Shown one piece after another: positions 1-64,000 of a DNA stretch of 64,000 bases. The stretch is from contig NZ_CP069396.1 of NCBI RefSeq assembly GCF_016887565.1, positions 4,243,001 to 4,307,000 of the forward strand. Reading direction: 5' to 3'. This stretch comes from Archangium violaceum. GTDB taxonomy: Bacteria > Myxococcota > Myxococcia > Myxococcales > Myxococcaceae. A program made the position numbers and the translations under genes. The notes beneath the pieces are model-generated. The model saw nothing but the letters and a program-made list of their open reading frames with translations, did no database searches and was not told the origin of the DNA. Each line of letters begins with the position of its first letter. Within the stretch, counting starts at the first letter, position 1.

Positions 1-2
1 CG

Positions 3-656
3 GGGGATTTCTTCGGTGCCGATTACGACGCGCATGCCGCGGAGCTCCATACTCCGTCCGACTTCATCCGGCTGTTCGGGACACGGGAGGCCGCATTTCC
101 ACCCGGCTTGCGCTGGGGCTACAGCAACTTCGGCTTCATCCTGCTCGGCGCGATCGTCGAGCAGGTGTCGGGTCTGGCATGGAATGTCTATCTGGAGCGG
201 AATGTCTTCCGCACCGCGGGCATGTCGTCGACCTCACCCCTGGCGTCCGCCGGTAACACGGCGTTGCCCTATACCGGCGCCGCGCGGACGGGGCTCAAGC
301 CGCTGCCTTTCTACGTCGGTCTGCCCGCCGGTGGTGGCTACTCGACGATTGACGATCTGCATCGCTTCGGCACCGCGTTGAGGGAAGCCCGGCTGCTCGA
401 CGCCAGGCACCTCGCCATGCTCACGACCGCCAACGTCCAGGCAGGGAATGCGCAGTGGTCGCTCGGCCTGCGCGTGGCGGTTCGCAACGGTGAAGCATGG
501 TACGGCCACGGAGGCAGCGCACCGGGCGTGAACGCCGACTTCGCCATCTATCCCCAATCGGGGTACGAGGTGATCGTGCTGGCCAATCGCGGGCATCCGC
601 ACGCCTTCAATGTCGCGGACTTCATCGGCACCCGGCTGCCGCGCGTGAATCGTTAG
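3..656 (+). CDS. Serine hydrolase, beta-lactamase (class C/PBP4*) family, 5' end off the window
   Basis: C-terminal 217 residues of a beta-lactamase-family (PF00144-type) serine hydrolase; the reading frame is open to the left edge, so the signal region and the SxxK nucleophile lie outside. Visible motifs are WGYSNFGF (the Y-x-N motif of class C enzymes) and YGHGGSAPG near the C-terminus, which takes the place of the KTG box. Proteins of this family act in the periplasm or are secreted, as esterases, D-amino-acid peptidases or beta-lactamases; substrate cannot be told from this part. It ends in a TAG at 654-656 and no downstream gene is close on this strand. Family assignment is firm, function is not. 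Confidence 0.85.
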   Translation, partial: GDFFGADYDAHAAELHTPSDFIRLFGTREAAFPPGLRWGYSNFGFILLGAIVEQVSGLAWNVYLERNVFRTAGMSSTSPLASAGNTALPYTGAARTGLKPLPFYVGLPAGGGYSTIDDLHRFGTALREARLLDARHLAMLTTANVQAGNAQWSLGLRVAVRNGEAWYGHGGSAPGVNADFAIYPQSGYEVIVLANRGHPHAFNVADFIGTRLPRVNR

Positions 657-1059
657 AAGCCGAGCTGGACCAACAGCTGGAGGTTCAAGGCGGCCCTCGG
701 TGTGCCGAATGGCCTCAATCCAAGGGCCCGCGCCTCCGCCGGCTAGAGCAAGCAGCCGTCCACGAGGGGGACCCGCGCGGCGCTCGGCCTTGCTGGCCCC
801 GGCAGCGGCCCTTCTCGGCCCCTCCGCTCCTGCCCTCACCCTCTACATGGCTTCTCTCCCGCCTATACGCAAATGATGCCCAAGCGCGTCATCCGTGATC
901 TGTTCAATCGAATCTCCCGACAAGAGCCCTACGCCTGGGAGAGAACACAGTCGCGACTGGGAGTGAAGCCTTTCACACAAGCCTGGAGGAGTGTTCAACG
1001 GGCTCCATTGCGCATGGGAATGAGGAGGAAATGGCGCCGGCCTGGCGGGGGAAGAGAAC

Positions 1060-1191
1060 GTGGCGCGCGCGAAGGCAGAGGCAGAGAAAGCGCAAAAGCT
1101 CGCCGAGCTTGAAGCCGCAAGGAAGGCCGCCGCAGAGCTCGCAGCGAAGGTCGCAGAGTTGGAAGGGTCGCTCAAGAACCCGCCGAAGTAG
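1060..1191 (+). pseudogene. Remnant of a coiled-coil protein C-terminus
   Basis: In this frame the sequence reads as a 43-residue alanine/lysine/glutamate heptad-like stretch (ARAKAEAEKAQKLAEL, continuing to KNPPK) ending at TAG 1189-1191. The composition is typical of a real coiled-coil tail and quite unlike the neighbouring arginine-rich shadow frames. A stop at 1021 blocks the frame 13 codons upstream and there is no clear start with a Shine-Dalgarno, so I treat it as the 3' scrap of a decayed gene. The original protein cannot be named. Confidence 0.4.
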
Positions 1192-1323
1192 AGGCCGCCT
1201 CCGCAACCGCTCCCGCAATCGCTCGGGATGGTGATGCTCATTCTCCGCAGATTCCGAGGCGCTCAGGCAGCAGCAGCGGCAGATGGAGACTGGGTCCGAG
1301 GTCCGTTGTGCTCAGGGTCGCGG

Positions 1324-1402
1324 TGTCCGAGATACCGGGCCGGAACGCCAAAAGACGGGCAGGGGCCTGCCTCGACATCACCTCCCGAAGCCGTATTCCA
1401 TT
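1324..1402 (+). repeat. Diverged direct repeat, left copy flanking the EGF/VCBS gene
   Basis: Two blocks, GTCCGAGATACCGGGC (about 1325-1340) and a roughly 50-bp block around 1350-1402 ending AAGCCGTATTCCATTCC, recur after the lipoprotein gene at 3679-3694 and 3782-3835. The right copy has about 90 bp inserted between the two blocks. Same orientation in both places. Confidence 0.6.
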
Positions 1403-1508
1403 CCACGATGGCATCGATCCTGTATTGACGACCTGACGCTTCTCCGTTAGGGCCAGTGCTGCGCGCGGCACCTCACGCGTATACAAGAATAAAGGACTAG
1501 ACCCAAAC

Positions 1509-3671
1509 ATGCGTTACCTTAAAAGCGCTCTCTCCTACCTTACGATCCCGATTCTCTCCGCCCTGCTCCTCGCAGGCTGCGCCAACACTGACCCCTCCGA
1601 GGCCGACAGCCACGAAGGCGACGAGACCGTGGGCGAGAGCCATGACGCGCTCACCGCCGAGCAGTGCAACTACTTCGATGTCAACGGTCAGGTCCAGCTC
1701 TGCCACAAGACCAGCTCGACGATTCATCCCTACACGATCGTCCGTGTTAGCGAGCAGGCGTGTATCAACGCGCACAGCGCTCACAACGGCGACTACGTCA
1801 CCAGCCTCGACCCGACCTCGCCGCTCTACGACCCGACGTGCAGCGGCCAGGGCTGCCTGCCCGTGAACGCGCCGTGCGACGCCACGGTCCCCTGCTGCGA
1901 CGGCCTCACGTGCCAGAGCGGCACCTGCGTCGACGTCAACGAGTGCGCCGCCGGTACCGACAACTGCAACGAAAACGCCACCTGCACCAACACCGTGGGC
2001 TCCTTCACCTGCGCCTGCAACGCGGGGTACGAGGGCGACGGCGTGACCTGCACCAACATCGACGAGTGCGCCACAAGCCCCTGCCTGAACGGTGGCACCT
2101 GCACCGACGGCATCAATAGCTACACGTGCGCGTGCGCTCCCGGCTTCACCGGCACCAACTGCGAGACCAACATCGACGAGTGCGCCACAAGCCCCTGCCT
2201 GAACGGCGGCACCTGCACCGACGGCATCAATAGCTACACCTGCGCGTGCGCTCCCGGCTTCACCGGCACCAACTGCGAGACCAACATCAACGAGTGCGCC
2301 GCAAGCCCCTGCCTGAACGGCGGCACCTGCACCGACGGCATCAATAGCTACACCTGCGCGTGCGCTCCCACCTACGAGGGGACCAACTGCCAGGCTTGCT
2401 CCGGCACCCTCGGGGACTGCAACGGGAACTCGTCCGACGGCTGCGAGGTGAACCTCCAGAGCGACGCCGATAGCTGCGGCGCCTGCGGCATCGCGTGCGC
2501 GACGGGTCAGATCTGCTCGAGCGGCACCTGCCAGGCCGCGCCCACCGGCCAGGTCCCCGGCACGCCGGTCAGCTCCCCCGCGAACCACAACCCGCTGGCC
2601 CCGGCGGTCGCCGATGTGAATGGCGACGGCAAGCTCGACATCCTGGTGGCCAACGCCGAATCCGGGTCGATCCTGACCCCCTCCGGCTCGCTCTCCGTTT
2701 TCCTGGGGAACGGCGACGCCAGCGTCCAGTCGGAGGTCAACTACGGGAGCGCCTCGCTCTCCAGCAACGCGGTCGTGGCCGTGGACGTGGACGGCGACGG
2801 GTGGCTCGACGCCGTCACCGTCAACGGCCAGACCAACCTGCTCCTCACCAACGGAAACATCAGCGTCTACAAGAACCTGGGCCCGAGCGCGCCCGGGACC
2901 TTCGGCGCGCCGACGAGCTTCACCACCGGCACCCCGGGCTCCGTCCACCTCTGCACCGGGGACTTCGATCACGACGGGGTGGCTGACATCGCCACGACAA
3001 GCGTGACCCTGAGCCAGGTGAGCGTGATCTTCGGCACCGGCGCGGGCAGCTTCGGCGCGCCCACGCTCATCGGCATCCCGAACACCGGCGGCGTGCAGTC
3101 GACGATCGCCTGCCGTGACCTGAACAGCGATGGCTTCTCCGATCTCGTAGTGACGAGCCCCGCCAGCGCACGCCTGTCGATCCTCATCAACCAGGGCAAC
3201 GGCTCGTTCGCCGCACCAGTCTCCTACACCAACGCCGTCAGCGGCCAGACGGCGGGCATCGCCTTCGGCGACGCCAACGGCGACAGCACGCTCGACATCC
3301 TCTCGAACGGCGCGGCCGGCCGGTACCTCTTCTTCTTCAAAGGGAACGGCAACGGCACCTTCGCGAGCGGCGTTCAGTCCGCCGCTGCGGCCACTACGGC
3401 CACCAACTCGGCGCTGGGCGTCGTGGCCGATGACTTCAACGGCGATGGCAAGCTCGACGCCTACATCCTCGTTACAACGGCCTCGGGCGGCGTCCGCCCG
3501 ATGACCGGCAACGGCAACGGAGGCTTCACCTCGGGCACCGTCGTCACGACCGGCGCCTCGCCTGGCCTCAACGCCATCGCCACCGCGGACATGGACGCGG
3601 ACGGGTACGCCGATCTCATCCTGACCAACAGGGGATCCGGCACCGTGACCGTGGTCCCCAACGGACTCTGA
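1509..3671 (+). CDS. Surface lipoprotein with EGF-like and VCBS/FG-GAP repeats
   Basis: 720-residue secreted lipoprotein. Residues 1-24 form a lipoprotein signal peptide ending in the lipobox LLAGC (Cys24). Residues about 110-182 contain Cys-rich modules including one calcium-binding-type EGF domain (DVNEC). Residues 183-296 are three nearly identical 38-residue EGF domains of the D/N-x-D/N-E-C calcium-binding type. About 297-345 is another Cys-rich block, and about 360-720 is a series of VCBS/FG-GAP repeats with D-x-N-x-D-G calcium loops (DVNGDGKLD, DVDGDGWLD, DFNGDGKLD), predicted to fold as a beta-propeller. The ATG at 1509 is the only start that gives a signal peptide. It stands alone on its strand. 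Such proteins are adhesins or surface-binding proteins; the ligand is unknown. Confidence 0.88.
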   Translation: MRYLKSALSYLTIPILSALLLAGCANTDPSEADSHEGDETVGESHDALTAEQCNYFDVNGQVQLCHKTSSTIHPYTIVRVSEQACINAHSAHNGDYVTSLDPTSPLYDPTCSGQGCLPVNAPCDATVPCCDGLTCQSGTCVDVNECAAGTDNCNENATCTNTVGSFTCACNAGYEGDGVTCTNIDECATSPCLNGGTCTDGINSYTCACAPGFTGTNCETNIDECATSPCLNGGTCTDGINSYTCACAPGFTGTNCETNINECAASPCLNGGTCTDGINSYTCACAPTYEGTNCQACSGTLGDCNGNSSDGCEVNLQSDADSCGACGIACATGQICSSGTCQAAPTGQVPGTPVSSPANHNPLAPAVADVNGDGKLDILVANAESGSILTPSGSLSVFLGNGDASVQSEVNYGSASLSSNAVVAVDVDGDGWLDAVTVNGQTNLLLTNGNISVYKNLGPSAPGTFGAPTSFTTGTPGSVHLCTGDFDHDGVADIATTSVTLSQVSVIFGTGAGSFGAPTLIGIPNTGGVQSTIACRDLNSDGFSDLVVTSPASARLSILINQGNGSFAAPVSYTNAVSGQTAGIAFGDANGDSTLDILSNGAAGRYLFFFKGNGNGTFASGVQSAAAATTATNSALGVVADDFNGDGKLDAYILVTTASGGVRPMTGNGNGGFTSGTVVTTGASPGLNAIATADMDADGYADLILTNRGSGTVTVVPNGL
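2055..2396 (+). repeat. Three tandem 114-bp repeats encoding EGF domains
   Basis: Units at 2055-2168, 2169-2282 and 2283-2396. The first two are almost identical at the DNA level (ACATCGACGAGTGCGCCACA opens both), the third differs at a few bases and diverges at its end. Conservation at silent positions indicates recent in-frame duplication, each unit adding one EGF domain. Confidence 0.9.
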
Positions 3672-3678
3672 GTAGCTG

Positions 3679-3835
3679 TCCGCGATACCGGGCAAGCGGG
3701 CGCCATGGGGCGATGTGCCCTGATTTCAGCGCGGTCTCGGTAGGAGAATCGGTGCGCCGCGTGTTTCGCGCGCGGCGCACCGAAAGACGCGCAGGCGCCT
3801 GACCCGACCTCACCTCCACAGAGGCCGTATTCCAC
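3679..3835 (+). repeat. Diverged direct repeat, right copy flanking the EGF/VCBS gene
   Basis: Right-hand partner of the repeat at 1324-1402: GTCCGCGATACCGGGC starting at 3679, then about 90 bp of unrelated sequence with a GC-rich hairpin, then a block from about 3782 ending GAGGCCGTATTCCACAC. The two copies are diverged, so the event that made them is old. Confidence 0.6.
3752..3780. terminator. GC-rich hairpin downstream of the EGF/VCBS gene
   Basis: Perfect 10-bp arms GTGCGCCGCG (3752-3761) and CGCGGCGCAC (3771-3780) with a 9-nt loop, 80 bp after the stop codon. No T-run follows, so it may be a terminator or an mRNA 3' stabiliser. Confidence 0.45.
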
Positions 3836-3905
3836 ACTGGTGCAGGGCCACGCGGCGTGCTCGGCTCAACGTGGGGCCTTCCGGTTGCGATGCGTCCATC
3901 TTTGA

Positions 3906-4061
3906 AGCTGCCCGAGCGGCAACATCAGCCTCTGTGGGCAACAGCCGCTCGATGCCGGCGCCGTGGATGCCTTCGTGGCATTCGTGAACCACGCCGGGAT
4001 GGCGGGGCGCACCGTCGGCGGGACGAACATCCAGGTGACGCACTCCAATCCCACGCAGTGA
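3906..4061 (+). pseudogene. 3' remnant of an unidentified protein gene
   Basis: This frame reads SCPSGNISLCG, then AVDAFVAFVNHAGMAG and GRTVGGTNIQVTHSNPTQ, and stops at TGA 4059-4061. It is protein-like (hydrophobic patterning, two Cys) in a region where other frames are not. A stop at 3903-3905 cuts it off upstream and there is no start or Shine-Dalgarno. I do not recognise the family. Confidence 0.35.
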
Positions 4062-4140
4062 CCGGGCTGCCAGCCTCCCCGAGCGCGCGCTCCGGGTCTC
4101 CCGACTTGCTCACAGCCTGAACCCACCCATGCCCGCCGGC

Positions 4141-4611
4141 TCAGGCGGAGCAGCACGCCACTGCCGCAGCGACAGTGTCTTCGAGCGTGTCGTGGATCGG
4201 CACGCCGCCCTGGTGGGCGTGGTAGCGGATATGGGAGCTCGAGAGGGCACCGGGCGGCATGCCCAGCACGATCCGCGCGGGCGCCCTCGCCAGCTCGCGA
4301 CTCACTTCGGCCCGGGTGGTGAACCCGGGCAACGGATCCCCCTCGGGGGCGAGTTGGAACGGCATCCAGAACAACACGACGGTGGCCTGCTCGATGCCAG
4401 CGGTCTCCCACCGCAGGATGTTGTAACTGGTCGTCCTCATGTGGGGCACCCCGCTGGCGTCGGCGCCAAACACCTTTGGCGCGGTCTCGGCGAAGGGGGT
4501 GGCGCGAAACTCGGGGAGGATCACGGCGCCGCCGTAGCCACGCGCCCCGAGCAGTTCCAGCGCCTGGGCGCGCCAGGGGTGCGCGAGGACACGCAGCTGC
4601 GCAGCTTCCGG
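4141..4611 (-). pseudogene. Nucleoside 2-deoxyribosyltransferase-like gene, N-terminus lost
   Basis: The minus-strand frame contains WRAQALELLGARGYGGAVIL, LRWETAGIEQATVVLFWMPF and a C-terminal half with TTRAEVSRELARAP and GGVPIHDTLEDTV. This pattern matches the nucleoside 2-deoxyribosyltransferase-like family (PF15891 type), where the W-E, the F/W-W-M-P and the T-T-R-x-E segments are conserved. The first strand of the fold (normally I-F-L-A-G-P-x-P) is missing. Its place, just past 4611, is taken by the tail of a transposase on the other strand. The gene therefore looks truncated by an insertion. The family usually processes nucleotides or acts in phage and defence contexts; this copy is probably dead. 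Confidence 0.55.
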
Positions 4612-4620
4612 AGCGCGCGC

Positions 4621-4791
4621 AAGGGAGGCATCGACGTGTTCGCCTGTCCGCGGAGTGGAGGCAGGCGAAAGGTGCTGGCGTATGTGAAGGGAGGGGGTGG
4701 AGTGCGAGCGATTGTGGAGCACCTGGGCCTGGCCACTGCAGGTGCGAGGCTGGCCCCGGCGCGAGGGCCCCCCCAGAGCGCGTGGTGTTGA
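4621..4791 (+). pseudogene. C-terminal remnant of an IS91/ISCR-type transposase
   Basis: The frame reads GGIDVFACPRSGGRRKVLAY, then GGVRAIVEHLGLAT and RGPPQSAWC before TGA 4789-4791. The C-P-x-C-G-G-R-x-x-V-L-A and V-x-x-I-L-x-H-L-G-L-P-T pattern is typical of the C-terminal end of IS91-like Y2 transposases carried in many Proteobacteria (family memory, not a search). Here the second Cys of CPxC is Ser. No catalytic part remains. Its left edge coincides with the break in the deoxyribosyltransferase-like gene. Confidence 0.5.
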
Positions 4792-5074
4792 GGCTCAAGC
4801 CGTCACGCTGCCCCACGAGCCCACGCTCCTTACCGCCCCCCCTGCTGGGTGGGCCGCTTGGGCCGGCGTGTGCCTGAAGAGGGCTGCACCGCCTCGCCAC
4901 CGGCCCGGCGCACAGCCCTCTTGGCTCCGTCAGTGGCCCTCCCCTCCCTCTCCCCACGCTTCGCCACCGGCCGCTGGCGCATGAAGGGGAGTGATACGGT
5001 GCCCCCATGGATACTTGCTCCGACGCCGATTTCCTCTCCACCGCAGCCTCGGCCTCAGCGCTCTCTCTTCGTTC

Positions 5075-5734
5075 ATGAGAACCCCGGGCTTGTCGTGGGC
5101 ACCGCGCGTCATGGCCGTGCTGTGGGCGGTGCTGCTCGCAGGGTGCTCGGCCTCGGGGCCGAGGGTGAAGCCGGAGGCACTCGCCCCAGCTCCCGCCGTG
5201 TGGCCGCTCGACGTGCAGGATGCCCAGGTCGCCTTGCTGGAGGTGTCGCATCTCGCCCCGGGAGACCGGGTGGAGGTGAAGTCGCAAGGGCCAGAGCTCC
5301 AGGTGTCCCTGCGTTTTGCCCATGGAGTACGGGTGACACCGCTGGTGAGAAGTGTGAGCGGAACGACGCCCGTCCTCTTGAGGAGCGAAGACTCCCATTC
5401 AGGGCAAGGATCGCGCCCCGGCTGACTATTGGAGAGTGTCCATATTGGAAGCGCTCGGCCCGAGCTGCACTTCAAGGCAGCCAACAAGCGGCTGTACGAG
5501 GCGATAGAGGCCGAGCCCGACCTGGCGCGGCGACTGGGCCTCTCCCGTGAGGAGATCGCGCGGCTGTCCCATACGGCAGAGGCACCAGAAGGCTACGTCT
5601 GGCACCACCATCAGGATGTAGGAAGAATGCAGCTCGTAAGGCGGGAGGTGCATCGACTTGCAAACCCACACACAGGCGGCATGTCCATTTGGGGTGGCGG
5701 ACACCCGAGGTCCGCCAGGAAGGGAGAACGTTAG
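5075..5734 (+). pseudogene. Polymorphic lipoprotein toxin with WHH nuclease domain, interrupted by an in-frame stop
   Basis: One continuous frame of about 219 codons broken only by TGA at 5423-5425. The first half (start ATG 5075) is a lipoprotein: signal peptide with lipobox LLAGC, then a short proline/alanine linker and a small beta-rich segment. The second half holds GYVWHHHQDVGRMQLV and HTGGMSIWGGG, the signature of the WHH subgroup of HNH/Endo VII nucleases used as toxin tips in polymorphic and contact-dependent systems. The next gene starts 2 bp after the TAG at 5732-5734 and is an SMI1/KNR4-type immunity protein, which supports a toxin role. Myxobacteria use similar lipoprotein-nuclease toxins (SitA type) delivered by outer-membrane exchange. 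The internal stop implies loss of function, unless it is a sequencing error or is read through. Confidence 0.7.
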
Positions 5735-5735
5735 C

Positions 5736-6185
5736 ATGGAAGTCCGTTGGAGGGACTACGTCTGGAAGGGACCTCGTCCTGTCGTTGGGCCGGACGAAAT
5801 TGAAAAGCTCGAAGCGGCCTGGGGGGTGAGATTGCCAGAGGAGTACAGGAGCACCGCCCACCTGCGCCACGGGATGGCTCCAGAGCCCAATGTCTTCGAT
5901 ATCGGAGAGGGAGCCAACGTCTTCAACAACATGCTGACCCTTACCTCGGGCAGGCACGAGAGCGCGTATGCCATCTCCACCACGTACGAACTCATCAAGC
6001 CCTACGTCCCGTCAGGCATCTACCCGTTCGGTACGACTCCAGGAGGGGAGTACCGGTGCTTCGACTATCGAGAGAACTCACCCGGGCAGCCTGGTGTCGT
6101 CCTGGTGACGATTGAGATGGAAATCTACCATGTCGCCGACAGCTTCCGCGAGTTCTTGGAGGGTTTGCACGAGGTGCGCGACTGA
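5736..6185 (+). CDS. SMI1/KNR4 family immunity protein
   Basis: 149-residue cytoplasmic protein of the SMI1/KNR4/SUKH superfamily: VGPDEIEKLEAAWGVRLPEE near the start is the classic SUKH opening helix and L-P-E-E-Y turn, and IYPFGTTPGGEYRCFDYR is the central G-G-x-x-x-x-x-D segment. The C-terminal F-x-E-F-L helix is present (DSFREFLEGL). The start at 5736 has GGGAGA 8 nt upstream and lies directly after the stop of the nuclease-toxin frame. SUKH proteins neutralise nuclease toxins by binding them. Here the cognate toxin seems inactivated, so this may be kept as protection against siblings that still carry it. Confidence 0.85.
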   Translation: MEVRWRDYVWKGPRPVVGPDEIEKLEAAWGVRLPEEYRSTAHLRHGMAPEPNVFDIGEGANVFNNMLTLTSGRHESAYAISTTYELIKPYVPSGIYPFGTTPGGEYRCFDYRENSPGQPGVVLVTIEMEIYHVADSFREFLEGLHEVRD

Positions 6186-6223
6186 TTCATTGTCGACGCG
6201 ATCGAACTGCTCGTACACTGTTA

Positions 6224-6282
6224 CCGCGCCCCCTCGATAGGAAAGGGCGCGGCTCAAAACGGCGGGTTGTTCTGCGTGGAGG
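6224..6282 (-). repeat. ssrA/tRNA-like attachment scar, copy 1, left half (split by the IS)
   Basis: Hairpin CCGCGCCC (6224-6231) / GGGCGCGG (6245-6252), then GGCTCAAAACGGCGGGTTGT and GTGGAGG at the end. The same order of elements appears at 21413-21494. The T-arm half of this copy was carried away by the IS21 insertion and continues at 9004. Confidence 0.6.
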
Positions 6283-6301
6283 TGCGTATTCCGGCCATCG
6301 C

Positions 6302-6347
6302 GATCACTCGTTCCGGACGAAGCCGATCACCTGTTCCGGACGAAGCC
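6302..6347. repeat. Left-end 23-bp subterminal repeats of the IS21 element (two copies)
   Basis: GATCACTCGTTCCGGACGAA plus GCC at 6302-6324 and GATCACCTGTTCCGGACGAA plus GCC at 6325-6347. Presumed IstA binding sites. Confidence 0.85.
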
Positions 6348-6378
6348 GATCATCGGAGCGGAGCGACGCTGGTGCCCC

Positions 6379-7137
6379 TCACTTCTCCGGCTTCGGCTCG
6401 GTCGTCAACTTTCCATGCTGCTTGCGGATGGACTCGCCCATCAGCTTGATGCGGTGGGCGTTGTGGACCACCCGGTCGAGGATGGCGTCGGCGACGGTCG
6501 CATCACCGATGAGCGCGTGCCATTGCTTGGGATCGAGCTGGGAGGTGATGACGGTGGAAGCAGTTCCACACCGGTCCTCCAAGACTTCGAGCAGGTCCCT
6601 TCGCTCGTTGGCCGTCAGTGGCTCCAAGCCGAAGTCGTCGAGGATGAAGACGTGCGCCTTGGACAAGCGCTGCAGCACCGTGCGCCAGGTGCCATCGGCC
6701 CGCGCCTGGGCCAGCTCGTCGTAGAGCCGGGAGGCCCTGCGGTACACCACCGTGTAGCCTTCGCGGCACGCCTTGTTGCCCAGCGCGCACGCCAGGTAGC
6801 TCTTGCCCATTCCCGTCGGCCCGGTGAGCAGGACGTTCTGGTGGGCGGCCACCCAGCGGCACGAGGCCAGCTCCACCACCTGGGCCCTCGTCAGCCCTCG
6901 GGCGTGGGCGTAGTCGATGTCCTCCACGCATGCCGGCTGCCGCAGCTTCGCGTTCTTCAACCGCAGGGAGAGCTTGCGGTTCTCTCGCTGCGTCCACTCG
7001 GCGTCCACCAGCAGCCCGAGCAACTCGGACGCGCTGACGTCCTGCGTGGGAGGCACGTCCAGCCACCCCTCCAGGTAGCTGGCCATCCCCAGCAGCTTCA
7101 TCGCCTTGAGCTTCTCCAGTGTCTGTTTCATCAGCAT
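6379..7137 (-). CDS. istB: IS21 family helper ATPase IstB
   Basis: 252-residue AAA+ ATPase that works with IstA to select and remodel target DNA. Walker A is GPTGMGKSYLACAL and Walker B is VFILDDFGLEPL, followed by TSQLDPKQWHALIGD and the arginine-finger region near HRIKLMGESIRK, all in the order expected for IstB. The N-terminal helical segment (LEKLKAMKLLGMASYLEGWL) is the usual IstB oligomerisation part. The start ATG at 7137 has GAGGA 6 nt upstream. It lies 118 bp after istA on the same strand, and the length is normal for the family (about 250). Confidence 0.95.
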   Translation of the reverse strand: MLMKQTLEKLKAMKLLGMASYLEGWLDVPPTQDVSASELLGLLVDAEWTQRENRKLSLRLKNAKLRQPACVEDIDYAHARGLTRAQVVELASCRWVAAHQNVLLTGPTGMGKSYLACALGNKACREGYTVVYRRASRLYDELAQARADGTWRTVLQRLSKAHVFILDDFGLEPLTANERRDLLEVLEDRCGTASTVITSQLDPKQWHALIGDATVADAILDRVVHNAHRIKLMGESIRKQHGKLTTEPKPEK

Positions 7138-7255
7138 GGCTTTCCTCTGTGTGAGCGAGCTCGGCGATAGCGCGCGGCGGCGCGCACCGCGCGACGCCGC
7201 GCTCCCCCGGGGCAGAGAGCTCGAGGACTGCCCGAGGGGGAGGAAGACTCTCACC

Positions 7256-8770
7256 TCAGTGGTAGTAGTCAGGGCCGCGGATGTTCTCGTGGACGGGCAG
7301 CGCGGCGCGCTCCTCGGCCACCGGCTCCACGGCTTCCAGCTTGTTGCGCAGGATGGCGGCGACGCTGCCGTAGGTACAGGCACGATGCCGAAGCGCACGC
7401 GCGCACGCGCGCTCCAACCGCTCCGGGCCGTACTTCTCCTTCAAGCGGATGAGGCCCAGGCAGGCGCGGAACCCCTGCTCGGGATGTTTGCGCCGACGCA
7501 TCAGCTCCTCGGCCAGCGCCGCAGTCGAGGGGCCCACCTTGGCCGCCCACTCGAGTATTCGCGAGGGCGTCCACTGCGCATGGGCGCGGTGCGAGCTGGG
7601 CATGTGCTCGGGCAGCGTCGTCGGCCGCGGCCCGCTGGCGCGCGGGTGGCTGGCGACGCGACGGCCTGCGAGGAAGACTTCGACGCACGCCGTGGTGGCG
7701 CGTACTTCCACCTGCTTGCCCACTAACTGGTACGGCACGCTGTAGAGGTGCTCGTCCACCTCGATGTGGTAGTCGATGTTGACGCGCGCCTTCTTCCACC
7801 ACGCCAGCTCGTAGCGCTCCGCGGGCAGGGGCTTGAGCGCGGGCCGGTCCACCTCCTCGAAGAGCTGCCGCCGCGACTTGCCCAGCTTGCGCATGGGGCG
7901 CTCGTTGAGCTTCTCGAGCAACGGACGCACCGCCTCGCGCACCTGCTGCAACGTGCTGAAGCGCTGGTGGCGCAGCACGGCCAGAATCCACCTCTCGGCC
8001 AGCAGCACCGCGGCCTCCACCTTCGCCTTGTCTCGCGGCTTGCGCACGCGCGCGGGAATGACGGCGAAACCGTAGTGCCGGGCCAGCTCCGCGTAGGTGG
8101 GGTTGAGCTCCGGCTCGTACCGGTCAGGCCGCTGCACTGCCGCCTTGAGATTGTCGGGCACCACCACCTGAGGCACGCCGCCAAAGTACTCCAGCGCTCG
8201 GCTGTGGCAGCCCACCCACGTGGCCAGGTCCTCCCCCAGCACCGGCTCCACGTAGGTGTAGCTGCTGGCGCCCAGCACGAAGAGGAAGAGCTTCACCTTC
8301 TGCCTCTCCCCCGTCTCGGGCACCACCAGCTCGAGCCCATCCCCGCTGAAGTCCACGAAGCCCTTCTCTCCGGCCCGGTGCGTCTGCCGCATCGTCACCG
8401 ACAGTTGCGCGCACCAGCGCGCGTAGTGCTCGCAGAACTGGCTGTACTGGTAGCCATCCGGGTGCTGCTCCCGGTACTCCTGCCACAGCAATTGCTTGGT
8501 GACGTGCTTGCGCCGAAGCTCCTCGTGGATTCGCGCGAAGTCGGGCTCCGGGCGATTGAGCTTCGGCTTGTGCTCGTCGGGGAAGAGCAGCTGCTCCAGA
8601 GCTGCGTCATCGTCCAGCTCCGCCGGCAGTGGCCAGTTCAGCCGCGCCAGCTTTATCCGGCCCAGGTAATCGCTCACCGTGCTCGGTGACAGTCCGCAGC
8701 TGCGCGCTATCGCCCTGCCGGTCAGTCCCATTTCCAGGTGTAGTCTCAGAATCTCTCGTAGCTTCCTCAT
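7256..8770 (-). CDS. istA: IS21 family transposase IstA
   Basis: 504-residue DDE transposase. An N-terminal helix-turn-helix (LTGRAIARSCGLSPSTVSDY) is followed by the integrase core with the three acidic residues in FVDFSGDG, VVPDNLKAAV and KPRDKAKVEAAV, then the C-terminal beta-rich DNA-binding part (HLYSVPYQLVGKQVEV). The start at 8770 (MRKLREILRL) is the family-typical one and has a CCGAGG-like Shine-Dalgarno; an upstream ATG at 8776 is possible. No frameshift or internal stop, so the element may still be active. Confidence 0.95.
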   Translation of the reverse strand: MRKLREILRLHLEMGLTGRAIARSCGLSPSTVSDYLGRIKLARLNWPLPAELDDDAALEQLLFPDEHKPKLNRPEPDFARIHEELRRKHVTKQLLWQEYREQHPDGYQYSQFCEHYARWCAQLSVTMRQTHRAGEKGFVDFSGDGLELVVPETGERQKVKLFLFVLGASSYTYVEPVLGEDLATWVGCHSRALEYFGGVPQVVVPDNLKAAVQRPDRYEPELNPTYAELARHYGFAVIPARVRKPRDKAKVEAAVLLAERWILAVLRHQRFSTLQQVREAVRPLLEKLNERPMRKLGKSRRQLFEEVDRPALKPLPAERYELAWWKKARVNIDYHIEVDEHLYSVPYQLVGKQVEVRATTACVEVFLAGRRVASHPRASGPRPTTLPEHMPSSHRAHAQWTPSRILEWAAKVGPSTAALAEELMRRRKHPEQGFRACLGLIRLKEKYGPERLERACARALRHRACTYGSVAAILRNKLEAVEPVAEERAALPVHENIRGPDYYH

Positions 8771-8914
8771 GGACATCCTCGGTGCGGCCAGGTCCTCCTC
8801 CTTGCGAGGGAGGCAGCCTGCTTCCATGTGACGTCCAGCGTCTTCTCCGCTCCCATGACTCCGGGGATGACCCCTTGGACTGCATCCGTCATCCCTACGT
8901 CCGTGTCACCGATC

Positions 8915-8983
8915 GGCTTGCTCCGGAATCGGTGATCGGCTTGCTCCGGAATCGGTGATCGGCTTGCTCCGGAATCGGTGATC
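8915..8983. repeat. Right-end 23-bp subterminal repeats of the IS21 element (three copies)
   Basis: GGCTTGCTCCGGAATCGGTG plus ATC occurs identically at 8915-8937, 8938-8960 and 8961-8983. They are inverted relative to the two left-end copies and differ from them at a few bases (TGCTCCGGAATC here, TCGTCCGGAACA-type there). Confidence 0.88.
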
Positions 8984-9003
8984 GCGATGGTCCGGTGCAC
9001 GCA

Positions 9004-9030
9004 TGGAGGCGGCGGGAATCGAAGCCGCCG
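9004..9030 (-). repeat. ssrA/tRNA-like attachment scar, copy 1, right half
   Basis: TGGAGGCGGCGGGAATCGAA then GCCGCCG; joined to the left half at 6282 it recreates the same arrangement as copy 2. On the minus strand this is a T-arm (GATTCCCGCC) plus acceptor strand (GCCTCCA). One base in the T-loop side (GAAGCC for GAACCC) differs from copies 2, 4 and 5. Confidence 0.65.
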
Positions 9031-9423
9031 GGGGCAGAGCCGCCTTCCCATGAACTCAGAGTCACTCTCCCGTTTCCCCTCTGAAAAGCGGACGCCTACT
9101 CGTCCAGGCACGTCCATTCGCGTCCATTCGGTTTGGTCCTTTTTTGGTCCCCTTGGGCGCCTCACTGAATAGGAAGAAAAAATCACACAGCCTAATTCGA
9201 TTCATTCTCAAGAAAAATACCACACCAACATACACCAATCAGGAAGACGCATCGCACATCACACAAAAAAGCGAACTGATTACCACTGCTCGAATGAGCA
9301 GGTCGCAATACCCCTTCTGAACTCTCTCGGGCAGCAAAAACTGCGGTCGCGTTCGCTTCAAGCTAGACCCTCCGCATGGTTCAGCAGGTACACTTCAGTC
9401 GAACGCTCTGCTGGAGACTTTCT
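9031..9423. other. A+T-richer spacer at the left end of the island
   Basis: About 390 bp with markedly more A/T than surrounding DNA (for example around 9175-9300) and no coding frame I believe. It lies between the left attachment scar and the first island gene and probably holds that gene's promoter. TTGGTCC occurs at 9131 and again at 9143, echoing the TTTGGTCC copies beside the integrase near 21363-21402. Confidence 0.5.
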
Positions 9424-10506
9424 ATGGCCCCTAAACTTCCGAAGATTCCCGACCCTGACACCCTCGTGGCCGACGGTTTTTCTTTTTCAGACCGCAACCC
9501 GAACTCGCGATACCGTGACTTCGCTTATTTATCTCTAGAGCTCGGACTGAGAGCATTTTGCGGAACATATGAGCCTATCCGAATGGACTTCAGCCGCATA
9601 ATTGGAACAAGCACAGTTCAATATTCCGACACCCACTACCCAATCACCTACGTCGAGCGCGCCACGGAGACAATACTTCACTTTCAGCATTTTGCAGAAC
9701 TGATATGCAAAGAAATCCTCAGAAAAATACACCCACTCCTCGCCCAAGAAAACAACTCCGTCTCCATCATAAAAGCCATTAAAGGAAAACTAACTGACTC
9801 CGATATTTCCGAACTCGGACTAAAGAGCCATCAATTCAGCAACACCGTTCAATCCATTACCGATCTAAACAAAGCAAAGTTGCTACCAAGGGCGGTAGAA
9901 AAAACCATACTACCCCATCTAAATGCCTTGAACAAATTGAACTATCTCCGGAACAGGTTGTGGCATCGAGGAACTTTCTCCTTGCGCTACCAAGCCCTAG
10001 ACCAATTCGTTGGATTCCACCTGCTCCCGTTTGTTCAGGCAATCATGCGCTCGAAGTTGCTAAAAAAGCCAAACTGGCTACTCAGCCTTAAGACAAACTC
10101 GGGAATCCACCCACTTCGGGCAATGGCATCTTCATTCAAAGCAGGATACAATCCCAAGCGAATCGCAATCCTCAAAGAACTCGCGAGAGCGGCATACGAA
10201 AGTCCAATTCGTGGGCATGCGTTCTCAATAGGCGATGACGCCAGGATCAAAGAGTTAGCAATCGCCTCAGCGGCGTCTCGTCCGGAAGCGGAGTCGGTTG
10301 TTGACTGTCCGGTTTGTGGAGTAAAATCACTGGCCCTTGTCGAAGATACTTATGATTCAGAAGATCCCGACGATGGCCCGGCGGGCGTGTATGTTTTTGA
10401 AGTCGAATGTGACTGTTGTGGCTTCTGCCTATGGAGCGATGTTGGTACTCCTAGCGCCGTGGGGTTGAGTCTTCCAAAGTATTGGAAACACCGGAACTGG
10501 AGATAA
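9424..10506 (+). CDS. HEPN-type protein with C-terminal zinc ribbon, putative defence gene
   Basis: 360 residues, not a family I can name. A helical middle part contains LNYLRNRLWHRG: RNRLWH is an R-x4-H motif preceded by the L-R-N typical of HEPN domains, which are RNases common in toxin-antitoxin and antiviral systems. The C-terminal about 70 residues carry two Cys pairs (CPVCG and CDCCGFC) that could form a zinc ribbon. The start at 9424 has CTGGAG 7 nt upstream; an earlier ATG at 9376 has none. Codon use is A/T-rich compared with all neighbours, a sign of recent transfer. It is followed 60 bp later by another orphan gene. RNase activity is inferred only from the motif. Confidence 0.6.
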   Translation: MAPKLPKIPDPDTLVADGFSFSDRNPNSRYRDFAYLSLELGLRAFCGTYEPIRMDFSRIIGTSTVQYSDTHYPITYVERATETILHFQHFAELICKEILRKIHPLLAQENNSVSIIKAIKGKLTDSDISELGLKSHQFSNTVQSITDLNKAKLLPRAVEKTILPHLNALNKLNYLRNRLWHRGTFSLRYQALDQFVGFHLLPFVQAIMRSKLLKKPNWLLSLKTNSGIHPLRAMASSFKAGYNPKRIAILKELARAAYESPIRGHAFSIGDDARIKELAIASAASRPEAESVVDCPVCGVKSLALVEDTYDSEDPDDGPAGVYVFEVECDCCGFCLWSDVGTPSAVGLSLPKYWKHRNWR

Positions 10507-10566
10507 TTGCCGTTTCTTTAGCGAGCGCCTCTTCTAATCACCCAAGCCATCCAAAGGCCCCACAAT

Positions 10567-11154
10567 ATGACAAATAATTCTGATGACCACATCGACTCAT
10601 CCATGCGCTCCGTCCTCGAGGGACTCGAGACACTGCGCGACCCCGCTTTTGAGGCACTCATCAAAGAGCGAGTAAACCACCACACACTTAAAATCGCTCC
10701 AGAACAAATCACACAGGACCGAGCCAAATGGATTCTCTATATTGAGGCAATGGCGTCAGAAGTGGGGGGCGTGGAGCGGCCAGACGTATTCAACGGCTAT
10801 AAATTCACGGTGCCTCGGGATTCTCGACCGGCACGCCGGGATGCAATCGCTCGGTTATTACATGTTCACTACCATCACGATAGCGTGTGCGGTTATCTGA
10901 CGCGGTTGGCAAAGGAAGCGCACGGAGGCACATTTAGCAACCACTTGCCAGCGCCGGGCTGTCCCTCATTTTCTCTGGTGTTGCGAGCTGGTTGCCCTGT
11001 TTACGCCACTGTTCGCGCTGGGTCAACCGAAGTTGGCAATGTACGAACAAGCCAAGCTTGGCAAACCATAACCGACTTGGGACTTACTCCCGGTAACTGG
11101 GAGCACATCATGTCTAACGTCCAAGGAACTCCAGTTCGCGTTCGCTGTTACTGA
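10567..11154 (+). CDS. Hypothetical protein, island cargo
   Basis: 195 residues, mostly helical in the first half (SVLEGLETLRDPAFEALIKE) and with a compact mixed second half. I recognise no family, signal peptide or membrane segment. It shares the low-G+C codon use of the preceding HEPN-type gene and follows it by 60 bp on the same strand, so the two are likely co-transcribed and functionally linked. A bidirectional hairpin at 11281-11305 closes the unit. Confidence 0.6.
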   Translation: MTNNSDDHIDSSMRSVLEGLETLRDPAFEALIKERVNHHTLKIAPEQITQDRAKWILYIEAMASEVGGVERPDVFNGYKFTVPRDSRPARRDAIARLLHVHYHHDSVCGYLTRLAKEAHGGTFSNHLPAPGCPSFSLVLRAGCPVYATVRAGSTEVGNVRTSQAWQTITDLGLTPGNWEHIMSNVQGTPVRVRCY

Positions 11155-11280
11155 CGTATTTCGGAGTTCATCCACCCCTGTTGGGCCCACTAATAGTGCG
11201 GAGAGGAAGAATGGATGGTTTTTATTCGAGGATATAGGCAATACCGCGCCGAACTGTCCCCATCAGCACTGGGCCCTGTT

Positions 11281-11305
11281 CTCCGAGGGAGTGTCCCCCT
11301 CGGAG
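11281..11305. terminator. Bidirectional terminator between convergent genes
   Basis: CTCCGAGGG (11281-11289) pairs with CCCTCGGAG (11297-11305), 7-nt loop, followed by AGGATTTTCTTT on the plus strand. It separates the end of the 195-residue gene from the end of the opposing nuclease-like gene. Confidence 0.75.
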
Positions 11306-11333
11306 AGGATTTTCTTTAGACGCTCTTATCCAC

Positions 11334-12749
11334 TTACTCCTCCACGCGTGCTCGGAGTTCTTCTTCCGTGATACCAATACTTTGCTGCGCCCGACTCCCA
11401 GAGACATCAGCTGGAGCCAAGTCAATGACACGTGGATAAATGGTCCAATCCTCGCGTCGCACCGCTGATGGCATTTGCACGAGTCCACCTCCGAGCCTGA
11501 AGACGACGTAGAATGCCTCGCGTACTTGGCAGTTCGAGCCCCAAAGTCGTCCCATAGTTTCATTCATCTGGTGGATGCCGCGCACAAGATATTTTCTGGG
11601 GTTACTATCGGAGTACTGCTTGGCTTCAACGTAGAGGCGCTCCCCGAGCACATCTGGTCGCAGCCCGGCGGTGGGCACTTCGGTAATAGGGTTGAGCCCC
11701 TGATCAAATAGATAGCGGGCTAGTTCTTCAGTCAGAACTGCTTCTACATTTGATCGCCTGCCGGTGCCTGCCGGCGCCATCGCCCCCTGAGCAATCTCAA
11801 GTAACCGTCGACGGTCATGCCATTCACATCGCACCTTGAATCGTTCGAAAATAGCCAGGAGCGAGCGCGTAGTCCCAATGCGCATCCGAAATCCTTGATA
11901 AACGCGCTCCGCCACAGCCTTTAGCTTGCTTACCGCTTCGTCGAGTTCCTTACGTACGTCATGAGTGGCTTCGGGCCTTTCGTAGAGGAACTTTGTCATC
12001 ATGTATGCTTCCGGTAAATCGGCGCCAGAGCGAATCAGCTCCACCAGTAGAGTCTCCCCTTCCAATACGGTGGAGTCGAGCTGAGTATAAAATGCCTCCA
12101 GGTACAGGAGTGAGGCACCAGAAGATGTCAGCACTGCATCGGTGAAAATACGCCAAGCGCGAACGTGGTCCCTTCGAGCAATAGCAAGTTCTTCATTCAG
12201 CACACTGAGGCTTTCGCGCATAGGCTCTGTCACGACTGCCTGACCCTGTGGCGGGCCTTTCTGGGGCTGCGAATAAAGAACGTCCCGGATCTTCCGATAA
12301 AGGATTTTGCTGAGCTGTGCTGGACGGCTTTGGTCGTCATGCACTGCGCCGCCAATGGCGTCGGGGCCTTCGCGCCCTGCAACATAATCGAACGCAGCGA
12401 GGCTACGATGCCAGCGCGAATTGTCTCCTGTGTCGAAGTCTTCGGGGCGCGGCGTCGCGCTATCATCATGTTCGGGGACAAGAGTGACAAAGCGCTGGCG
12501 CAATTCCTTGAGGCGATCGACCGACTTCGTACAGTGTTGCTCGAATTCGGTTTGGTACCCGATTGCTTCACGCCTTTCATCGTTAAAAATAGCCGCAAGA
12601 CGCGGTTCCCGGCGGAGAGCATCAAGTGTGCGCCGCAACTCACGGATGAACATCTCTCCCGATTGGCGGTTGAGGAACTGAAACTGTCGGTCAACGAAAT
12701 GGATAAGTTCTTCGAGCATGGCGAACCCAGAGGTTACCCTGAAAAGCAT
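11334..12749 (-). CDS. PD-(D/E)XK nuclease-like protein, putative defence effector
   Basis: 471 residues. The N-terminal three quarters are alpha-helical with no recognised family. Near residues 345-400 there is a restriction-endonuclease-like core: VEAVLTEELARYLFDQG (helix with a conserved Glu), then LRPDVLGERLYVEAKQY, which places Asp366 and Glu375-x-Lys377 in the D...ExK spacing of PD-(D/E)XK nucleases. It lies inside the integrated island beside a HEPN-type gene, convergent with it, which favours a role in phage or plasmid defence. The start is uncertain: ATG 12749 or ATG 12719 (MLEELIHF), and neither has a good Shine-Dalgarno. Partners such as an NTPase are absent. Nuclease activity is inferred from the motif. 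Confidence 0.6.
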   Translation of the reverse strand: MLFRVTSGFAMLEELIHFVDRQFQFLNRQSGEMFIRELRRTLDALRREPRLAAIFNDERREAIGYQTEFEQHCTKSVDRLKELRQRFVTLVPEHDDSATPRPEDFDTGDNSRWHRSLAAFDYVAGREGPDAIGGAVHDDQSRPAQLSKILYRKIRDVLYSQPQKGPPQGQAVVTEPMRESLSVLNEELAIARRDHVRAWRIFTDAVLTSSGASLLYLEAFYTQLDSTVLEGETLLVELIRSGADLPEAYMMTKFLYERPEATHDVRKELDEAVSKLKAVAERVYQGFRMRIGTTRSLLAIFERFKVRCEWHDRRRLLEIAQGAMAPAGTGRRSNVEAVLTEELARYLFDQGLNPITEVPTAGLRPDVLGERLYVEAKQYSDSNPRKYLVRGIHQMNETMGRLWGSNCQVREAFYVVFRLGGGLVQMPSAVRREDWTIYPRVIDLAPADVSGSRAQQSIGITEEELRARVEE

Positions 12750-12838
12750 CTAACGAAAATAAGTACTGAGGACCTTCCTCCTTGGTGACGCCTCGTTCGG
12801 AGAGGATTTCGGTTAGGCGCTTCAAGCCAACAAAAAGC

Positions 12839-13045
12839 CTAGCGCTTGGTCTTCGGATTTTGAACGAAATCAAACCCACAGTTGGTGCACGACCATAAAT
12901 TCTGACCCTTGATCTTGCGAACATATGTGTGTAGGCAGTTTTCCAATTGATTCGCCCTCTCTTTCATCGCCGCAAGCTCTGAACATCTGTGATTAGCTCC
13001 ACTGCTGTAGTGCGTTCTGCATGCCGGACAGTATGTGTCCCTCAT
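12839..13045 (-). CDS. Small zinc-ribbon protein
   Basis: 68 residues with CPACRTHY at the N-terminus and WSCTNCGFDF near the C-terminus, so two Cys pairs that can bind one zinc ion, joined by a short helix (LAAMKERANQLENCLHTYVR). AAGGAT lies 6 nt before the ATG, a good Shine-Dalgarno. Same strand and about 90 bp upstream of the nuclease-like gene. Similar short ribbon proteins occur widely on mobile elements; the role here is unknown. Confidence 0.55.
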   Translation of the reverse strand: MRDTYCPACRTHYSSGANHRCSELAAMKERANQLENCLHTYVRKIKGQNLWSCTNCGFDFVQNPKTKR

Positions 13046-13226
13046 TTTTTATCCTTTTCGAGAGGCGGTGCATTACGCACCGTCTGCACGCTGGACATAA
13101 CATACCCCTCCGACATTGCCGATTCCCGGCCATGAAGCAGCGTCGCACCTCTTCGTTCCACGACAGAATTCCCCACAAAGATGCAGCCACGAGTGACAAT
13201 CGACCTTCAATTTTTCAAGCAAACTC

Positions 13227-14150
13227 TTAATGTCCTATACTTTGACTGGCCGGAAAAGTGATGTTTCCCAGTGTAATGGTGCGCATTTCTTGTGCATCCA
13301 TCAGCGTGAGGGTGCAGGGGCAGCCGAGTTGCTCCTGTGCCCTCGCGATGCCTACCACCACAGAACCGATGTCTCCAGGATTGATGGCCGCCTTCTGCCA
13401 TGCAGAAAACTCTACCTCCGTGCCCTTTGAGCTCTTCAATATGACCTTCACCGCCACCCATAACTCGGTGCCTGGGTTGAGAAACTTTAACCTCACCGCA
13501 ACACCTCCTGTATGACTATAACTCTTGGCCGCCTCCACCGTTAGCGTGTTGTTTGAGTACTGCTTCAAGTCGTTGAAAATGTCCTTGGACTGAATTTCCC
13601 CAGTGCGCTCCAGCCATGCGGCGCCCATGAGCCCCCCTGGCTCCATGCGCTCAGCAAGCAACCGCGCCTTCTCCTCTTGGCACTGGTTCGCTTCGGCCCG
13701 CGCCGCAGTGGCGTCCCTCTGGAGCGCATCCGCCGAGTGCGCATGGCGGAACACTTCCACCCGCCGCGCCCCTCGTGCCGAATGCCCCACCAACCAGAAG
13801 GTTGCGTTCTCTGGGGATGACCCATCCCGGAAGCTCACCGACAGTTTCACCCGCTCTCCCGGCAAGAAGCTCCGCTTGGGGTAGACTGTCACGAAGGCTC
13901 CTCCTTGTGCAAAATCCACGGAGCGGTTGTCAAAAAGCACCACCGCCTCGGAGGGCAGCAGCGCATCAAACACAAAGGTTGTCGGCTCGTCCGGATTAAC
14001 GCACACGCCGTGGACCAACTCGGTGGGCTCGGCCATCAAATCAATTCGAGAGGACGCTGAGCACTCGAAGACGCGAGGCGACTCGGTGGCCTCAGTGGTG
14101 CCAGCGAGGAGAGCGAGCGTCAAGAGCGTGCCAGGAGACAGTGTAAGCAC
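13227..14150 (-). CDS. DUF2381 family secreted protein
   Basis: 307 residues with an N-terminal signal peptide (GTLLTLALLAGTTEATE). The body has the features of the DUF2381 / myxobacterial paralogous family TIGR02268: CSASSRIDLMAEPTELVH near the start, a beta-domain with LPGERVKLSVSF, a central helical coiled part rich in Ala/Glu (AEANQCQEEKARLLAE), then WLERTGEIQSKDI and the C-terminal beta-domain ending GNITFP. GTG at 14150 is chosen because GGAGG sits 10 nt upstream and the signal peptide starts there. It lies 100 bp after the kinase gene on the same strand. This pairing with a Ser/Thr kinase recurs in myxobacteria; function unknown. Confidence 0.85.
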   Translation of the reverse strand: MLTLSPGTLLTLALLAGTTEATESPRVFECSASSRIDLMAEPTELVHGVCVNPDEPTTFVFDALLPSEAVVLFDNRSVDFAQGGAFVTVYPKRSFLPGERVKLSVSFRDGSSPENATFWLVGHSARGARRVEVFRHAHSADALQRDATAARAEANQCQEEKARLLAERMEPGGLMGAAWLERTGEIQSKDIFNDLKQYSNNTLTVEAAKSYSHTGGVAVRLKFLNPGTELWVAVKVILKSSKGTEVEFSAWQKAAINPGDIGSVVVGIARAQEQLGCPCTLTLMDAQEMRTITLGNITFPASQSIGH

Positions 14151-14250
14151 GAGAAACCAACCTCCAGAATGTAAGCAGGGCCGCGTCCAACTGCTCGGGA
14201 CGCGACGCGGCGGCGCTTGGCTCGGGCTGCGCCAGACCAACACGAGGGCG

Positions 14251-16458
14251 CTATTGGAAACGGTTCGTTCCCTGTATGTACATGCGGTTAAATACCTTGA
14301 GGGTTTCCGGCTTGCTTCCGGGCGCGGGGCACTGGCCCACACCCACGGGGCAATCCGGAAGTCCTCCGGGCATGGCTTGCACGACGGGGACATAAATCTG
14401 TATGCAAACTGGGTACGTCTGCTTGTCAGGTGTCTGCGCCTGAGTGAACCGTCCAAAGTAGCGGTTTTCTCCAGCAATCAGTGTCCCAGTCAGCAACGTG
14501 CCCACGGGGAGCTTCCAGGCCGAACTGCCGAACTCGTCCCGAGTAACGTACACGGCAAAGGGACCTTCTTTCATAGTGCTTGGCATTTCTCCCGCATGAC
14601 CCTTGTGGCCTTGTAGTACGGCCGTTGTGTCCGGCCCACCACCACGAATTTCAAACGTGGTGTGTGACTCCTTCCACCCAGCGGGACAGTCCAGAGACGC
14701 GGCCTCCGGTCGCACCTGGGCGCTAGTGCATCCCAGAAGCACGACGGAGCAGATACCGGCCGCCGTGCAGACGCGTTGAGGGGTAGGTGTACAACGCGAC
14801 GTTCTGCTCTTCTTCTGTGTGGTGGGCTTCTTTTCGGGCGTCAAGCGGGAGTCCTCCTGGCGGAGCCTGGCGGTAGGTGTGGACGCGGATGATTGGACCC
14901 TCACGGGCGCCGCGCTCCTATCAGCTTCGGCCGGGTTGCCCGGCGGCGCCACTTCGTGGAGGGGGACGGCGCTTCCTGCCTCTCTTCCTTGGGCGGCTGT
15001 GCCAGGTGAGGGCGTGACCTGCGTCGCTGGGAGAATGGGCGTTGCTTCCCAGACAGGTGCTGGCGAGCGCCACAGGCCCACTGCGAAGGCCACCGCCACG
15101 AGCACCGCCACCAACGCCGATGCCAAGGAAGAACGCTGGAGCCAGTCCCGCAGAGGCGCGGGTCCTGAACCCCCCGCGCCTCCCCGCCAGCGGCGCACAC
15201 CCAAGGTGCTGCTGGGGGCGGGCTCGGCGGTGGCGTGGACTTTGGCGCCTACCAACTCCGGGAGCGCCGTCTCTCCGGCCACGTGCCCCGCAGGCGCCTC
15301 CGGGGGCGGTGCCGCCGCGGCTGCCTGCTCCTCTCCCGGGGTGACCTCTCCAAGGGACGCTTCACGCACGGCCTGCGCCGCTTGCCCGTTCAACTCGCCT
15401 ACAAGAGGCCATTCCTCTTGGGCGAGCGGTTCGGCGGGCTTCTCCCGAGGCGGGCGCCCTCGCCGGGGCTCGTGGACAATCCACTCCCGAACGTCCCTCT
15501 CCTTCTCGTCCTTCGGCCTGTCCTCCTTCGGCTCCTCCACGGTCGTCACCCGGTGGGGCGAGTCGGGGTCAACCAATGGCAGGTCCCAACTGGCCTCCTC
15601 CTCCGCTCTCAGCAGCAGGGCTTCGACGGCGGTGCAGACTTCGTCATGCGTGGGGAAACGCTCCTCCAACTTCTTCTCCAACATCCGCAGGCACAACCGA
15701 CTGACGGCCTCGGGGACTCGCGAATTAAGAAGGTGGGGTGGGCGCGGCGCCTCCACAAGAATGCGCTCCTGGAGTCCCGGTTGCATCCTGTTGCCAAACG
15801 GCAGGATGTCCGTCAGCAACCAATAGAGCGTCACGCCCAGGGCCCACAGCTCGTCCGTGTGGCTGTAGGTAAAGCTTCCCCCCGCCGCCACGTCCCTGAG
15901 GAAGTGCACGGCCTCGGGGCTTCGGTACTCGGGCGTCCCCGGCGGCAGCTTGCCGGGCTCGGTCACCGGCGGCGCTCCCTCCACCGCACTGATGCCAAAA
16001 TCTATCAGCACCGGCTCCCCGTCCTCCTCGCGGATGAGGATGTTGTTCTCCTTGACGTCCCGATGCAGCACCCCGCTCCGGAACACTTCTCCCAGTGCTC
16101 GGGCCACCTTCAAGAAGAGCGTTACCACTTGACGCGTCGAGGGGTTGTCTCGCTCCACCCACTTGTCCAGCGTCAACCCAGGCACGTACTCCATGATCAG
16201 GCAGGGGTAGCCGCGCTCCGCTTCGGGCCACCAGTCATACCCGATGAAGCGCACCACGTTGGGGAGCGCAAGGTGAGCCAGGGCGGTGATTTCGCGCCGC
16301 GCCCAGCCGTCCAGCCCCGCCCGGTTGAGCACCTTGACGGCGAAGTGGCGCCCCCCGCGCGCCGCCTTGTAGACGAGCCCACTACCGCCCCGGCCAATCG
16401 GTTCGACGAGTTCGTAGGCACCCACCATGGCGCCGGGTTGGGGAAGGTAGTGGAGCAC
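14251..16458 (-). CDS. Membrane Ser/Thr protein kinase (Hanks type)
   Basis: 735 residues. The kinase domain spans residues 15-285 with G-loop GRGGSG, catalytic Lys42 (FAVKVL), HRDVKENN (132-139), DFG (153-155) and GTPEYRSPE as the APE-equivalent, so it should be active. A Pro/Glu-rich linker follows, then a membrane segment at about 447-463 (ALVAVLVAVAFAVGLW), and an extracytoplasmic part that contains a second hydrophobic stretch ending VVLLGC and a conserved C-terminal beta domain (CPAGWKESHTTF ... NRYFGRF). The start GTG at 16458 has GGAGG 8 nt upstream; a TTG at 16473 is also open. It precedes the DUF2381 gene, probably one transcript. Confidence 0.9.
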   Translation of the reverse strand: MLHYLPQPGAMVGAYELVEPIGRGGSGLVYKAARGGRHFAVKVLNRAGLDGWARREITALAHLALPNVVRFIGYDWWPEAERGYPCLIMEYVPGLTLDKWVERDNPSTRQVVTLFLKVARALGEVFRSGVLHRDVKENNILIREEDGEPVLIDFGISAVEGAPPVTEPGKLPPGTPEYRSPEAVHFLRDVAAGGSFTYSHTDELWALGVTLYWLLTDILPFGNRMQPGLQERILVEAPRPPHLLNSRVPEAVSRLCLRMLEKKLEERFPTHDEVCTAVEALLLRAEEEASWDLPLVDPDSPHRVTTVEEPKEDRPKDEKERDVREWIVHEPRRGRPPREKPAEPLAQEEWPLVGELNGQAAQAVREASLGEVTPGEEQAAAAAPPPEAPAGHVAGETALPELVGAKVHATAEPAPSSTLGVRRWRGGAGGSGPAPLRDWLQRSSLASALVAVLVAVAFAVGLWRSPAPVWEATPILPATQVTPSPGTAAQGREAGSAVPLHEVAPPGNPAEADRSAAPVRVQSSASTPTARLRQEDSRLTPEKKPTTQKKSRTSRCTPTPQRVCTAAGICSVVLLGCTSAQVRPEAASLDCPAGWKESHTTFEIRGGGPDTTAVLQGHKGHAGEMPSTMKEGPFAVYVTRDEFGSSAWKLPVGTLLTGTLIAGENRYFGRFTQAQTPDKQTYPVCIQIYVPVVQAMPGGLPDCPVGVGQCPAPGSKPETLKVFNRMYIQGTNRFQ

Positions 16459-16641
16459 GCCGGAGACCTCCAAAGGCGCCCCACACTACCAGAATCCAAC
16501 CGCTCCGGTTGGCTCGTGGGCGGGGATGCCCGCCATGAGCTTGGAGGCTGAAATCGAGCGGTGGATGCACTCCTCCACGGCGCCACCTCCCCACTTCTGA
16601 GGCACGCGCTCCACGTTCCGACTCCAGTACCTCAACGACCG

Positions 16642-17049
16642 TCAGTCCTCGGGCTCGGACTCCTTTGTGAACTCCACCTTGACGGAAGGCGAGTCCAGTA
16701 ACTTGGCCACGCGGGCCAGGAAGCGGACCTTCTCATCCGGCCATGCCCGCAGGGTGCGCAGCAGTTTGCGCAGCTCGGCCCCCAAGGCCACCTCGGGCGG
16801 GGGCTCGTTCAGCGTCCGCGCCACATCTTTGGGACCGAGGCCCAGCAGCACATCCGTTGAAATGCCCAGCGCGGTCGCGATTTTGCGCAGGGTAGGGACG
16901 GCGGGCAGCATCATGCCGCGCTCGATTCGCCCGTAGACAACCGGCGAAATTCCCGCCGCTCGCGCGACCTCGGCTTGATTCATGTCTAGCCGTTCCCGGG
17001 CTTCTCGGGCGACCTGTCCGACCACTTTCATGAGTTCTTCGGGAATCAT
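16642..17049 (-). CDS. XRE family helix-turn-helix regulator
   Basis: 135 residues. The helix-turn-helix lies at about 13-66: ERLDMNQAEVARAAGISPVV then GRIERGMMLPAVPTLRKIAT, ending LGISTDVLLGL. The remaining C-terminal half is helical and has no known domain. The ATG at 17049 overlaps the stop of the preceding XRE gene by 4 bp, so the two are translationally coupled. It is last in the three-gene operon with the pseudokinase. It probably binds an operator in its own operon or in the island. Confidence 0.88.
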   Translation of the reverse strand: MIPEELMKVVGQVAREARERLDMNQAEVARAAGISPVVYGRIERGMMLPAVPTLRKIATALGISTDVLLGLGPKDVARTLNEPPPEVALGAELRKLLRTLRAWPDEKVRFLARVAKLLDSPSVKVEFTKESEPED

Positions 17050-17549
17050 GCGTGCCGTCCTCCGGAGCTGGCCTCATCGGGAGTGGACCGAGACATGAGG
17101 CGCGTGGAACTTCCAGTGGATTGGGCGAGCGTGCTCGCGACATGCCCCACGGCGTTGAGTTGCGTCGGGGTCAGCCTCCGCAGGTGGCGCAGCAATCGCC
17201 GCATCCGGGGAGAATTCTCCTGCTTCTCCTCCACGGGCTCATCCAAGGGAGCGAACGCCACCCCCGAGGTGAGACCCAGTAAGGCATTGGCATCCATTCG
17301 GAGAACGGCGCACAGCTTGCGCAGCGTCGGCACGCTCGGTAGTAACAAACCTCGTTCCAGTCGGCCGTACACTTCGGTGGCCACGCCGAGCCGCTCGGCC
17401 ACATCCGCTTGGGTCATCCGGGTTCCCGTTCGCGCTTCCCGAGCCACTCCGCCCAGATGCTTGGCCAATACCTCCCGGGTCTTGGCGCCGCCGGGGGACC
17501 GACGAGCGTCGCGTTTGAGGCTGGGCTTGCGTGGAGTCTGTTTAGCCAT
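17046..17549 (-). CDS. XRE family helix-turn-helix regulator, paralogue of the next gene
   Basis: 167 residues. A basic N-terminus (TPRKPSLKRDARRSPGG) precedes the helix-turn-helix at about 27-82 (RMTQADVAERLGVATEVY, RLERGLLLPSVPTLRKLC). The C-terminal part (MRRLLRHLRRLTPTQLNAVG) resembles the tail of the 135-residue regulator downstream, so the two are likely tandem duplicates. The start at 17549 (MAKQTPRK) overlaps the kinase-like gene's end by 8 bp; coupling indicates co-production. Confidence 0.87.
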   Translation of the reverse strand: MAKQTPRKPSLKRDARRSPGGAKTREVLAKHLGGVAREARTGTRMTQADVAERLGVATEVYGRLERGLLLPSVPTLRKLCAVLRMDANALLGLTSGVAFAPLDEPVEEKQENSPRMRRLLRHLRRLTPTQLNAVGHVASTLAQSTGSSTRLMSRSTPDEASSGGRHA

Positions 17550-18738
17550 GGTCGAGAAACCCTTCCGCCGAGGGCAGGACGCCCCTCTCAATAGTCTGGG
17601 CCGCCAACAACTTCCGCTCGGCCGCCTCGTTCAAAATCGCCTTGCACTCCGCCGCCATCTCCAAGGGACCGAAGCCGGAGACGCATGACGTGCGGAGGTA
17701 GAATCTCAAGTCATCGCGCAGGTCGGCGGCCGTGCGGTAGCGGAGGTCGGGGCTGGGATGAAGGGCCTTGCGCACGATGTCGCGGAGCGGCTCGGTGACC
17801 CGCTCCGTTTCGCGCTCCATCTCCTCGGGCCCAAAGGTGAGGACGCGGTTGAACAACACGTCCAGCCCAATCCACGTCGGGCGTTCGGTGCGCAGACCTT
17901 GCGGAAAGCGAGTCGCGGGTCGGTTGGGCACGAGCCCGTAAGGGTCCAACGGGTAGCTGGACGTGAGCATTTCCAGCAGCACCAGCCCGAGCGAGAAGAT
18001 ATCCGCCCGGCCATCCAACCCTCTCGGCGACAAGGCCGCCACTGGGTTCTCATGGGCCGCGAGAAAGGAGCGCAGTAGTTCCGGGGCGATGTAGGCTGGG
18101 TCGCCCCGCAGCAAGTCGAGGGGTGTGGCCAGACGCCCCGCCAACTCGGAATAGGCTGCTCCAAAGTTGCACAACTTCACCCGGCCCTCCGCCCCCAAGC
18201 GGATGCGCAGCGGCCCCACAGCCCGGTGCACGAGGCGCAGCGGCGCCCCCTCTTCGTCGTCGCAGTGGTGCGCGTACTCCAGCGCATCCGCCACCTCGGC
18301 AGCCACGTAGGCAGCAAAGGCCGGAGAGAGACGCTGGTCCACGAGCGCCGCCGCATGCAACACGGTCATCAGAAAACAGCCCGGCAGGTGCTCCAAGACG
18401 ACGTAGGGCGTTTCCTTGTGCACCACGAAGTCATACACCCGGGAGATTTTAGGGTGATGCAGGAGGGTCGCCAGGCGCACCTCTTCCCGCGCGCTGCGGC
18501 GGGCGTCCCGTCCAGGAAGCATGCTCACTTGCTTGAGTTGCACCAGACGGCGAGGTCCTCCCGAGGCGGGCCGACGCCACGCCAGGAACAGCGGGTCATA
18601 GTCCGGATGATGAACCAGTGGGTCCGTCACCTCGTAATGCTGGCCGCCCGCCTCGAAAGTGAAGCGGAACTCATCTGGCTGGTGTGCGTGGCGACGAGGG
18701 CTGTCGCGCCGTGGGGTGTCTCTGGGCGTGGAAGGCAT
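17542..18738 (-). CDS. Ser/Thr pseudokinase
   Basis: 398 residues with the overall protein-kinase fold: beta-3 Lys69 is kept (LVQLKQVSM), the hinge is VVLEHLPG and the F-helix DGRADIFSLGLVLLEMLT is good. Two catalytic residues are gone: the HRD loop reads LVHRAVGPL (Asp replaced by Ala173) and the DFG motif reads LCNFGAA (Asp replaced by Asn191). No G-rich loop is evident. It therefore probably cannot phosphorylate and may act as a scaffold or ligand-sensing switch for the two XRE regulators that follow, with which it overlaps. Start 18738 has AGGAAA 5 nt upstream; other ATGs at 18753 and 18819 are less convincing. Confidence 0.8.
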   Translation of the reverse strand: MPSTPRDTPRRDSPRRHAHQPDEFRFTFEAGGQHYEVTDPLVHHPDYDPLFLAWRRPASGGPRRLVQLKQVSMLPGRDARRSAREEVRLATLLHHPKISRVYDFVVHKETPYVVLEHLPGCFLMTVLHAAALVDQRLSPAFAAYVAAEVADALEYAHHCDDEEGAPLRLVHRAVGPLRIRLGAEGRVKLCNFGAAYSELAGRLATPLDLLRGDPAYIAPELLRSFLAAHENPVAALSPRGLDGRADIFSLGLVLLEMLTSSYPLDPYGLVPNRPATRFPQGLRTERPTWIGLDVLFNRVLTFGPEEMERETERVTEPLRDIVRKALHPSPDLRYRTAADLRDDLRFYLRTSCVSGFGPLEMAAECKAILNEAAERKLLAAQTIERGVLPSAEGFLDHG

Positions 18739-19633
18739 GGGATTTCCTGTCATTGAATCGAGTGCGAGCCACGGGAAGGTGTCCACCTCCCCGAGAGGGG
18801 CTCGCGTGGCACGGAACACCTCGGCGCGTGGACCCCTGCGTCAGCGCAGGAGTGCGGCGGCACGGCCAGCACGGTGGACAGGAGGAAGAGGCACCCGCCA
18901 TGGGCAACACGAGCCCCTCTTCGGCACGCCTGGGGAGCGTTCGACATGGACACCTCGGGGAGGAACCGCCCAGAGCGGATGAACTCCCTGTATTCGGGAA
19001 GGAATGAACTCTGAGGTAACATGCGGGTGCGGAGAAAGGAAGCGGATCCGACGGCGGGGGTGAGGAGGAGCACCCGACCTGCCGGGGCGGCGGTGGGTGG
19101 CGCTTGTGGGGCCGCTGTGCGTCCTCACTCGCTCGGGTGCCCGGTGGGGGGTCTCCAAATCACCTGGAGGTTCCACAGAGGCCCACCGCCCTTCTTGGTG
19201 TCCCGTCGTCGAGCCCGAGCAGGACCACGCCTTGAAGTGCCCCGCGAAATGGGTGAACACCGCGTCCGAAGGCTCTTCGGAGGTGGAGGACCAGGAGGGC
19301 GCCGGGTGGTCTTGAGGGTGGTCTTGAGGGTGGCGCAGTGGGTGGCCCAACCGGTGGCCAACGGGTGGCCGCGCTGGTGGTCAGCGAAGCCCCTGATTTC
19401 ACGTACCTTGTGCGGAGTGGGTGGCCAACGGGTGGCGCAGTGGTGGCCAACGGGTGGCGCCGATGCGGATGCGCTCAGCATGGCCCGCCAGCCTCTTGGC
19501 TGCCCGGTTGGGTGCTTGTCAGCCATGAGCCGGATGGGTTGTACGTTTTGGACAGTAACCGCTGGGTTGTGTCATCTGTCTTCTTCGTTGTTGGGGGGCT
19601 GTTCGGGTGAAGTCTGGGCGGGGAGGGGTCGGG
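18739..19633. other. Long non-coding region upstream of the excisionase gene, with GGTGG-rich iterons
   Basis: About 900 bp without a believable gene; the long frames here are artefacts of a G-rich strand. The left part should hold the promoter of the minus-strand pseudokinase operon. The right part has repeated GTGGCCAACGGGTGGC units described separately. A region like this between cargo and excision genes could be a replication, excision or regulatory site. Confidence 0.5.
19354..19458 (+). repeat. Iteron-like direct repeats GTGGCCAACGGGTGGC
   Basis: Exact 16-bp copies at 19354-19369, 19421-19436 and 19443-19458; related partial copies (GGTGGCGCAGTGGGTGGCCC) start near 19339. All are in the same orientation. 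The spacing is uneven (67 and 22 bp). They lie 175-280 bp upstream of the excisionase-like gene, and could be binding sites for it, for the integrase, or for one of the XRE regulators. Confidence 0.7.
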
Positions 19634-20173
19634 ATGAGGTTGCAGATCGATGCGGAGGCACACGCCTCCACATCTGACACACCCACGTGTGTCACGAGGG
19701 GCGGTTGTTCATCAGGTCACCGCGAGGCGCCAGGAGCGGAAGAAGGTCCATCGCGCGCTGCTTCCAGCAGGCGGCCTCTGGTGTCTCCAGGCGTGTCGCC
19801 TTCCGTGGAAACCGAGCCGGAGTTGCTGCGGGCGATCTACAAAGAACTCCGCGAGCTGAGCGAATCCATGCGCGGTTTGGAAGCCCGCTTGAACCACCAG
19901 ACACCTGCTCAGGCGACGCGGGCGGTCTCGGTCGAGGTGGCGCAGGCCCTTCTGGGCTGTGGGCGTTCTCAACTCTTCGCGCTGTTGAAATCGGGCGCGT
20001 TGAGCCGTGCGCCCAAGGTGGGCAAGGCGGTGATGATTACCCTCGCCAGCCTTGAAGCGTTTCAGGAGCGCGGCAGCCGCGAGCCTGTTCCCAGGCTCCA
20101 GCGGCGCCCGGCCCGGCGTGCTTCCGGGCGGGGCGAGAAGGACGCCATCCTCAAGCTGATTCGACGAGCCTGA
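19634..20173 (+). CDS. Excisionase-like DNA-binding protein
   Basis: 179 residues. The N-terminal 80 residues are low complexity and may not all be translated. A helical segment (ELLRAIYKELRELSESMRGL) leads to a winged-helix motif of the excisionase/MerR type: VSVEVAQALLGCGRSQLFAL, LKSGALSRAPKVGKAVMI, then TLASLEAFQ. The tail is basic. ATG 19634 follows GGGAGGGG at a good distance; GTG 19793 is an alternative. It converges with the integrase gene and their 3' ends overlap by 23 bp, the classical arrangement of a recombination directionality factor with its integrase. Confidence 0.75.
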   Translation: MRLQIDAEAHASTSDTPTCVTRGGCSSGHREAPGAEEGPSRAASSRRPLVSPGVSPSVETEPELLRAIYKELRELSESMRGLEARLNHQTPAQATRAVSVEVAQALLGCGRSQLFALLKSGALSRAPKVGKAVMITLASLEAFQERGSREPVPRLQRRPARRASGRGEKDAILKLIRRA

Positions 20174-21347
20174 GGGCGGCGGTCCTCACCGGCAGCCACA
20201 CCGGGTCCTCCGGGTGCTCCAACTGGATGGGAATCTTGATCATCGGCGGCACCTTCACGTTGTCGTAAAAGCGCTTCGTGGTGTTCGCCGAATGGTGCCC
20301 CACCACGGCGGCAATGGCCGTCAGGGGCAGTCCTCCTGACTTGGGCCTCACCTCTTGACCGCATTCGGAGGCCCACGTCACGAAGCTGTGCCGGTACTCT
20401 CCAAAGCGTACCAGCTCGATTCCCAACTCTTTGCAGGCGCGGCCCACCACCCGCCGAATGTGGCTATCTACGGGCGCGGCGCCCCGCGCTTGCAGCCGCT
20501 GCACTGCGGCCAGGGTTTGGCGGTCAATGCTCTGGCGATGCACGTTCCCGCTTTTGTGGATGAACGTCACCGTCGCAGCTATCTCCCCCGAATCCTCCAG
20601 CACGGCCACCTTGCCCTCTCCTCGGGCCAGTCGCTCGATCTCCGTGCCGTGCATGCCTGTCTTCGCGTGGATGCACAGCACATCTCGCACGCATTGCACG
20701 GCCGTCATGCGCCGCGTGTCCTCTCGGTTGAAGTTTGTGTACTCCCATCCGCTGAGGGCTCGGTAGAGCCGCTCGGTGGTCTCGATGCTGTAGCCCTTCT
20801 CCCGCATCGCCTTCTCGGGCCGAGTGACTGGCACCTTGAGGGACACCGTCGGGTCCTCGGCCAGGGACAGCGCGCCTTGCTCTCGGAGCCAGGAGGCAAA
20901 GGACTTGATGGCCGTGATTCGGTTCTTCCGACCCGTGGAGTGCCTCGCCAGTTCGCGCAGAAGCTCCTGGAGGCTCACCGTGCGCAGATCCCGGCCCGCC
21001 AGGGTTTCGGCCCACGTCGCCAAGTAGAAGCCCACGTTGCCCACGTAGCGCGCCGTGGTGCCCGCGCTGCGCATCGACTCCAGGAATCGGCCCACGGTCT
21101 CCGCCGTGAGGTAGACGGCGGCCTCCTGCTTGAGCTGCCGCGCCTCCTGGCGCGTCCGGTAGCCCTCCGGGTCGCGGAGGAACAGCGCCAACTCAGCTTC
21201 GGCCTCCGTCTCGCTGCGCGCGTCCAGGTGGACCGTATAGGCCCGGCCCTGAACCATCTTGCGCAGCACGTACACCGGGCGACCATCCTTGCCGTTGAAG
21301 GTCCGCCCTCCCTTCCACCTGCCAGTCCATACCCTGCGATTGCCCAC
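20151..21347 (-). CDS. Tyrosine recombinase (phage-type integrase) with atypical active site
   Basis: 398 residues. The N-terminal arm and SAM-like core-binding domain occupy about 1-175, and the catalytic domain about 190-370. Box I reads KTGMHGTEIERL, with His233 where the catalytic Arg is expected. Box II reads GEYRHSFVTW: Arg319-His320 are present but the usual His three residues before the Arg is Gly316. VVGHHSANTTKRFYDNV supplies His351 and the nucleophile Tyr361. GTG 21347 is chosen because the longer frame runs back through the attachment scar. Its start lies only about 65 bp from the scar hairpin, the usual place for an island integrase. Activity is uncertain because of the substitutions. 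Confidence 0.88.
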   Translation of the reverse strand: MGNRRVWTGRWKGGRTFNGKDGRPVYVLRKMVQGRAYTVHLDARSETEAEAELALFLRDPEGYRTRQEARQLKQEAAVYLTAETVGRFLESMRSAGTTARYVGNVGFYLATWAETLAGRDLRTVSLQELLRELARHSTGRKNRITAIKSFASWLREQGALSLAEDPTVSLKVPVTRPEKAMREKGYSIETTERLYRALSGWEYTNFNREDTRRMTAVQCVRDVLCIHAKTGMHGTEIERLARGEGKVAVLEDSGEIAATVTFIHKSGNVHRQSIDRQTLAAVQRLQARGAAPVDSHIRRVVGRACKELGIELVRFGEYRHSFVTWASECGQEVRPKSGGLPLTAIAAVVGHHSANTTKRFYDNVKVPPMIKIPIQLEHPEDPVWLPVRTAALRLVESA

Positions 21348-21412
21348 GTCAGGACCCCTCCGTTTGGTCCTTCTTTGGTCCCAGGGAGCCCGATTTGGTC
21401 CCCAAAAGCAAA

Positions 21413-21494
21413 CCGCGCCCCCCTGCCAGCAGAGGGCGCGGCTCACAGCGGCGGGTAACTTCTCGTGGAGGCGGCGGGAATCGAACCCGCCGCC
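21413..21494 (-). repeat. ssrA/tRNA-like attachment scar, copy 2, beside the integrase
   Basis: Hairpin CCGCGCCC (21413-21420) / GGGCGCGG (21434-21441), then GCGGCGGGTAACTTCTC, then GTGGAGGCGGCGGGAATCGA and ACCCGCCGCC to 21494. On the minus strand this is acceptor/T-arm sequence followed by a terminator hairpin and TTTGCTTTT, exactly how an ssrA or tRNA gene ends. No 5' part of such a gene follows at higher coordinates. The integrase starts next to it. Probable attR/attL of the 9-21.5 kb island. Confidence 0.7.
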
Positions 21495-21570
21495 TGGCAC
21501 TCCCAGAGCGGGCCTGGCGGAGTCTCGTGGGAGCCTGGCGGAGTGTGTGCCTTGGCGACGGCTGGAGAGC

Positions 21571-22398
21571 TCACGTCGGGCGCTGGAAGTCGAGCCCGAG
21601 TCGCTCCGGGGTGTCGTGGAGATCGGCCTCCGCCTCGCCGGAGCCGAACCGAACGCCCCGATCGCCCGTCCGCTTCACGAAGGCGCCCGGCGTGAGCCCG
21701 ACGAGCTCCCGGAAGTCGGCAATGAGGTGCGCCTGGTCGTAATAGCCCGCGTCCGCGGCGATGCGTCCCCAGTCCTTCGAGCTCGCCGCCATCCCCACGG
21801 CACGCTGCAGGCGAACGGCCCGCGCGAAATCCTTCGGCCCGATGCCGACGCTCTCCGTGAAGGCGCGGCGAAGATGCCGCGCCGTGACGCCAAGCCGCTC
21901 CGCTACGCGCTCCACCCGAACCTCGTCTCCTTCGAACAAGCGAACCGCGCGGCGAGCGAGCCGTGCCGATGCCGGTTCGAATGTCTGGTGGGCACGAAGG
22001 GCGATCGCGTGGGAAAGCCGGTCGAGCATCTCCGGCAGGCTTCGCGCCGCGAGCAGCTCGAGGCAGAGGTCGCCGCCCGAACGGCCCCAGATGTCTTCCA
22101 GATGCACGATCCGGTCCGTCAGCGCGCTCGCGGACACGCCCAGGAGCTGCGCCGACCAGCCTGGCTTGAACTGAAGGATTACCGCCCGCGCGACGCCCGT
22201 TCCGTTCTTGAACAGCGCCCGCGTTCGCGGGCCCGCGACGCACACATCCCCTTTCCGACCCTCCTCGAGCACTCGAAAGACAAGGATCGTTCTTCCGTCG
22301 GGCAGCCGTTCGTGACTTGCGCGTCCAGCGACTGGCACGACACCGCGAACGTCCTCGACGAAGCGGGAAATTGAGAAGGTCAAGGCGGCAGAGTCCAT
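21571..22398 (-). CDS. AraC family transcriptional regulator
   Basis: 275 residues. The N-terminal about 140 residues are a cupin-like sensing domain (GRTILVFRVL ... FKPGWSAQLLG), and the C-terminal about 100 hold two helix-turn-helix motifs, RVERVAERLGVTARHLRRAF and WGRIAADAGYYDQAHLIADF, followed by the family-typical FRELVGLTPGAF. ATG 22398 is chosen; ATG 22416 is also possible. It is divergent from the alpha/beta hydrolase gene with a 174-bp spacer, so that hydrolase is its most likely target. Confidence 0.88.
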   Translation of the reverse strand: MDSAALTFSISRFVEDVRGVVPVAGRASHERLPDGRTILVFRVLEEGRKGDVCVAGPRTRALFKNGTGVARAVILQFKPGWSAQLLGVSASALTDRIVHLEDIWGRSGGDLCLELLAARSLPEMLDRLSHAIALRAHQTFEPASARLARRAVRLFEGDEVRVERVAERLGVTARHLRRAFTESVGIGPKDFARAVRLQRAVGMAASSKDWGRIAADAGYYDQAHLIADFRELVGLTPGAFVKRTGDRGVRFGSGEAEADLHDTPERLGLDFQRPT

Positions 22399-22572
22399 CG
22401 TGCGCGACACCCTCATATCCTTGCGCGTCCACCGCGGCCATTCAATCCGGCGCGGAAGGAACGATGAAAATGTCCGGTCCTTCCAATTCACGGATCGCGC
22501 CGCGCGGCATGGTTCGCGCTCTCGTCTCCGGGCCTTTTCACGGAGCCGAGCCCACGAAAGGAAATCAGAATC

Positions 22573-23529
22573 ATGAGCGAACCGACTTCCGCGGCCAACA
22601 TCCCCAGCGCACCCACGCCGGTCCTGTCGGTCAGCCCAGTCGTGCTGCCAGCTCCCGGCCGCGCCGTTGATCTCCAGGTGCGAGTCTCCGCGCCCCTGAC
22701 CGGAAGCGAACTGCCCATCATCTTGCTCTCGCACGGCCACGGCCGCTCCAACCACCTCTCCTCATTGAACGGCTACGCCCCACTCGCCAACTACTATGCG
22801 GCACACGGCTTCGTCGTGATCCAGCCCACCCATCTCGACTCAAAGACGCTCACCCTCGACTCCAAGGACCCCGATGCGCCTCTGTACTGGCGAGCGCGGG
22901 CCGAGGACATGAAGCGCATCCTCGACCAACTCGACGCGATCGAGCGCGCCGTCGCCGCGCTCGCCGGGCGCTTGGACCGAAGCAAGGTGGCCGTCGTCGG
23001 GCACTCGATGGGCGGGCACACCGCGAGCCTGCTGCTTGGCGCGCGGCACAAGGCTCCCCACGACGGAACGGAAGTGAACCTCTCCGAGCCCCGGATCAAG
23101 GCGGGCGTGCTGCTCGCCGCGCCCGGCAGAGGCGACGCCCTCAGCAAGTTCGCAGCCGAGAACTACTCCTTCTTCTCGACCATCGACTACTCCAGGATGA
23201 CGACGCCCGCGCTCGTGGTCGCCGGCGACAAGGACGACTCTCCCCACCTGACGGTCGCAGGCGCCGACTGGCACGCCGAGCCATACTTCCTCTCCCCAAG
23301 CCCCAAGTCCCTGCTCACCCTGTTCGACGCAGGGCACGGGCTGGGCGGAGTCTCGGGATATGACGTCGCCGAGACCACGGACGAGAACCCCGAGCGAGTG
23401 GCTGCCGTTCAGCTTCTCACCTGGGCCTACCTCCGCACCGGGCTCTACCCCGGAGACTCCGCCTGGCAGGAAGCGCAAAACGCGCTGACTGGCGTAGCCA
23501 GGCCGCTCGGACGGGTCGAGTCCAAATAA
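22573..23529 (+). CDS. Alpha/beta hydrolase (chlorophyllase/platelet-activating-factor-hydrolase-like)
   Basis: 318 residues, no signal peptide. IILLSHGHGRSNHLSS is the oxyanion-loop region, VVGHSMGGHT holds the nucleophile Ser145, an Asp in AGDKDDSP (about 219-222) and His255 in FDAGHGLGG complete the triad. The arrangement, with a long insert before the nucleophile and PILLSHGHG near residue 50, is that of chlorophyllase/PAF-acetylhydrolase-like esterases. It is divergent from an AraC regulator that probably controls it in response to an ester substrate. Substrate unknown. Confidence 0.85.
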   Translation: MSEPTSAANIPSAPTPVLSVSPVVLPAPGRAVDLQVRVSAPLTGSELPIILLSHGHGRSNHLSSLNGYAPLANYYAAHGFVVIQPTHLDSKTLTLDSKDPDAPLYWRARAEDMKRILDQLDAIERAVAALAGRLDRSKVAVVGHSMGGHTASLLLGARHKAPHDGTEVNLSEPRIKAGVLLAAPGRGDALSKFAAENYSFFSTIDYSRMTTPALVVAGDKDDSPHLTVAGADWHAEPYFLSPSPKSLLTLFDAGHGLGGVSGYDVAETTDENPERVAAVQLLTWAYLRTGLYPGDSAWQEAQNALTGVARPLGRVESK

Positions 23530-23540
23530 GCGAAGATGGC

Positions 23541-23622
23541 GAGCCGCGCTTCCTCGTTGGCGGTAGGAGCGGCTCAGCGCGGCGGGCAACCTCCATGGGA
23601 AGCGATGGAAATCGAAGCCGTC
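23541..23622 (-). repeat. ssrA/tRNA-like attachment scar, copy 3 (degenerate)
   Basis: Hairpin GAGCCGC (23541-23547) / GCGGCTC (23569-23575), then GCGCGGCGGGCAACCTCCAT and GGGAAGCGATGGAAATCGAA followed by GCCG. The order and spacing match copy 2 but the T-arm half carries several mismatches. It abuts the end of a truncated cytochrome-like gene. Confidence 0.5.
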
Positions 23623-23954
23623 TACTCAGGCGCGCCCCGCTCGATCCACGTGTAGATCAGATCGATCTCCTCGTCGGGAATGGGCGGGAAGCCGAGGGGC
23701 ATGCCCATCACCGCCGGGTCGTAGTTCCCGTTCAGCTCGGTATGGCGGGCGAGCAGGCTGGCCACCAGCCGGGGCGTGCCATCCGCGAGCCGATCCGGGA
23801 GCCCGCGGAACTGCCCGTCCCGCTTGATGCCTCGGAGGATGCCCGCCCGCGTGGCGAGATCGAGCGAGACGCCGTCGTAGCCGAACCCGCCGCTGTTGCC
23901 CGGCCCCTGGTCACCCTCCCGGTTCATGTTGGAGTGGCAGTGGCACTCAACGGT
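23622..23954 (-). pseudogene. 3' fragment of a c-type cytochrome-like domain protein
   Basis: The frame reads CHSNMNREGDQGPGN, GGFGYDGVSLDLATRAGIL, LASLLARHTELNGN and DEEIDLIYTWIERGAPE before TAG 23622-23624. The C-terminal I-D-L-I-x-x-W-I-x-x-G-A-P-E signature is that of planctomycete-type cytochrome c domains (PF07635), which end just so after a C-x2-C-H haem site. Here only a CHCHS remains at the junction near 23940, so the haem motif and everything before are missing. No start is available. Inactive remnant cut by recombination, with the attachment scar at its other end. Confidence 0.55.
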
Positions 23955-23992
23955 CGATAGTGGCCCGCCCTTCCTCGTCACCTTCCTCGGAG

Positions 23993-25240
23993 CTACGGCT
24001 GCGATGGCTCGCTCACGGCCGCGGCGATGATGCGTACCGCGATGCGGGGCTGCTCCTGCCCCATGCGGAGCGTGTTCACCGAGAAGACGAGCCGCCGCCG
24101 CAAGTCCCGGGTGGCGCCCATGCCGTTGTTGTAGCCGTGCCTGTCGCCGCTCTTCCCCCAGAAGGTGATGCCGTTGACGACGAAGCGGCCCAGCCCCGCG
24201 GCGAAGCTGGCGCGTTCGCCGCTCACGTCCGACACGTCGGGCACGGTGAACATCTCCTCGAGCTGCGCACGCGGCAGCAGCCGTCCCTGGAAGAGGGCCA
24301 CGAGGAAGCGGTCCAGGTCCGCGGTGGTAGAAATCATCTCCCCCGCAGCCCAGGGCACGGACTGGCTGGCCTCGGTGACGTCCACCAGGCACCGCTCGCG
24401 GTACGCGGTGGCGCCGTCCGGGCAGCCCTCCTCCGTGGGGGGCACGATTTCGTAACCACGGGCATGCGGCCCCGGAATCGTCACGTCGTTACCGGGCACG
24501 GAGGTGTCGCGCAGGTGCAGCGGACGGAGGATGCGCGCCCGCACCTCCTCGCCGTAGGGACGGCCCGTCACCTTCTCGATGAGCAGCCCGGCGACGATGT
24601 AGCCGATGTTGCCGTACTCCTGCTGCTGGCCCGGGTCGAAGCGGGGCCCCGCGGGGAGCGCCAACGCGACGAGCTCGCGGGGGCTGAAGCGGTGGTAGCG
24701 GTTCTCGAAGAACCACTCCGGGTCCTTCTGCGGCACCGGCACGCCGGGCAGGCCGTGGGTGTAGTTGAGCAACTGCCGCACGGTGATGGGCTTGAAGACA
24801 CCGTCCGGCAGCAGCCCCGGCAGGTAGTGCTGCACGGGCCGGTCCAGGTCCACCCGCCCCTCGGCGACGAGCTGCAACACCACGGTGGCGGTGAACACCT
24901 TCGTCATGCTGCCGATGCGGAAGCGCGCGTCCGTGGAGATCGGCGCTCCGGTGTGGATGTCCGCCACGCCGGACGTGCCGAGCCAATGCCCATCCGCTCC
25001 ACTCACGCGGACCAGGGCGCCCGTCACCTCGTCATTCGGCAGGTTCGCGATGGCCTGTCGCAGGGCCTCGCGATTCAGCGGGGGCAGGGGTGATTGGCCC
25101 GCCTCCAGTCCCGACTCGCCGGACTCCAGCTCACCGACTTCCGGCTCGCTCCCGGCCGGCGCCTCGGGTCCACAGGCGGGGGCCATGAAGCTCGCGAGCA
25201 ATGCCATACCCACCCACAATCCACGGTGCAGGATCGCCAT
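23993..25240 (-). CDS. Secreted serine hydrolase, beta-lactamase/D-Ala-D-Ala carboxypeptidase family
   Basis: 415 residues. Signal peptide at 1-22 (WVGMALLASFMAPAC), with Cys23 a weak lipidation candidate. Catalytic SMTK at 111-114, YGN at 209-211 (second motif) and SGDRHGYNNG in place of KTG near residue 385. It matches class C beta-lactamase/transpeptidase-like proteins (PF00144) in order and length. A start at 25240 has CAGGAGA 8 nt upstream. It is divergent from the next secreted protein with a 177-bp spacer. Likely a cell-wall peptidase or esterase; resistance function is not indicated. Confidence 0.88.
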   Translation of the reverse strand: MAILHRGLWVGMALLASFMAPACGPEAPAGSEPEVGELESGESGLEAGQSPLPPLNREALRQAIANLPNDEVTGALVRVSGADGHWLGTSGVADIHTGAPISTDARFRIGSMTKVFTATVVLQLVAEGRVDLDRPVQHYLPGLLPDGVFKPITVRQLLNYTHGLPGVPVPQKDPEWFFENRYHRFSPRELVALALPAGPRFDPGQQQEYGNIGYIVAGLLIEKVTGRPYGEEVRARILRPLHLRDTSVPGNDVTIPGPHARGYEIVPPTEEGCPDGATAYRERCLVDVTEASQSVPWAAGEMISTTADLDRFLVALFQGRLLPRAQLEEMFTVPDVSDVSGERASFAAGLGRFVVNGITFWGKSGDRHGYNNGMGATRDLRRRLVFSVNTLRMGQEQPRIAVRIIAAAVSEPSQP

Positions 25241-25417
25241 GTTCCATCTCCTGATGCTGGGAAGGCCGGCCGCGTGCCGGCTGTGGGAGATGGAACACCG
25301 GACCCTTCCGGCGCTGTCACCGAGTGAAAGAAATAAATCCCGCGCGGGAAGATGTGGCGCCGGGTTCGTTGAAGGGTGGAGGCCACGGAAGATGGCCCTC
25401 CACCAAAGGAACCCGAC

Positions 25418-26335
25418 ATGAAGAAGACCCCGAACCGCGGAGGCCTGCTCCGCGTGCTCGGCGCGGGGGGCGCCCTGTCCCTCGGCTGGGCCCTGCTGTC
25501 CGCCTCTCCCGCCATGGCCGCGAGCCTCGAGGCCAAGATGTTCGCCATCACCCAGTGGACCACCGAGTGCGGCGGTAGCACCCGCGACTCCTGGGATGAC
25601 ATGGCGCGCGGCTGGTACGACGAGGTCACCAGCCAGGGCGTGTTCTACAAGGACGGCGCCTACGTCAACGGCTCCATGTCCCGCGGTCGCTTCTGCGACC
25701 CGGACGCGCCCACCTCCACCTCGTGCCAGGACGACTCGTTCCTGGATGACGCGGACGCGGCCATCATCGCCCTGCACGGCGCCGACAGCGGCAACCACTG
25801 GGCCGGCTCCCTGCGCGTGAAGGACTCCAGCGGCCAGTGCTCGCTGGATGCCGCCGAGGGCGCCAGCTCCGACGACCTGTTCGCCGGCGACGTGGACCTG
25901 GAGTTCCTCCACCTCTCGTCCTGCTACAGCATGGACGACGACAACATCAACTTCGCCTGGCGCATGTTCCAGGACGGGGACTCGGCGAGCAACGGTCAGC
26001 GCCTGCACCAGGTGGACGGCTTCCACGGCCTCATGTGGATCAGCTCCGGACGCGTGGATGATTACGAGGACTTCGCCGACGACGCGCACGACGTCTCCAT
26101 CCGCACCGCCTGGCTGGACAACATGTACGACGACGATGTGAACGGGAGCGGCGACGAGCAGTGCCCCGTGGCCCTCGCGGTGGGCACCACTCCCTCGGAC
26201 GCCCTCAGCCGCCTCCGGGGCGAGCGCTACACCAACATCTACTCGGATCCTGGCGCCATCCACGGCTGGGCCTACGGCTTCTTCGAGGGCTGCGACCCGG
26301 CCGGCGAGACGCCCTTCAACGACCCCAACGACTGA
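25418..26335 (+). CDS. Secreted protein with caspase-like His/Cys pattern
   Basis: 305 residues. A signal peptide ends at ASPAMA-A (about residue 33), with some resemblance to a twin-Arg type leader (NRGGLLRVLG). The mature part has a strand-loop AAIIALHGADSGNHW followed about 45 residues later by LEFLHLSSCYSMDDD, an H-G ... S-C arrangement like the catalytic dyad of caspase/gingipain-fold peptidases. VDGFHGLMWISS and HGWAYGFFEGCD follow. I think it belongs near the DUF6345 family, but this is from memory. Start 25418 (MKKTPNRGG) follows AAAGGAA. The next secreted protein gene starts 30 bp after it, so they are probably one operon and partners. Confidence 0.65.
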   Translation: MKKTPNRGGLLRVLGAGGALSLGWALLSASPAMAASLEAKMFAITQWTTECGGSTRDSWDDMARGWYDEVTSQGVFYKDGAYVNGSMSRGRFCDPDAPTSTSCQDDSFLDDADAAIIALHGADSGNHWAGSLRVKDSSGQCSLDAAEGASSDDLFAGDVDLEFLHLSSCYSMDDDNINFAWRMFQDGDSASNGQRLHQVDGFHGLMWISSGRVDDYEDFADDAHDVSIRTAWLDNMYDDDVNGSGDEQCPVALAVGTTPSDALSRLRGERYTNIYSDPGAIHGWAYGFFEGCDPAGETPFNDPND

Positions 26336-26365
26336 GCGCCCACCCGTACCTTCGGAGATACCACC

Positions 26366-27331
26366 ATGAAGAAGAACATGAACGTGATGATGGGCCTCGT
26401 CGCCGCCAGCCTGCTCGGCCCGGCCAGTGCCCTGGCCCAGACGTGCCCCAGCTTCGAGGAGCTCGCGAGGGCTTCCCTGCCCACCGAGGTGGGTGACTCG
26501 GCCATCATGGGGCGGCTGCTGTCCGCCTCGGCCACCGCGCAGCTCTCCTCCTCCTTCGATGCCACGCTGGCCTCGCGCAGCGTGGGCGACACGCTCGCGG
26601 CGGAGACCACCTGCACCTCCACCCGCTGCAACTACCGCAACACCACCGGCTCGGCCCTGAAGGTGGACCTGACGCGCGGCAAGGTGACGTACCTCAACCG
26701 CACGCGCAGCGAGCTGGAGCGCACCACCACCCTCTCCGAGGGCGCCGCGTACGAGGCCTCCGTCAGGGCCGCGCAGAGCTTCGGCGTGCCCGCGGGCGAG
26801 CTGGACACGCAGACGCCCGTCGTCCGCGCGATGCGCTCGTCCACGAAGGACCCCGTCACCGGCCGTGGCACCTCGACGCGCACCGAGATGCACGTGTGGA
26901 TGAAGCGCCGGGTGCAGGGCTTCCCCGTCTACGGTTCCAAGGTGCACACGGCCGTGGACCCCAACGGGCAGGTGGCCCGCCTGCACGTGCGCTGGTCCGA
27001 CTTCCGGCTGTCGCCGGGCCTGAGGGCCACGGACACCCTGCCCAGGGACAAGGTGTACGAGGAGCTGGTGATGCAGTTGCGCGCCAGCAACACCCCCTGC
27101 GCCCTGGGCCAGGTGAAGTCCTACATCGCCTATGTGCCGACGCGGCTCGTGGAGGGCGGCGCGGGCCTGGAGGAGGAGCGGACGTACCGCACCGTGAACG
27201 TGAGCCAGGACGAGTACGTTCCCGCGCTGGTGGTACGCGCCGCCCCCATCGAGCAGCCCGAGGACTCGGGCCGCCCCGTGGACGCGGGCCAGGAGCTCTT
27301 CATCCCGCTGCTGGGTGGCGGCGAGCGGTAG
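26366..27331 (+). CDS. Secreted protein, possible propeptide/FTP-like domain
   Basis: 321 residues with a signal peptide (MMGLVAASLLGPASALA, cleavage near residue 24). Two Cys pairs occur near residue 80-90 (TTCTSTRCNY). The middle segment WMKRRVQGFPVYGSKVHTAV followed by DPNGQVARLHVRW resembles the FTP/PepSY-type propeptide of thermolysin-like peptidases (vpGaQVyGsdv-type), which would act as an inhibitor or chaperone. It lies 30 bp after the caspase-like secreted protein, and could be its inhibitor. A strong hairpin terminator follows at 27360. No catalytic domain is visible. Confidence 0.6.
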   Translation: MKKNMNVMMGLVAASLLGPASALAQTCPSFEELARASLPTEVGDSAIMGRLLSASATAQLSSSFDATLASRSVGDTLAAETTCTSTRCNYRNTTGSALKVDLTRGKVTYLNRTRSELERTTTLSEGAAYEASVRAAQSFGVPAGELDTQTPVVRAMRSSTKDPVTGRGTSTRTEMHVWMKRRVQGFPVYGSKVHTAVDPNGQVARLHVRWSDFRLSPGLRATDTLPRDKVYEELVMQLRASNTPCALGQVKSYIAYVPTRLVEGGAGLEEERTYRTVNVSQDEYVPALVVRAAPIEQPEDSGRPVDAGQELFIPLLGGGER

Positions 27332-27359
27332 TCACGGGTCGCTGAACGGGGAGAGCAAG

Positions 27360-27390
27360 GGACCGGCCAGGGAGAGACCCTGGCCGGTCC
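27360..27390 (+). terminator. Rho-independent terminator after the secreted-protein pair
   Basis: GGACCGGCCAGGG (27360-27372) pairs perfectly with CCCTGGCCGGTCC (27378-27390), loop AGAGA, followed by TTCTCGTT. It lies 29 bp after the stop codon. Confidence 0.88.
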
Positions 27391-27637
27391 TTCTCGTTCG
27401 AGAACAACCTGGTCTACGACACGATGAACTACCCGCTGGGCGTACCGGTGCAGGCGGCCGGAGGGGACGGTGCCTTGTTCCAGAGGAGGAGGCAACCGGT
27501 CCCGTCGGCTCGGGTCGAGCGCGACTTGCCGGATGGGCTATTCCGGGACTGGCTACGCTGGACGGGCGGCCGGGGTGACTTGTATTGCAAGCCAGAACAT
27601 GCAGCGTTGAAGGCAGCACCCCAGGCGGGCCTGCCGC

Positions 27638-28474
27638 TCAAGCACGCGTGAGAGGCGAAGAGGCCAACCCCCCGGTGCGGCTCCCCAGCGCGGCGTCGAG
27701 GAACCGGCCGATGCGAGTGGCCATCTCCCCGGGGATCTCCAGCAGGGGGAAGTGGCTGCGCGCCGGGAGCTTTTGCGCCTGGAACCAGGGATGGGAAGAG
27801 GTGAACGAGCGCAAGGCCTCCTGCCAGGCACTGTCCTCCGGCTGAGCGTAGAGGAGGAGGGTGGGGACAGGGGGCGAGAGGGTGGTGAGCGCCCGCAGCG
27901 GGCTGCCATATCGCGCGTACATCTTCTCCCCCTCCCGGCCGGCGCGCTTCCACATGTCCTCGCCGAAGGAGCCCATGTCCTCGTGGACGAAGCGGAGGAC
28001 GTCCGGCGAGCTCACCCCCTGTAGCCATTGGGAGAAGAATCCATCGCGGCACTGCTTCCACCGAGGCGTTTGGAGAGCCTTCACGGCCTCGATGACGGGG
28101 GGAGGAGGGTCCATCATGAGCCAGTCCAGCAGCACGAGCGCGGGAACGCGGGGGCCGAGCCGGCGCCGCAGTTCGAGGGCCCACCAGCCGCCGTGGGACA
28201 CGGCCACGGGCACGACCTGACGCGCTCCGCTGGCGGTGATGACGGCGAGCAGGGCGTCCACCACGGTGGCACTGTCGAAGTCCTCGTCGGGCCCGGACTC
28301 GCCGTGGCCGGGCAGGTCCACGATGAGCGTCCGGTAGAGGGGCGCGCACCAGGGGGCGAGCTTGCGGAACACCTGACGGCTGGTGCACCAGCCGGGGATG
28401 AAGAGCAGCGCGGGCTCTCCCTGCCCCTCGTCATCGTAACGGATGCGAGCCCCACCCACGTACGTCTCGGCCAT
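27638..28474 (-). CDS. HOD/QDO-like alpha/beta-hydrolase-fold dioxygenase homologue
   Basis: 278 residues, cytoplasmic. It follows cofactor-free 1H-3-hydroxy-4-oxoquinaldine/quinoline 2,4-dioxygenases closely in my memory of that family: FIPGWCTSRQVF near residue 25, VSHGGWW (Ser93, His94) in place of the usual G-x-S-x-G, LVLLDWLMMDP (Asp117), FVHEDMGSFGEDMW, YARYGSPLRAL, SSHPWFQAQKL and RSHFPLLEIP with His241. His241 and Asp117 are where the catalytic dyad is expected. Family members open alkylquinolone rings, including the Pseudomonas signal PQS. ATG 28474 has GGAGAGAGG upstream. An ordinary esterase remains possible. Confidence 0.72.
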   Translation of the reverse strand: MAETYVGGARIRYDDEGQGEPALLFIPGWCTSRQVFRKLAPWCAPLYRTLIVDLPGHGESGPDEDFDSATVVDALLAVITASGARQVVPVAVSHGGWWALELRRRLGPRVPALVLLDWLMMDPPPPVIEAVKALQTPRWKQCRDGFFSQWLQGVSSPDVLRFVHEDMGSFGEDMWKRAGREGEKMYARYGSPLRALTTLSPPVPTLLLYAQPEDSAWQEALRSFTSSHPWFQAQKLPARSHFPLLEIPGEMATRIGRFLDAALGSRTGGLASSPLTRA

Positions 28475-28874
28475 GTGCCTCTCTCCAGCGGCCGGGTCCA
28501 GCTCTCGCCGCCAGAGAGTTGTCATGCTCCATGCGCGCCGGGAGAGGACAGGGGACGGGAGTGCGGTACGGATGTCCGTTGCCCGTCAGTCAAGTCCCTG
28601 TTCGACCACGCGAAGGCCCCAAACACGAACGAGCACGACACGCCCAATCGAGGCAAACACGGAAGTGACGTGGCAACAGTGAGGGACACCCATGCAAGTC
28701 GAGGACAGTGGCTCATGGGTGTCCCTCCCCAGGTGTGGGCAGCCCCAGGTGCACCACGGGCCGCATCTGTCCCACGTTGAGCACTGTCGGTGGCCAGTTG
28801 GTACTCGGCGGGGGCTGCTGTTGATGAAGTGCCAGGCGCTGGGTGAAGGGCACCGCCATCTCGGAGGAGAACCG
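28475..28874. other. 400-bp intergenic region with a long perfect inverted repeat
   Basis: No gene seen. It separates two divergent genes and holds a 14-bp perfect inverted repeat at 28681-28727 (listed separately). Both promoters should lie here. Confidence 0.5.
28681..28727. promoter_or_regulatory. Perfect 14-bp inverted repeat between divergent genes
   Basis: GAGGGACACCCATG (28681-28694) and CATGGGTGTCCCTC (28714-28727), 19-nt spacer. No T-run follows, so it is more likely an operator or a small mobile-element end than a terminator. It sits about 150 bp before the GST gene and 200 bp before the HOD-like gene. Confidence 0.5.
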
Positions 28875-29450
28875 ATGAAGCTCTACTTCAACCCCCAAAG
28901 CCGTGCGGTGGTCAGCAAGTGGATGCTCGATGAGTGTGGAGCGGAGTACGAGCTCGTGCCCATCGACTTCGCGAAGCGCGAGCACAAGACACCGGAGTTC
29001 CTGAAGATCAACCCCGCCGGCAAGCTGCCGGCGCTGGTGGATGGCGAGACGAAGGTGTTCGAGGGCGCGGCCATCTGTTTGTACCTCGCCGACAAGTACC
29101 CCCAGGCCAACCTCGCGCCGAAGATCGGCTCGCCGGAGCGGGGGCGCTATCTCTCCCTGATGGTGTATTCGACCTCGCAGCTCGAGCCCTCCATGGCCGA
29201 CAGGATGCTGAAGGTGGAGACGCTGCCCCAGCGTGGCTGGACGGACTTCGACACGGCGATGAATGTGGTTGAAGACGAGCTGGGCAAGGGACCTTATCTG
29301 TTTGGTGACTGGTTCACCGCGGCCGACGTGATGATCGGCGCGATGTGCATCTGGATGCGAAGGTGGGGGGCGCCGACCGGCCGGCCCACAATCGATGCCT
29401 ATGTTGAGCGGTTGCTGGCCCGTCCCCATGTCATGAAGCCGGGAGGGTGA
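28875..29450 (+). CDS. Glutathione S-transferase family protein
   Basis: 191 residues. The N-terminal thioredoxin-fold domain has LYFNPQSRAVVSKWMLDECG, KINPAGKLPALVDG with the cis-Pro, and VFEGAAICLYLADKYP (the E-S/A-x-x-I glutathione-binding turn, Ser replaced by Ala). The C-terminal helical domain ends with GDWFTAADVMIGAMC, the conserved N-capping box/hydrophobic staple. ATG 28875 follows GGAGGAG. Somewhat short at the C-terminus compared with the usual 200-220 but complete. Presumed conjugation or isomerase role in detoxification. Confidence 0.88.
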   Translation: MKLYFNPQSRAVVSKWMLDECGAEYELVPIDFAKREHKTPEFLKINPAGKLPALVDGETKVFEGAAICLYLADKYPQANLAPKIGSPERGRYLSLMVYSTSQLEPSMADRMLKVETLPQRGWTDFDTAMNVVEDELGKGPYLFGDWFTAADVMIGAMCIWMRRWGAPTGRPTIDAYVERLLARPHVMKPGG

Positions 29451-29518
29451 GCCGATTTTCTCCAACGAGCGTGGTGTTCGGCAGGCGTGTTTTGGGCCCG
29501 TCCGAGGCTCGTGGCGGC

Positions 29519-29833
29519 TCAGGAGCCCGCGGGACGCGCCGGCCGGACGCTGCTCGGGCCCATGGGCGCGATCTCGTGGCGCCCGATCGCCTTGGCGGGA
29601 TCGCGCTCGAGAATGCGGCGGACCTCGTCCATCGACTCCGCCTCGAAAACAGCCATCCCGAAGACGCCCGCGGGCTCGAGCACCGGGCCCGCCACGACCA
29701 GCGTGCCGGCCGCGAGCTGGCCCTGGAGGAACTCGCCATGCGCACGCATCGTGGCCTGCTCGTCGGCGGTCATGGACATCGCGAAGTTGGGACGATTCGC
29801 GATGAGGCGAATGAAGAAGAGGCTGGAGGGCAT
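29519..29833 (-). CDS. YciI family protein
   Basis: 104 residues of the YCII ferredoxin-like fold: FFIRLIANRPNFAMSMT at the start, MRAHGEFLQGQLAAGTLVVA with the conserved His, GPVLEPAGVFGMAVFEA and ILERDPAKAIGRHEIAP with the usual D-P and H. These are small dimeric proteins of loosely defined enzymatic role. Start 29833 (MPSSLFF) is the natural family start with CCCAGGAGCACC upstream. It converges with the GST gene. Confidence 0.85.
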   Translation of the reverse strand: MPSSLFFIRLIANRPNFAMSMTADEQATMRAHGEFLQGQLAAGTLVVAGPVLEPAGVFGMAVFEAESMDEVRRILERDPAKAIGRHEIAPMGPSSVRPARPAGS

Positions 29834-29994
29834 GGGTGCTCCTGGGTTGGGTGGCTCAGGTTGCCATGCGAAGGCGTCCCTTGACACCTTCCCTGGTGGC
29901 CAGGGTGTTTCCGGACCGGTCCCGGATGAGGAGTCGCCTCTCGGGTGTGGCAAGCTCGCGGGCCGTCGCTGACACCCACTGCCTGGAGATGGCC

Positions 29995-31062
29995 ATGGCT
30001 TCTGCCTTCGTCGTGTCGCTGGAGTCGGGGGGATGTTCTGCTCGCACGGGGCTCCTGCTCGCCGCGCTGATGTTCGTGCCGGGGTGCGGTGACAAGGAGC
30101 CGTCGCCGGGGAGCCCCGCGGGGAGCGGGATCATCTCGGATCCCGGGAGCACGGAGCTCTGCCGCAAGCCGCTCTTCCCACCGGACTCGCCGTGGAACAA
30201 GGACATCTCCACGGCGCCGGTCGACTCCCAGTCCAGCGCCGTCATCTCCTATCTGCAGGGCCGCGGCTGGGGAGCGGGGCGCATGCAGATCGACTTCTCC
30301 ATGGAGGTGCTCTGCACGGACGAGGCACCCATGCGCTCGTTCCAGAAGACCAGCGACTTCTACGAGCCCGACTGTGACGACACGGCCATGCCGGTCCCAA
30401 CGGGTGGGGCCCTGGAAGGGGAGAGTGGTTATGAGTGCACCGGGGATGGGGACTGCCACCTGATCGTCATCCACCGGCCTTCGCGGAAGCTCTACGAGCA
30501 GTGGCGGGCCCACCTCTCGGGGAGCACGTACCGGGGCGGGTGCCTGGCGGTATGGGAGCTCGATCGGCTCTACCCGGCCCAGGGACGCGGCGAGCAGTGC
30601 ACGAGCGCGGACGCCGCGGGCCTGCCCATCACCCCGCTGCTCTTCGACGCCGACGAGGTGGCCTCGGGCGAGCTCAAGCACGCCATCCGTTTCATCCTGC
30701 CGAACGATCGGATCCGGAACGCGACGTACGTGCGCCCGGCGACGCACGCCACGCGGGCCGCGAGCGGCGGCACGAACGCGCCTCCGTATGGCGTGCGTCT
30801 GCGCCTCAGGGCCAACTACCCGGTGGACTCCCTGCCCACGGCGGGCGCCAGGGTCGTGGCGCGAGCGCTCCAGAAGTACGGGATGCTCCTGGCCGACGGC
30901 GGCAACATCGCCCTGACGGCCCAGAGCGATCGGTTCACGAAGGCCAAATGGAACGGCCTGCTCGGCCCGCTGGATCTCCGGGCGATCCAGCCCTCGGACT
31001 TCGAGGTGGTGGAGGCCGGCCAGCGATTCACCTGGACGGGGGACTGTGTGAGGACCCCGTGA
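29995..31062 (+). CDS. Uncharacterised secreted lipoprotein
   Basis: 355 residues. A signal peptide ends in a lipobox-like FVPGC (Cys about 31). The mature protein opens with LFPPDSPWNKDISTAP and has GGCLAVWELDRLYPA, GLPITPLLFDADEVASGELK, HAIRFILPNDRIR and YVRPATHATRAAS, then LQKYGMLLADGGNIALTAQ. This order (L-P-x-x-P-L-L ... H-A-I-R-F-x-L-P ... P-A-T-H ... K-Y-G-M-x-x-A-D) defines a widespread secreted family without assigned function, seen also in soil Actinobacteria. ATG 29995 has CTGGAG 6 nt upstream. It precedes the lanthipeptide precursor by 103 bp on the same strand. Confidence 0.75.
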   Translation: MASAFVVSLESGGCSARTGLLLAALMFVPGCGDKEPSPGSPAGSGIISDPGSTELCRKPLFPPDSPWNKDISTAPVDSQSSAVISYLQGRGWGAGRMQIDFSMEVLCTDEAPMRSFQKTSDFYEPDCDDTAMPVPTGGALEGESGYECTGDGDCHLIVIHRPSRKLYEQWRAHLSGSTYRGGCLAVWELDRLYPAQGRGEQCTSADAAGLPITPLLFDADEVASGELKHAIRFILPNDRIRNATYVRPATHATRAASGGTNAPPYGVRLRLRANYPVDSLPTAGARVVARALQKYGMLLADGGNIALTAQSDRFTKAKWNGLLGPLDLRAIQPSDFEVVEAGQRFTWTGDCVRTP

Positions 31063-31165
31063 GCGACGGTGGAATCGCGCTCCTCCGTCACAAACGGCGA
31101 GAGGGGACTCCTTCCGCCTGAAAGTGTCCTCCCCCTCCCGGGGAGGACCCGTCAGGAGGAACAAC

Positions 31166-31423
31166 ATGCGAGCAGAGACCATCATCCGTGCGTGGAAGGA
31201 TCCTGCGTTCCGCGCGAGCCTCACCTCGGAGGAGCGGGCGGCGCTCCCCGAGCTTCCCTCCGGCAAGCCGATGACCGAGCTCGAGGAGGGCGAGCTGTCG
31301 GACGCCGTGGGTGGCGTGCGCGGCCGGCCCCGTGGGTGTCCCCCTCGTGAATTCACCGACGTGCCGTGCAGTGCGATCGATGCCTGTCCCAGCGCCCTGC
31401 TCTGCACGGTCGCCGCCTGTTGA
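31166..31423 (+). CDS. Mersacidin/lichenicidin-type class II lanthipeptide precursor
   Basis: 85-residue RiPP precursor. The leader has IIRAWKDPAFRASLTSEERA, LPSGKPMTELEEGELSDAV and the double-glycine GG at 49-50, matching the mersacidin/lichenicidin leader pattern (IIRSWKDP ... NPAG ... ELxxxxLxxxxGG). The 35-residue core has five Cys (58, 68, 74, 80, 85) and four Ser/Thr (Thr64, Ser69, Ser76, Thr81), so up to four (methyl)lanthionine rings. ATG 31166 has an excellent AGGAGG at 31154-31159, and a 7-bp hairpin CCTCCCC/GGGGAGG lies just upstream. No LanM synthetase, protease or transporter gene is in the window, so it must be modified in trans or be inactive. Confidence 0.78.
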   Translation: MRAETIIRAWKDPAFRASLTSEERAALPELPSGKPMTELEEGELSDAVGGVRGRPRGCPPREFTDVPCSAIDACPSALLCTVAAC

Positions 31424-31446
31424 CGGGCGGAGCGAGGCGGGGTGGC

Positions 31447-31820
31447 CTACTTGCCGTGCGGAGGAGGCTGGGATGGCCGCGTTGGTATCTGGATGGGGGT
31501 GGGCTCGGTGCCGGGGATGGACTCGGGCTCACGCCCCAGCTGCGAGACCCACGTGGCGCAGAGGAGGAGGCCCGTCACCAGCATCGCCCAGGCCAGCAGG
31601 TCCGAGGCCTTGAACGCGGTGAGCTCCTTCTCGGTCTCGCCGAGCAGCAGCAGTCCGGCACCGCCCGTGAGCACGGGCCCCCGCGGTCCCTCGTCCACCC
31701 GCCCCAGCGCGACCACGGTCGTGCCCAGATCGAGCCGCTCCTCGCCAGGACCAGGGCCCCGACGAGCATGAGACCCAGGCCCATGGGGAGCACCAGGGCC
31801 GTGGAGATGGCGTCGTTCAT
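31447..31820 (-). pseudogene. Small membrane protein, frameshifted
   Basis: Two frames join to one plausible protein. ATG 31820 opens MNDAISTALVLPMGLGLMLV, a first membrane helix; around 31738-31750 the frame must shift by one to continue EERLDLGTTVVALGRV, GAGLLLLGETEKELTA, FKASDLLAWAMLVTGLLLCA (second or third helix) and a Pro-rich tail ending PPPHGK. Neither frame alone has both parts. It runs convergent to the lanthipeptide precursor 24 bp from its stop. Family unknown; it may be a recent pseudogene or a sequencing indel. Confidence 0.5.
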
Positions 31821-31896
31821 GCGGTGTCTTGCTACGAGAGGTGGTACGCCGTGGCAACTGGAGAACCGCACTCTCGGTGCGAGCCCTGTGGCGCTC

Positions 31897-32094
31897 ATGG
31901 ACATGATGGCGGGCGTGTCCACCCGGCTGATGGTCACGCAACTGGTGGGCTTCACCATGTTCACGGTGCTGTCCCTCTTGAACCTGTTGCTCAACGCGGC
32001 GGACGCGGTGGAGGCGGCCGACCCCTCGCGTCAGGCCCGGATCGTGGTGGGCGCGCGGCGGTGGGCTGACGGGCGCCTCGACAACTCCCCGTGA
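31897..32094 (+). pseudogene. Histidine kinase fragment (N-box only)
   Basis: The frame reads RLMVTQLVGFTMFT, then VLSLLNLLLNAADAVEAADP and QARIVVGARRW before TGA 32092-32094. LNLLLNAADAV is the N-box of HATPase_c domains. The G-boxes that should follow are absent, and the upstream phosphoacceptor domain cannot be found, so only about 60 residues of a sensor kinase remain. It overlaps the beginning of the frameshifted membrane gene region and converges with the lipoprotein gene. Confidence 0.5.
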
Positions 32095-32096
32095 AA

Positions 32097-33098
32097 CTAC
32101 ATCCCCTTGAAGCGGGCGCAGTCGACCCGGTAGATGTTCTCCCGGTCGTCCACCACGGCCTGACTGAACACACCGGCGGACATGTGCTTCTGCGAGGCCT
32201 CCATGGGCTCCGCGTAGCAGACCTTCTTGTCCTTGCTCCGCGCGAGCAGCCACACGTCCATGACACGGCCCACGAGCTCCCCGGTGTCGCCCGAGGTCGA
32301 GCGCGCCCAGTCCTCGGAGTTGAGGATGGCCTTGAAGTAGGTCTTCTTCTCCGAAGGGCCCCACTTCAGGTTGGCGGCCTGGAGGATCTCCTTCTCCAGT
32401 GCCGCATCCACCTTCTGGGGGTTGGGAATGACCACCTTGGCGCCCACCGCCAGTTGCATCGCGTCATAGCTGCCCTTGCTGGTATCGAGCAGGAAGTGGT
32501 CGTACGCGTCGTACCGCGTCTCGTTCCCCCCACTCCAGGAGTAGCGGACCAGCACGGTGTACCTGGCGCGGCTCGCGGCGCCCGAGGCCAGCTTGTTCAG
32601 GAGCCACAGCCGATGATCGTCCTTCGCGCCGATCTCCTGGACCAGGAACGGCAGAACGAAGGTCTTCTGCGCGGCCTGCGCCTCGGGAATCTTGAAGTCG
32701 TCGCGCCACACGCCGCCGGTCTGGAGGTCGTCCCAGTTCGGCTTGTAGGCGGCGTCCTGGGTCTGGACGTACTCCTTGAGTTTCTGGGGGTCGGTCAGCG
32801 CGGGATTGGCCGTCCAGAACAGGGAGACGTAGACATTCTGGCTGGGAATGTCGCGAAGGGTCTCGTTGACCGTGAACCACCCGTAGAGGGGCTGACCCGC
32901 CTCGAACTCGAGCTGCTTCGGCGGGGGCGCCTCAGCGGCGGGCGCGGTGCTGCTCCAGCCGCTCTGCGTCACCGTGACGACCTTGGCTCTCGGGGTTCCT
33001 CCCATGTCCGCGGAGACCTGCCGGATGAGGTTCGCACACCCTGTCTGGAGCAGACACGAAGCGACCAGGAGCGGAAGAGCGCACAGCGAGCGTGACAT
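32097..33098 (-). CDS. Uncharacterised lipoprotein
   Basis: 333 residues. Signal peptide with lipobox LLQTGC (LPLLVASCLLQTGC, Cys about 21). The mature protein is rich in beta-type segments and charged helices (QNVYVSLFWTANPAL, RYTVLVRYSWSGGNETRYDA, WARSTSGDTGELVGRVMDVW). No domain recognised. ATG 33098 follows GGGGGGTC. It stands alone on its strand, divergent from the giant kinase gene with a 286-bp spacer. Confidence 0.75.
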   Translation of the reverse strand: MSRSLCALPLLVASCLLQTGCANLIRQVSADMGGTPRAKVVTVTQSGWSSTAPAAEAPPPKQLEFEAGQPLYGWFTVNETLRDIPSQNVYVSLFWTANPALTDPQKLKEYVQTQDAAYKPNWDDLQTGGVWRDDFKIPEAQAAQKTFVLPFLVQEIGAKDDHRLWLLNKLASGAASRARYTVLVRYSWSGGNETRYDAYDHFLLDTSKGSYDAMQLAVGAKVVIPNPQKVDAALEKEILQAANLKWGPSEKKTYFKAILNSEDWARSTSGDTGELVGRVMDVWLLARSKDKKVCYAEPMEASQKHMSAGVFSQAVVDDRENIYRVDCARFKGM

Positions 33099-33384
33099 GG
33101 TTTGACCCCCCGTGAATCGTGTTCGATCGTCAGGCGATGATGGCCCGGAACGGACTCTAGCCGCTGGCACTCCCGTGCGTCACCCCAGCGGCTCCTGTCC
33201 CGCGGGCTCCTCCGTGTCTGATGGGCTCTCGACCCCTTGCCTGCTCCAACTCTGATTGAGGAGGCTCTCCGCTCGCATCGGGCGGAATGGAGGGGGATCT
33301 CCTCGTCTTCTCGTCCGTGAGAAGATCGTGATGTCGCGCGGGGGTCCGGTTCGTGGCATGCGCGCATCTGGGAGTTGACCGAAG

Positions 33385-36300
33385 ATGTTGGCGAGAATTC
33401 CTCAGTACAAGGTCCTCGAGGTGATCCACCAGGGGGAGATGCACACGCTGTACCGGGCCTCGAGGCTGGCCGACGGACTTCCGGTGGTCATCAAGGTCCC
33501 AGTCACGGCGCGCACGGACTCGCGAGAGGTGGTGCGGCTGGAGCGCGAGCTCGTGCTGATCCGGAGGTGCCAGAGCTCGTCTCATGTCGTGGATGCCATC
33601 GAGCTTCTGCAACTGCCGGGTATCGCCGCATTGGTCCTGGAGGACTTCCAGGGTCGCTCGCTCGATCGGATGCTCTCCGGCCCGCTCGAAATCCGCGCGT
33701 TCCTGAGGCTCGCGATTTCGATGGCGTCCGCCCTCGCCGATGTCCACCGCCACGAGATCGTTCATCTCGATATCAAGCCGGCCAACATCATCGTGAACGA
33801 CGCGACGGGAGAGGTGAAGGTCACCGACTTCGGAATCGCGTCGACCCTCCCGCTCGAGCACCGGTCCTTCCGCCCGGCGAGCACCGTGGAGGGCACGTTC
33901 GCGTACCTGTCGCCCGAGCAGACAGGGCGGATGAACCGCTCGGTCGATCACCGCTCGGACCTGTACTCGCTCGGCATCACGTTCTACGAGATGCTGGTGG
34001 GGGCGCTCCCGTTCTCGGCGGAGGACGTGCTGGGTTGGTTTCACTGCCACCTGGCGGTGGTTCCCCGCCAGGTGTGTGAGGTGAACGCGAGCGTGCCGGT
34101 GGCCCTCTCGCGCATCGTGGCCAGGCTGATGGCGAAGGCCCCCGAGGATCGGTATCAAAGCGCGGAGGGCCTGAAGGCGGACCTGGAGCAGTGCGCCGCG
34201 CGGTGGGATTCGGGCGCGGAGCTCGCCCCTTTCCCGCTCGGTGCCGCGGATGCGCTGGATTGGTTTCGCATCCCCGAGAAGCTCTACGGCCGGACGGACG
34301 ACGTGGCGGCGCTCCTGGACGCGTTCGATCGCGGCCTCAAGGTGGGAAGATGCGCGCTGGCGCTCGTCTCGGGGTATTCGGGCGTCGGCAAGTCGTCGCT
34401 GGTGAACGAGGTCTTCAGGCCGCTGGTGCGCGAGCGTGGCTTGTTCGCGTCCGGCAAGTTCGATCAGCTCAATACCGGGGGCCCGTACTCCGTCCTGATG
34501 TCCGCCCTCCGGCAATGCACCCAGCAGATCCTGGCCGAGGGCGAAGCGGAGACGGCCGTGTGGAAGGAGCGCATCCAGCGAGCGCTCGGTCCGAACGGCC
34601 AGCTCGTGGTCGACCTGCTTCCCCAGCTCGAGCTCATCATCGGAAGGCAGGCCCCGGTGGAGGAGCTGGGGCCGGCCGAGTCGCTGAATCGGCTCCACGA
34701 GGTCTTCGCCCATTTCTTCGGCGCCCTCAGTCAGGACCATCGCCCGCTCGTCCTCTTTCTCGATGACCTCCAGTGGGTGGATCCGGCAACGCTCGCCCTC
34801 CTCCAGCACGTCATCCCCCACCCGGATGCGGGCTGCCTCTTCGTGATTGGCGCCTACCGCGACAACGAGGTGACGCCCTCCCACCCGCTGATGATGGCGC
34901 TCGACTCGCTGCGCCGGGCGGAGGTCCCGATCACCGACATCGTGCTCTCGCCGCTCGGGCTCGAGCACATCCAGCAGCTGGTCGCGGAGACGCTGCACAC
35001 CGACGAGGCGAGGGTACTGCCGCTCGCGCGCCTTCTCGTCGACAGGACCGGAGGCAACCCGTTCTTCCTCACCCAGTTCCTCGGTACCCTCCACCGGGAG
35101 AAGCTCCTCCAGTTCGATGTGGCGACGCGCGAGTGGGTCTGGGAGCTGGCGCGGATCCAGGCCAAGGGCTTCACCGATAACGTGGTGGCCCTGATGGTCG
35201 CGAAGCTGAGGGAGCTTCCGCCCGCCACCCTGGACGCACTCAGGGTCGCCTCGTGCATTGGCAACACCTTCGATTCCGAGGACGTCTCCGGGCTGGTGCA
35301 AGAGTCCCCCAAGGAGCTCGAAGCGAATCTCCTCGACGCCGTCAAGGAGCGGCTGATTCTTCGCTTCGAGCATGCGTACAGGTTCCTGCATGATCGCGTC
35401 CAGCAGGCCGCCTATCTCCTCACCCCGGAGGAGCAGCGCGTCCGGCTACACCTGCGGATCGGACGGATGCTGCGCACGCGCCGGCCGTCAGCGGTGTTCG
35501 AGATCGTCAACCATCTCAATCTCGCGGCGGCACTGATCGACGGCCGAGACGAAGCGATCGAGCTGGCGCGGCTCAACCTGGAGGCAGGCGAGAGCGCGAT
35601 GCGGTCGGGTGCCCATGCGGCCGCGTTGAGCTACCTCGCCGCTGGTTGTGATTGCGTGGGCGAGGGCGGGTGGGAGTCCCATTACGAGCTGACCTACGCG
35701 CTCTCCTTCCAACAGGCTCAGTGCCAGATCATCAGCGGACAGCTCGGGGCCGCGGAGGCGAAGATCTCCACCCTCCTCACGCGCGCCCGGAGCCGGACGG
35801 AACAGGCCAACGTGCACCGCCTGAAGGTGGATCTCCACGGGACCCGAGGCGAGTTCCCCCAGGCCGTCGAGGCGGCGCTCTCGTGTGCGCGGCTGTTCGG
35901 GATCGAGCTGTCTCCACGGCCAACTCCCGAGGCGCTGAGGGCCACGGTGCAGGCCATGTGGGATGAGCTGGCTCGACGCAAGCTCGAGTCGATCGCGGAC
36001 CTGCCGCCGATGACGGACCCGGAGCAGAGGGCCCTCCTGGCGCTCTTCGCGGCGGTCCTGCCGCCGGCGTACTTCATCAACCCGGATCTGCACGATCTGC
36101 TCGCATGCCAGATGGTGGGTGCCAGCCTCCGCCACGGAAACGCGGACGTCTCCGTCATGGGCTACGTCGTCTTCGGGCAGGCGATCGGACATGTCCTCAG
36201 GAAGTGGCGTGAGGCGGTTCGTCTCGGCGCGCTCGCGGTCGACCTGATGGACAGGCGGGGCATCGTCGGGAGCCGGGCGAAGGTGTGCCTCGTCATCGGA

Positions 36301-38667
36301 GGCTTCATCAACCACCGGGTCCAACACCTCCGGGACGTGCTCCCGCTGTTCCAGGTCAGCTGGTCCGCCGCACGCGAGGCCGGAGAGCTCACCTTCGCCT
36401 CCTATTCCAGCATGAACATGGTGGTGTTCCGGTTCATGATGGGTGACCACCTCGAGGATGTCATCGCGGAGGCCGAGACCTCCATGGACTTCACCCGTCG
36501 CACGAGAAATGACGCGATCTGGGTGCCCATCGCGGATCTCCGAGAGGTGGTGGAGTGTCTGCGGCAGAAGACGGAGCCTCCCCCGGTGCCGCCGGACGTG
36601 GGGACCGGGCTGCGCGCCGTCCCGTTCATTTCGTTCATGTTCTACAGGTACCGGCTGCTCTGCGGGCTCATCTACGGAGACACCCCGGGGGCCGTGGAGA
36701 TGGCCCGGAAGGGAAGGGATTTCCTCGCTTCCTACACCGGCCAGATCGGCGTCGCGGAGTACCACTACCACACGGCCCTCGCGCTGGCCCGGCACCATGA
36801 CGCGGTGCCGCCCGAGGTGCAGCGGGAGTACCTCGGCCAGATCGAAGACAATCTGGCGGTGCTCCAGGAGTGGGCCGAGACGGGCCCCGAGAACCATGCT
36901 CATGCGCATGCGCTCATCTCCGCGGAGCTCGCCCGGCTCCGGGGGAACGTCGGAGAGGCGATGCGGCTGTATGAAGACGCCATCCGCCAGGCGCGCGAGA
37001 ATGGCTTCATCCAGAACGAGGCGCTCGCGTACGAGGTCGCGTCGGAGTTCTATCGGGCCCGTGGAATCGAGACCGTTGCCCTGGCGCACCTGCGCGAGGC
37101 CCGGCGCGCCTACCTGCAATGGGGTGCGCACGGCAAGGTGAAGCAGCTCGATATGAAGTACCCGCACCTGGTCAGGTCCGGTGCGAGCACCACCAGCGGC
37201 GGCACGAGCCCGGCCACGGACGAAGCGTTCAACCTGATGACGGTGGTGAAGGCGCAACAGGCGATCTCCAGGGAGATCGTCCTCGAAGGCCTGTTGAAGA
37301 CGCTGATGTGCATTCTCATCGAGAGTGCGGGGGCGGAGCGGGGTTGCCTCCTCCTGAGCCGTGACGACACCTTGTTCGTCGAGGCGTGGGCGGAGGTCGA
37401 GCAAGAGGAGATCAAGGTCGACGCCGCGCGGGTACCGATCGAGGGATCGGATCGCCTGCCCCTCTCCATCGTGAGCTACGTCAAGCGCTCGCTCGAGAGC
37501 CTCATCCTCGCGGACGCGGACGCCGACAGCAGGTTCGCCTCGGACGAGTACGTCGTGCGGACGAAACCCCGGTCCATCCTGTGCATGCCAGTGATGGGCC
37601 AGGCGAAGCTGGCGGGCGTCCTCTACCTGGAGAACAGGCTGGCCGCGGGCGTGTTCACACCGAGCCGGCTCGCGGTCCTCGAGGTCCTGGCGTCGCAAGC
37701 CTCGATCTCGCTGGCCAACGCGAAGCTTTACGCGAGCGTCCAGCAGGCCGAGGAGGCGCTGCGGCGATCTCACGACGAGCTCGAGCGGCGCGTCGAAGAG
37801 CGGGCGCGCGAGCTGCGGCGCGCGCAGGCCGAGCTGTTGGACACCGCGCGGCGCGCCGGAAGGGCGGAGATCGCCGCGGATGTGTTGCACAATGCCGGGA
37901 ACATCCTCAACAGCGTGAACACCTCGGCGGGACTCGTGGCATCCAAGCTGCGGCAGTTCCACGTGTCGAAGCTGGCCAGGGCCGCGGCCCTCCTGCAGGA
38001 GCACGCGGCGGACATCGGGGAGTTCCTGGTGAAGGATGAGGCTGGCAAACGGCTGCCCACGTACCTCACCCTGCTGGCGGAGACGATGCGGGAGGACCTG
38101 GATTTCACGCTGGGCGAGGTGGATTCCATGGTGGCGAGCGTGGAGCACCTCAACGAGGTGGTGCGGACTCAGCAGGCCTATGTCGGGGTCCTGGAAGCGG
38201 CGGAGTTGATCCACCCGGAGGATCTGCTGGAGAACGCATTGAGGATGAACACCCCCGCACTGGAGCCTCTGCGGGTGCGAATCATCAAGGACTACGCGGC
38301 GCTGCCGGCTCTCCTCCTCCAGAGGAGCAGGGTGGTGCAGATCCTGGCCAACCTCATCAGCAACGCCGCCTGGGCGCTGAGTGAGAGCGAGCGAGAGGCG
38401 AAGTGGATCAGGCTCGAGATCGAGGTGAAGGGGGAGCAGTCGCTGAGGATCTCCGTGGGCGACAATGGGGTGGGGATCGCGCCGGAGAACGTGGGGAAGC
38501 TCTTCCGCCCTGGCTTCTCCACGAGGAAGGACGGGCACGGCTTCGGGCTCCACAGCAGCGCCCTCACGGCGAAGGCCATGGGCGGTTCGATCCTGGTGGA
38601 GAGCGAGGGACCGGGCAGGGGCGCCCTGTTCACCCTGGAGTTGCCCCTGGTGAAACCCCCGTCTTGA
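33385..38667 (+). CDS. Hybrid Ser/Thr kinase - AAA ATPase - GAF - sensor histidine kinase
   Basis: 1760 residues, cytoplasmic. Domains: Ser/Thr kinase 8-265 (Lys37 in VVIKV; loop VHLDIKPANIIV with Leu in place of Arg in HRD; DFG at 148-150); AAA/STAND-type ATPase about 300-650 (Walker A GYSGVGKSS near 330-337; Walker B PLVLFLDDLQWVD near 455); TPR-like helical region about 700-1270; GAF domain about 1290-1400; coiled coil; histidine phosphoacceptor His1502 (ADVLHNAGNILNSV); HATPase_c 1600-1755 with NLISNAAWAL, GDNGVGI and GHGFGLHSSALTAKAMGG. There is no receiver domain, so a separate response regulator must exist elsewhere. This type is common in Myxococcales. It probably integrates nutrient or redox signals. 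Confidence 0.95.
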   Translation: MLARIPQYKVLEVIHQGEMHTLYRASRLADGLPVVIKVPVTARTDSREVVRLERELVLIRRCQSSSHVVDAIELLQLPGIAALVLEDFQGRSLDRMLSGPLEIRAFLRLAISMASALADVHRHEIVHLDIKPANIIVNDATGEVKVTDFGIASTLPLEHRSFRPASTVEGTFAYLSPEQTGRMNRSVDHRSDLYSLGITFYEMLVGALPFSAEDVLGWFHCHLAVVPRQVCEVNASVPVALSRIVARLMAKAPEDRYQSAEGLKADLEQCAARWDSGAELAPFPLGAADALDWFRIPEKLYGRTDDVAALLDAFDRGLKVGRCALALVSGYSGVGKSSLVNEVFRPLVRERGLFASGKFDQLNTGGPYSVLMSALRQCTQQILAEGEAETAVWKERIQRALGPNGQLVVDLLPQLELIIGRQAPVEELGPAESLNRLHEVFAHFFGALSQDHRPLVLFLDDLQWVDPATLALLQHVIPHPDAGCLFVIGAYRDNEVTPSHPLMMALDSLRRAEVPITDIVLSPLGLEHIQQLVAETLHTDEARVLPLARLLVDRTGGNPFFLTQFLGTLHREKLLQFDVATREWVWELARIQAKGFTDNVVALMVAKLRELPPATLDALRVASCIGNTFDSEDVSGLVQESPKELEANLLDAVKERLILRFEHAYRFLHDRVQQAAYLLTPEEQRVRLHLRIGRMLRTRRPSAVFEIVNHLNLAAALIDGRDEAIELARLNLEAGESAMRSGAHAAALSYLAAGCDCVGEGGWESHYELTYALSFQQAQCQIISGQLGAAEAKISTLLTRARSRTEQANVHRLKVDLHGTRGEFPQAVEAALSCARLFGIELSPRPTPEALRATVQAMWDELARRKLESIADLPPMTDPEQRALLALFAAVLPPAYFINPDLHDLLACQMVGASLRHGNADVSVMGYVVFGQAIGHVLRKWREAVRLGALAVDLMDRRGIVGSRAKVCLVIGGFINHRVQHLRDVLPLFQVSWSAAREAGELTFASYSSMNMVVFRFMMGDHLEDVIAEAETSMDFTRRTRNDAIWVPIADLREVVECLRQKTEPPPVPPDVGTGLRAVPFISFMFYRYRLLCGLIYGDTPGAVEMARKGRDFLASYTGQIGVAEYHYHTALALARHHDAVPPEVQREYLGQIEDNLAVLQEWAETGPENHAHAHALISAELARLRGNVGEAMRLYEDAIRQARENGFIQNEALAYEVASEFYRARGIETVALAHLREARRAYLQWGAHGKVKQLDMKYPHLVRSGASTTSGGTSPATDEAFNLMTVVKAQQAISREIVLEGLLKTLMCILIESAGAERGCLLLSRDDTLFVEAWAEVEQEEIKVDAARVPIEGSDRLPLSIVSYVKRSLESLILADADADSRFASDEYVVRTKPRSILCMPVMGQAKLAGVLYLENRLAAGVFTPSRLAVLEVLASQASISLANAKLYASVQQAEEALRRSHDELERRVEERARELRRAQAELLDTARRAGRAEIAADVLHNAGNILNSVNTSAGLVASKLRQFHVSKLARAAALLQEHAADIGEFLVKDEAGKRLPTYLTLLAETMREDLDFTLGEVDSMVASVEHLNEVVRTQQAYVGVLEAAELIHPEDLLENALRMNTPALEPLRVRIIKDYAALPALLLQRSRVVQILANLISNAAWALSESEREAKWIRLEIEVKGEQSLRISVGDNGVGIAPENVGKLFRPGFSTRKDGHGFGLHSSALTAKAMGGSILVESEGPGRGALFTLELPLVKPPS

Positions 38668-38746
38668 GTGGCTGAAGGAACGGCCCAGGTCACAAGTTCA
38701 CGCCAGCACCTCCATCCCCCCAGGGGGTTTTGAACCCATCAGGAGG

Positions 38747-39274
38747 ATGAAGAGCGTGATTTCCACCAACACGGCGCAGTTGGAGACAGTCGAAGCGAGC
38801 AGCGATGTCCACGAGCAGTTGATCACCTTGTTACAGCACCATAACGCCACCTTCCGGGTCATGGAGCATCCGCCCGAGGGGCAGACAGAGCTCGCCAGCC
38901 TCCTTCGCGGGCACTCGCTGTCCCAGGCCGCGAAGTCGCTGGTGTTGATGGTGAAGCAAGGCAAGCGCGTGAGCCGGTACTTCCTCTGTGTCGTGCCTGG
39001 CGACTATCGGGTGGACATGGCCATGGTGAAGCGGTTGGTCAGTGGAACGTACGCCGCCCTCGCGCCCGCGAACCACGCCGAGCGACTGACCGGCTGCACC
39101 ATGGGCGCGGTTCCTCCTGTCTCGCTCCACCCGGACCTGGAGCTGCTCGTGGATCCCAAGCTGCTGGAGAACCAGGAGATCGTCTTCAACTCGGGCCGCC
39201 TGGACCGCTCCATCTTCCTTGCCCGGGATTGCTACGTCCGCATCTTCAAGCCCTGGGTGTCCCGCATCACTTGA
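38747..39274 (+). CDS. YbaK/EbsC-type aminoacyl-tRNA deacylase
   Basis: 175 residues of the YbaK/ProX superfamily: HHNATFRVMEHPPEGQT opening, SLSQAAKSLVLMVKQGK with the conserved catalytic-site Lys, YFLCVVPGDYRVDMAMVK, and GCTMGAVPPVSLHPDLELLV, the G-x-x-x-G-x-V-P-P segment. These proteins hydrolyse mischarged tRNAs such as Cys- or Ala-tRNAPro, or related substrates. It follows the giant kinase by 79 bp; a GC-rich hairpin with TTTT at about 38717-38733 may separate them. It converges with the four-gene biosynthetic operon, and a role there (for instance clearing a mis-acylated tRNA) is only a guess. Confidence 0.85.
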   Translation: MKSVISTNTAQLETVEASSDVHEQLITLLQHHNATFRVMEHPPEGQTELASLLRGHSLSQAAKSLVLMVKQGKRVSRYFLCVVPGDYRVDMAMVKRLVSGTYAALAPANHAERLTGCTMGAVPPVSLHPDLELLVDPKLLENQEIVFNSGRLDRSIFLARDCYVRIFKPWVSRIT

Positions 39275-39358
39275 CCTTCGACACCTCGGGGCCCACTCCG
39301 CCAACGGCGAGTGGACCCCGAGGCGCGCCGGCGAGGCAATGCCGGACACGGGGACCCA

Positions 39359-40171
39359 TCAGCTCCAGATCACCGCTTCATCCAGCCCATCCCCAGGCAA
39401 CCCGATGAAGAAGCCCAGCGTCAGCCGATTCGAGCCGCCCACCCGCTCGATGGCGTGGTAGTAGGTCGGGTTGAGCAGATACACGTCGCCCGTGTGCGGT
39501 TTGAAGACGTTGCAGGCATGCCCCCGGACCACCTGCTCGTCGTACCCCAGGCCTCCCGGGATTTTGTAGACCTCGTCTTCCGGATGCCACTGCTTGCGGT
39601 AGTGGTACAGCTCGCCTCCGGTGTCGCACTCCTGGATGCATACCACGCAGCTCAACTGCTGCTTGAGCCGTGCCAGCAGCAGCGGGGTGCTGGCCGCATC
39701 GCGCATGACGTTGTCGTTGTGCAAGGGATTGCGGACCCCGTCGGCATGAATCCGCACGATGCACTCGGCGTAGCAGCGGCCGTCTGGCTCGCGGGCGGTC
39801 TCGAACGAGCGCAGCCCCAGCACCTCCTTGAGGCGTGCTCGCACGCGCTCCGCCAGGTCGAACTGGATGCGCTTGAAGAGCGCTCGGGTCTCGTCTGCCT
39901 CCTCGAAGTAGCGGGCCGGGTCAGGCAGGAACCTGGCCAGATAGGGGCCCAGGGTGGTGAGGGTTCCGTTGCTGTAGCGCGTGGTGGAGGCACGCGCTAG
40001 CTGGGCCTCGAGGAGCTGCTGATTGGTGTCGAAGACACCACGAGGCAACAGGTCCTTCAGCACCACCACGCTGGTGTCACCATCGACGAGCTGCCCGAGC
40101 ACGTGGGGACCCAGGCGTGCGCCAGGTCCCGCGGGGTAGACGACACTCTTCCAGCTTCCCATCTCTTGCAT
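39359..40171 (-). CDS. Fe(II)/2-oxoglutarate-dependent oxygenase, last gene of the PP-loop/ATP-grasp operon
   Basis: 270 residues. PLHNDNVMRD supplies the H-x-D metal triad, the distal His lies in PTYYHAIERVGG, and SNRLTLGFFIG supplies the Arg that binds 2-oxoglutarate. A long N-terminal part (about 150 residues) precedes the double-stranded beta-helix core. It lies 21 bp after the glutaminase gene. In the pathway it probably hydroxylates, epoxidises or desaturates the product of the ligases. Start 40171 is preferred because GGAG is 9 nt upstream; GTG 40177 is the alternative. Confidence 0.85.
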   Translation of the reverse strand: MQEMGSWKSVVYPAGPGARLGPHVLGQLVDGDTSVVVLKDLLPRGVFDTNQQLLEAQLARASTTRYSNGTLTTLGPYLARFLPDPARYFEEADETRALFKRIQFDLAERVRARLKEVLGLRSFETAREPDGRCYAECIVRIHADGVRNPLHNDNVMRDAASTPLLLARLKQQLSCVVCIQECDTGGELYHYRKQWHPEDEVYKIPGGLGYDEQVVRGHACNVFKPHTGDVYLLNPTYYHAIERVGGSNRLTLGFFIGLPGDGLDEAVIWS

Positions 40172-40192
40172 GTGCACGTTCTCCGTCCTCGC

Positions 40193-40903
40193 TCAATCAA
40201 GGGGAATTTCGAAAATCCGCTGGGGGGGCAATGGCTCCCAGCGCTCGGGGGGCCCGAGCGCGGGGATGATCTCCGAGGAGAAGATGAGGGACTCCGGCCC
40301 GACCAGCCGGTGCATGGTGAAGTAGCGAGGGCAGGGTGTCGGGGAGGGCGTCCAGTGAATGAGGTAGGCCCGTCTGGGATTGACCACGATGGCATTGCCC
40401 GAGGTGCCTCCGGGCGGCAGCGCTCTCAGCTTCTCGAGCGTGGTGTGCGCATCCAGCGAGTCATGCCGCGCGTCCACCACGTACTCGAAGTACTCCCCCG
40501 TATCGAAGTGGGAGCGCTCTCGCCCCAGCAGCGTGTACACCGAGGGCAGGTAACCATTGTGCATGAAGTACCAGGGGCCCGCCGGGCCGTGTTTCTCCAA
40601 GGGGTGGGTGAACTCCAGGCCCCGGGTGTGAGGCAGGGTGGCGTGGCGCACATGCAAGGCCATGAAGTTCGTCTCCACCTGGGCGATGGAAGACGCCTCC
40701 ACACTGCGAGAGATGGGACGTGTGTCGCGGTGCACCGCCAGCCGGTGCGCGGCACCGGCCTCCCTCCACACCGCCCCCCAACCATTGGGATGGCAGCGGG
40801 TGGGACCCTCGTGGTCCGCCGTGTGGCCCTCGCTCATGGAGATGGCCGCGGAGACGAGGGAACGAGCGCGGAAGCGTCCCTGGGCCAGGATGAGACGGCA
40901 CAC
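40193..40903 (-). CDS. Class II glutamine amidotransferase (EgtC/YafJ-like)
   Basis: 236 residues. The GTG start is followed directly by Cys2 (VCRLILAQG), the N-terminal nucleophile of class II glutaminases after removal of the first residue. Other family motifs are HPNGWGAVWRE, LHVRHATLPHTRGLEFTHP (the H-V-R-x-A-T and the H-P), and WYFMHNGYLP (the F-x-H-N-G). It most resembles the GATase_4 group that includes EgtC (a gamma-glutamyl hydrolase of ergothioneine synthesis). There is no synthetase domain, so it should pass ammonia to one of the ligases beside it or act as a hydrolase. It starts 2 bp after the ATP-grasp gene ends. Confidence 0.85.
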   Translation of the reverse strand: MCRLILAQGRFRARSLVSAAISMSEGHTADHEGPTRCHPNGWGAVWREAGAAHRLAVHRDTRPISRSVEASSIAQVETNFMALHVRHATLPHTRGLEFTHPLEKHGPAGPWYFMHNGYLPSVYTLLGRERSHFDTGEYFEYVVDARHDSLDAHTTLEKLRALPPGGTSGNAIVVNPRRAYLIHWTPSPTPCPRYFTMHRLVGPESLIFSSEIIPALGPPERWEPLPPQRIFEIPLD

Positions 40904-40905
40904 GG

Positions 40906-42237
40906 TCAGGCTCCCAACCGCGCCGAGATGCAGCCGGCGAGAGCGTGGCGCACCGAGTCCAGGGTGCGGCCGTAGACGGTGATGCGGCCCGTGAATCCGA
41001 CATGGCGCAGCTTGTCCGAGGCCAGGGTCTCCTCGTCCGCGGCGGGGCTGGAGGGAGCGGGGGGCGGAATGCGCCGCACTTCCCCTCGCACGCCCTGGGA
41101 GAGGAGCCGCTCGCCCGCGCGCAGCTCGTCCTCGGAGGTGCACGTCACCTGGCCCACGCAGGCGCCGGGGCCCTCGCGTACCGGAGCCAGCTCCGGAGCA
41201 CGCTCGCCCAGGCAGGCCTCGAAGACCATGTCCGCCCACTTCATCCCGGTGGTCTTCTCCACCAGCGCCACGAGTCCTCCGCCGGAGAGGCGGAAACCCA
41301 TCTCCACGAAGAAGGCACCGCGAGCGTTCTGGATGATGTCCACATGGAAGGGGCCCTGGCGGTAGCCAGTGGCGTCCAGACAGGCCTGGGCGAGCGCACG
41401 CAGGGCCGGAGCGGCCTGAGCCCCGTGGGTCGCCAGGTGACCGGCCTCCCGGAAGCCGCGCAGCCCGGTGTCTGGCGTCACCTCGTGGGTAATGAACTTC
41501 TCGCAGGTGGTGAGGAGGTAGGCGCGGCCCTCCCAGGCCAGGCCCTGGAGGGAGTGCTCACGCCCGTCGATGAACTCCTCGATGAGCACCCGGGTGAAAG
41601 GGCTTCCATCGTAATTGGCGAGCGCCCCCAGCCGCGTCAGGGCCTGGTCGCGCTGCGAGGCGTCCTCCACGAGGAAGACCCCCAGGCCTCCGCCACCGTT
41701 GGAGGGCTTGATGACCTGGGGGAATCCCACGCGAGACAGGGCTTCCGCGGCCTCCGGGGCACCCAGGGTGAAGCGGGCGTAGCGCGGCTGAAGTACCTCG
41801 GGGCGCTTGCGTGTGAGCGCGTCCCGCTGCCCCCACTTGTCCACCGGGCGGAAGGCGCCGTCCACCTGGTGGCCACGGGCGCGCGGCCCCAGCAGGGCCG
41901 CGAGGGTAAAGGCGCTGGAGACGTATCGCTCGAAGCCAGCCAGCACCAGGGCCGTCCCCGCGGAGTGCCCATGCGACTCCAGCGCCTGGAGGACCTCGTC
42001 CGCCCGCGCGGGGTGCGCCACCGGCAGCTCCTCGTCGAAAGGCCGGCGGCCGAGCTGCTGGCGCCAACGTAGATACGCGGGCGTCTCGATGAGCAGGGCG
42101 CGCATGCCTCTCTGGCGCGCGGCGTCGAGGTAGGGGTCCAACCCGTCCCGGGTCGCACCGACCTGGACGAAGACTCGTGGGGTGGGGGACTTGGAGGGGA
42201 GCAGCATGGGCAGGTCACCGGCCGGAGAGGAGCTCAT
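40906..42237 (-). CDS. ATP-grasp ligase
   Basis: 443 residues. An N-terminal Rossmann-like part (RVFVQVGATRDGLDPYLDA) is followed by the ATP-grasp fold: VIKPSNGGGGLGVFLVED (glycine loop), VLIEEFIDGREHSLQGLAWE, FHVDIIQNARGAFFVEMGFR with the metal-binding Asp/Glu, and LSGGGLVALVEKTTGM. The pattern is that of amino-acid/peptide ligases such as dapdiamide- and bacilysin-type enzymes, which join carboxylates to amines through an acyl phosphate. It overlaps the PP-loop gene by 23 bp, and the glutaminase starts 2 bp after it. ATG 42207 is an alternative start. Substrates unknown. Confidence 0.85.
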   Translation of the reverse strand: MSSSPAGDLPMLLPSKSPTPRVFVQVGATRDGLDPYLDAARQRGMRALLIETPAYLRWRQQLGRRPFDEELPVAHPARADEVLQALESHGHSAGTALVLAGFERYVSSAFTLAALLGPRARGHQVDGAFRPVDKWGQRDALTRKRPEVLQPRYARFTLGAPEAAEALSRVGFPQVIKPSNGGGGLGVFLVEDASQRDQALTRLGALANYDGSPFTRVLIEEFIDGREHSLQGLAWEGRAYLLTTCEKFITHEVTPDTGLRGFREAGHLATHGAQAAPALRALAQACLDATGYRQGPFHVDIIQNARGAFFVEMGFRLSGGGLVALVEKTTGMKWADMVFEACLGERAPELAPVREGPGACVGQVTCTSEDELRAGERLLSQGVRGEVRRIPPPAPSSPAADEETLASDKLRHVGFTGRITVYGRTLDSVRHALAGCISARLGA

Positions 42238-43699
42238 TCACCACGGGCCCGTTGGCGGCGTGGCGCGTCTGGATGGTTCGCTTGTGCGGATCCCGCTCCA
42301 GGATGGCGCCGATGAGCCCCTTGTCCTCCTCGGGGCTCGCCGGGACGAGCGGGCGTTGGTAGAGGGTGCGAAGCTGCGAGAGGCTCAGGCCACTGAGCCG
42401 CTCCAGGGAGTGCTGGAGCCCACGGCTGGCAGCGTGCACCTCGCCTCCGCGCAGGAGCGCGTGGAGGTCCTCGAGGTGCCGGGCCAGCGAGGGCTGCTCG
42501 CGCGAGAGGTAGTGCGCCAGCCCTTGTCCCGTTCCCGCGAAGGGCGAGTAGACCATGCAGACGAGCTGCTCCTCGCTCAGCCCGAAGGAGTCCAGGGCGA
42601 AGGCCCCCATCGCGGTGCGCATCCGGGCCACGCCCGCCGCGTCCGCGTAGCGCTTCACCATCTCGTCGATGAGCGCCTGGGGAAACTGCTTGTGGCGCAT
42701 CAGGCCGACCGCGAAGCTCACGTACTCCTGGATGCCCTCGGCATAGGTCCTCCCGTAGAGACGCTCACACTTGAGTCCCCGCAGGTGCGCCATCAGCGCC
42801 GGATTGCCGCAGTCCGACTCCGTGAAGCTGAAGGCGATGGCGTCGAACTCGAAGCCAAGGTACTCGGTGAGCAGCCTCCAGTGGCTCGCGGCGTCGTAGG
42901 CGGTGTCGTCGTAGATGGAGAAGAAGGCCATGCCCTGGCGCACGCCCTTCTCCACCCGCCGGGCGTGGATCGCTTGCGTCGAGTCATCGCCGTGGATGTC
43001 GCGGAAATACGCCTGGGAGATGTTGTCCGTCGCCTCGAGGAAGCCCCTGAAGCCGTTGCCCTCCACGGAGGACAGGCCATACCGCCGGGCCAGCCGGTGT
43101 ACCCAGACGGAGTAGGCGCGCTGCTCCTTGCGCGAATCTCCCGTGACGATGAGGTCCACCCCGCCCGCATGGGAAGCGGCCAGGCCGAAGGCGTTGACCA
43201 TGCTGAGGTTGCAGGCATTGCAGAACGTGGGCCGCGCGTCCGCCCGCGTCCGGTGGCCCGTCATCAGGATGTCCTCGCGGTTGCGCTGGACGACCGCCTT
43301 GCCCAGGGCCGCATCCACCTGGAAGGGCTGGACCTCGTTGCCCTCGACCAGGAGGGGCTCGCAGCCCGGATCCTCCAGGATGCCCAACGCCTTGTACGTG
43401 CGGTGGATGTTCTCCATCACCGCCCGGGGCATTCCGGCATGCCGGTTGGTCACCACCCGCATCCGAAACGTGCTTCCGTAGACCTGGAAGAGCAGCAGCT
43501 GGATGCCGCGGACGAATGCCAGCATGTAGGAGCTGTCCTTGCCGCCGCCGTAGGCCACCAGGACGACGTTCTTCTCGAGCGCGCCCGGGTCCGGGAGTGC
43601 CGCGTACAGCTTGAGCGCACACCGCATGACTCCGTTGATCTGAGCGGGAGTCAGAAAGGTCCTGAGCTGACGAAATGCCTCCTCACGCACGTGCCGCAT
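42215..43699 (-). CDS. PP-loop (adenine nucleotide alpha-hydrolase) ATPase with CxxC
   Basis: 494 residues, first gene of the operon. VVLVAYGGGKDSSYML at about 45-60 is the S-G-G-x-D-S PP-loop (first Ser replaced by Gly51). ARPTFCNACNLSMVNAF places a C-x2-C pair at 160/163, as in thiolases such as TtcA or N-acetyl sugar amidotransferases, and VTGDSRKEQRAYSVWV follows. The last 200 residues are helical and unlike any family I know. The chemistry should be adenylation of an oxygen or carboxyl group with replacement by N or S. With the free class II glutaminase two genes away, this looks like a split asparagine-synthetase-type amidotransferase. ATG 43699 follows GGGAGG. Confidence 0.8.
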   Translation of the reverse strand: MRHVREEAFRQLRTFLTPAQINGVMRCALKLYAALPDPGALEKNVVLVAYGGGKDSSYMLAFVRGIQLLLFQVYGSTFRMRVVTNRHAGMPRAVMENIHRTYKALGILEDPGCEPLLVEGNEVQPFQVDAALGKAVVQRNREDILMTGHRTRADARPTFCNACNLSMVNAFGLAASHAGGVDLIVTGDSRKEQRAYSVWVHRLARRYGLSSVEGNGFRGFLEATDNISQAYFRDIHGDDSTQAIHARRVEKGVRQGMAFFSIYDDTAYDAASHWRLLTEYLGFEFDAIAFSFTESDCGNPALMAHLRGLKCERLYGRTYAEGIQEYVSFAVGLMRHKQFPQALIDEMVKRYADAAGVARMRTAMGAFALDSFGLSEEQLVCMVYSPFAGTGQGLAHYLSREQPSLARHLEDLHALLRGGEVHAASRGLQHSLERLSGLSLSQLRTLYQRPLVPASPEEDKGLIGAILERDPHKRTIQTRHAANGPVVNELLSGR

Positions 43700-43878
43700 G
43701 CAGCCTCCCGCACGCCGCGATTCAGTGCTTCGGTGACGTGCTGAGGAGATGGAGAGTGTCAGCCATCAATTGTGAGGGCGCTGGAACGCGACGACGCGAT
43801 GAGCACGAAGGAGACGGGGCACGGCCAGTCCGGGTGCCTGGTCGGCGAGCAGGTACGTGGTGCCCAGGCCCCGGCCCG

Positions 43879-44886
43879 CTACGTCGCGAACCGCTTCCGG
43901 TAATCCCTCGGCGAGATGGAAAGGTTGCGCTGGAAGGTCACCCGCATCCTTTCCTCGTTCCCGAAGCCGCACACACGGGCGATCTGATCGACGTTGCGCT
44001 TCGACTCCTCCAGCATCCTCTTGGCCGCCTCCAGCCTCAGGATTTCAACGGCCTTCGCCGGGGTGCGGCCGGTCTTCTGCTTGTAGACGCGCGCGAAGTT
44101 GCGCGGGCTCATGCTGGCTCTCGCGGCCAGCGTCTCGACCGTGAGGTTGTCGCTGCCCAGGTTGTCCGAGATCCACAGGTGCAGCTCATCGAAGGCGGCG
44201 CTGTCCTTCGTCTGCGACCGCAGCAGCTCGCTGAACTGCGACTGCGCGCCAGGCCGCTTCAGGAAGACGACCAGTTCCCTTGCCACCTTCATGGCGATGT
44301 CATGCCCATGGTCCGCCTCCACCAGGGCCAGGGCGAGGTCGATGCCCGCACTGACGCCGGCTGAGGTCCACACGGAGTCTTCACGGACGAAGAGCGCGTC
44401 GCGGTCGAGCTTGATCGAGGGGAAGCGCTCACGCAGCAGGTCGCACATGGCCCAGTGTGTTGCCGCGCGCTTTCCGTGAAGCAGTCCGGCTTGCGCCAGC
44501 AGGAAGGTGCCACTGCAGACCGATGCGGTGCGGCGGGTCGATTTCGCCTTCAGCCGCAGCCATTCGAGCAGTTGCCCCGAGCGGGCCAGCGCCTGTTCGA
44601 TGTTCGGCGAGCCGGGAACGACGAGGGTGTCCACCTTGACTCGCGTGAACGCGGCGAGCGGCGACGTCTGTAACGCGACGCCTTCCGCCGTCCGCACCAG
44701 CCCGCCGTCCAGGCTCACCGTGTGGCGGATGTACCCGGGCCCTCCGCGCTCCGCCAAGGCCTTCGACGCCGCCCAGAACACTGTCTGGGGCCCCGTCAGG
44801 TCCAGCAACCCCATGTCGGGAAAGGCGACGAAGAGCACGGTGCGCTGCCCGCCGGAAGTTGGCGGAAATTCCGGGTTATCTGTCAT
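43879..44886 (-). CDS. GlxA-like transcriptional regulator (DJ-1/PfpI plus AraC domains)
   Basis: 335 residues. The N-terminal DJ-1/PfpI-like domain has TVLFVAFPDMGLLDLTGPQT, VDTLVVPGSPNIEQAL and the nucleophile-elbow Cys in TASVCSGTFLLAQAGLL, then RAATHWAMCDLL and WTSAGVSAGIDLALALVE. The C-terminal AraC domain has two helix-turn-helix motifs, NLTVETLAARASMSPRNFAR and VDQIARVCGFGNEERMRVTF. ATG 44886 is chosen. It is divergent from the NmrA-like reductase with a 52-bp spacer, so it probably regulates that gene. Confidence 0.9.
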   Translation of the reverse strand: MTDNPEFPPTSGGQRTVLFVAFPDMGLLDLTGPQTVFWAASKALAERGGPGYIRHTVSLDGGLVRTAEGVALQTSPLAAFTRVKVDTLVVPGSPNIEQALARSGQLLEWLRLKAKSTRRTASVCSGTFLLAQAGLLHGKRAATHWAMCDLLRERFPSIKLDRDALFVREDSVWTSAGVSAGIDLALALVEADHGHDIAMKVARELVVFLKRPGAQSQFSELLRSQTKDSAAFDELHLWISDNLGSDNLTVETLAARASMSPRNFARVYKQKTGRTPAKAVEILRLEAAKRMLEESKRNVDQIARVCGFGNEERMRVTFQRNLSISPRDYRKRFAT

Positions 44887-44938
44887 GGCTGCCAGAGCCT
44901 TCCATCCGTACGTTCCCGCCGTCAACTGAGAGGCAATC

Positions 44939-45688
44939 ATGAAAATCGTAGTCATCGGGGGCACGGGCCTCATCGGAACGAAGCTGGTGAAGAGGCTTCG
45001 CGGGCAAGGCCACGAGGTGGTGGCGGCGGCGCCCAGCTCGGGCGTCAATACCCTCACGGGCGAGGGCCTGGCGGAGGCGCTCGCGGGCGCGCGGGTGGTC
45101 GTCGATGTAGCGAACTCACCGTCGTTCGAAGACAAGGCCGTGCTGGAGTTCTTCGAGACCTCGGGACGCAATCTCCTGGCGGCGGAAGAGAAGGCCGGCG
45201 TGAAGCACCACGTCGCGCTGTCGGTGGTCGGCACCGATCGGCTTCTGGGGAGCGGCTACTTCCGCGGCAAGATGGCGCAGGAAAAGCTGATCACCGCCGG
45301 CAAGATCCCGTACACCCTCGTGCGCGCGACGCAGTTCTTCGAGTTCATGGGCGGCATCGCCCAGGCGGGAGCGGAAGGGGAGACGGTGCGCCTTTCCACG
45401 GCGCTCATGCAGCCCATCGCGTCGGACGACGTGGCGGACGCGGTGGCCGAGGCGGCGCTGGGCGCGCCGGTCCATGGCATCGTCGAAGTGGCCGGGCCGG
45501 AGCGTGTGCGCCTCGTCGACGTGGTCCAGCGTTACATGAACGCGAAGCAGGACGGGCGCAAGGTCATCGCCGACGCTCACGCGCGCTACTTTGGCGTGGA
45601 GCTGGACGACAGAGCGCTCACGCCGGGCGACAACGCGCGTGTCGGGCCAACGCGGTTCGAGGAGTGGCTCCGCCGTTCCGCGGCGTAG
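44939..45688 (+). CDS. NmrA-like NAD(P)-binding SDR-type oxidoreductase
   Basis: 249 residues of the atypical short-chain dehydrogenase group: VVIGGTGLIGTKLVKRL is the nucleotide-binding G-G-T-G-x-I-G, VVVDVANSPSFEDKAVLEFF follows, and YFRGKMAQEKLITAGKIPYT gives a Y-x-x-x-K-like pattern with LVRATQFFEF after it. Close relatives are annotated as NAD(P)H-binding or NmrA-like proteins that sense redox state or reduce quinones. GAGAGG precedes the ATG by 6 nt. Divergent from its probable GlxA-like regulator. Confidence 0.88.
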   Translation: MKIVVIGGTGLIGTKLVKRLRGQGHEVVAAAPSSGVNTLTGEGLAEALAGARVVVDVANSPSFEDKAVLEFFETSGRNLLAAEEKAGVKHHVALSVVGTDRLLGSGYFRGKMAQEKLITAGKIPYTLVRATQFFEFMGGIAQAGAEGETVRLSTALMQPIASDDVADAVAEAALGAPVHGIVEVAGPERVRLVDVVQRYMNAKQDGRKVIADAHARYFGVELDDRALTPGDNARVGPTRFEEWLRRSAA

Positions 45689-46101
45689 GCGAGGACTGGG
45701 CGCATGGCCCGGTGCCCGGACGATCTACGCGGCCGCTCGGGACGGCATCGCGACGTGCAACGGCGGAGGGGACGTGCTCCTGGTGGTCGTCCGGTTCGCG
45801 TTCGCGGCGGAACACGCGGACCTGCTCTTCGGAAGCCTGCCCCCCGTCGTCCTCGTGCGCCAGGCGTCCGATCAGGCCCTTGTCCTGCGTGCCGCGTGGC
45901 AAGAGGCACCGACTGTGGAGCACAAGGCCCGGCGCGCGAGTAGAGTATCGCCGTCCCATCCAGTCCCGAGGGATACTCTACCTGCCCGATGGGTTTTCAG
46001 CACCTCACCAGACCCGACGGCTTGACCTGCCTGTCAGCCGCTCTCTGTAATTGACGGGTTTGGGCTTCCAACTCGGGCGGCTCGCCCGGAGAGGTGCGGC
46101 A
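45689..46101. other. Intergenic region upstream of the toxin gene
   Basis: About 410 bp without a credible gene. It contains a perfect inverted repeat at 45940-45981 and should carry the promoter of the toxin/immunity pair. Confidence 0.5.
45940..45981. promoter_or_regulatory. Perfect 10-bp inverted repeat upstream of a toxin gene
   Basis: GTAGAGTATC (45940-45949) and GATACTCTAC (45972-45981) with a 22-nt spacer, 120 bp before the toxin start. It is A/T-rich in otherwise G/C-rich DNA. Candidate operator or a hairpin terminator for the upstream reductase gene. Confidence 0.45.
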
Positions 46102-47541
46102 ATGTCCAGGCATTCTGTCGATACTCGCCCCGTGGACACACGGCGGCCCTTACGCATGGGTGCGCTGGCCCTCGCTGCGTTGATGCTATTTACAGCGTGC
46201 GCCACGGGGGCCCCCATGGGTGGAGGGTTGACGGCTTCCCGTTACCGTCCGCCCGTGCCGCACGACTCGCCCGAACCGTGGGCGCTGGAGTCGGAAGCCA
46301 AGGTCGGGGGCCAGGGAGAGGCTATCTTCGCCAAGCTGCCCACGGACTTCGCGCCGGTGCAGGTGAGTGACGCCGAGTTTTCGGCGGCCATGACAAACCT
46401 TTGGCTTGACATGCCGCTTCGGGTGGCCGCGTCCCGCCCCACTTTGTATGTCGGGCGTAGGCTGGCGTTGGCTTCCGCGCCCTTGAGCGGCGAAGCGTGG
46501 CAATCAGACCTGGCCCGGTCCTATGGGCAGTTTTGCGAGCGGTGCGGCACTCCAGGGGATTGTCTGACGCTATTTGAAGACGGGCCCCTCATCCAGGCTG
46601 ACGACAAGCGTAGTCTTGCGCTTGCCTTGGCGGTGGGGCCAGCCCTGGAAGGAGTAAACGCGGAAGTGCGAGCCATGCTCGACCCTACACGAATGCTCGC
46701 GATGATTAGCATTGGTATCACGGTTTATATGGCGCTGCTGCTGGCGCCAGTGCCCGAGCCGGTGACAAAGGGCGCGGCCCTGGTGTTTAGCGCCGCCCTG
46801 TGGGGTTATCTCGGGTATGAATTCTTCGATTTGCTGCGGGCCTATGCGCAGCTTTACGAAGATGCGCCCCGGGCCTCGACCTTTGCGGAGCTGCGCGAGA
46901 TTGGCGAGCGTTTCGGGCGTGTCATCGGTCCTAACAGTGTGCGCATTCTCGTCATCGTGGGGACGGCGGCCATTGGTGAAACGGCGGCTCTCGCTTCCAG
47001 GGCCCCGAAGCTCCCCGGATTCGCGCAAGCGTCGGAGAGGGTCGCAACTCGTACCGGGTTGGGCCTGCTGGAGACGGCAACTGGTGCCGAGCGCTTTATT
47101 GTCTCTGTGCCAGAGGGGACGATCCGCGTGGTGTTGGCGCCTCATGCCGTGGCCATGGCTGCCCGGGGCGTTGCTGCTGGGAGTCCTGCCCCAAGTCGGG
47201 GTAGGCTCCTGCCGAACGGACACAGGGCGTGGGGGTCGTTTGGTGGCTTCAAGTCGGCCATGGGGTCTGCGGGTCCGGGAAATGAATGGCATCACATCGT
47301 GGAGCAGACTCCAGGCAACGTGAAGCGGTTCGGGGGCGAGGCTCTACAAAACACCGAGAACATCACTGCGCTAGACAAGACTCTTCACGCCGATGTGAGC
47401 CGCCTTTACTCCTCGATTCGCTATGATATTACCGGCTCGTCCACATCGACCGTTCGGAAATGGCTAAGCAGTCAGTCTTACGAAGCGCAGCGAGCGTTTG
47501 GTTTTCTTGCAATTAAAAGCGTACAGAGTGGGATATGGTGA
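46102..47541 (+). CDS. Polymorphic lipoprotein toxin with C-terminal WHH/HNH nuclease domain
   Basis: 479 residues. Signal peptide with a lipobox near ALMLFTAC (Cys about 33). The mature N-terminal 150 residues are unrecognised (EPWALESEAKVGGQGE), a hydrophobic stretch at about 195-235 (MLAMISIGITVYMALLLAPV, LVFSAALWGYLGYEFF) could insert in a membrane, and the last 90 residues are a nuclease tip: GNEWHHIVEQTPGNVKRFG, LQNTENITALDKTLHADVS and YSSIRYDI. E-W-H-H-I-V-E-Q and the N-x-x-N-I/H pair are the HNH-type active site. This layout, a lipoprotein with a C-terminal nuclease and an overlapping immunity gene, matches myxobacterial SitA-type kin-recognition toxins. Start 46102 has GGAGAGG 8 nt upstream. 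Confidence 0.8.
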   Translation: MSRHSVDTRPVDTRRPLRMGALALAALMLFTACATGAPMGGGLTASRYRPPVPHDSPEPWALESEAKVGGQGEAIFAKLPTDFAPVQVSDAEFSAAMTNLWLDMPLRVAASRPTLYVGRRLALASAPLSGEAWQSDLARSYGQFCERCGTPGDCLTLFEDGPLIQADDKRSLALALAVGPALEGVNAEVRAMLDPTRMLAMISIGITVYMALLLAPVPEPVTKGAALVFSAALWGYLGYEFFDLLRAYAQLYEDAPRASTFAELREIGERFGRVIGPNSVRILVIVGTAAIGETAALASRAPKLPGFAQASERVATRTGLGLLETATGAERFIVSVPEGTIRVVLAPHAVAMAARGVAAGSPAPSRGRLLPNGHRAWGSFGGFKSAMGSAGPGNEWHHIVEQTPGNVKRFGGEALQNTENITALDKTLHADVSRLYSSIRYDITGSSTSTVRKWLSSQSYEAQRAFGFLAIKSVQSGIW

Positions 47542-48023
47542 AGAGTCTCGAAAAGCTCGTTGAGGAATTTGCTCATCACGTACAGGCCCAGAATGAGGAG
47601 ATTTTCAAGGGAGACGCGAGGACCGGAAACAAACATGCCAAAAAAGCGCTTGCTGCTTTCATGCAACTCCGCTCTCACGGAAATGTTGGGCGCGATGCGC
47701 TCGCGGTGTTGTTCTCACATCCTCGCATGGACGTGCGGGTAATGGCTGCTGTGTTCCTGCTCCGCCATCGGACGGCAGAGGCTAAAGCAGTTTTGGAAGA
47801 GGCAGCAAAAGGGCAAGGGTTGGTTCCGTTCGGAGCTTCCGAAGCCTTGAAGCGATGGGCAGAGGGCACTTGGGCCCTGGACCCTGCTGAGGATGGTGCA
47901 GGGTCGTCAGAAGAACCCCGCCCGGCACCGCCGAGTAAGCGCAGCCGACCACGCACGGAGCGCACTGCTGCTGACAGACGGAGGGGGAGCAAACGGGACA
48001 AGCCCGGCGGTTCACATGGGTAG
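47535..48023 (+). CDS. DUF2019-type immunity protein
   Basis: 162 residues. The first 115 form an alpha-helical DUF2019/HEAT-like unit: LEKLVEEFAHHVQAQNEEIF, NKHAKKALAAFMQLRSHG, RMDVRVMAAVFLLRHRTAEA and LVPFGASEALKRWAEGTW. The last 40 residues are basic and disordered. The ATG lies 7 bp inside the end of the toxin gene, so the two are translationally coupled, the normal set-up for a toxin and its cognate immunity protein. No signal peptide, so it protects in the cytoplasm, where a nuclease would act. Confidence 0.8.
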   Translation: MVKSLEKLVEEFAHHVQAQNEEIFKGDARTGNKHAKKALAAFMQLRSHGNVGRDALAVLFSHPRMDVRVMAAVFLLRHRTAEAKAVLEEAAKGQGLVPFGASEALKRWAEGTWALDPAEDGAGSSEEPRPAPPSKRSRPRTERTAADRRRGSKRDKPGGSHG

Positions 48024-48063
48024 AGCGCGCGAGGGCGTGGTGGTGAGCGTCAACACGGCTTCG

Positions 48064-48237
48064 TCAAGGACGCGCGTGTCGTTCGAAGGACAGCATGTCC
48101 TCGGTCTCGACCGGAGTCCCGGTGTTGCTGCCCGCGATCGAGCGCTCGCCGAACAGCAGGCTTGAGACCTCGACCTTGAGGGGCTCCGCTCCGGCGCCGA
48201 CGATCACCAGCCGGCCTCCTGCGCTGAGAGTCGCTCC
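48064..48237 (-). pseudogene. Zinc-type alcohol dehydrogenase (MDR) fragment
   Basis: The minus frame reads GGRLVIVGAGAEPLKVEVSS, LLFGERSIAGSNTGTP and ETEDMLSFERHARP, ending at TGA (48064-48066). This is the end of the Rossmann domain of medium-chain dehydrogenases, where G-G-R-L-V-x-V-G and F-x-x-x-S-I-x-G-S-x-x-G are conserved. Only about 55 residues remain and there is no start, so it is debris. Confidence 0.55.
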
Positions 48238-48257
48238 ACCTTAGAGCCGCGATGACC

Positions 48258-49463
48258 TCACAGATAGCTCATCCAGGCGCTCTGGGTCCGGGCCTTGAGG
48301 CTCACGAACCAGCGGCAGGCGAACCACAGCGGAAGCGAAACGACCGCGGCCAGGGTCCAGAGCGAGGGAACGTTCGGGACGCTGAAGAGCGTCCCGTGCG
48401 TGGGACCGAAGAGGACGAGGGCCACGCGGTTGAGGCAGTGCAGCAGATAGAGGTGCAGCAGATAGAAGAACAGCGGGGCCGCGCCGAAGGTGGTGAGGAG
48501 TGCCAGGAGTCGCGACGGTAGACGTTCCAGCGTCGCGAGCAGCAGCGCCCCCATCCCCAGCGTCAGCAGCAGGAAATCCAGCGACGGCGGGTATTTGGTC
48601 AGGTTCAGGAAGGACAGCAGGGTGATGAGCGGCGTTGCTCCTGGCACCCAGGGGACGGGCTCTCCATACACATTGACCACCCGCAGGAGGAGGAAGAGCG
48701 TCAGCGCCGCCAGACCCAGGCAGTACAGCCTGAACCGGCGAGCCGCCGGGCTGAGCTGGCTGGAGAACCAAGGCCCCATCCCATGGCCCAACGCGATCAC
48801 TCCGATCCAGGGGAGGATCGGATAGGACGTGCGCGCACGGGCACCCCAGGGCAGCTCGATGAAGCCGCGCTCGTGGAGGATCGCCCACAAGGTGGCCGCC
48901 GGCGTCCCTGCCTCGAACTCGATGGGATCGAGCAGGTTGTGTCCGAAGACGATGGCCAGGCCCACGCCCATCAGCACGGGACCCGGCAACCACAAGAGCC
49001 CGGCCAGCGCGACCATCGACAGCCCGATGGCCCAGATGACCTGAAGGTAGTAGGTGGACGCCGGGAACGCGAACGTCCAGGCGAAGTTGATCAGCGTGAG
49101 CTCCAGCAGGACGAGGAACAGCCCGCGCTTCAGCAGGAACTCGGAGGCGGCGCGCCGTCCGCCCCGGCGCTGACCGTAGAGCCATGCCGAAAGCCCGGTC
49201 AGCGCGACGAATACCGGTGCGCAAAGGTGCGCGGTGAGCCGGGTGAAGAAGAGGCCGGGCGGCGTGGTCGCCACGTTGACTGGATCGCTGACCTGAGCGT
49301 GCAGGTAGAAGAACTCGCGCGCATGATCGACGAGCATCAGCAGCATGACGACGCCGCGCAGGGCGTCGATGGTGACGATCCGTCCTGCCCGCCCGCGCCC
49401 TTCCGCGGGTGCTCTCTCCGTCGGCTGCCCGTGCACCGGGGCGGCCTGCGCTTGCTGAACCAT
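48258..49463 (-). CDS. DUF1624/HGSNAT-like integral membrane protein
   Basis: 401 residues with about ten membrane helices. RIVTIDALRGVVMLLMLVDH near the start is the hallmark of DUF1624 and heparan-alpha-glucosaminide N-acetyltransferase-like membrane proteins (related to acyltransferase 3). The loop YPILPWIGVIALGHGMGPWF with the conserved Pro-Trp and the H-G is also typical, as is a C-terminal AAPLFFYLLHLYLLH. It probably transfers acyl groups across the membrane. ATG 49463 follows GGGAGCGA. It lies 145 bp after the KAS III-like gene on the same strand, so it may belong to that operon. Confidence 0.85.
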   Translation of the reverse strand: MVQQAQAAPVHGQPTERAPAEGRGRAGRIVTIDALRGVVMLLMLVDHAREFFYLHAQVSDPVNVATTPPGLFFTRLTAHLCAPVFVALTGLSAWLYGQRRGGRRAASEFLLKRGLFLVLLELTLINFAWTFAFPASTYYLQVIWAIGLSMVALAGLLWLPGPVLMGVGLAIVFGHNLLDPIEFEAGTPAATLWAILHERGFIELPWGARARTSYPILPWIGVIALGHGMGPWFSSQLSPAARRFRLYCLGLAALTLFLLLRVVNVYGEPVPWVPGATPLITLLSFLNLTKYPPSLDFLLLTLGMGALLLATLERLPSRLLALLTTFGAAPLFFYLLHLYLLHCLNRVALVLFGPTHGTLFSVPNVPSLWTLAAVVSLPLWFACRWFVSLKARTQSAWMSYL

Positions 49464-49607
49464 CTCCCTCGCTCCCGCTGGCACTGCTCTCTCCTTCCGC
49501 GGCAAGAGGCTGCAACAGTACATCAGTTGCGAATATGCCGAAGGAGCGCCAGGGGAGCACTGCTGAACGGGGCTATAAGAGCGCGGAGCCCTTGGCGCGC
49601 GGGAACG

Positions 49608-50660
49608 TCACCTCACGTCCTCGACTTCCGCCCAGCGCGGCCGGTGCAGGATCCGCACGGCCATGCACGCGATGTTCGCCCCCGGCCCGGTACCGAGCAG
49701 CAGGAGGTTGTCCCCCGCGTTCAGCTCGCCGGAGACGAGGAGGTGGTCCAGCGAGAGCACCTGGTCGCTGGCGCCGACGTGTCCGATGGTGCGGCCGTAC
49801 TCCCAGGTCAACCTGGACATGGGCAGTCCAAGCGGGACCGCGGCGCGCTCCCGCACCCGCTCCTCGGACCAGTTGACGAAGGCGACCCGGGTGATTGTGG
49901 ACATGTCCAGGCTCGCCTCCCGGAGGGTCTTGTCGACGACCTCCAGCAGGGTCCTGGCCATCGTCGTCGCCAGTTCTCGCGGGTCCGTGCCCGTGGTCGA
50001 GAACCACTGCTCCTTGGCCGTCGCGAGGTCGACCTTGGTGCCCAGGGACACCGCCGGCGGGAACAGGGGGGCCGATCCCCGGTGCCTCTCCTCGTACTGG
50101 GGCAGTGTCACCGAGTTGATCGACTCCAGGCGTGCGAAACCGGTGTTCCTGGTGAGCAGCAGCGCGCACGCACCGTCGCCGAACAGGGAGTGCGGGCTGG
50201 ACCGCCAGCGGTCGAACAGCGGGGAGTTGTAGTTGTCCGCCGCGGTGATCAGGGAGGCCGTGTGCTCCGGCGCCGCCATCAGGTGAGCCGCGGCCAGCTC
50301 GCAGGCGCTGAACAGGCCCATGCAGCCCTGCCGGACCTCCGCCGCGGTCGCCTGTCCGGCGCCGGTGTGCCGCTGGATGTAGAACTGGGGGCTCCAGCTG
50401 TGGGGTCCCTGGTACCAGGTGCTGACGTACAGGAGGAGGCTCAGCGCCGCCGGGTCCTGGCCGGCGCGACGCATCGCCTGCCTGCTCGCCCGGAGCGCCA
50501 TCTCCGGCGCGGGTAGTTCGCCCGCGATCGGGACTCCCGTGATGCCGTACCGCCTGGCCTCGGTCTCGCCCAGATGTCCCTGGGCCACGGCCCACTCGAC
50601 CGGCACCCGGTCGGGAAGGTGGACCCCGGTCGCACTGATGAACACGCCTGGTGTCTTCAT
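49608..50660 (-). CDS. KAS III-like acyltransferase (3-oxoacyl-ACP synthase III family)
   Basis: 350 residues with the thiolase fold. The nucleophile is Cys113 in VRQGCMGLFSACE. The FabH His position (usually in H-Q-A-N) reads FVNWSEERVRE with Asn263, and the FabH Asn position (N-x-G-N-T-x-A-S) reads YGRTIGHVGASD with His294, so the Cys-His-Asn triad seems rearranged, as in ChlB3/CerJ-type acyl transferases that make esters instead of C-C bonds (from memory). Its start overlaps the ligase stop by 4 bp. It probably uses an acyl thioester produced by the AMP ligase. Confidence 0.85.
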   Translation of the reverse strand: MKTPGVFISATGVHLPDRVPVEWAVAQGHLGETEARRYGITGVPIAGELPAPEMALRASRQAMRRAGQDPAALSLLLYVSTWYQGPHSWSPQFYIQRHTGAGQATAAEVRQGCMGLFSACELAAAHLMAAPEHTASLITAADNYNSPLFDRWRSSPHSLFGDGACALLLTRNTGFARLESINSVTLPQYEERHRGSAPLFPPAVSLGTKVDLATAKEQWFSTTGTDPRELATTMARTLLEVVDKTLREASLDMSTITRVAFVNWSEERVRERAAVPLGLPMSRLTWEYGRTIGHVGASDQVLSLDHLLVSGELNAGDNLLLLGTGPGANIACMAVRILHRPRWAEVEDVR

Positions 50661-52207
50661 GAGATGTCCCTGTCCGCCCAGTACGGTGCGCGCAGCTCCC
50701 GCTTGAGCACCTTGCCGGTGGGCGCCTTCGGCAACTCGGCGACGAACTCCACCGAGCGTGGTTTCTGGTAGGAGGCCAGGTGCTTGCGGGCGACGTCGAT
50801 GATGTCCTCCGCTGTCGCTGGCCGGTCCGGTCTGAGCACCACGAAGGCCTTCACCGACTCTCCCCACTGCTCGTCGGGCACCCCGATCACCGCGCATTCC
50901 AGTACGGCCGGGTGTCTGCCGATCGCCTCCTCCACCTCGACGCTGTAGATCTTCTCCCCACCCGAGATGATCATGTCCTTCAGTCGATCGACGATGTACA
51001 GGTAGCGCTCGTCGTCCCAGGTGGCCACATCGCCGGTCCGCATCCACCCGTCCCGGATGGTGGCCGCGGTCAGGTCCGGCCGCCGGAAGTAGCCGAGCAT
51101 GTTGGCCTCGCCGCGGACCACGATCTCGCCGGGAGTCCTGCCGTCGCGCGGCACGTCGTGGCCGTTCTCGTCGACGACCCGGATCCGGGTGCCGAAGCCC
51201 TCGCGGCCACAGGAGCGCAGCCGGTGCGGGTGGCGCCCCCGCAGCGCGTCGCGGTGGTCCTCCTGGGACAGGAACGACATGGTCGCTCCTTCGGTCTGCC
51301 CGTAGCCCTGGATCAACCCGCACGGGAAGGCCTCCGCCACCGCGCGCACGATCGCGCTGGGCATCGGGCCGCCGCCGTACTGGATGTTGCGCAGACTCGA
51401 CAGGTCGTAGGTGTCGAACCCCGGCACCGCCAGCATCCAGTTGAGCATCGTGGTGATGCCGAGGAACGCCGAGACCCGCTCCTGCTCGATGACCTCCAGC
51501 GCCTGCCGGGCGTCGAAGTTCATCAGCACCACGGGGCAGCCGTGGGCCAGGTAGTTCATCGAGAGCACCACGGGGATGTGGAACATCTGCCCGGTGAGCA
51601 GGTAGACGTCCGAGGGCACGATCCGCTCCGCCACCGTCTGGTTGAGCATCCCAGCGGCCGCACTGCGATGGGAGTGCACCACGCCCTTGGCCGCTCCGGT
51701 CGTGCCGCCGGTGTAGAGGATGAACCAGGGGTCGGTATCCTGAACCTGTTCGCTCCAGGGCGGCTCGGCATCCGGCGCCGAGGCGATGAGCTCCTCGTAG
51801 CTGCCATCCCCGGAGAGTCCACAGTGGAGCAGGCGCACCAGGTCGACCGTCCGGCCCAGGTCCTCGGCCACGTGCCGGAACTCGGCCGAGGCGACCAGGA
51901 CGGCGGGTTCGGCGTCGGCGACGAGTGTGCGCAGCGCCTCGGTGGACAGCCGCCAGTTCAGCGGCTGCAGCACCAGGCCCGCGCGGCCCACCGCGAAGTA
52001 GAGCTCCTGGTACTCGATGCTGTTGCGGCTGAGCACGGCCACCCGGTCACCGGAGCGCAGTCCCAGTGCCCGCAGGCCGTTGGCCAGCTTGCGCACCCGG
52101 GTGTCCAAGGTGGCCCAGTCGATGCGCCGCTGGTGGGTGATGTCGACCAGCGCGGTTCGCCGGGGCGTGAGGGCCGCCCACTTGGCGGGGATCATTCCGA
52201 GATTCAT
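50657..52207 (-). CDS. Acyl-CoA/acyl-ACP synthetase (AMP-dependent ligase)
   Basis: 516 residues of the ANL superfamily: FILYTGGTTGAAKGVVHSH (motif A3, about 163-180), GYGQTEGATM (A5), GWMRTGDVATWDDERYLYIV (A7) and the C-terminal catalytic Lys in PTGKVLKREL. The active-site order fits medium/long-chain acyl or aryl acid ligases. It lies between the SnoaL-like and KAS III-like genes, 10 bp after the former and with a 4-bp ATGA overlap to the latter, so the set acts as one pathway. Substrate unknown. Confidence 0.9.
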   Translation of the reverse strand: MNLGMIPAKWAALTPRRTALVDITHQRRIDWATLDTRVRKLANGLRALGLRSGDRVAVLSRNSIEYQELYFAVGRAGLVLQPLNWRLSTEALRTLVADAEPAVLVASAEFRHVAEDLGRTVDLVRLLHCGLSGDGSYEELIASAPDAEPPWSEQVQDTDPWFILYTGGTTGAAKGVVHSHRSAAAGMLNQTVAERIVPSDVYLLTGQMFHIPVVLSMNYLAHGCPVVLMNFDARQALEVIEQERVSAFLGITTMLNWMLAVPGFDTYDLSSLRNIQYGGGPMPSAIVRAVAEAFPCGLIQGYGQTEGATMSFLSQEDHRDALRGRHPHRLRSCGREGFGTRIRVVDENGHDVPRDGRTPGEIVVRGEANMLGYFRRPDLTAATIRDGWMRTGDVATWDDERYLYIVDRLKDMIISGGEKIYSVEVEEAIGRHPAVLECAVIGVPDEQWGESVKAFVVLRPDRPATAEDIIDVARKHLASYQKPRSVEFVAELPKAPTGKVLKRELRAPYWADRDIS

Positions 52208-52217
52208 CGAGAGGCCA

Positions 52218-52625
52218 TCAGTAGGGGAGGTCGAGCTCGATGTGCCGGGCGCGCAACCGCCAGGACTCCCCGGCCTGGACCACCTCGTCGGTGTAGGTCC
52301 CGGTGGACAGCACCTCGAGGCGCCCATCCCGCACCGAGAGCAGTGTCAGGTACGACCGCGCGGTGGCCGTGCCGGGACCGGAGGGGTCAACGACCAGGTT
52401 CGTGCACACGTGCCGCCTGCGGTCGTCCTGCGCCGCGGCGGAGTCCCGCATCAGGCGCATGATCTCCGTGTGTCCCCGGAACGGTCCGGCCAGGTCGCCG
52501 CCGGCGACTCGCAGGGTCAGCGACGCGTCCGGGGTGAAGCACTCGACGAGCGCGTCCCAGTCGCGGGTGTCGTAGGCCAACGCGTACCTCGCCACCAGGT
52601 CGGCGATGGACTCGCGAACGGACAT
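52218..52625 (-). CDS. SnoaL/NTF2-like protein
   Basis: 135 residues of the SnoaL-like (NTF2) cone fold: SIADLVARYALAYDTRDWDA, LVECFTPDASLTLR, GPFRGHTEIMRLMRD and TSTGTYTDEVVQAGESWRLR with RARHIELDLPY at the end. Such proteins are dehydratases, isomerases or oxygenase-like enzymes of polyketide and aromatic pathways. ATG 52625 has GGAGG 7 nt upstream; it overlaps the stop of the 37-codon ORF as TGATG. It is the second gene in the operon with the ligase and KAS III. Confidence 0.85.
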   Translation of the reverse strand: MSVRESIADLVARYALAYDTRDWDALVECFTPDASLTLRVAGGDLAGPFRGHTEIMRLMRDSAAAQDDRRRHVCTNLVVDPSGPGTATARSYLTLLSVRDGRLEVLSTGTYTDEVVQAGESWRLRARHIELDLPY

Positions 52626-52738
52626 CACGCCGCCTCCGAGAGCGGCGGCGTGTCGGCATGGCGCGGGAAGCCCAGCAGATTCTTGTTGTCCGTAAGCTTG
52701 ACGATGGACGGCAAGGTCTTGCCGATGCCTTTGGGCAT
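52625..52738 (-). CDS. Short ORF (37 residues) heading the SnoaL/ligase/KAS III operon
   Basis: ATG 52738 to TGA 52625-52627, encoding MPKGIGKTLPSIVKLTD, NKNLLGFPRHAD and a tail TPPLSEAA. Its stop overlaps the SnoaL start as TGATG, a strong coupling signal, and the codon choice is normal for the operon. The Shine-Dalgarno is weak (AACGAGAC). It could be a small structural or carrier peptide, a RiPP-like precursor or a leader peptide for translational control. I know no family. Coding status is likely but unproven. Confidence 0.5.
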   Translation of the reverse strand: MPKGIGKTLPSIVKLTDNKNLLGFPRHADTPPLSEAA

Positions 52739-52993
52739 GGTCTTGTCTCGTTTTCTGTTCCGGATGAGGCAGCCGCTATCTCTGTCGAGAGTAGGGGGTC
52801 ACACCTCGGAAAAGAACACTCGGAAGCCCATGAAAATACTCACCCGAAAGAGGGAGCGAGCGTTCACCGTCCCGGCGACAGCGGAGGAGCGTAGGTCCTA
52901 CGCCGCCTCCGCCTCGCGGGTGCCGTCCGCTACCACCAGGAGACGCTTCAGGCCGTCGCCGTTGGTGCCGCCTGAAACGTGCGAAACTCGAAG

Positions 52994-55030
52994 CTACCGA
53001 TCGCCCGTCCAGATGTTCCCGCCGCCGTCCTTGAACAAGAACGTCTCGGTGGAGACCTCGTCTTTCGAGAACAGGTTTCCGGAGTTTGCCCGTTGGCCAG
53101 TGATGCTCGAGTTCTTGATGGTGATCGAACCCGTGGTGGCGATCTTCCCGCTGAACGGGCTGGGCGGCGCCTTGTGCGAGTCATTGGCCACCATGCCCAG
53201 CTCGCCTGATTGGTTCATGACAATACGGACGCCGTCGAACTCGGTGTTCTCGATCCGCTGCCCTTGCGTGGTCTGAACCAGTACCCCGGAATAAACGGGG
53301 TCGATGATATCGATGTCTTTCAAACGGATGCCCTGAAAGCGGATGAAGGAGTACGGCTCGGCCGGAGAGTACGGGTTGGCGGCAAACAACCATACCGCGC
53401 CATACTTCCGCCGCGTGGTTTCGTCTCCCTGCACCCCGTCGTCGTCCCACCACATGCGGCCTCCACAGCGCTCAACCGTCATGTTCTGAAGGGTGGTGAG
53501 CCCGGAGAACTCGTGCTGGGGCGCGAACTCGTTATCCACGGTAATGCCCGGGTAGCGCAGGGTGTCGTAGACAACCGAGTCCTTGATCACGTTGTCGTGG
53601 CCGCCGTAAACCGCGAAACCGGCTGCCCGCCAGATCAGGCCCGCGGTGCAGCGCTCAATGACGTTGCCCTGGTTGGGGCCCTCGGGCTGGTGAACCCAGG
53701 GCGTGTCTTTGATGGGCGACTTGTCCCAGGTAATGGCGGACCACATGGCGAAGGCATCGTCGCCGTTGTTTCGCGCCGTGCAGTTCACGATCCGTGAGTT
53801 GGTGGTTCCGTTGCAGAAGTTGATGCCGTCCGCCAGGGTGTTGCGGAACCGACTGTCCTGCCACAGCATGTTGTTGCCGCCCTCGACCCAGCCACCCACG
53901 ATCATCCGCTCGATCCAGAGCCGCTTGAAGACCGCGTTGTTGTGCATGTAGCGGTCGAAGGCGCGCCCGATCCCGTCATGGCTGTCCCACGGCCAGTTGC
54001 CGAGATCGGCCGCGGCCTTGTTGTAGCGAGCCGCCCGGTTGCGCCAGGTTCCAAAGATGGCGAAATCCTGGAAGGTGATGTTGTCGCCGTTCAGACGGAA
54101 ACCGAACTCGTAGTTGTAGCCAACCTCCCGCGGGGGAGGAGGCACGAATCGCGTGTACCACATGCCGGCGCCCTGGACGGTCAGGCCGGCGGGAACGTAG
54201 ACCTTGGGGATCGCCGGATTCACGTGCGACATCACGTAATCGCCAGGCGGGAGGAAGATGCCAGGTTTGCCGCCGTTCACGGCGTCCTGAAGGGCCCGCA
54301 CCACCGCTGCTTCGGTGAATTCGCTCACGACGACGTAGTCCGCCGGGGCGGAGAGGGGCTCCGGCACGAGCTCGAGGTCCATGAAGTCGATGGTGACGGG
54401 GAGCCCCGCGGAGGCATCCGGCGAGATGATCTTCACCACATCGCCCTCGTTGATGGTTGCCCTGCCGTCGGTCGCCAGCAGCACGTGCGCCTCGTCGTAG
54501 ATGTGGTGCGCGGCGCTCCAAGGCAGCCGCAGGCCAAAATTCACGTCGTTGGTGCTCGGGTTCTGGGGGAGCTCGTCCACCTGCTGGCGCGGAAAGGCGT
54601 TGTGCGTCTCGGTGTTGTTCGGGCCGGTGTAGAGCCAGGCGAAATCCGAGTTCACCGTGAGCGTGGCGACCTTCGCGTCATTCACGTATACATCCAGATG
54701 GGCCTCTTTCTCGTCCGGCACGCTGTAGCGCACCACGACGGAGTTGGCCTTCACGCGGCTCGTCCACGCGACCGCGTCGGTGGGGCCATGCAGTGTCACC
54801 GCCTTGCGGCCCGATGCCTCGCCGGAGAGCGTGCCTTCCAGCCACGGGCCCGTGGTGGTCTGCTCGAGCGTGGCGCCACCGGAGGAAACGCCCGCCTCGG
54901 CCTCGTACTCGTCCCAGGGAACGGTGGCGCCGCGGGGGACGGGGGAGTCGCCAGGTTTGTCGTCAGGTTTGTCGCCGCAAGCAGCGAGCAGAAGGCACGC
55001 GCAGATAGACACGAGGATCGGACGAAGCAT
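52994..55030 (-). CDS. Right-handed beta-helix lipoprotein, GH87 (alpha-1,3-glucanase/mycodextranase)-like
   Basis: 678 residues. Lipoprotein signal with lipobox LLLAAC (Cys about 18). Residues about 30-260 contain a CBM35/CBM6-like carbohydrate-binding module starting WDEYEAEAG; residues about 270-678 are a parallel beta-helix with repeated N-x-x-x-x-N-x-V turns (ADGINFCNGTTNSRIVNC, ARNNGDDAFAMWS, GGHDNVIKDSVVYDT). The Asp in ADGIN and the DD in NNGDDA are where GH87 catalytic Asps are expected. It would cut alpha-1,3-glucan in fungal walls or biofilms, which suits a predatory soil bacterium. ATG 55030 follows AGGAGC. It stands alone. Confidence 0.7.
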   Translation of the reverse strand: MLRPILVSICACLLLAACGDKPDDKPGDSPVPRGATVPWDEYEAEAGVSSGGATLEQTTTGPWLEGTLSGEASGRKAVTLHGPTDAVAWTSRVKANSVVVRYSVPDEKEAHLDVYVNDAKVATLTVNSDFAWLYTGPNNTETHNAFPRQQVDELPQNPSTNDVNFGLRLPWSAAHHIYDEAHVLLATDGRATINEGDVVKIISPDASAGLPVTIDFMDLELVPEPLSAPADYVVVSEFTEAAVVRALQDAVNGGKPGIFLPPGDYVMSHVNPAIPKVYVPAGLTVQGAGMWYTRFVPPPPREVGYNYEFGFRLNGDNITFQDFAIFGTWRNRAARYNKAAADLGNWPWDSHDGIGRAFDRYMHNNAVFKRLWIERMIVGGWVEGGNNMLWQDSRFRNTLADGINFCNGTTNSRIVNCTARNNGDDAFAMWSAITWDKSPIKDTPWVHQPEGPNQGNVIERCTAGLIWRAAGFAVYGGHDNVIKDSVVYDTLRYPGITVDNEFAPQHEFSGLTTLQNMTVERCGGRMWWDDDGVQGDETTRRKYGAVWLFAANPYSPAEPYSFIRFQGIRLKDIDIIDPVYSGVLVQTTQGQRIENTEFDGVRIVMNQSGELGMVANDSHKAPPSPFSGKIATTGSITIKNSSITGQRANSGNLFSKDEVSTETFLFKDGGGNIWTGDR

Positions 55031-55290
55031 CGTTTGCTGGCTCCTCTTCGAGACGTGAAGCTTCGAACTATAGGAGGGATGGGGGGCCAGTGGTGGGTGG
55101 AGTGCTGGAGCAGAGAGGGAAGAGAGGGCTGCTGAGGGGATGCGCCAAGGGCCGCGCGTCAGGCCGGAGCAGAGGGCGTGCAACTCCGTGGGGCACACGT
55201 TGACCGAGGCCGCTCTCTTCAAGAGCGTTGACAAGGAATGCAGGCCGTCTCGCAAAGCGCTGGCATGGCGCACGGGGCTCGTTACTTCCA
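55031..55290. other. Intergenic region upstream of the beta-helix gene
   Basis: 260 bp without a credible gene, purine-rich around 55080-55140. It borders attachment scar copy 4 at 55291. Confidence 0.4.
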
Positions 55291-55319
55291 GTGGAGGCGG
55301 CGGGAATCGAACCCGCCGC
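55291..55319 (-). repeat. ssrA/tRNA-like attachment scar, copy 4
   Basis: GTGGAGGCGGCGGGAATCGA then ACCCGCCGC, identical to copy 2 over 29 bp. Preceded by GGGGCTCGTTACTTCCA, a weaker version of the conserved flank; no hairpin is evident here. Confidence 0.7.
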
Positions 55320-55348
55320 TCCCATCCCCGCAACAGGGCCTCCAGCCG

Positions 55349-55585
55349 TCACCACTCGCTCTGGCCGACGTCGCCCGCGCTGCACTTGGACGGCGCCACC
55401 TTCAGCACGTCCGCGCCCGTACGCCCACGGATGCTGGTGACGTACATGTCCTCGATGAAGGCCGGCGGCGCGGAGAGGTGCCCGCGAACTGGGCCCTCAT
55501 CAGGTAGCCCATCATGCGAGGGCTGTCGCTCCACCAAGCCGGCTCCTCGAAGAAGAACGTGGAGCGCTCGGGGCGAAGGTACCGC
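55349..55585 (-). pseudogene. Frameshifted 3' remnant of an unidentified gene beside attachment scar 4
   Basis: One frame reads RSTFFFEEPAWWSDSPRMM then GYLMRAQFAG; after a one-base shift near 55480-55490 a second frame continues LSAPPAFIEDMYVTSIRGRT, GADVLKVAPSKCSAGDVGQS and ends EW-stop at 55349. The two halves look like one protein end. I do not recognise the family and no start is present. It lies between the scar and the amidohydrolase, convergent with nothing; likely debris from an earlier insertion. Confidence 0.4.
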
Positions 55586-55610
55586 GGGGGCGCACGCTGC
55601 GCCTGACGCC

Positions 55611-56897
55611 TCACGGAGAGCCCGGCCTGGCCAGGGAGCTCGGCATCGGAGACAGTGGATAGACGATCTTCCCCTGCCTCAACACCAGGCGCACGTTGCC
55701 GAGCGCCTCGATGTCCCGGGACGGGTCTCCGTCGATGACCACCACATCCGCATCCAGTCCCGGAGCGAGCCGGCCGGTCCGCGCTTCCCGGCCGAACTGT
55801 TTCGCGGGGTTCGTCGTCAGGCTCGCCAGGATGTCGCGCAGCTCGAGCCCCGCCCCCCTCAGCAGTACGTACTCTCGCCGTGGATCGTCGTCGGTCATGT
55901 AGCCCACGTCCGTGCCGAAGAGGATGCGGCCTCCGAGCCGGGCGTGGTGGCGGACCTGCTCGGCCCCCACCTGGGTGAAGCGCTCGAGCACGGCGGGCGC
56001 CTCGTTGGCGCGCTTCAGCTCCCACTCGAACAGGGAGAGCGTCGGCACGAGCGCCACCTTCCGGCGCACCATGGCCTCGTGGAGAGCGTCCGGCAGCGGG
56101 CCGGCCATCGGCGCCGTGTGCACCACCACGTCCACGCCTCCCTCCACGGCCGCGCTCAGTCCCGCCGCGTTCGTCGGGTGCGCGAAGACGGGCTTGCCGT
56201 GCGCATGCGCTTCCTCGGTCACCGCCTGGACGATGGCGAGCGGCATCACCGGAAAGGGTTTGCGTTCCGTGAGGGAGCAGGTGAAGAGCTTGATGGCATC
56301 CGTGCCTCCCGCGAGCTGCTCCCTCACGAGCACCCTGGCCTGCTCCGGCGTCCGGAGCTCCGGCAGCTTCACCGGAACGTACCAAGGCGTGCCCTCCACC
56401 GTGACCAGTGGGGCTCCCGCGGTGATGATGCTGGGGCCGGCCAGCTCGCCGGCCTCGATGCGCCGCCTCAGGGCCAGCGTGGCCTCCGGGAACGAGCCGG
56501 TATCGACGACATGGACGAAGCCGTGGCGCAGCAGCATGTCCCGCAGGTGCTGCTCGAGCTCGGACGTGGGTAGGGCCGCCGCGTCCTGCCCCCACGGCTC
56601 GGTGAAGTGAACATGGCTGTTCCAGAATCCGGCCAACAGTGTCTGGCCCGAGGTGTCGAGGACGGTCGCCCCCGCTGGAATCTCCACCTCCGACCGGGGC
56701 CCCACCGCGGAGATCCGCCCCGAGGAGATCAGCACGACTCCTTCTGGGATGGGAGTTGCGTCCGGGGACGGGTAGACCGTGCCCCCAACGAGTGCCAGGG
56801 TGGGTAGTCCCGGGTCCGTGACCCTCCCAGAGCTGGCTGGCGTCCTGCACCCCAGGAGGCCCAACACTCCGGCGACGAACAACACCTTCCAATCCAT
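55611..56897 (-). CDS. Amidohydrolase family lipoprotein
   Basis: 428 residues. Lipoprotein signal with lipobox GLLGC (Cys17). The imidazolonepropionase/prolidase-like amidohydrolase fold has LLAGFWNSHVHFTEPW (the H-x-H metal site), DAIKLFTCSL (the Lys bridging position), HGKPVFAHPTNAAG (third His), VVVHTAPM (fourth His) and ILFGTDVGYM (the metal Asp), then LTTNPAKQFG, GRLAPGLDADVVVIDGDP. All metal ligands are present, so it should be an active periplasmic or outer-membrane hydrolase, perhaps on cyclic amides or dipeptides. Single gene, bracketed by attachment scars 4 and 5. Confidence 0.9.
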   Translation of the reverse strand: MDWKVLFVAGVLGLLGCRTPASSGRVTDPGLPTLALVGGTVYPSPDATPIPEGVVLISSGRISAVGPRSEVEIPAGATVLDTSGQTLLAGFWNSHVHFTEPWGQDAAALPTSELEQHLRDMLLRHGFVHVVDTGSFPEATLALRRRIEAGELAGPSIITAGAPLVTVEGTPWYVPVKLPELRTPEQARVLVREQLAGGTDAIKLFTCSLTERKPFPVMPLAIVQAVTEEAHAHGKPVFAHPTNAAGLSAAVEGGVDVVVHTAPMAGPLPDALHEAMVRRKVALVPTLSLFEWELKRANEAPAVLERFTQVGAEQVRHHARLGGRILFGTDVGYMTDDDPRREYVLLRGAGLELRDILASLTTNPAKQFGREARTGRLAPGLDADVVVIDGDPSRDIEALGNVRLVLRQGKIVYPLSPMPSSLARPGSP

Positions 56898-56959
56898 GCG
56901 CTCTTTCCTTCCGAGGTCGATGCTCCCTCCTCCCTACGTCCACGGGAGCGGGTCATTTC

Positions 56960-57011
56960 CTCAGAGCGGCGGGTAACTTTTAGTGGAAGCGGCGGGAATC
57001 GAACCCGCCGC
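56960..57011 (-). repeat. ssrA/tRNA-like attachment scar, copy 5
   Basis: CTCAGAGCGGCGGGTAACTT then GTGGAAGCGGCGGGAATCGA and ACCCGCCGC at 56983-57011. Same order as copy 2, with one change (GTGGAAGC for GTGGAGGC). No 5' part of a tRNA-like gene follows at higher coordinates; a protein gene ends 18 bp later. Confidence 0.7.
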
Positions 57012-57028
57012 TTCGTACCGCTGTGTGG

Positions 57029-58099
57029 CTACTCGAAGAGAGACACCTCGCTGAGCTCGGAGATACGGGCGCTGGTTTCCGTCGCGATGGCGTGGATGCG
57101 CACGTGGCTCAGCGGGGTGGGGTTGTTCAGCTCGAGCTCGATGAAGAACTTGTCCTGCTTGTCCTTGAGGTTGGCCAATGGCATCCACGTGTTGCCATCG
57201 GTGCTTCCCTCGAACGTCAGCTCATTCACCGAGAAGGCCGTGCGGAAATTGCGCAGCAGCGCCTTGCGCAGCACCCTGGGCTGCGCCAGCTGGATGACCA
57301 CATCGCGGGTGCCTTCCTGGAAGAAGACCGTGTCGGTGAGCTTGCCATCCGTCAACGGGCACGTCGTGGACGAGCCAGGGTAGGTGCAGCTGGCGCCCCG
57401 GCTGACCGGGACGAGCGCGCGCCGGGGCAGGTCCACCGCATCTCCCGCGTAGCGCAAGGTGAACTTCGTGCCGCCCGTCTCGACCGTGCGCACGGCGTAG
57501 AGGTCCGCCTCGAGGTCCGCCACGTCCTCCAGGTAGTGGTCGCTCACCTGCACTGGCGACTGCACCTGGCCGAACGACCAGATCCCTCCGGACGACTTGC
57601 TCCTCACCGACAGGGAATAGCCGGCACTGGCTCCATCGTGGGTGGCGGAGAGATCCTGGAAGCTCACGCCCACCCCCGTCGCGCCAGCGAGCGCCGTGGG
57701 CGCGCCGCTCCACTCCTGAAGCGTGGGCACCTGCACGTTCTCGGTCTGCACGATGAACTCGGCCTCCACCGTGCGCCCCTTCTCTCCCGCGGGGGAACGC
57801 AGGGAGAAGCAGCGCGCCAGGCTGCCATTCTGGGTGTCCGCTCCCAGCAGCTGCAGGCTGAAGTTCCCCTCCGCGTCGGTCTTCACCGACTTCCAGTTCA
57901 CGCCGAAGATGTCGAAGGCACAGCTCGAGTTCCCGCTGCGATCGATCCTCAGCAGCGTGTTCGCCACCGGCTGCTTGTCCTGCCTGATCACCTTGCCCGT
58001 GAGCAGGACGTCCACCGCAGGGTCCAGCGTGCTCTCGGTGCAGCCCACACTGGTCACCGCCGCGGCGCACGCCACCTTCATCCATCGGTTCATCGTCAT
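57029..58099 (-). CDS. Lipoprotein with carboxypeptidase-regulatory-like and discoidin-like domains
   Basis: 356 residues. Lipobox near VTSVGC (Cys about 20). Residues 30-110 resemble a carboxypeptidase-regulatory/CNA-B-like domain (LLTGKVIRQDKQPVANTLLR, TDAEGNFSLQLL). The C-terminal about 110 residues resemble an F5/8 type C/discoidin fold (FRTAFSVNELTFEGSTDGNT, WMPLANLKDK, LSHVRIHAIATET). A surface ligand-binding role is likely. ATG 58099 follows GGGGGA. It is divergent from the transglutaminase/TPR gene with a 195-bp spacer. Confidence 0.7.
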   Translation of the reverse strand: MTMNRWMKVACAAAVTSVGCTESTLDPAVDVLLTGKVIRQDKQPVANTLLRIDRSGNSSCAFDIFGVNWKSVKTDAEGNFSLQLLGADTQNGSLARCFSLRSPAGEKGRTVEAEFIVQTENVQVPTLQEWSGAPTALAGATGVGVSFQDLSATHDGASAGYSLSVRSKSSGGIWSFGQVQSPVQVSDHYLEDVADLEADLYAVRTVETGGTKFTLRYAGDAVDLPRRALVPVSRGASCTYPGSSTTCPLTDGKLTDTVFFQEGTRDVVIQLAQPRVLRKALLRNFRTAFSVNELTFEGSTDGNTWMPLANLKDKQDKFFIELELNNPTPLSHVRIHAIATETSARISELSEVSLFE

Positions 58100-58294
58100 G
58101 TCGATCCCCCAGCTCCGGTGAAAGGGCCGGAGCAAGCTGCCCATTCTTTGTCGGGAGGCGGACTCATGGGATCCCACCAGCGGTGATGGCCAGTTCGCCC
58201 TCGGGTGCGTGTTTCCCTCCATCCCGGCTTTCGTTCCACCCTCATTTGATTTTTATGGACGTGGCTGATCTAGTCCGTCTCCTTTTCTCAAACG

Positions 58295-61200
58295 ATGGGT
58301 GCCGTTGCCGCGATGAGACCGTTCGCGCTGTGTCTGGGGTTGCTCTCGCTCTCTCTCTCCGCCCTGGGCGCCGAGCGAGGTCCACTGCCCTGGGAGGGCA
58401 CCGCCTTCGAGGCGTCTCCGGCCGTGATGTCCCGGGCCGCCGCCGCGTTGCCCGCGCCGGAGTCGCGCGAGGCCGACGTGGAGGTGTTGGTGGAGGAGGG
58501 GCGCTACGAGGAGATCGGCCCCAACCGCTGGCGCACCACCACGCACCGGGTCTTCCGCATCCTCAATGAGGCGGGTGTCCAGACCTGGGCGGAGACGCGC
58601 GCCGACTGGTCCCCGTGGCGCCAGTCCCGGCCGAAGATCCGCGCCCGCGTCATCTCTCCCCAGGGCCAGGAGCACTGGCTGGAGCCCCAGACGCTGCACG
58701 AGGCGACGGTGGAGGACTCGACGCCCAACCTCTACACCGATCAGCGGGTGCTGCGCGCGCCCCTGCCCGCGCTGCGCGTGGGCTCCGTCGTCGAGGAGGA
58801 GTCGGTGGTCGAGGACACCCAGCCGTTCTTCGACGCCGGCACCATCGAGCACTTCTACTTCGCCAACTCCGTCCCCGTGCGCAAGGTGCGCCTGCTCATC
58901 GACGCGGAGCCCTCCACCCAGTTGTCGCTCCGCGTCCGCGGGCTCCCGCTCGAGCCCGTGCCTCAACACCAGGGGGCCCGCAAGCGGCTCTTCTTCGAGG
59001 GCGGCCCCTACGCCCCGGTGACGCCGCTCGAGGCGAACGTCCCTCCCTCGGAGGCCTTCTACCCGCATGTGGCCTTCTCCACCGGCCGCTCCTGGAACGA
59101 GGTGGCCTCCACCTACCACCGCATCGTCGAGTCCAAGCTCGCGGGCCAGTCCCTGCAGACCCAGGCCCGCTCCCTCACCAAGGGCTCCAATCCGAAGGAC
59201 CGTCGGGCCGTGGCGCAGCGCCTGCTGGAGTGGGTGCAGGGTTCGGTGCGCTACACGGGGCTCGAGTTCGGTGCCTCGGCCGTCGTTCCCACCAGCCCCC
59301 AGGACACGCTCGCGCGGCAGTTCGGCGACTGCAAGGACCTCTCCACCCTGATGGTGGGGCTGCTGCGCGCCTCGGGCCTCCCCGCCCACGTGGCGCTCGT
59401 CCGCTCGGGTCGTGAGGACGTGCCCGAGTTGCCCGGCATGGGCTTCTTCAACCACGCCATCGTCTATGTGCCCGGCTCGCCCGCGCTGTGGATCGATCCC
59501 ACGGACCCCGCCGCCGAGGTGGGCGGGCCCGTGGCCGGGCTCGAGGGCCGTCATGCGCTGGTGGCCGCGCCGGACACGCAGGGCCTCACCCTCATCGACG
59601 AGGCGCCCCCGGCGGAGAACGCCGCCGTCTTCACCCGCAGCATCCTGCTCGCCGAGGAGGGGCCCGCGCGGGTGCTGGAGACGCGCGAGCTGCGCGGGGC
59701 GCTCGCCGGAGACTACCGGCGCCTGCTGCGCGGCATGCGCCCGGCCGACTTCCGCCGCAACATGGAGGCCCTGGCCGCCGCCCAGTACCGGGGCTCGCTG
59801 GCGGGGCTGAAGTACTCGCCGCTGGAGGAGCGCACCGGGCCCTTCCGGTTGGACCTGGATGTCTCCTCCGCGCGCTTCGCCACCACCGGCTGGCGCGAGG
59901 CCCGCGTTCCCCTGCGCATCGACTCGCCCCTGGCCTGGCTGCCGGAGGTGCTCGACGACGTGAGCGACCTGCTGCCCGACGAGCTGGGCCGCAAGCCCGT
60001 CTCCGCGGCGCGCCGCAAGTCGGACCTGGTGCTGCCCGTGGCCTACAAGGCCGAGGTGCGCTACCGCGTGCGGCCCCCTCCGGGCTTCTCCGTTCGCACC
60101 CTGCCTCGCGACGAGACGCTCCGCCTGGGGCCCGCGGTGCTGTCGCTGCGCTACTCGCGCGACGAGGAGGGGGGGCTCGCCGCCGACTTCTCCTTCGAGA
60201 CCGTCAAGCGCCGCTACTCCGCCGACGAGGTCAACGCCTTCCGCGACGCCCTGGCGAAGCTCGCCCGGCGCGAGCCGCTGGTGGTGGAGCTGGAGGATCG
60301 CGGCCAGCGCCTCGTGGAGAACGGGCGGGTGCGCGACGGCCTCGACCTGTACGAGAAGCTGCTGTCGCGCGCTCCGGCCTCCGGGCTGGTGCGGGCCCGC
60401 TACGCCGGCTCGCTGCTGGGTCTGGGCTTCGGGGAGCAGGCGCGCGCCGAGGCCCGCCGCGCCGTGGAGCAGCGTCCCGACTCCCCCCTGGTCCACCATG
60501 TCCTCGCCTGGGTGCTGCAGCATGACCTCCAGGGCCGGCTGCGCCACGAGGGCGCCGACCTGGAGGGGGCCGTGGCCGCCTGCCGCAAGGCGCTCGACCT
60601 GGAGCCGGACAACGTGGCGGCGCGGGCGTTGCTCGCCGAGCTGCTCGAGTACAACCCGCGCGGCGAGCGCTTCGGGCAGGGCGCTCCGCTCGCCGATGCC
60701 CTCACGTCCTGGCGGAACCTGCGGGACTCGGTCGCGGACCGGGACGTGGAGGACCGCTACCTGCTGGCCCTCTTCCACTCGGGGGCCGCCCAGGAGGCGC
60801 TGGAGACGGCCCGGGCCGCCCGCTCCTCCACGCTGCGCGATCAGGTGCTGATCATGACGCTGGCCGAGCTGAAGGGCGCGCGCGAGGCCATCACCGAGGC
60901 GGAGCGCTCGCTGGATGGTCTGGAGGGACGCCGCGCGGCGCTGTCCATGGCCGGCGGCCACCTGCTCACCAAGCGCCGCTACCCCGAGGCCGCGCAGCTC
61001 TTCGAGGCGGCGCTCCGTGGGGCGTATGACCCGGATCTCGAGACCCGGCTGGAGCTGACGCGCAAGGTGCGTCGTACCGAGGAGTCCAAGGCGGACGAGG
61101 GACCCGAGGGCCTGGTGCGCCGCGTCGTGCTCGCGGCCTGGACGGAGCGCAGCGCGCAGGACTTCGAGAAGGCCGTCCGTCCGCTCCTCTCCAAGCGCGA

Positions 61201-62500
61201 CCGGGCCGACAGCGAGCTGCGCCAGACGCTGCGGGCCCTGCATGCGCGGGCCGCCCGCTATGTGCGGCTGGCCAACCTGGACGCCGCTGGCGTGGCCGCC
61301 ATGGCCGACCTCGCCGTGGCCGCGTTGGATCTCCAGGTCGATGGCAAGGAGAAGGTGGGCTACCGGGTGGGGTTGAGACTGCCGCTCGGAGGCATCCCCG
61401 CGGACACCTGGTTCGTGGTGCGCGAGGAGAAGGAATACCGGCTGCTCGCCACCTCCTCGGATCCGCGTCCGCTCGGCGCGGAGGCGCTGCGCTGGTTCGA
61501 CGCCAACCACGCCACCGAGGGCGTCCTGTGGTTGCAGTGGGGCATGGAGTCCGCGCAGAACCTGCCCACCGAGGGCCTGGGGCCCCTGGGGAGCTTCTTC
61601 GCGACGCTGCGGGGCTTCTCCGGCATGGAGGCCGTGTCGGATCTGCGGCGCGCCGCCGCCTACCTCGGGGCCAGCACCGGAGAGCCGCGCGTCATCAAGA
61701 CCCTGGAGGCCGACGCCCGGTACGCCACCGGAGAGCTGCGGCAGCGGCTGCATCTGGCGCTGGCCGTGGCCCACGAGGCGGCGGGCAACATCCCCACGGC
61801 CAACATCTGGTTGGACGAGGTGCGCCAGGAGGTGCCCGCCTCGCTGGAGGCCTTCCTGCTCAAGCGCTCCCTGCTGGCGGCCGAGGGCAAGTGGCAGGGA
61901 ATGCGCGAGGTGGCCGAGAGCCGGCTCAACTTCCTGCACCAGGATCCGCAGGGACTGCGGGCGCTCCTCGATGCGGCCGTGCAGCTCGGGGACTGGAAGG
62001 CCGTGGACCAGACCGGGTTGCAGCTCATGAGGCTGGGCGCGGCCAGCGCGGAGACGTACCGCACGCTCGCCTGGGCGGAGCTGCTGCGGGGCCGCGCCTC
62101 GTCCGAGGCGGTGGACGAGGCGCAGCGGGCCGTGTCGCTGACCGAGCGCGAGGACCCCGAGTCGCTCGCCGTGCTCGCCGCGCTCCTGGTGGGGACGGGA
62201 CGGTTGGAGGAGGCACGCAGGCTGGTGGACGAGGCGCTCGCCCAGGGTGGCTCGAACACGGTGGATGGGGGCGTCCTCTACGTCCGGGGCCGGCTCGCCG
62301 AGGCCTATGGGATGACCGATGCCGCGCGAGCCCTCTACCGCGCCGTCTCCGCTCCCGAGGAGGCCGATGCCCGCTCGTTCCAGAAGCTCGCCCAGGCACG
62401 GCTCTCGCGCGTCAAGGACGGCGGGGCGCCAGCCCGCCCGGCGAAGAAGACCCCGGCGAAGAAGACCGAGGCACGCAAGCCCAGCCGCCGTTCCCGGTAA
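58295..62500 (+). CDS. Secreted DUF3857/transglutaminase-like protein with TPR repeats
   Basis: 1401 residues. Signal peptide (FALCLGLLSLSLSALGA; an internal ATG at 58313 is an alternative start). Residues about 45-240 are a DUF3857 domain (VLVEEGRYEEIGPNRWRTTT), about 270-420 a transglutaminase-like domain with Cys346 (QFGDCKDLSTLMVGLLRASG), His387 (GFFNHAIVYV) and Asp401 (LWIDPTDP), an intact C-H-D triad. From about 640 to the end are many TPR-like helices (AGSLLGLGFGEQARAEARRA, AVACRKALDLEPDNVAARAL), with a basic Lys/Pro tail. Such proteins are probably periplasmic peptidases or cross-linkers. The gene stands alone; a hairpin follows. Confidence 0.9.
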   Translation: MGAVAAMRPFALCLGLLSLSLSALGAERGPLPWEGTAFEASPAVMSRAAAALPAPESREADVEVLVEEGRYEEIGPNRWRTTTHRVFRILNEAGVQTWAETRADWSPWRQSRPKIRARVISPQGQEHWLEPQTLHEATVEDSTPNLYTDQRVLRAPLPALRVGSVVEEESVVEDTQPFFDAGTIEHFYFANSVPVRKVRLLIDAEPSTQLSLRVRGLPLEPVPQHQGARKRLFFEGGPYAPVTPLEANVPPSEAFYPHVAFSTGRSWNEVASTYHRIVESKLAGQSLQTQARSLTKGSNPKDRRAVAQRLLEWVQGSVRYTGLEFGASAVVPTSPQDTLARQFGDCKDLSTLMVGLLRASGLPAHVALVRSGREDVPELPGMGFFNHAIVYVPGSPALWIDPTDPAAEVGGPVAGLEGRHALVAAPDTQGLTLIDEAPPAENAAVFTRSILLAEEGPARVLETRELRGALAGDYRRLLRGMRPADFRRNMEALAAAQYRGSLAGLKYSPLEERTGPFRLDLDVSSARFATTGWREARVPLRIDSPLAWLPEVLDDVSDLLPDELGRKPVSAARRKSDLVLPVAYKAEVRYRVRPPPGFSVRTLPRDETLRLGPAVLSLRYSRDEEGGLAADFSFETVKRRYSADEVNAFRDALAKLARREPLVVELEDRGQRLVENGRVRDGLDLYEKLLSRAPASGLVRARYAGSLLGLGFGEQARAEARRAVEQRPDSPLVHHVLAWVLQHDLQGRLRHEGADLEGAVAACRKALDLEPDNVAARALLAELLEYNPRGERFGQGAPLADALTSWRNLRDSVADRDVEDRYLLALFHSGAAQEALETARAARSSTLRDQVLIMTLAELKGAREAITEAERSLDGLEGRRAALSMAGGHLLTKRRYPEAAQLFEAALRGAYDPDLETRLELTRKVRRTEESKADEGPEGLVRRVVLAAWTERSAQDFEKAVRPLLSKRDRADSELRQTLRALHARAARYVRLANLDAAGVAAMADLAVAALDLQVDGKEKVGYRVGLRLPLGGIPADTWFVVREEKEYRLLATSSDPRPLGAEALRWFDANHATEGVLWLQWGMESAQNLPTEGLGPLGSFFATLRGFSGMEAVSDLRRAAAYLGASTGEPRVIKTLEADARYATGELRQRLHLALAVAHEAAGNIPTANIWLDEVRQEVPASLEAFLLKRSLLAAEGKWQGMREVAESRLNFLHQDPQGLRALLDAAVQLGDWKAVDQTGLQLMRLGAASAETYRTLAWAELLRGRASSEAVDEAQRAVSLTEREDPESLAVLAALLVGTGRLEEARRLVDEALAQGGSNTVDGGVLYVRGRLAEAYGMTDAARALYRAVSAPEEADARSFQKLAQARLSRVKDGGAPARPAKKTPAKKTEARKPSRRSR

Positions 62501-62513
62501 CGGAATGAGTCGA

Positions 62514-62545
62514 GGGGCCGGCCCGGGAGCTGCCGGACCGGCCCC
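62514..62545. terminator. Hairpin between convergent genes
   Basis: GGGGCCGG (62514-62521) pairs with CCGGCCCC (62538-62545), 16-nt loop that can pair further (CCGG within); TTCAACT follows. It serves the transglutaminase gene and the opposing MopE-like gene. Confidence 0.65.
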
Positions 62546-62565
62546 TTCAACTCCTCGCCGAGGCT

Positions 62566-64000
62566 CTACCGCGCGGAGGACACGGTCGAGCTGGGGCTGG
62601 TGCCGCTGATGCAGCCACCCGCCACGGTGTCATTGCTGTCGTTGCCGTTGCTGACGTAGGCGGCCCCGCACCCCGGCCGGCCACAAGAGTCGGCGTAGAC
62701 GTTCGGGTTGCCGCAACCGTCGCCATCCCTGTCCTCGTACCAGCGCGTCACCACCCAGGCACCGGAGTGCGAGTCGTTGCAGTCATCGGGTGCGGCGGCC
62801 AGGTACTTGCCCTTGACGAGGACCTTGCCACTCGCGTCCTTGAGGTCGCTGGGGTCCGTGCACCAGCGGAGCTGGAATCCGGTACCGGCGTGGCCATCCC
62901 GGTCCGCGTCTCCGTACCAGAGGCGCGCGCCACGAGGATCGTCCTCGATGGGCACGTCCACGTCGTTCTCATCACCGTCGCAGTCGTTGTCCACCTGGAC
63001 GCCCGTCAGCTCACACAGCTCAATGGCCTCGGGGTGCACGTCCGGCTTGACGTCATCGCAGTCCCGATCCTTGTTGGAGTAGCCGGTGATGGCAGTGCAG
63101 CTCCGCACGGTGACGGACGTCTGACCGAACCCGTCACCGTCCGCGTCGCGGTACCAGGTGGGTGCATCCACGGCGTCGTCCACTCCACCCGAGCAGTTGT
63201 TGTCCACCTGCGTCTGGGTCGTGGGCTCGCAGACCTCGGATCGGCCCGGGCTGACGCTGGAACGGCTGTCGTCGCAGTCCATGTTGTTGGCGACGTACTC
63301 GCCCTCGGGCTTGCGGCACGACACCACGGAAGAGCTGACCTGGGCGCCGTAGCCGTCGTTGTCGGTGTCCGGGTACCAGGTCGTCGTGGGCAGGCCCTCG
63401 TCGATCTGCGCGTCGCAGTCGTTGTCCTTGCCATCGCACACCTCGGTGGCACCGGGCTTCGTGGCGGACGTGCCATCATCGCAGTCCGTCTTGCTGGTGA
63501 CGTAACCGGCGGGCGCGGTGCAGGCCTGGATCTTCAGGTTGGGATCCGTCGTCCCCACCCCGTCCCTGTCGGCGTCCACGTAGAAGGTGAGCAGCACGCC
63601 CTCGTCGATCTGCGCGTCGCAGTCGTTGTCCTTGTTGTCGCACACCTCGGTGGCACCCGGCCGGATGGCGTTGCTGCTGTCGTTGCAGTCCGTGTTGTTG
63701 GCGACGTAGCCCGAGGCAGCGGTACAGCTCTGGCTGAAGAGGGCCGGGTTGCCGTACCCATCCCCGTCCGCGTCCCGGTAGAACGTGCCCTTCACGCCCT
63801 CGTCGGTGTCGAAGTTGCAGTTGTTGTCCAGCCCGTCGCACACCTCCGCCTTGCCAGGGTAGATCTGCGCCCCCTTGCCCGGTGCCGGAGTGTCGTTGCA
63901 GTCATCGCTGATGGCGGAGTAGCCCGTGGGCTGGGTGCAGGCCAGGGCGGTCTGGGTGGGCACTCCATGGCCATCCCCGTCGGCATCCCGGTAGAAGGTG
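62566..64000 (-). CDS. MopE-type metal-binding-repeat protein, 5' end off the window
   Basis: At least 478 residues; the frame is open to the right edge, so the signal peptide is outside. It consists of tandem about 55-residue units of the putative metal-binding motif seen in MopE (PF11617): C-D-G-K-D-N-D-C-D-A-Q-I-D-E-G followed by an aromatic-rich segment, D-x-D-x-D-G-x-G and G-Y-V-x-x-x-x-D-C-D-D. About seven units are visible (for example VCDNKDNDCDAQIDEG, YPDTDNDGYGAQ). These D-x-D-x-D-G loops bind Ca or Cu and the proteins are secreted or outer-membrane attached. Common in myxobacteria. Convergent with the transglutaminase gene. Confidence 0.88.
   Translation of the reverse strand, partial: TFYRDADGDGHGVPTQTALACTQPTGYSAISDDCNDTPAPGKGAQIYPGKAEVCDGLDNNCNFDTDEGVKGTFYRDADGDGYGNPALFSQSCTAASGYVANNTDCNDSSNAIRPGATEVCDNKDNDCDAQIDEGVLLTFYVDADRDGVGTTDPNLKIQACTAPAGYVTSKTDCDDGTSATKPGATEVCDGKDNDCDAQIDEGLPTTTWYPDTDNDGYGAQVSSSVVSCRKPEGEYVANNMDCDDSRSSVSPGRSEVCEPTTQTQVDNNCSGGVDDAVDAPTWYRDADGDGFGQTSVTVRSCTAITGYSNKDRDCDDVKPDVHPEAIELCELTGVQVDNDCDGDENDVDVPIEDDPRGARLWYGDADRDGHAGTGFQLRWCTDPSDLKDASGKVLVKGKYLAAAPDDCNDSHSGAWVVTRWYEDRDGDGCGNPNVYADSCGRPGCGAAYVSNGNDSNDTVAGGCISGTSPSSTVSSAR

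Follow-up and report, generated by a model that had tools for sequence, protein, structure and literature searches.

Class II lanthipeptide systems in which precursors are dispersed are best known from marine cyanobacteria. In the prochlorosin/ProcM and SyncM systems of marine picocyanobacteria one LanM is accompanied by many precursors, many of which are encoded far from the enzyme, as described in the accessible parts of the relevant papers (PMC7268733, PMC12328550, PMC10783134). According to the available text of one study (PMC7268733), a survey that limited distance failed to pick up many prochlorosin precursors because they are encoded a long way from their LanM, and a CCG zinc site has been associated with ProcM-like promiscuity in the available portion of a further paper (PMC12328550). 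Within the genus Archangium, the A. violaceum class II cluster LanII-2B, expressed in refactored form, gave a product with two of four Ser/Thr dehydrated, two of three Cys cyclised and the third Cys left free, as given in the accessible part of the report (PMC9576775).

The window, which is the whole 64-kb stretch of DNA analysed here (bases 4243001-4307000 of a genome of Archangium type that forms a single contig of 13.2 Mb and has Archangium as its closest named relatives), carries at 31166-31423 on the + strand an ATG open reading frame of 85 amino acids plus stop, with a Shine-Dalgarno sequence AGGAGG at 31154-31159 (+). The leader peptide, residues 1-50 (31166-31315, +), contains the motifs IIRAWKDP and LPSG...ELEEGELSDAVGG and ends in Gly-Gly at residues 49-50. 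The core peptide, residues 51-85 (31316-31420, +), has the sequence VRGRPRGCPPREFTDVPCSAIDACPSALLCTVAAC with five Cys (58, 68, 74, 80, 85), four Ser/Thr (T64, S69, S76, T81) and a [SN]AxDxCPS-type motif. All of these features, the ORF, its strong AGGAGG, the leader motifs and the five-Cys core with four Ser/Thr, had been reported in a preliminary description of the locus and were seen again. The assignment of the leader to the mersacidin/lichenicidin group made there is borne out by NCBIfam TIGR03898 ('mersacidin/lichenicidin family type 2 lantibiotic'), which matches residues 5-50 with a score of 68.4 bits (cut-off 23.5; E 3.8e-19). Since this score is far above the cut-off and orthologues occur in three further genomes, one of them 86% identical in A. 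lansinium MIWBW, the ORF is more than a chance reading frame and, by its leader family, encodes a true precursor of a class II lanthipeptide, with predicted modification.

The core of mersacidin carries a CTLTxEC-like motif involved in lipid II binding. Such a motif is absent from the core of the 85-residue peptide, such that the earlier label of a mersacidin-type precursor holds for the leader alone and not for the core. The locus shares with the mersacidin/lichenicidin lantibiotics the leader family, the Gly-Gly end and a LicM2-like synthetase, but differs from them in that the precursor is unclustered and has a five-Cys core in which short, non-overlapping rings are predicted. All four core Ser/Thr are followed by a Cys at a distance of four or five residues, and Cys58 is the sole core Cys with no Ser/Thr donor ahead of it, the natural reading of this arrangement being four short rings and one free N-terminal Cys.

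Domain searches found no LanM or LanC domain in the 64-kb window, the nearest LanM being 79 kb from the ORF, and no close homologue of the exporter of the LanM-A cluster (see below) was found in the window at E <= 1e-60, which agrees with the earlier statements that neither lanM nor lanT is encoded nearby. On the - strand at 31447-31994 there is a possible small membrane protein spread over two frames, an 81-residue piece of which had no relative in six related genomes; the frameshift ascribed to this gene in the preliminary description is not confirmed. LanM genes do occur elsewhere in the genome, with four DUF4135 (LanM) and six LANC domain matches, and a family search (E <= 2.4e-8, the next match having E 0.09) identified nine precursors including the one in the window. 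Two of these lie between a gene for a C39-peptidase ABC exporter and the gene for one LanM, designated LanM-A, at about 7.97 Mb and 3.7 Mb from the window precursor, while one adjoins another LanM at 4.35 Mb. The remaining six, including the window precursor, are orphans at least 79 kb from each of the four LanMs. The preliminary description had proposed an orphan gene whose synthetase might act in trans, to be abandoned if the genome held no LanM and the core pattern was not conserved; orphan status was observed, LanMs are present, two of them with related precursors alongside, the Cys pattern is conserved among orthologues, and with several LanMs in the genome an enzyme acting in trans is plausible.

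LanM-A (genome positions 7971623-7974847) has DUF4135 and LANC domains with WCHG and CHG motifs, and among its relatives of solved structure LicM2 ranks first (E 1.4e-145) and CylM second; the genome encodes three further LanM-like proteins. The cluster is ordered HlyD, C39 ABC exporter, lanA, lanA, lanM, with both adjacent precursors having the leader type of the window precursor, so that a family-matched LanM is present. Across seven genomes the leader of the window precursor is 58-74% identical to those of 14 precursors near LanM-A and 46-57% identical to those of eight near other LanMs. In A. lansinium (G001:C1:5433000-5446500, L155) LanM-A has four precursors at 10 kb or less, with ten more scattered genome-wide. 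In A. violaceum Cb vi76 (G004) LanM-A is the single LanM found, there is no orphan precursor, and the precursor beside LanM-A has a core with exactly four Ser/Thr and three Cys. Because LanM-A is the only LanM found in that genome and the adjacent core has this composition, the LanII-2B cluster is probably the LanM-A cluster of this strain. If this match is right, enzymes of the LanM-A type are active and able to leave a Cys free. LanII-2B thus resembles the system described here in being class II, in coming from the same genus, in probably being an orthologous LanM-A cluster and in having a free Cys in its product, but its precursor is clustered beside the LanM and has another core motif with three Cys rather than five.

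The association between LanM-A and orphan precursors extends across the family. A search of 96 genomes yielded 121 precursors, of which 80 have a LanM at 15 kb or less and 41 are orphan, an orphan being defined as having no LanM within 15 kb or as lying on a contig without a LanM, and this orphan count is pushed up by fragmented assemblies and can only have been raised by the use of 62 LanM matches from which weaker or partial LanM-like sequences were mostly left out (all 121 precursor matches being counted). When LanM-A genomes were defined as those with a LanM at least 65% identical to LanM-A (n=11), they accounted for 38 of the 41 orphans; an orphan was present in 10 of these 11 genomes compared with 3 of the remaining 25 genomes in which precursors occur (Fisher p 1e-5, with shared ancestry ignored). 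Among assemblies of one or two contigs, those with any orphans were G000 (the genome of the window, 6), G001 (A. lansinium, 10), G002 (2), G003 (1), G064 (2) and G065 (1).

Including the window copy there are four orthologues, the others being in A. lansinium, G002 and G003. DNA homology between them covers a unit of about 340 bp, running from about GTCACA to just beyond the stop codon (about 31085-31426, +) and comprising a promoter-like element, an untranslated leader and the ORF, with unrelated flanks beyond both edges; in the window the unit is set at 31087-31426 (+). The unit lies in three unrelated contexts, one common to A. lansinium and G002 and one each in the window genome and G003, and A. 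violaceum Cb vi76 has an empty site with the A. lansinium/G002 context and a gap of about 10 nt where the unit would be. By eye, three of the four copies have GTCAC close to each end, and since this recurrence is missing from the window copy no claim of insertion repeats is made. The earlier suggestion that a cluster had eroded at this locus is less well supported and is not the leading idea, since the orthologues stand alone in all three contexts and there is therefore no sign of a former cluster. Among the four orthologues pn/ps was 0.18-0.35 for the leader and 0.27-0.54 for the core, by which comparison both are under purifying selection. The five Cys and T64, S76 and T81 are kept in all four, with S69 kept in three and replaced by Asn in G002, where four rings would fit less well given that all five Cys are retained. 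In the wider set of 52 precursors, the core motif [SN]AxDxCPS...C was found in nine and [ST]CGI-type cores in 15, with both Ser of the former motif kept in eight of its nine bearers. Scattered precursors of A. lansinium (G001:C1:10175352-10175871 and G001:C1:7069666) have damaged leaders or Cys-poor cores and are possibly decaying copies.

The precursors also share an upstream element. At the window precursor this consists of GTCACA (31087-31092, +), a -35-like half common to LanM-A-type precursors and mostly 63-82 nt ahead of the ATG, and ACTCC (31107-31111, +), which lies 14 nt after GTCACA in the comparison of upstream regions and is -10-like. Out of 44 LanM-A-type precursors, whether clustered or orphan, 28 match GTCACA-N14-ACTCC at 10 or more of its 11 bases (all 11 in 15 precursors, 10 in 13) and the others at nine (11 precursors) or eight (five), a count that is not independent of the motif because the motif was initially spotted by eye in the same sequences; matches of at least 10 bases arose in 0.7% of mononucleotide shuffles. 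None of the eight precursors of other LanMs, set apart from the 52 by leader and neighbour in the analyst's own grouping, exceeded eight of the 11 bases. In an independent count, the exact pattern GTCACA-N13-15-ACTCC occurs 19, 18 and 21 times in the window genome, A. lansinium and G005 respectively, with the reversed pattern occurring 5, 8 and 3 times, and 10 of the 58 exact sites belong to precursors. Of the 30 that came with loci and were inspected, many stand before other genes, several encoding secreted or lipoprotein-like products. Because sites also stand before non-precursor genes, the element looks like a promoter common to precursors and other genes, and its position before secreted and lipoprotein-like genes suggests a wider regulon under a putative sigma factor. 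Base pairing of ACTCC with the Shine-Dalgarno sequence is conceivable too, a reading ranked below that of a promoter as the same element precedes unrelated genes. The promoter signature of ECF41 sigma factors is TGTCACA-N16-CGTC in the part of the study available (PMC3426412); the GTCACA half and the spacing are similar, but the second half at the window precursor is CTCC rather than CGTC, such that the full signature was not found there.

The best explanation, and one held to be likely, is that the window precursor serves as a substrate in a class II system of one enzyme and many substrates, with LanM-A modifying the peptide in trans. The precursor would be expressed from its own promoter-like element and its leader read by the single LanM-A encoded 3.7 Mb away, which would dehydrate T64, S69, S76 and T81 and join them in short rings with Cys 68, 74, 80 and 85 respectively (i+4, i+5, i+4, i+4). 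Cys58 would stay free because no core Ser/Thr lies ahead of it. The C39-peptidase exporter beside LanM-A would then cleave behind Gly-Gly and carry the product out of the cell, where it would probably act as an antibacterial or in signalling.

The main evidence against LanM-A as the enzyme comes from G003, a single-contig genome with an intact, constrained orthologue. There the exporter is kept (91% identical) and the HlyD and exporter genes stand in the same neighbourhood as in relatives (G003:C1:11180000-11199000, L248, 5591-7952), but the interval from the exporter to the next conserved gene is without the lanA-lanM block, and LanM-A was not found elsewhere in that genome. Either LanM-A was lost recently or another LanM serves the peptide, which would otherwise be stranded in G003. 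The latter would extend to the window genome if one of its other LanMs modified the precursor, such as that 79 kb away (genome positions 4353797-4356910), which is the nearest and is of the same general type, and G003 does have other LanMs beside its orthologue; this is judged unlikely, as the LanM 79 kb away is already flanked by a precursor, with a leader 46% identical to that of the window precursor and without the common upstream element. A similarly low probability is given to a stranded precursor, an evolutionary leftover whose modification has ceased, for which speak the missing local biosynthesis genes, the loss or non-acquisition of the unit in A. violaceum Cb vi76, the absence of the presumed partner enzyme in G003 and the truncated appearance of some other scattered precursors, but an intact ORF with a strong Shine-Dalgarno sequence and an intact upstream element, together with pn/ps values that stay below 1 for both leader and core among the four genomes, argue against decay.

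The replacement of one putative donor Ser in an orthologue set in which every Cys is kept, and the odd number of Cys, would also be in keeping with Cys that serve mainly in disulfides or metal binding, the product then not being a fully ringed lanthipeptide. This is considered very improbable given that the leader falls within the lanthipeptide family model and that eight of the nine bearers of the [SN]AxDxCPS-type motif have kept its two Ser. Trans modification by LanM-A, the preferred reading, has also to accommodate the three other LanM-like proteins of the window genome, the lack of any orphan in A. violaceum Cb vi76 with its LanM-A, and the ordinary CHG zinc site of this enzyme, which was found in all six LanM-A proteins examined and differs from the CCG site that goes with ProcM-type promiscuity.

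The layout is thus prochlorosin-like, while the leader and enzyme are lichenicidin-like. The dispersed arrangement of ProcM-type systems is seen in the window genome, with one LanM-A and six orphan precursors, on which LanM-A would be expected to act. ProcM and SyncM systems have Nif11-type leaders and a CCG zinc site, whereas here the leader is of TIGR03898 type, the zinc site is CHG, core motifs of two kinds recur and the precursors have a promoter-like element in common; no Nif11 model was among the profile matches of the window precursor and the NHLP leader model scored 12.8 bits against a cut-off of 50.9. Tentatively, LanM-A may take scattered stand-alone lanA units of about 340 bp that would have been moved round the genome by Archangium and related genera under one common promoter. 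This would constitute a dispersed lanthipeptide regulon outside the cyanobacteria, in which the cores are not hypervariable but carry conserved 'warheads'. A literature search that covered few subscription-journal papers found no paper on dispersed myxobacterial lanthipeptide precursors. Were LanM-A to accept the orphans, the myxobacteria, which are predatory soil bacteria, would provide another lanthipeptide system with many dispersed substrates, the second of its kind but with an ordinary zinc site, and with it a test of the need for a CCG site in broad substrate range. Relocating units and the existence of a natural LanM-A-minus strain in G003 make the origin and upkeep of such libraries testable. 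For genome mining, restriction to the surroundings of LanM genes misses six of the nine precursors in the window genome and, at the 15 kb used here, 41 of 121 in the family.

A possible hairpin in the 5′ untranslated region is formed by the inverted repeat GTCCTCCCC...GGGGAGGAC (31126-31148, +), with a folding z of -3.3 for the window precursor and weak values family-wide. An inverted repeat is present at the same place in other precursors, just ahead of the Shine-Dalgarno sequence, with its sequence changing between orthologues and modest folding support. The first folding set held 38 precursors, six irregular ones having been dropped, and RNAalifold on a MAFFT alignment of 35 of these gave no pairs conserved family-wide; no Rfam match was found at the precursor leaders of eight loci. 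Single-sequence folding of the 31 of 44 precursors with a recognisable element gave a mean z of -1.39 (nine below -2), compared with -0.46 (two below -2) for 12 other element-bearing genes, one of 13 non-precursor sites from the 30 inspected having been dropped as too short (p 0.04), and on these values the hairpin may be taken as a lead only.

Follow-up and report, generated by a model that had tools for sequence, protein, structure and literature searches.

The window analysed here, a stretch of 64,000 nucleotides from the genome of Archangium violaceum, carries four packed minus-strand genes encoding a PP-loop protein, an ATP-grasp ligase, a free-standing class II glutaminase-type protein and an Fe(II)/2OG oxygenase (Table 1). 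All four open reading frames, together with the catalytic motifs by which the first-pass annotation had recognized them, were confirmed at the positions described. However, a fifth member of the set had been missed, namely a YbaK-like gene which is convergent to the other four at a distance of 84 bp in the window and is co-directional, as the last gene, in homologous operons. A sensor kinase gene (33385-38667) and a GlxA-type regulator gene (43879-45234) were not recovered beside other loci and were left out. There was no sulfur-donor gene within the cluster, no EamA gene of the cluster type in the window and no NRPS or PKS of the cluster's own.

Table 1. Genes of the conserved set and their positions in the window
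Feature	Position	Strand	Remarks
PP-loop (AANH) protein	42215-43699	-	494 aa; predicted Fe-S sulfur-inserting enzyme
ATP-grasp ligase (ATP-grasp_4)	40906-42237	-	443 aa; start at ATG 42237 or ATG 42207
Class II glutaminase-type Ntn amidohydrolase, free-standing (GATase_4)	40193-40903	-	236 aa; GTG start; Cys2
Fe(II)/2OG oxygenase, WelO5 family	39359-40177 (GTG) or 39359-40171 (ATG)	-	H151-x-D153/H239/R249
YbaK-type stand-alone aminoacyl-tRNA editing deacylase	38747-39274	+	tRNA_edit domain; fifth conserved cluster member

The oxygenase likely starts at its ATG, which leaves the 21-bp gap to the glutaminase gene that had been noted earlier. The 23-bp overlap reported between the PP-loop and ATP-grasp genes holds only with the upstream ATG of the latter; the alternative start at Met11 results in a 7-bp gap, and since homologues align only from residue 14-23, the overlap is uncertain.

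Conservation of the gene set and its products

The order PP-loop, ATP-grasp, class II glutaminase, WelO5-type enzyme recurred in seven other genomes, giving eight loci, the window included, from two phyla (Myxococcota, and Streptomyces in the second), so the co-occurrence is not peculiar to this genome but extends to distantly related soil bacteria. Protein identities across these loci were about 45-73%, indicating that the gene set did not come together by chance. The ATP-grasp ligase was homologous and in the same position in all eight, the YbaK-type deacylase gene accompanied the other four in 8/8 genomes, and an EamA exporter gene was present in six of the eight loci. The PP-loop protein was found in 3 of 195 Myxococcota genomes; in the order to which Streptomyces belongs, 13 of 392 genomes had a full-length match. 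The five genes are a real, patchily distributed biosynthetic cluster, and the earlier suggestion of a small cluster lacking NRPS and PKS is borne out. A search of the open-access full-text literature turned up no named pathway containing this set of genes; as far as that literature shows, the pathway is undescribed, as had been supposed. In plasmid searches, the ATP-grasp protein retrieved generic relatives only, the oxygenase weak matches, and the glutaminase one orphan in Embleya with no partner gene close by.

The catalytic motifs of the ATP-grasp protein were confirmed and it matched Pfam ATP-grasp_4, while it scored 43.5 bits against the DdaF model NF041595, whose cut-off is 840. In the glutaminase, Cys2, HVRHAT and MHNG were confirmed, and C2, R86, N116-G117 and D134 were invariant in eight sequences. 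It scored 27.5 bits against PF13230 (cut-off 23) but was rejected as the ergothioneine gamma-glutamyl hydrolase EgtC (TIGR03442, 22.5 bits against a cut-off of 218.65). The oxygenase belongs to Pfam WelO5 (PF22814, 82.6 bits). Its H-x-D is H151-N-D153, numbered from the ATG, which aligns with H164-x-G166 of WelO5; H142-A-D144 was discarded as a candidate since D144 is Asn in one homologue. The presence of Asp153 where the halogenase has Gly (HxG) speaks against a WelO5-type halogenase and predicts a hydroxylase-type triad. The YbaK-type protein matched tRNA_edit (PF04073) with 76 bits over a cut-off of 25.5, though it is not the Cys-tRNA(Pro) deacylase YbaK/EbsC proper (TIGR00011, 47.8 bits versus 153.25).

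Sequence, predicted fold and genomic contexts of the PP-loop protein

The PP-loop protein represents a family absent from Pfam and NCBIfam: it had no Pfam match at E<=1 (the Asn_synthase family PF00733 included), no match to the NASAT model TIGR03573 at the same limit, and no NCBIfam or PHROG match. Nor did a search of the PDB with this protein, by phmmer or by profile, give a meaningful match. GGGKDSS and C160-x2-C163 were confirmed, the GGGKDS motif (51-56) was invariant in 18 homologues, and C160, C163 and C297 were conserved in 18/18 aligned homologues with identity down to 42%. By position, these three match the [4Fe-4S] cysteines of sulfur-inserting AANH enzymes. In CtaC, for example, the cluster ligands are C154, C157 and C284 (PMC6772006), and the distance from the CxxC to the third Cys is 130, compared with 137 in the PP-loop protein and about 88 in TtcA-like proteins. 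When the family was compared by hhalign with four AANH proteins having CtaC-like spacing, a group defined by that spacing alone and not including CtaC's own sequence, the probability was 95% (E=2.9e-8) and all three Cys lined up. The corresponding probabilities were 87% for TtcA-like proteins, where the alignment was confined to the PP loop, and 59% for Zn-type NASAT. CxxC cysteines can bind zinc as well, which counts against an Fe-S reading. The NASAT zinc tetracysteine motif, which precedes the PP-loop (PMC10607449), was absent from the PP-loop protein, where C27 is the only Cys upstream of the PP-loop motif. Two loci found with a Methylobacter PP protein (L038 and L039) covered just the N-terminal part of the protein with a degenerate motif and, having cupin, DAO and N-monooxygenase genes as neighbours, were set aside as a different system.

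Comparisons of the predicted structure pointed in two directions. With the catalytic domain alone, the best Foldseek matches were the [4Fe-4S] thiolase NcsA and the sulfurtransferase 5ztb (prob 1.00), at weak E-values of 2e-3 at best, and QueC ranked 50th. Foldseek also matched human asparagine synthetase weakly. The highest VIA Z was obtained with the N-acetyl sugar amidotransferase 8wex (14.1 for the whole chain over 293 residues, 11.8 for the domain), which has no Cys at the CxxC and third-Cys positions of the PP family, whereas the Fe-S thiolases scored 8-10, tied with GMP, NAD and FAD synthetases. The VIA alignments ended at residue 298 of the model against 233 of NcsA and against 223 of TtuA, that is, at or adjoining the third cluster cysteine, which in NcsA is Cys233 (PMC10067955).

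The PP-loop protein is independent of the glutaminase. In other types of cluster it occurred without the latter at 12 loci, with contexts that include glutamate mutase and AsnA, an adenylation-carrier pair and AsnB, and a fusion to an NRPS module. The last of these, a fusion to a C-A-T module in L032, is expected if the protein acts like CtaC on a carrier. Sulfur-related neighbours (an SsuD-like monooxygenase, a flavin reductase and a TauE exporter) were encoded in L028. In one PP/AsnB cluster there was a stand-alone editing protein of another kind, the LeuRS-editing type. Conversely, L085 held the glutaminase-oxygenase pair without a PP-loop protein, beside a glutamine-synthetase-like ligase.

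Proposed pathway and competing explanations

We tentatively favour a portable cassette of two independent parts that yields a small, exported, sulfur-bearing amino-acid derivative, with the deacylase as protection. The PP-loop protein would use ATP to activate a carbonyl (of an amide or a carboxylate) and insert sulfur carried by a [4Fe-4S] cluster with C160, C163 and C297 as its ligands; the result would be a group of thioamide or thio-acid type, perhaps a thioamide. This would resemble TtcA, TtuA, NcsA and the closthioamide enzyme CtaC, but with a small amino acid as the substrate. In the other part, the ATP-grasp ligase may mask an amine, e.g. by adding a gamma-glutamyl or aminoacyl group. 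The WelO5-type enzyme, which is carrier-independent, would then hydroxylate the substrate in its masked form, and the mask would be taken off by the Ntn amidohydrolase, which has the glutaminase fold; this masking logic is based on a single context, L085. The product, probably an exported amino-acid-like small molecule, would leave through the EamA exporter where one is present, and the YbaK-type tRNA-proofreading enzyme may protect the producer by clearing tRNA mischarged with it. A wider reading appears unlikely to us, namely that a new Fe-S thio-synthetase family makes sulfur-substituted (e.g. thioamide) amino acids that are mischarged to tRNA, with dedicated in-cluster editing enzymes rescuing the producers. 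In this reading the family extends over four or more types of biosynthetic cluster from Myxococcota, Actinomycetota and Gammaproteobacteria, and the editing enzymes are of YbaK type in one clade and LeuRS-editing type in another.

The first-pass annotation had instead proposed a split amidotransferase akin to asparagine or beta-lactam synthetase. In such a scheme, modelled on asparagine synthetase or N-acetyl sugar amidotransferase, the PP-loop protein would adenylate a carboxylate or amide and use ammonia from the glutaminase to make an amide or amidine. The class II glutaminase of the same operon, with its catalytic residues intact, agrees with this, as do the ammonia-using enzyme at the top of the VIA matches and the Foldseek matches to human asparagine synthetase. 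However, the assignment found no support: the PP-loop protein shows neither a PF00733 nor a TIGR03573 match, it has three invariant Cys at [4Fe-4S]-binding positions where 8wex has none, and it lacks the NASAT tetracysteine motif. Several of the 12 glutaminase-less loci bring their own AsnA- or AsnB-type enzyme, and in L085 the glutaminase still adjoins the oxygenase. We therefore regard a split amidotransferase or amidine synthetase as improbable, though less so than nitrile- or dehydration-type chemistry, which we doubt more strongly. There, the PP-loop protein would use ATP to activate a primary amide, itself a product of the glutaminase, AsnA or AsnB, and eliminate water or swap in another nucleophile, while the role of the three Cys would be to bind a structural metal. 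Among AANH enzymes, QueC offers a precedent and is present low in the Foldseek list, and in every major context the PP gene is accompanied by one for an enzyme that could form an amide (GATase, AsnA-like or AsnB); the Cys pattern and the nearest structures, however, indicate Fe-S thiolases. It is very improbable that the cluster serves primary metabolism or stress repair, such as the editing and repair of damaged amino acids, with the PP-loop protein as an inactive or regulatory subunit. YbaK and EamA are indeed common housekeeping-type families, but the patchy distribution, the distinct cluster types, the fusion to an NRPS module and the invariant catalytic motifs fit secondary metabolism.

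Significance and comparison with known systems

Enzymes inserting sulfur into small natural products, whether as thioamides or otherwise, are rare. A PP family without a Pfam or NCBIfam model is a marker for a number of cluster types yet to be explored, including one common to myxobacteria and Streptomyces, and thereby offers a handle for genome mining. If the editing enzymes confer self-resistance, proofreading of their own tRNA would be what shields the producers, and the amino acid imitated by the product could be predicted from the kind of editing enzyme.

Among known systems, CtaC (an Fe-S AANH thioamide synthetase; PMC6772006) shares the PP-loop, the CxxC with a distant third Cys and the natural-product context, to which the carrier-bearing fusion of the homologue in L032 can be added. 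However, the substrates of CtaC are closthioamide intermediates bound to a carrier, and its host is an anaerobe, whereas the window cluster encodes no carrier protein. The tRNA thiolases TtcA, TtuA and NcsA have the AANH fold and three Cys that are equivalent by the ends of the structural alignments; they differ in their tRNA substrate, in the extra zinc sites of TtuA and NcsA, and in an identity of only about 12-17%. NASAT (WbpG/WbuX) is the best overall structural match and also has a PP-loop, but it carries its own zinc motif and 8wex lacks the three Cys. Asparagine and beta-lactam synthetases likewise combine a class II glutaminase with a PP-loop domain, while in the window these are separate genes, each found without the other, and there is no Asn_synthase domain match. 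The oxygenase groups with the carrier-independent Fe/2OG enzymes WelO5 and AmbO5 except for the Asp in place of the halogenase Gly. The dapdiamide comparison made earlier is a loose one: an ATP-grasp ligase and an Fe/2OG enzyme without NRPS elongation are common to both, but the window ligase falls far under the DdaF cut-off, the oxygenase is in the WelO5 group, and the PP-loop protein, glutaminase and YbaK-type protein have no counterpart there. Finally, the stand-alone canavanyl-tRNA deacylase CtdA provides a precedent for an editing protein guarding against a toxic amino-acid analogue, although it has a B3/4-type fold and was found in bacteria exposed to the analogue rather than in the producer (PMC10018355).

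Conserved gene set of the operon

The four minus-strand ORFs, with the motifs that the first-pass annotation had claimed for them, were confirmed in the window sequence. A spacing of 2 bp was measured between the ATP-grasp and glutaminase genes, and the 21 bp claimed after the glutaminase gene hold with the oxygenase ATG at 40171. The claimed 23-bp overlap of the PP-loop and ATP-grasp genes stands if the latter starts at ATG 42237 and falls if it starts at Met11 (42207), which is equally possible. In Pfam, the ATP-grasp protein matched ATP-grasp_4 (39.8 bits), the glutaminase GATase_4 (27.5 bits) and the oxygenase WelO5 (82.6 bits), while the PP-loop protein (PP) had no match; none of the four came near the cut-off of any NCBIfam model.

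Of 195 Myxococcota genomes, 3 encode PP, and scanning peptides across whole genomes located it in three genomes of the Streptomyces group as well (58-62% identity). In all of these, tblastn of the neighbouring proteins revealed the identical order PP, ATP-grasp, glutaminase, oxygenase, with a gene of the YbaK tRNA-editing family as the fifth shortly after. Two more such loci (L031, L034) were recovered when 392 Streptomyces-order genomes were searched and the neighbourhoods inspected. Co-occurrence in the same order elsewhere, proposed earlier as a check, was thus observed: the four genes are collinear in all eight loci (class A), from Myxococcota and the Streptomyces order, L004 and L006 among them being very close relatives. 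An EamA-type exporter, whose top NCBIfam model is the O-acetylserine/cysteine exporter (under cut-off), lies between oxygenase and YbaK in the two other myxobacteria and close by in four Streptomyces loci. It was absent in the window and near the genes at locus L005, which has an MFS-type transporter instead. The window YbaK gene is convergent with the oxygenase gene, 84 bp away; its product scored under the Cys-tRNA(Pro) equivalog cut-off, and the sole YbaK match elsewhere in the genome is weak (24% identity).

Window genes and compared loci
Location	Context	Features
42215-43699 (-)	window	PP, 494 aa
40906-42237 (-)	window	ATP-grasp
40193-40903 (-)	window	glutaminase
39359-40177 (-)	window	oxygenase
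38747-39274 (+)	window	YbaK-type
49608-52327 (-)	window	3-oxoacyl-ACP synthase III-like gene beside AMP-binding ligase gene; possible separate small pathway
62566-63963 (-)	window	protein with four MopE-type repeats, putative metal-binding
L085:4265-10515	G073	glutaminase-oxygenase pair, DHQ-synthase-like cyclase, cupin, SDR, glutamine-synthetase-like ligase, FemAB-like protein, DegT aminotransferase, carrier protein, PKS
L009:10336-15744	class B, Methylobacter plasmid	PP, AsnA-like, glutamate-mutase-like B12-binding and E subunits, EamA
L028:2837-13052	class B	L009 core, two ATP-grasps, SsuD-like monooxygenase, flavin reductase, TauE exporter
L030, L035, L036, L040, L070, L071; L037 (fewer of the genes found)	class C	recurrent Actinomycete cluster
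L029, L032, L033	class N	PP-loop homologue with NRPS-type genes
L032:6137-10918	class N	PP-loop domain fused C-terminal to C-A-T NRPS module
L038:5939-11303; L039		only degenerate N-terminal part of PP-loop family; cupin, FAD amine-oxidase-like, Lys/Orn N-monooxygenase genes

Glutaminase, oxygenase and editing proteins

The glutaminase retains Cys2, R86, N116-G117 and D134. Among the 195 Myxococcota genomes, the glutaminase and oxygenase were found in the three PP-bearing genomes and in G073, from the same family as the window genome, where their genes are adjacent and no PP homologue was found, indicating that the two travel as a unit and do not depend on PP. An amine may be masked by a ligase (ATP-grasp, or glutamine-synthetase-like in L085), after which the hydroxylase would act and the Ntn hydrolase would remove the mask; this scheme would explain both contexts. 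The oxygenase has H151-x-D153, H239 and R249. Because it carries Asp at the Gly position of the halogenase WelO5 in the alignment, it is more likely to hydroxylate or otherwise oxidise its substrate than to halogenate it.

A YbaK-type deacylase goes with class A, and a stand-alone LeuRS-type editing domain protein with some class C clusters (L035 and relatives). The presence of these tRNA-editing proteins suggests that the cluster products can be mischarged to tRNA, and the class C product is possibly a leucine-like antimetabolite. A precedent is CtdA, a case of stand-alone editing that guards against an amino-acid analogue, though not in a producer (PMC10018355).

The PP-loop family in other gene neighbourhoods

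In class C clusters the PP-loop homologue is accompanied, in varying combinations, by genes for an aldolase-like (HMGL) enzyme, an FAA-hydrolase-family enzyme, an adenylation-carrier didomain, a thioesterase, an AsnB-type amidotransferase, an SDR and EamA. In a tree of 20 PP proteins, classes B and C each formed a supported clade, and class A one weakly supported group (67/45) with myxobacterial and streptomycete clades within. The family is rare and patchy, since a sample of 395 genomes of the wider class yielded only two further loci. The gene content of L038/L039 resembles hydrazine-forming gene sets. At the myxobacterial loci L065 and L066, three-Cys AANH domains occur in long ORFs that have an adenylation-domain-like tail at their end.

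Sulfur insertion or amidotransfer

The operon had been read as a split amidotransferase within a probably undescribed pathway. The pathway is likely undescribed, judged on open-access papers. The amidotransferase mechanism was replaced, since cysteine register, domain Foldseek ranking and differences from N-acetyl sugar amidotransferase (NASAT) favour PP as a probable Fe-S sulfur-inserting AANH enzyme, combined with the proposed mask-hydroxylate-unmask module and possibly with trans-editing as a safeguard. In the confidently predicted structure (pLDDT 86), whole-chain VIA placed NASAT on top (Z 14.1, 293 residues, rmsd 5.1), followed by FAD synthase, NcsA (9.9) and GMP synthetases, tied. The solved NASAT (8wex) lacks Cys at the cysteine positions of the PP family and has a zinc tetracysteine motif that the window protein lacks. 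With the catalytic domain alone, Foldseek ranked NcsA and the sulfurtransferase 5ztb highest (prob 0.99-1.00, E 2e-3 to 5e-3). At the ends of the VIA alignments, model residue 298 was paired with NcsA 233 and TtuA 223.

The 18 PP homologues share three invariant cysteines, C160, C163 and C297, and no others. Sulfur-inserting AANH enzymes hold a [4Fe-4S] cluster by CxxC and a third Cys, namely Cys142, Cys145 and Cys233 in NcsA (PMC10067955) and C154, C157 and C284 in the closthioamide thioamide synthetase CtaC (PMC6772006). When the PP profile was compared with AANH proteins from myxobacterial genomes, it scored 59% against zinc-type NASAT, 87% against TtcA-like proteins and 95% (E 2.9e-8) against four proteins with CtaC-like Cys spacing, with all three Cys aligned.
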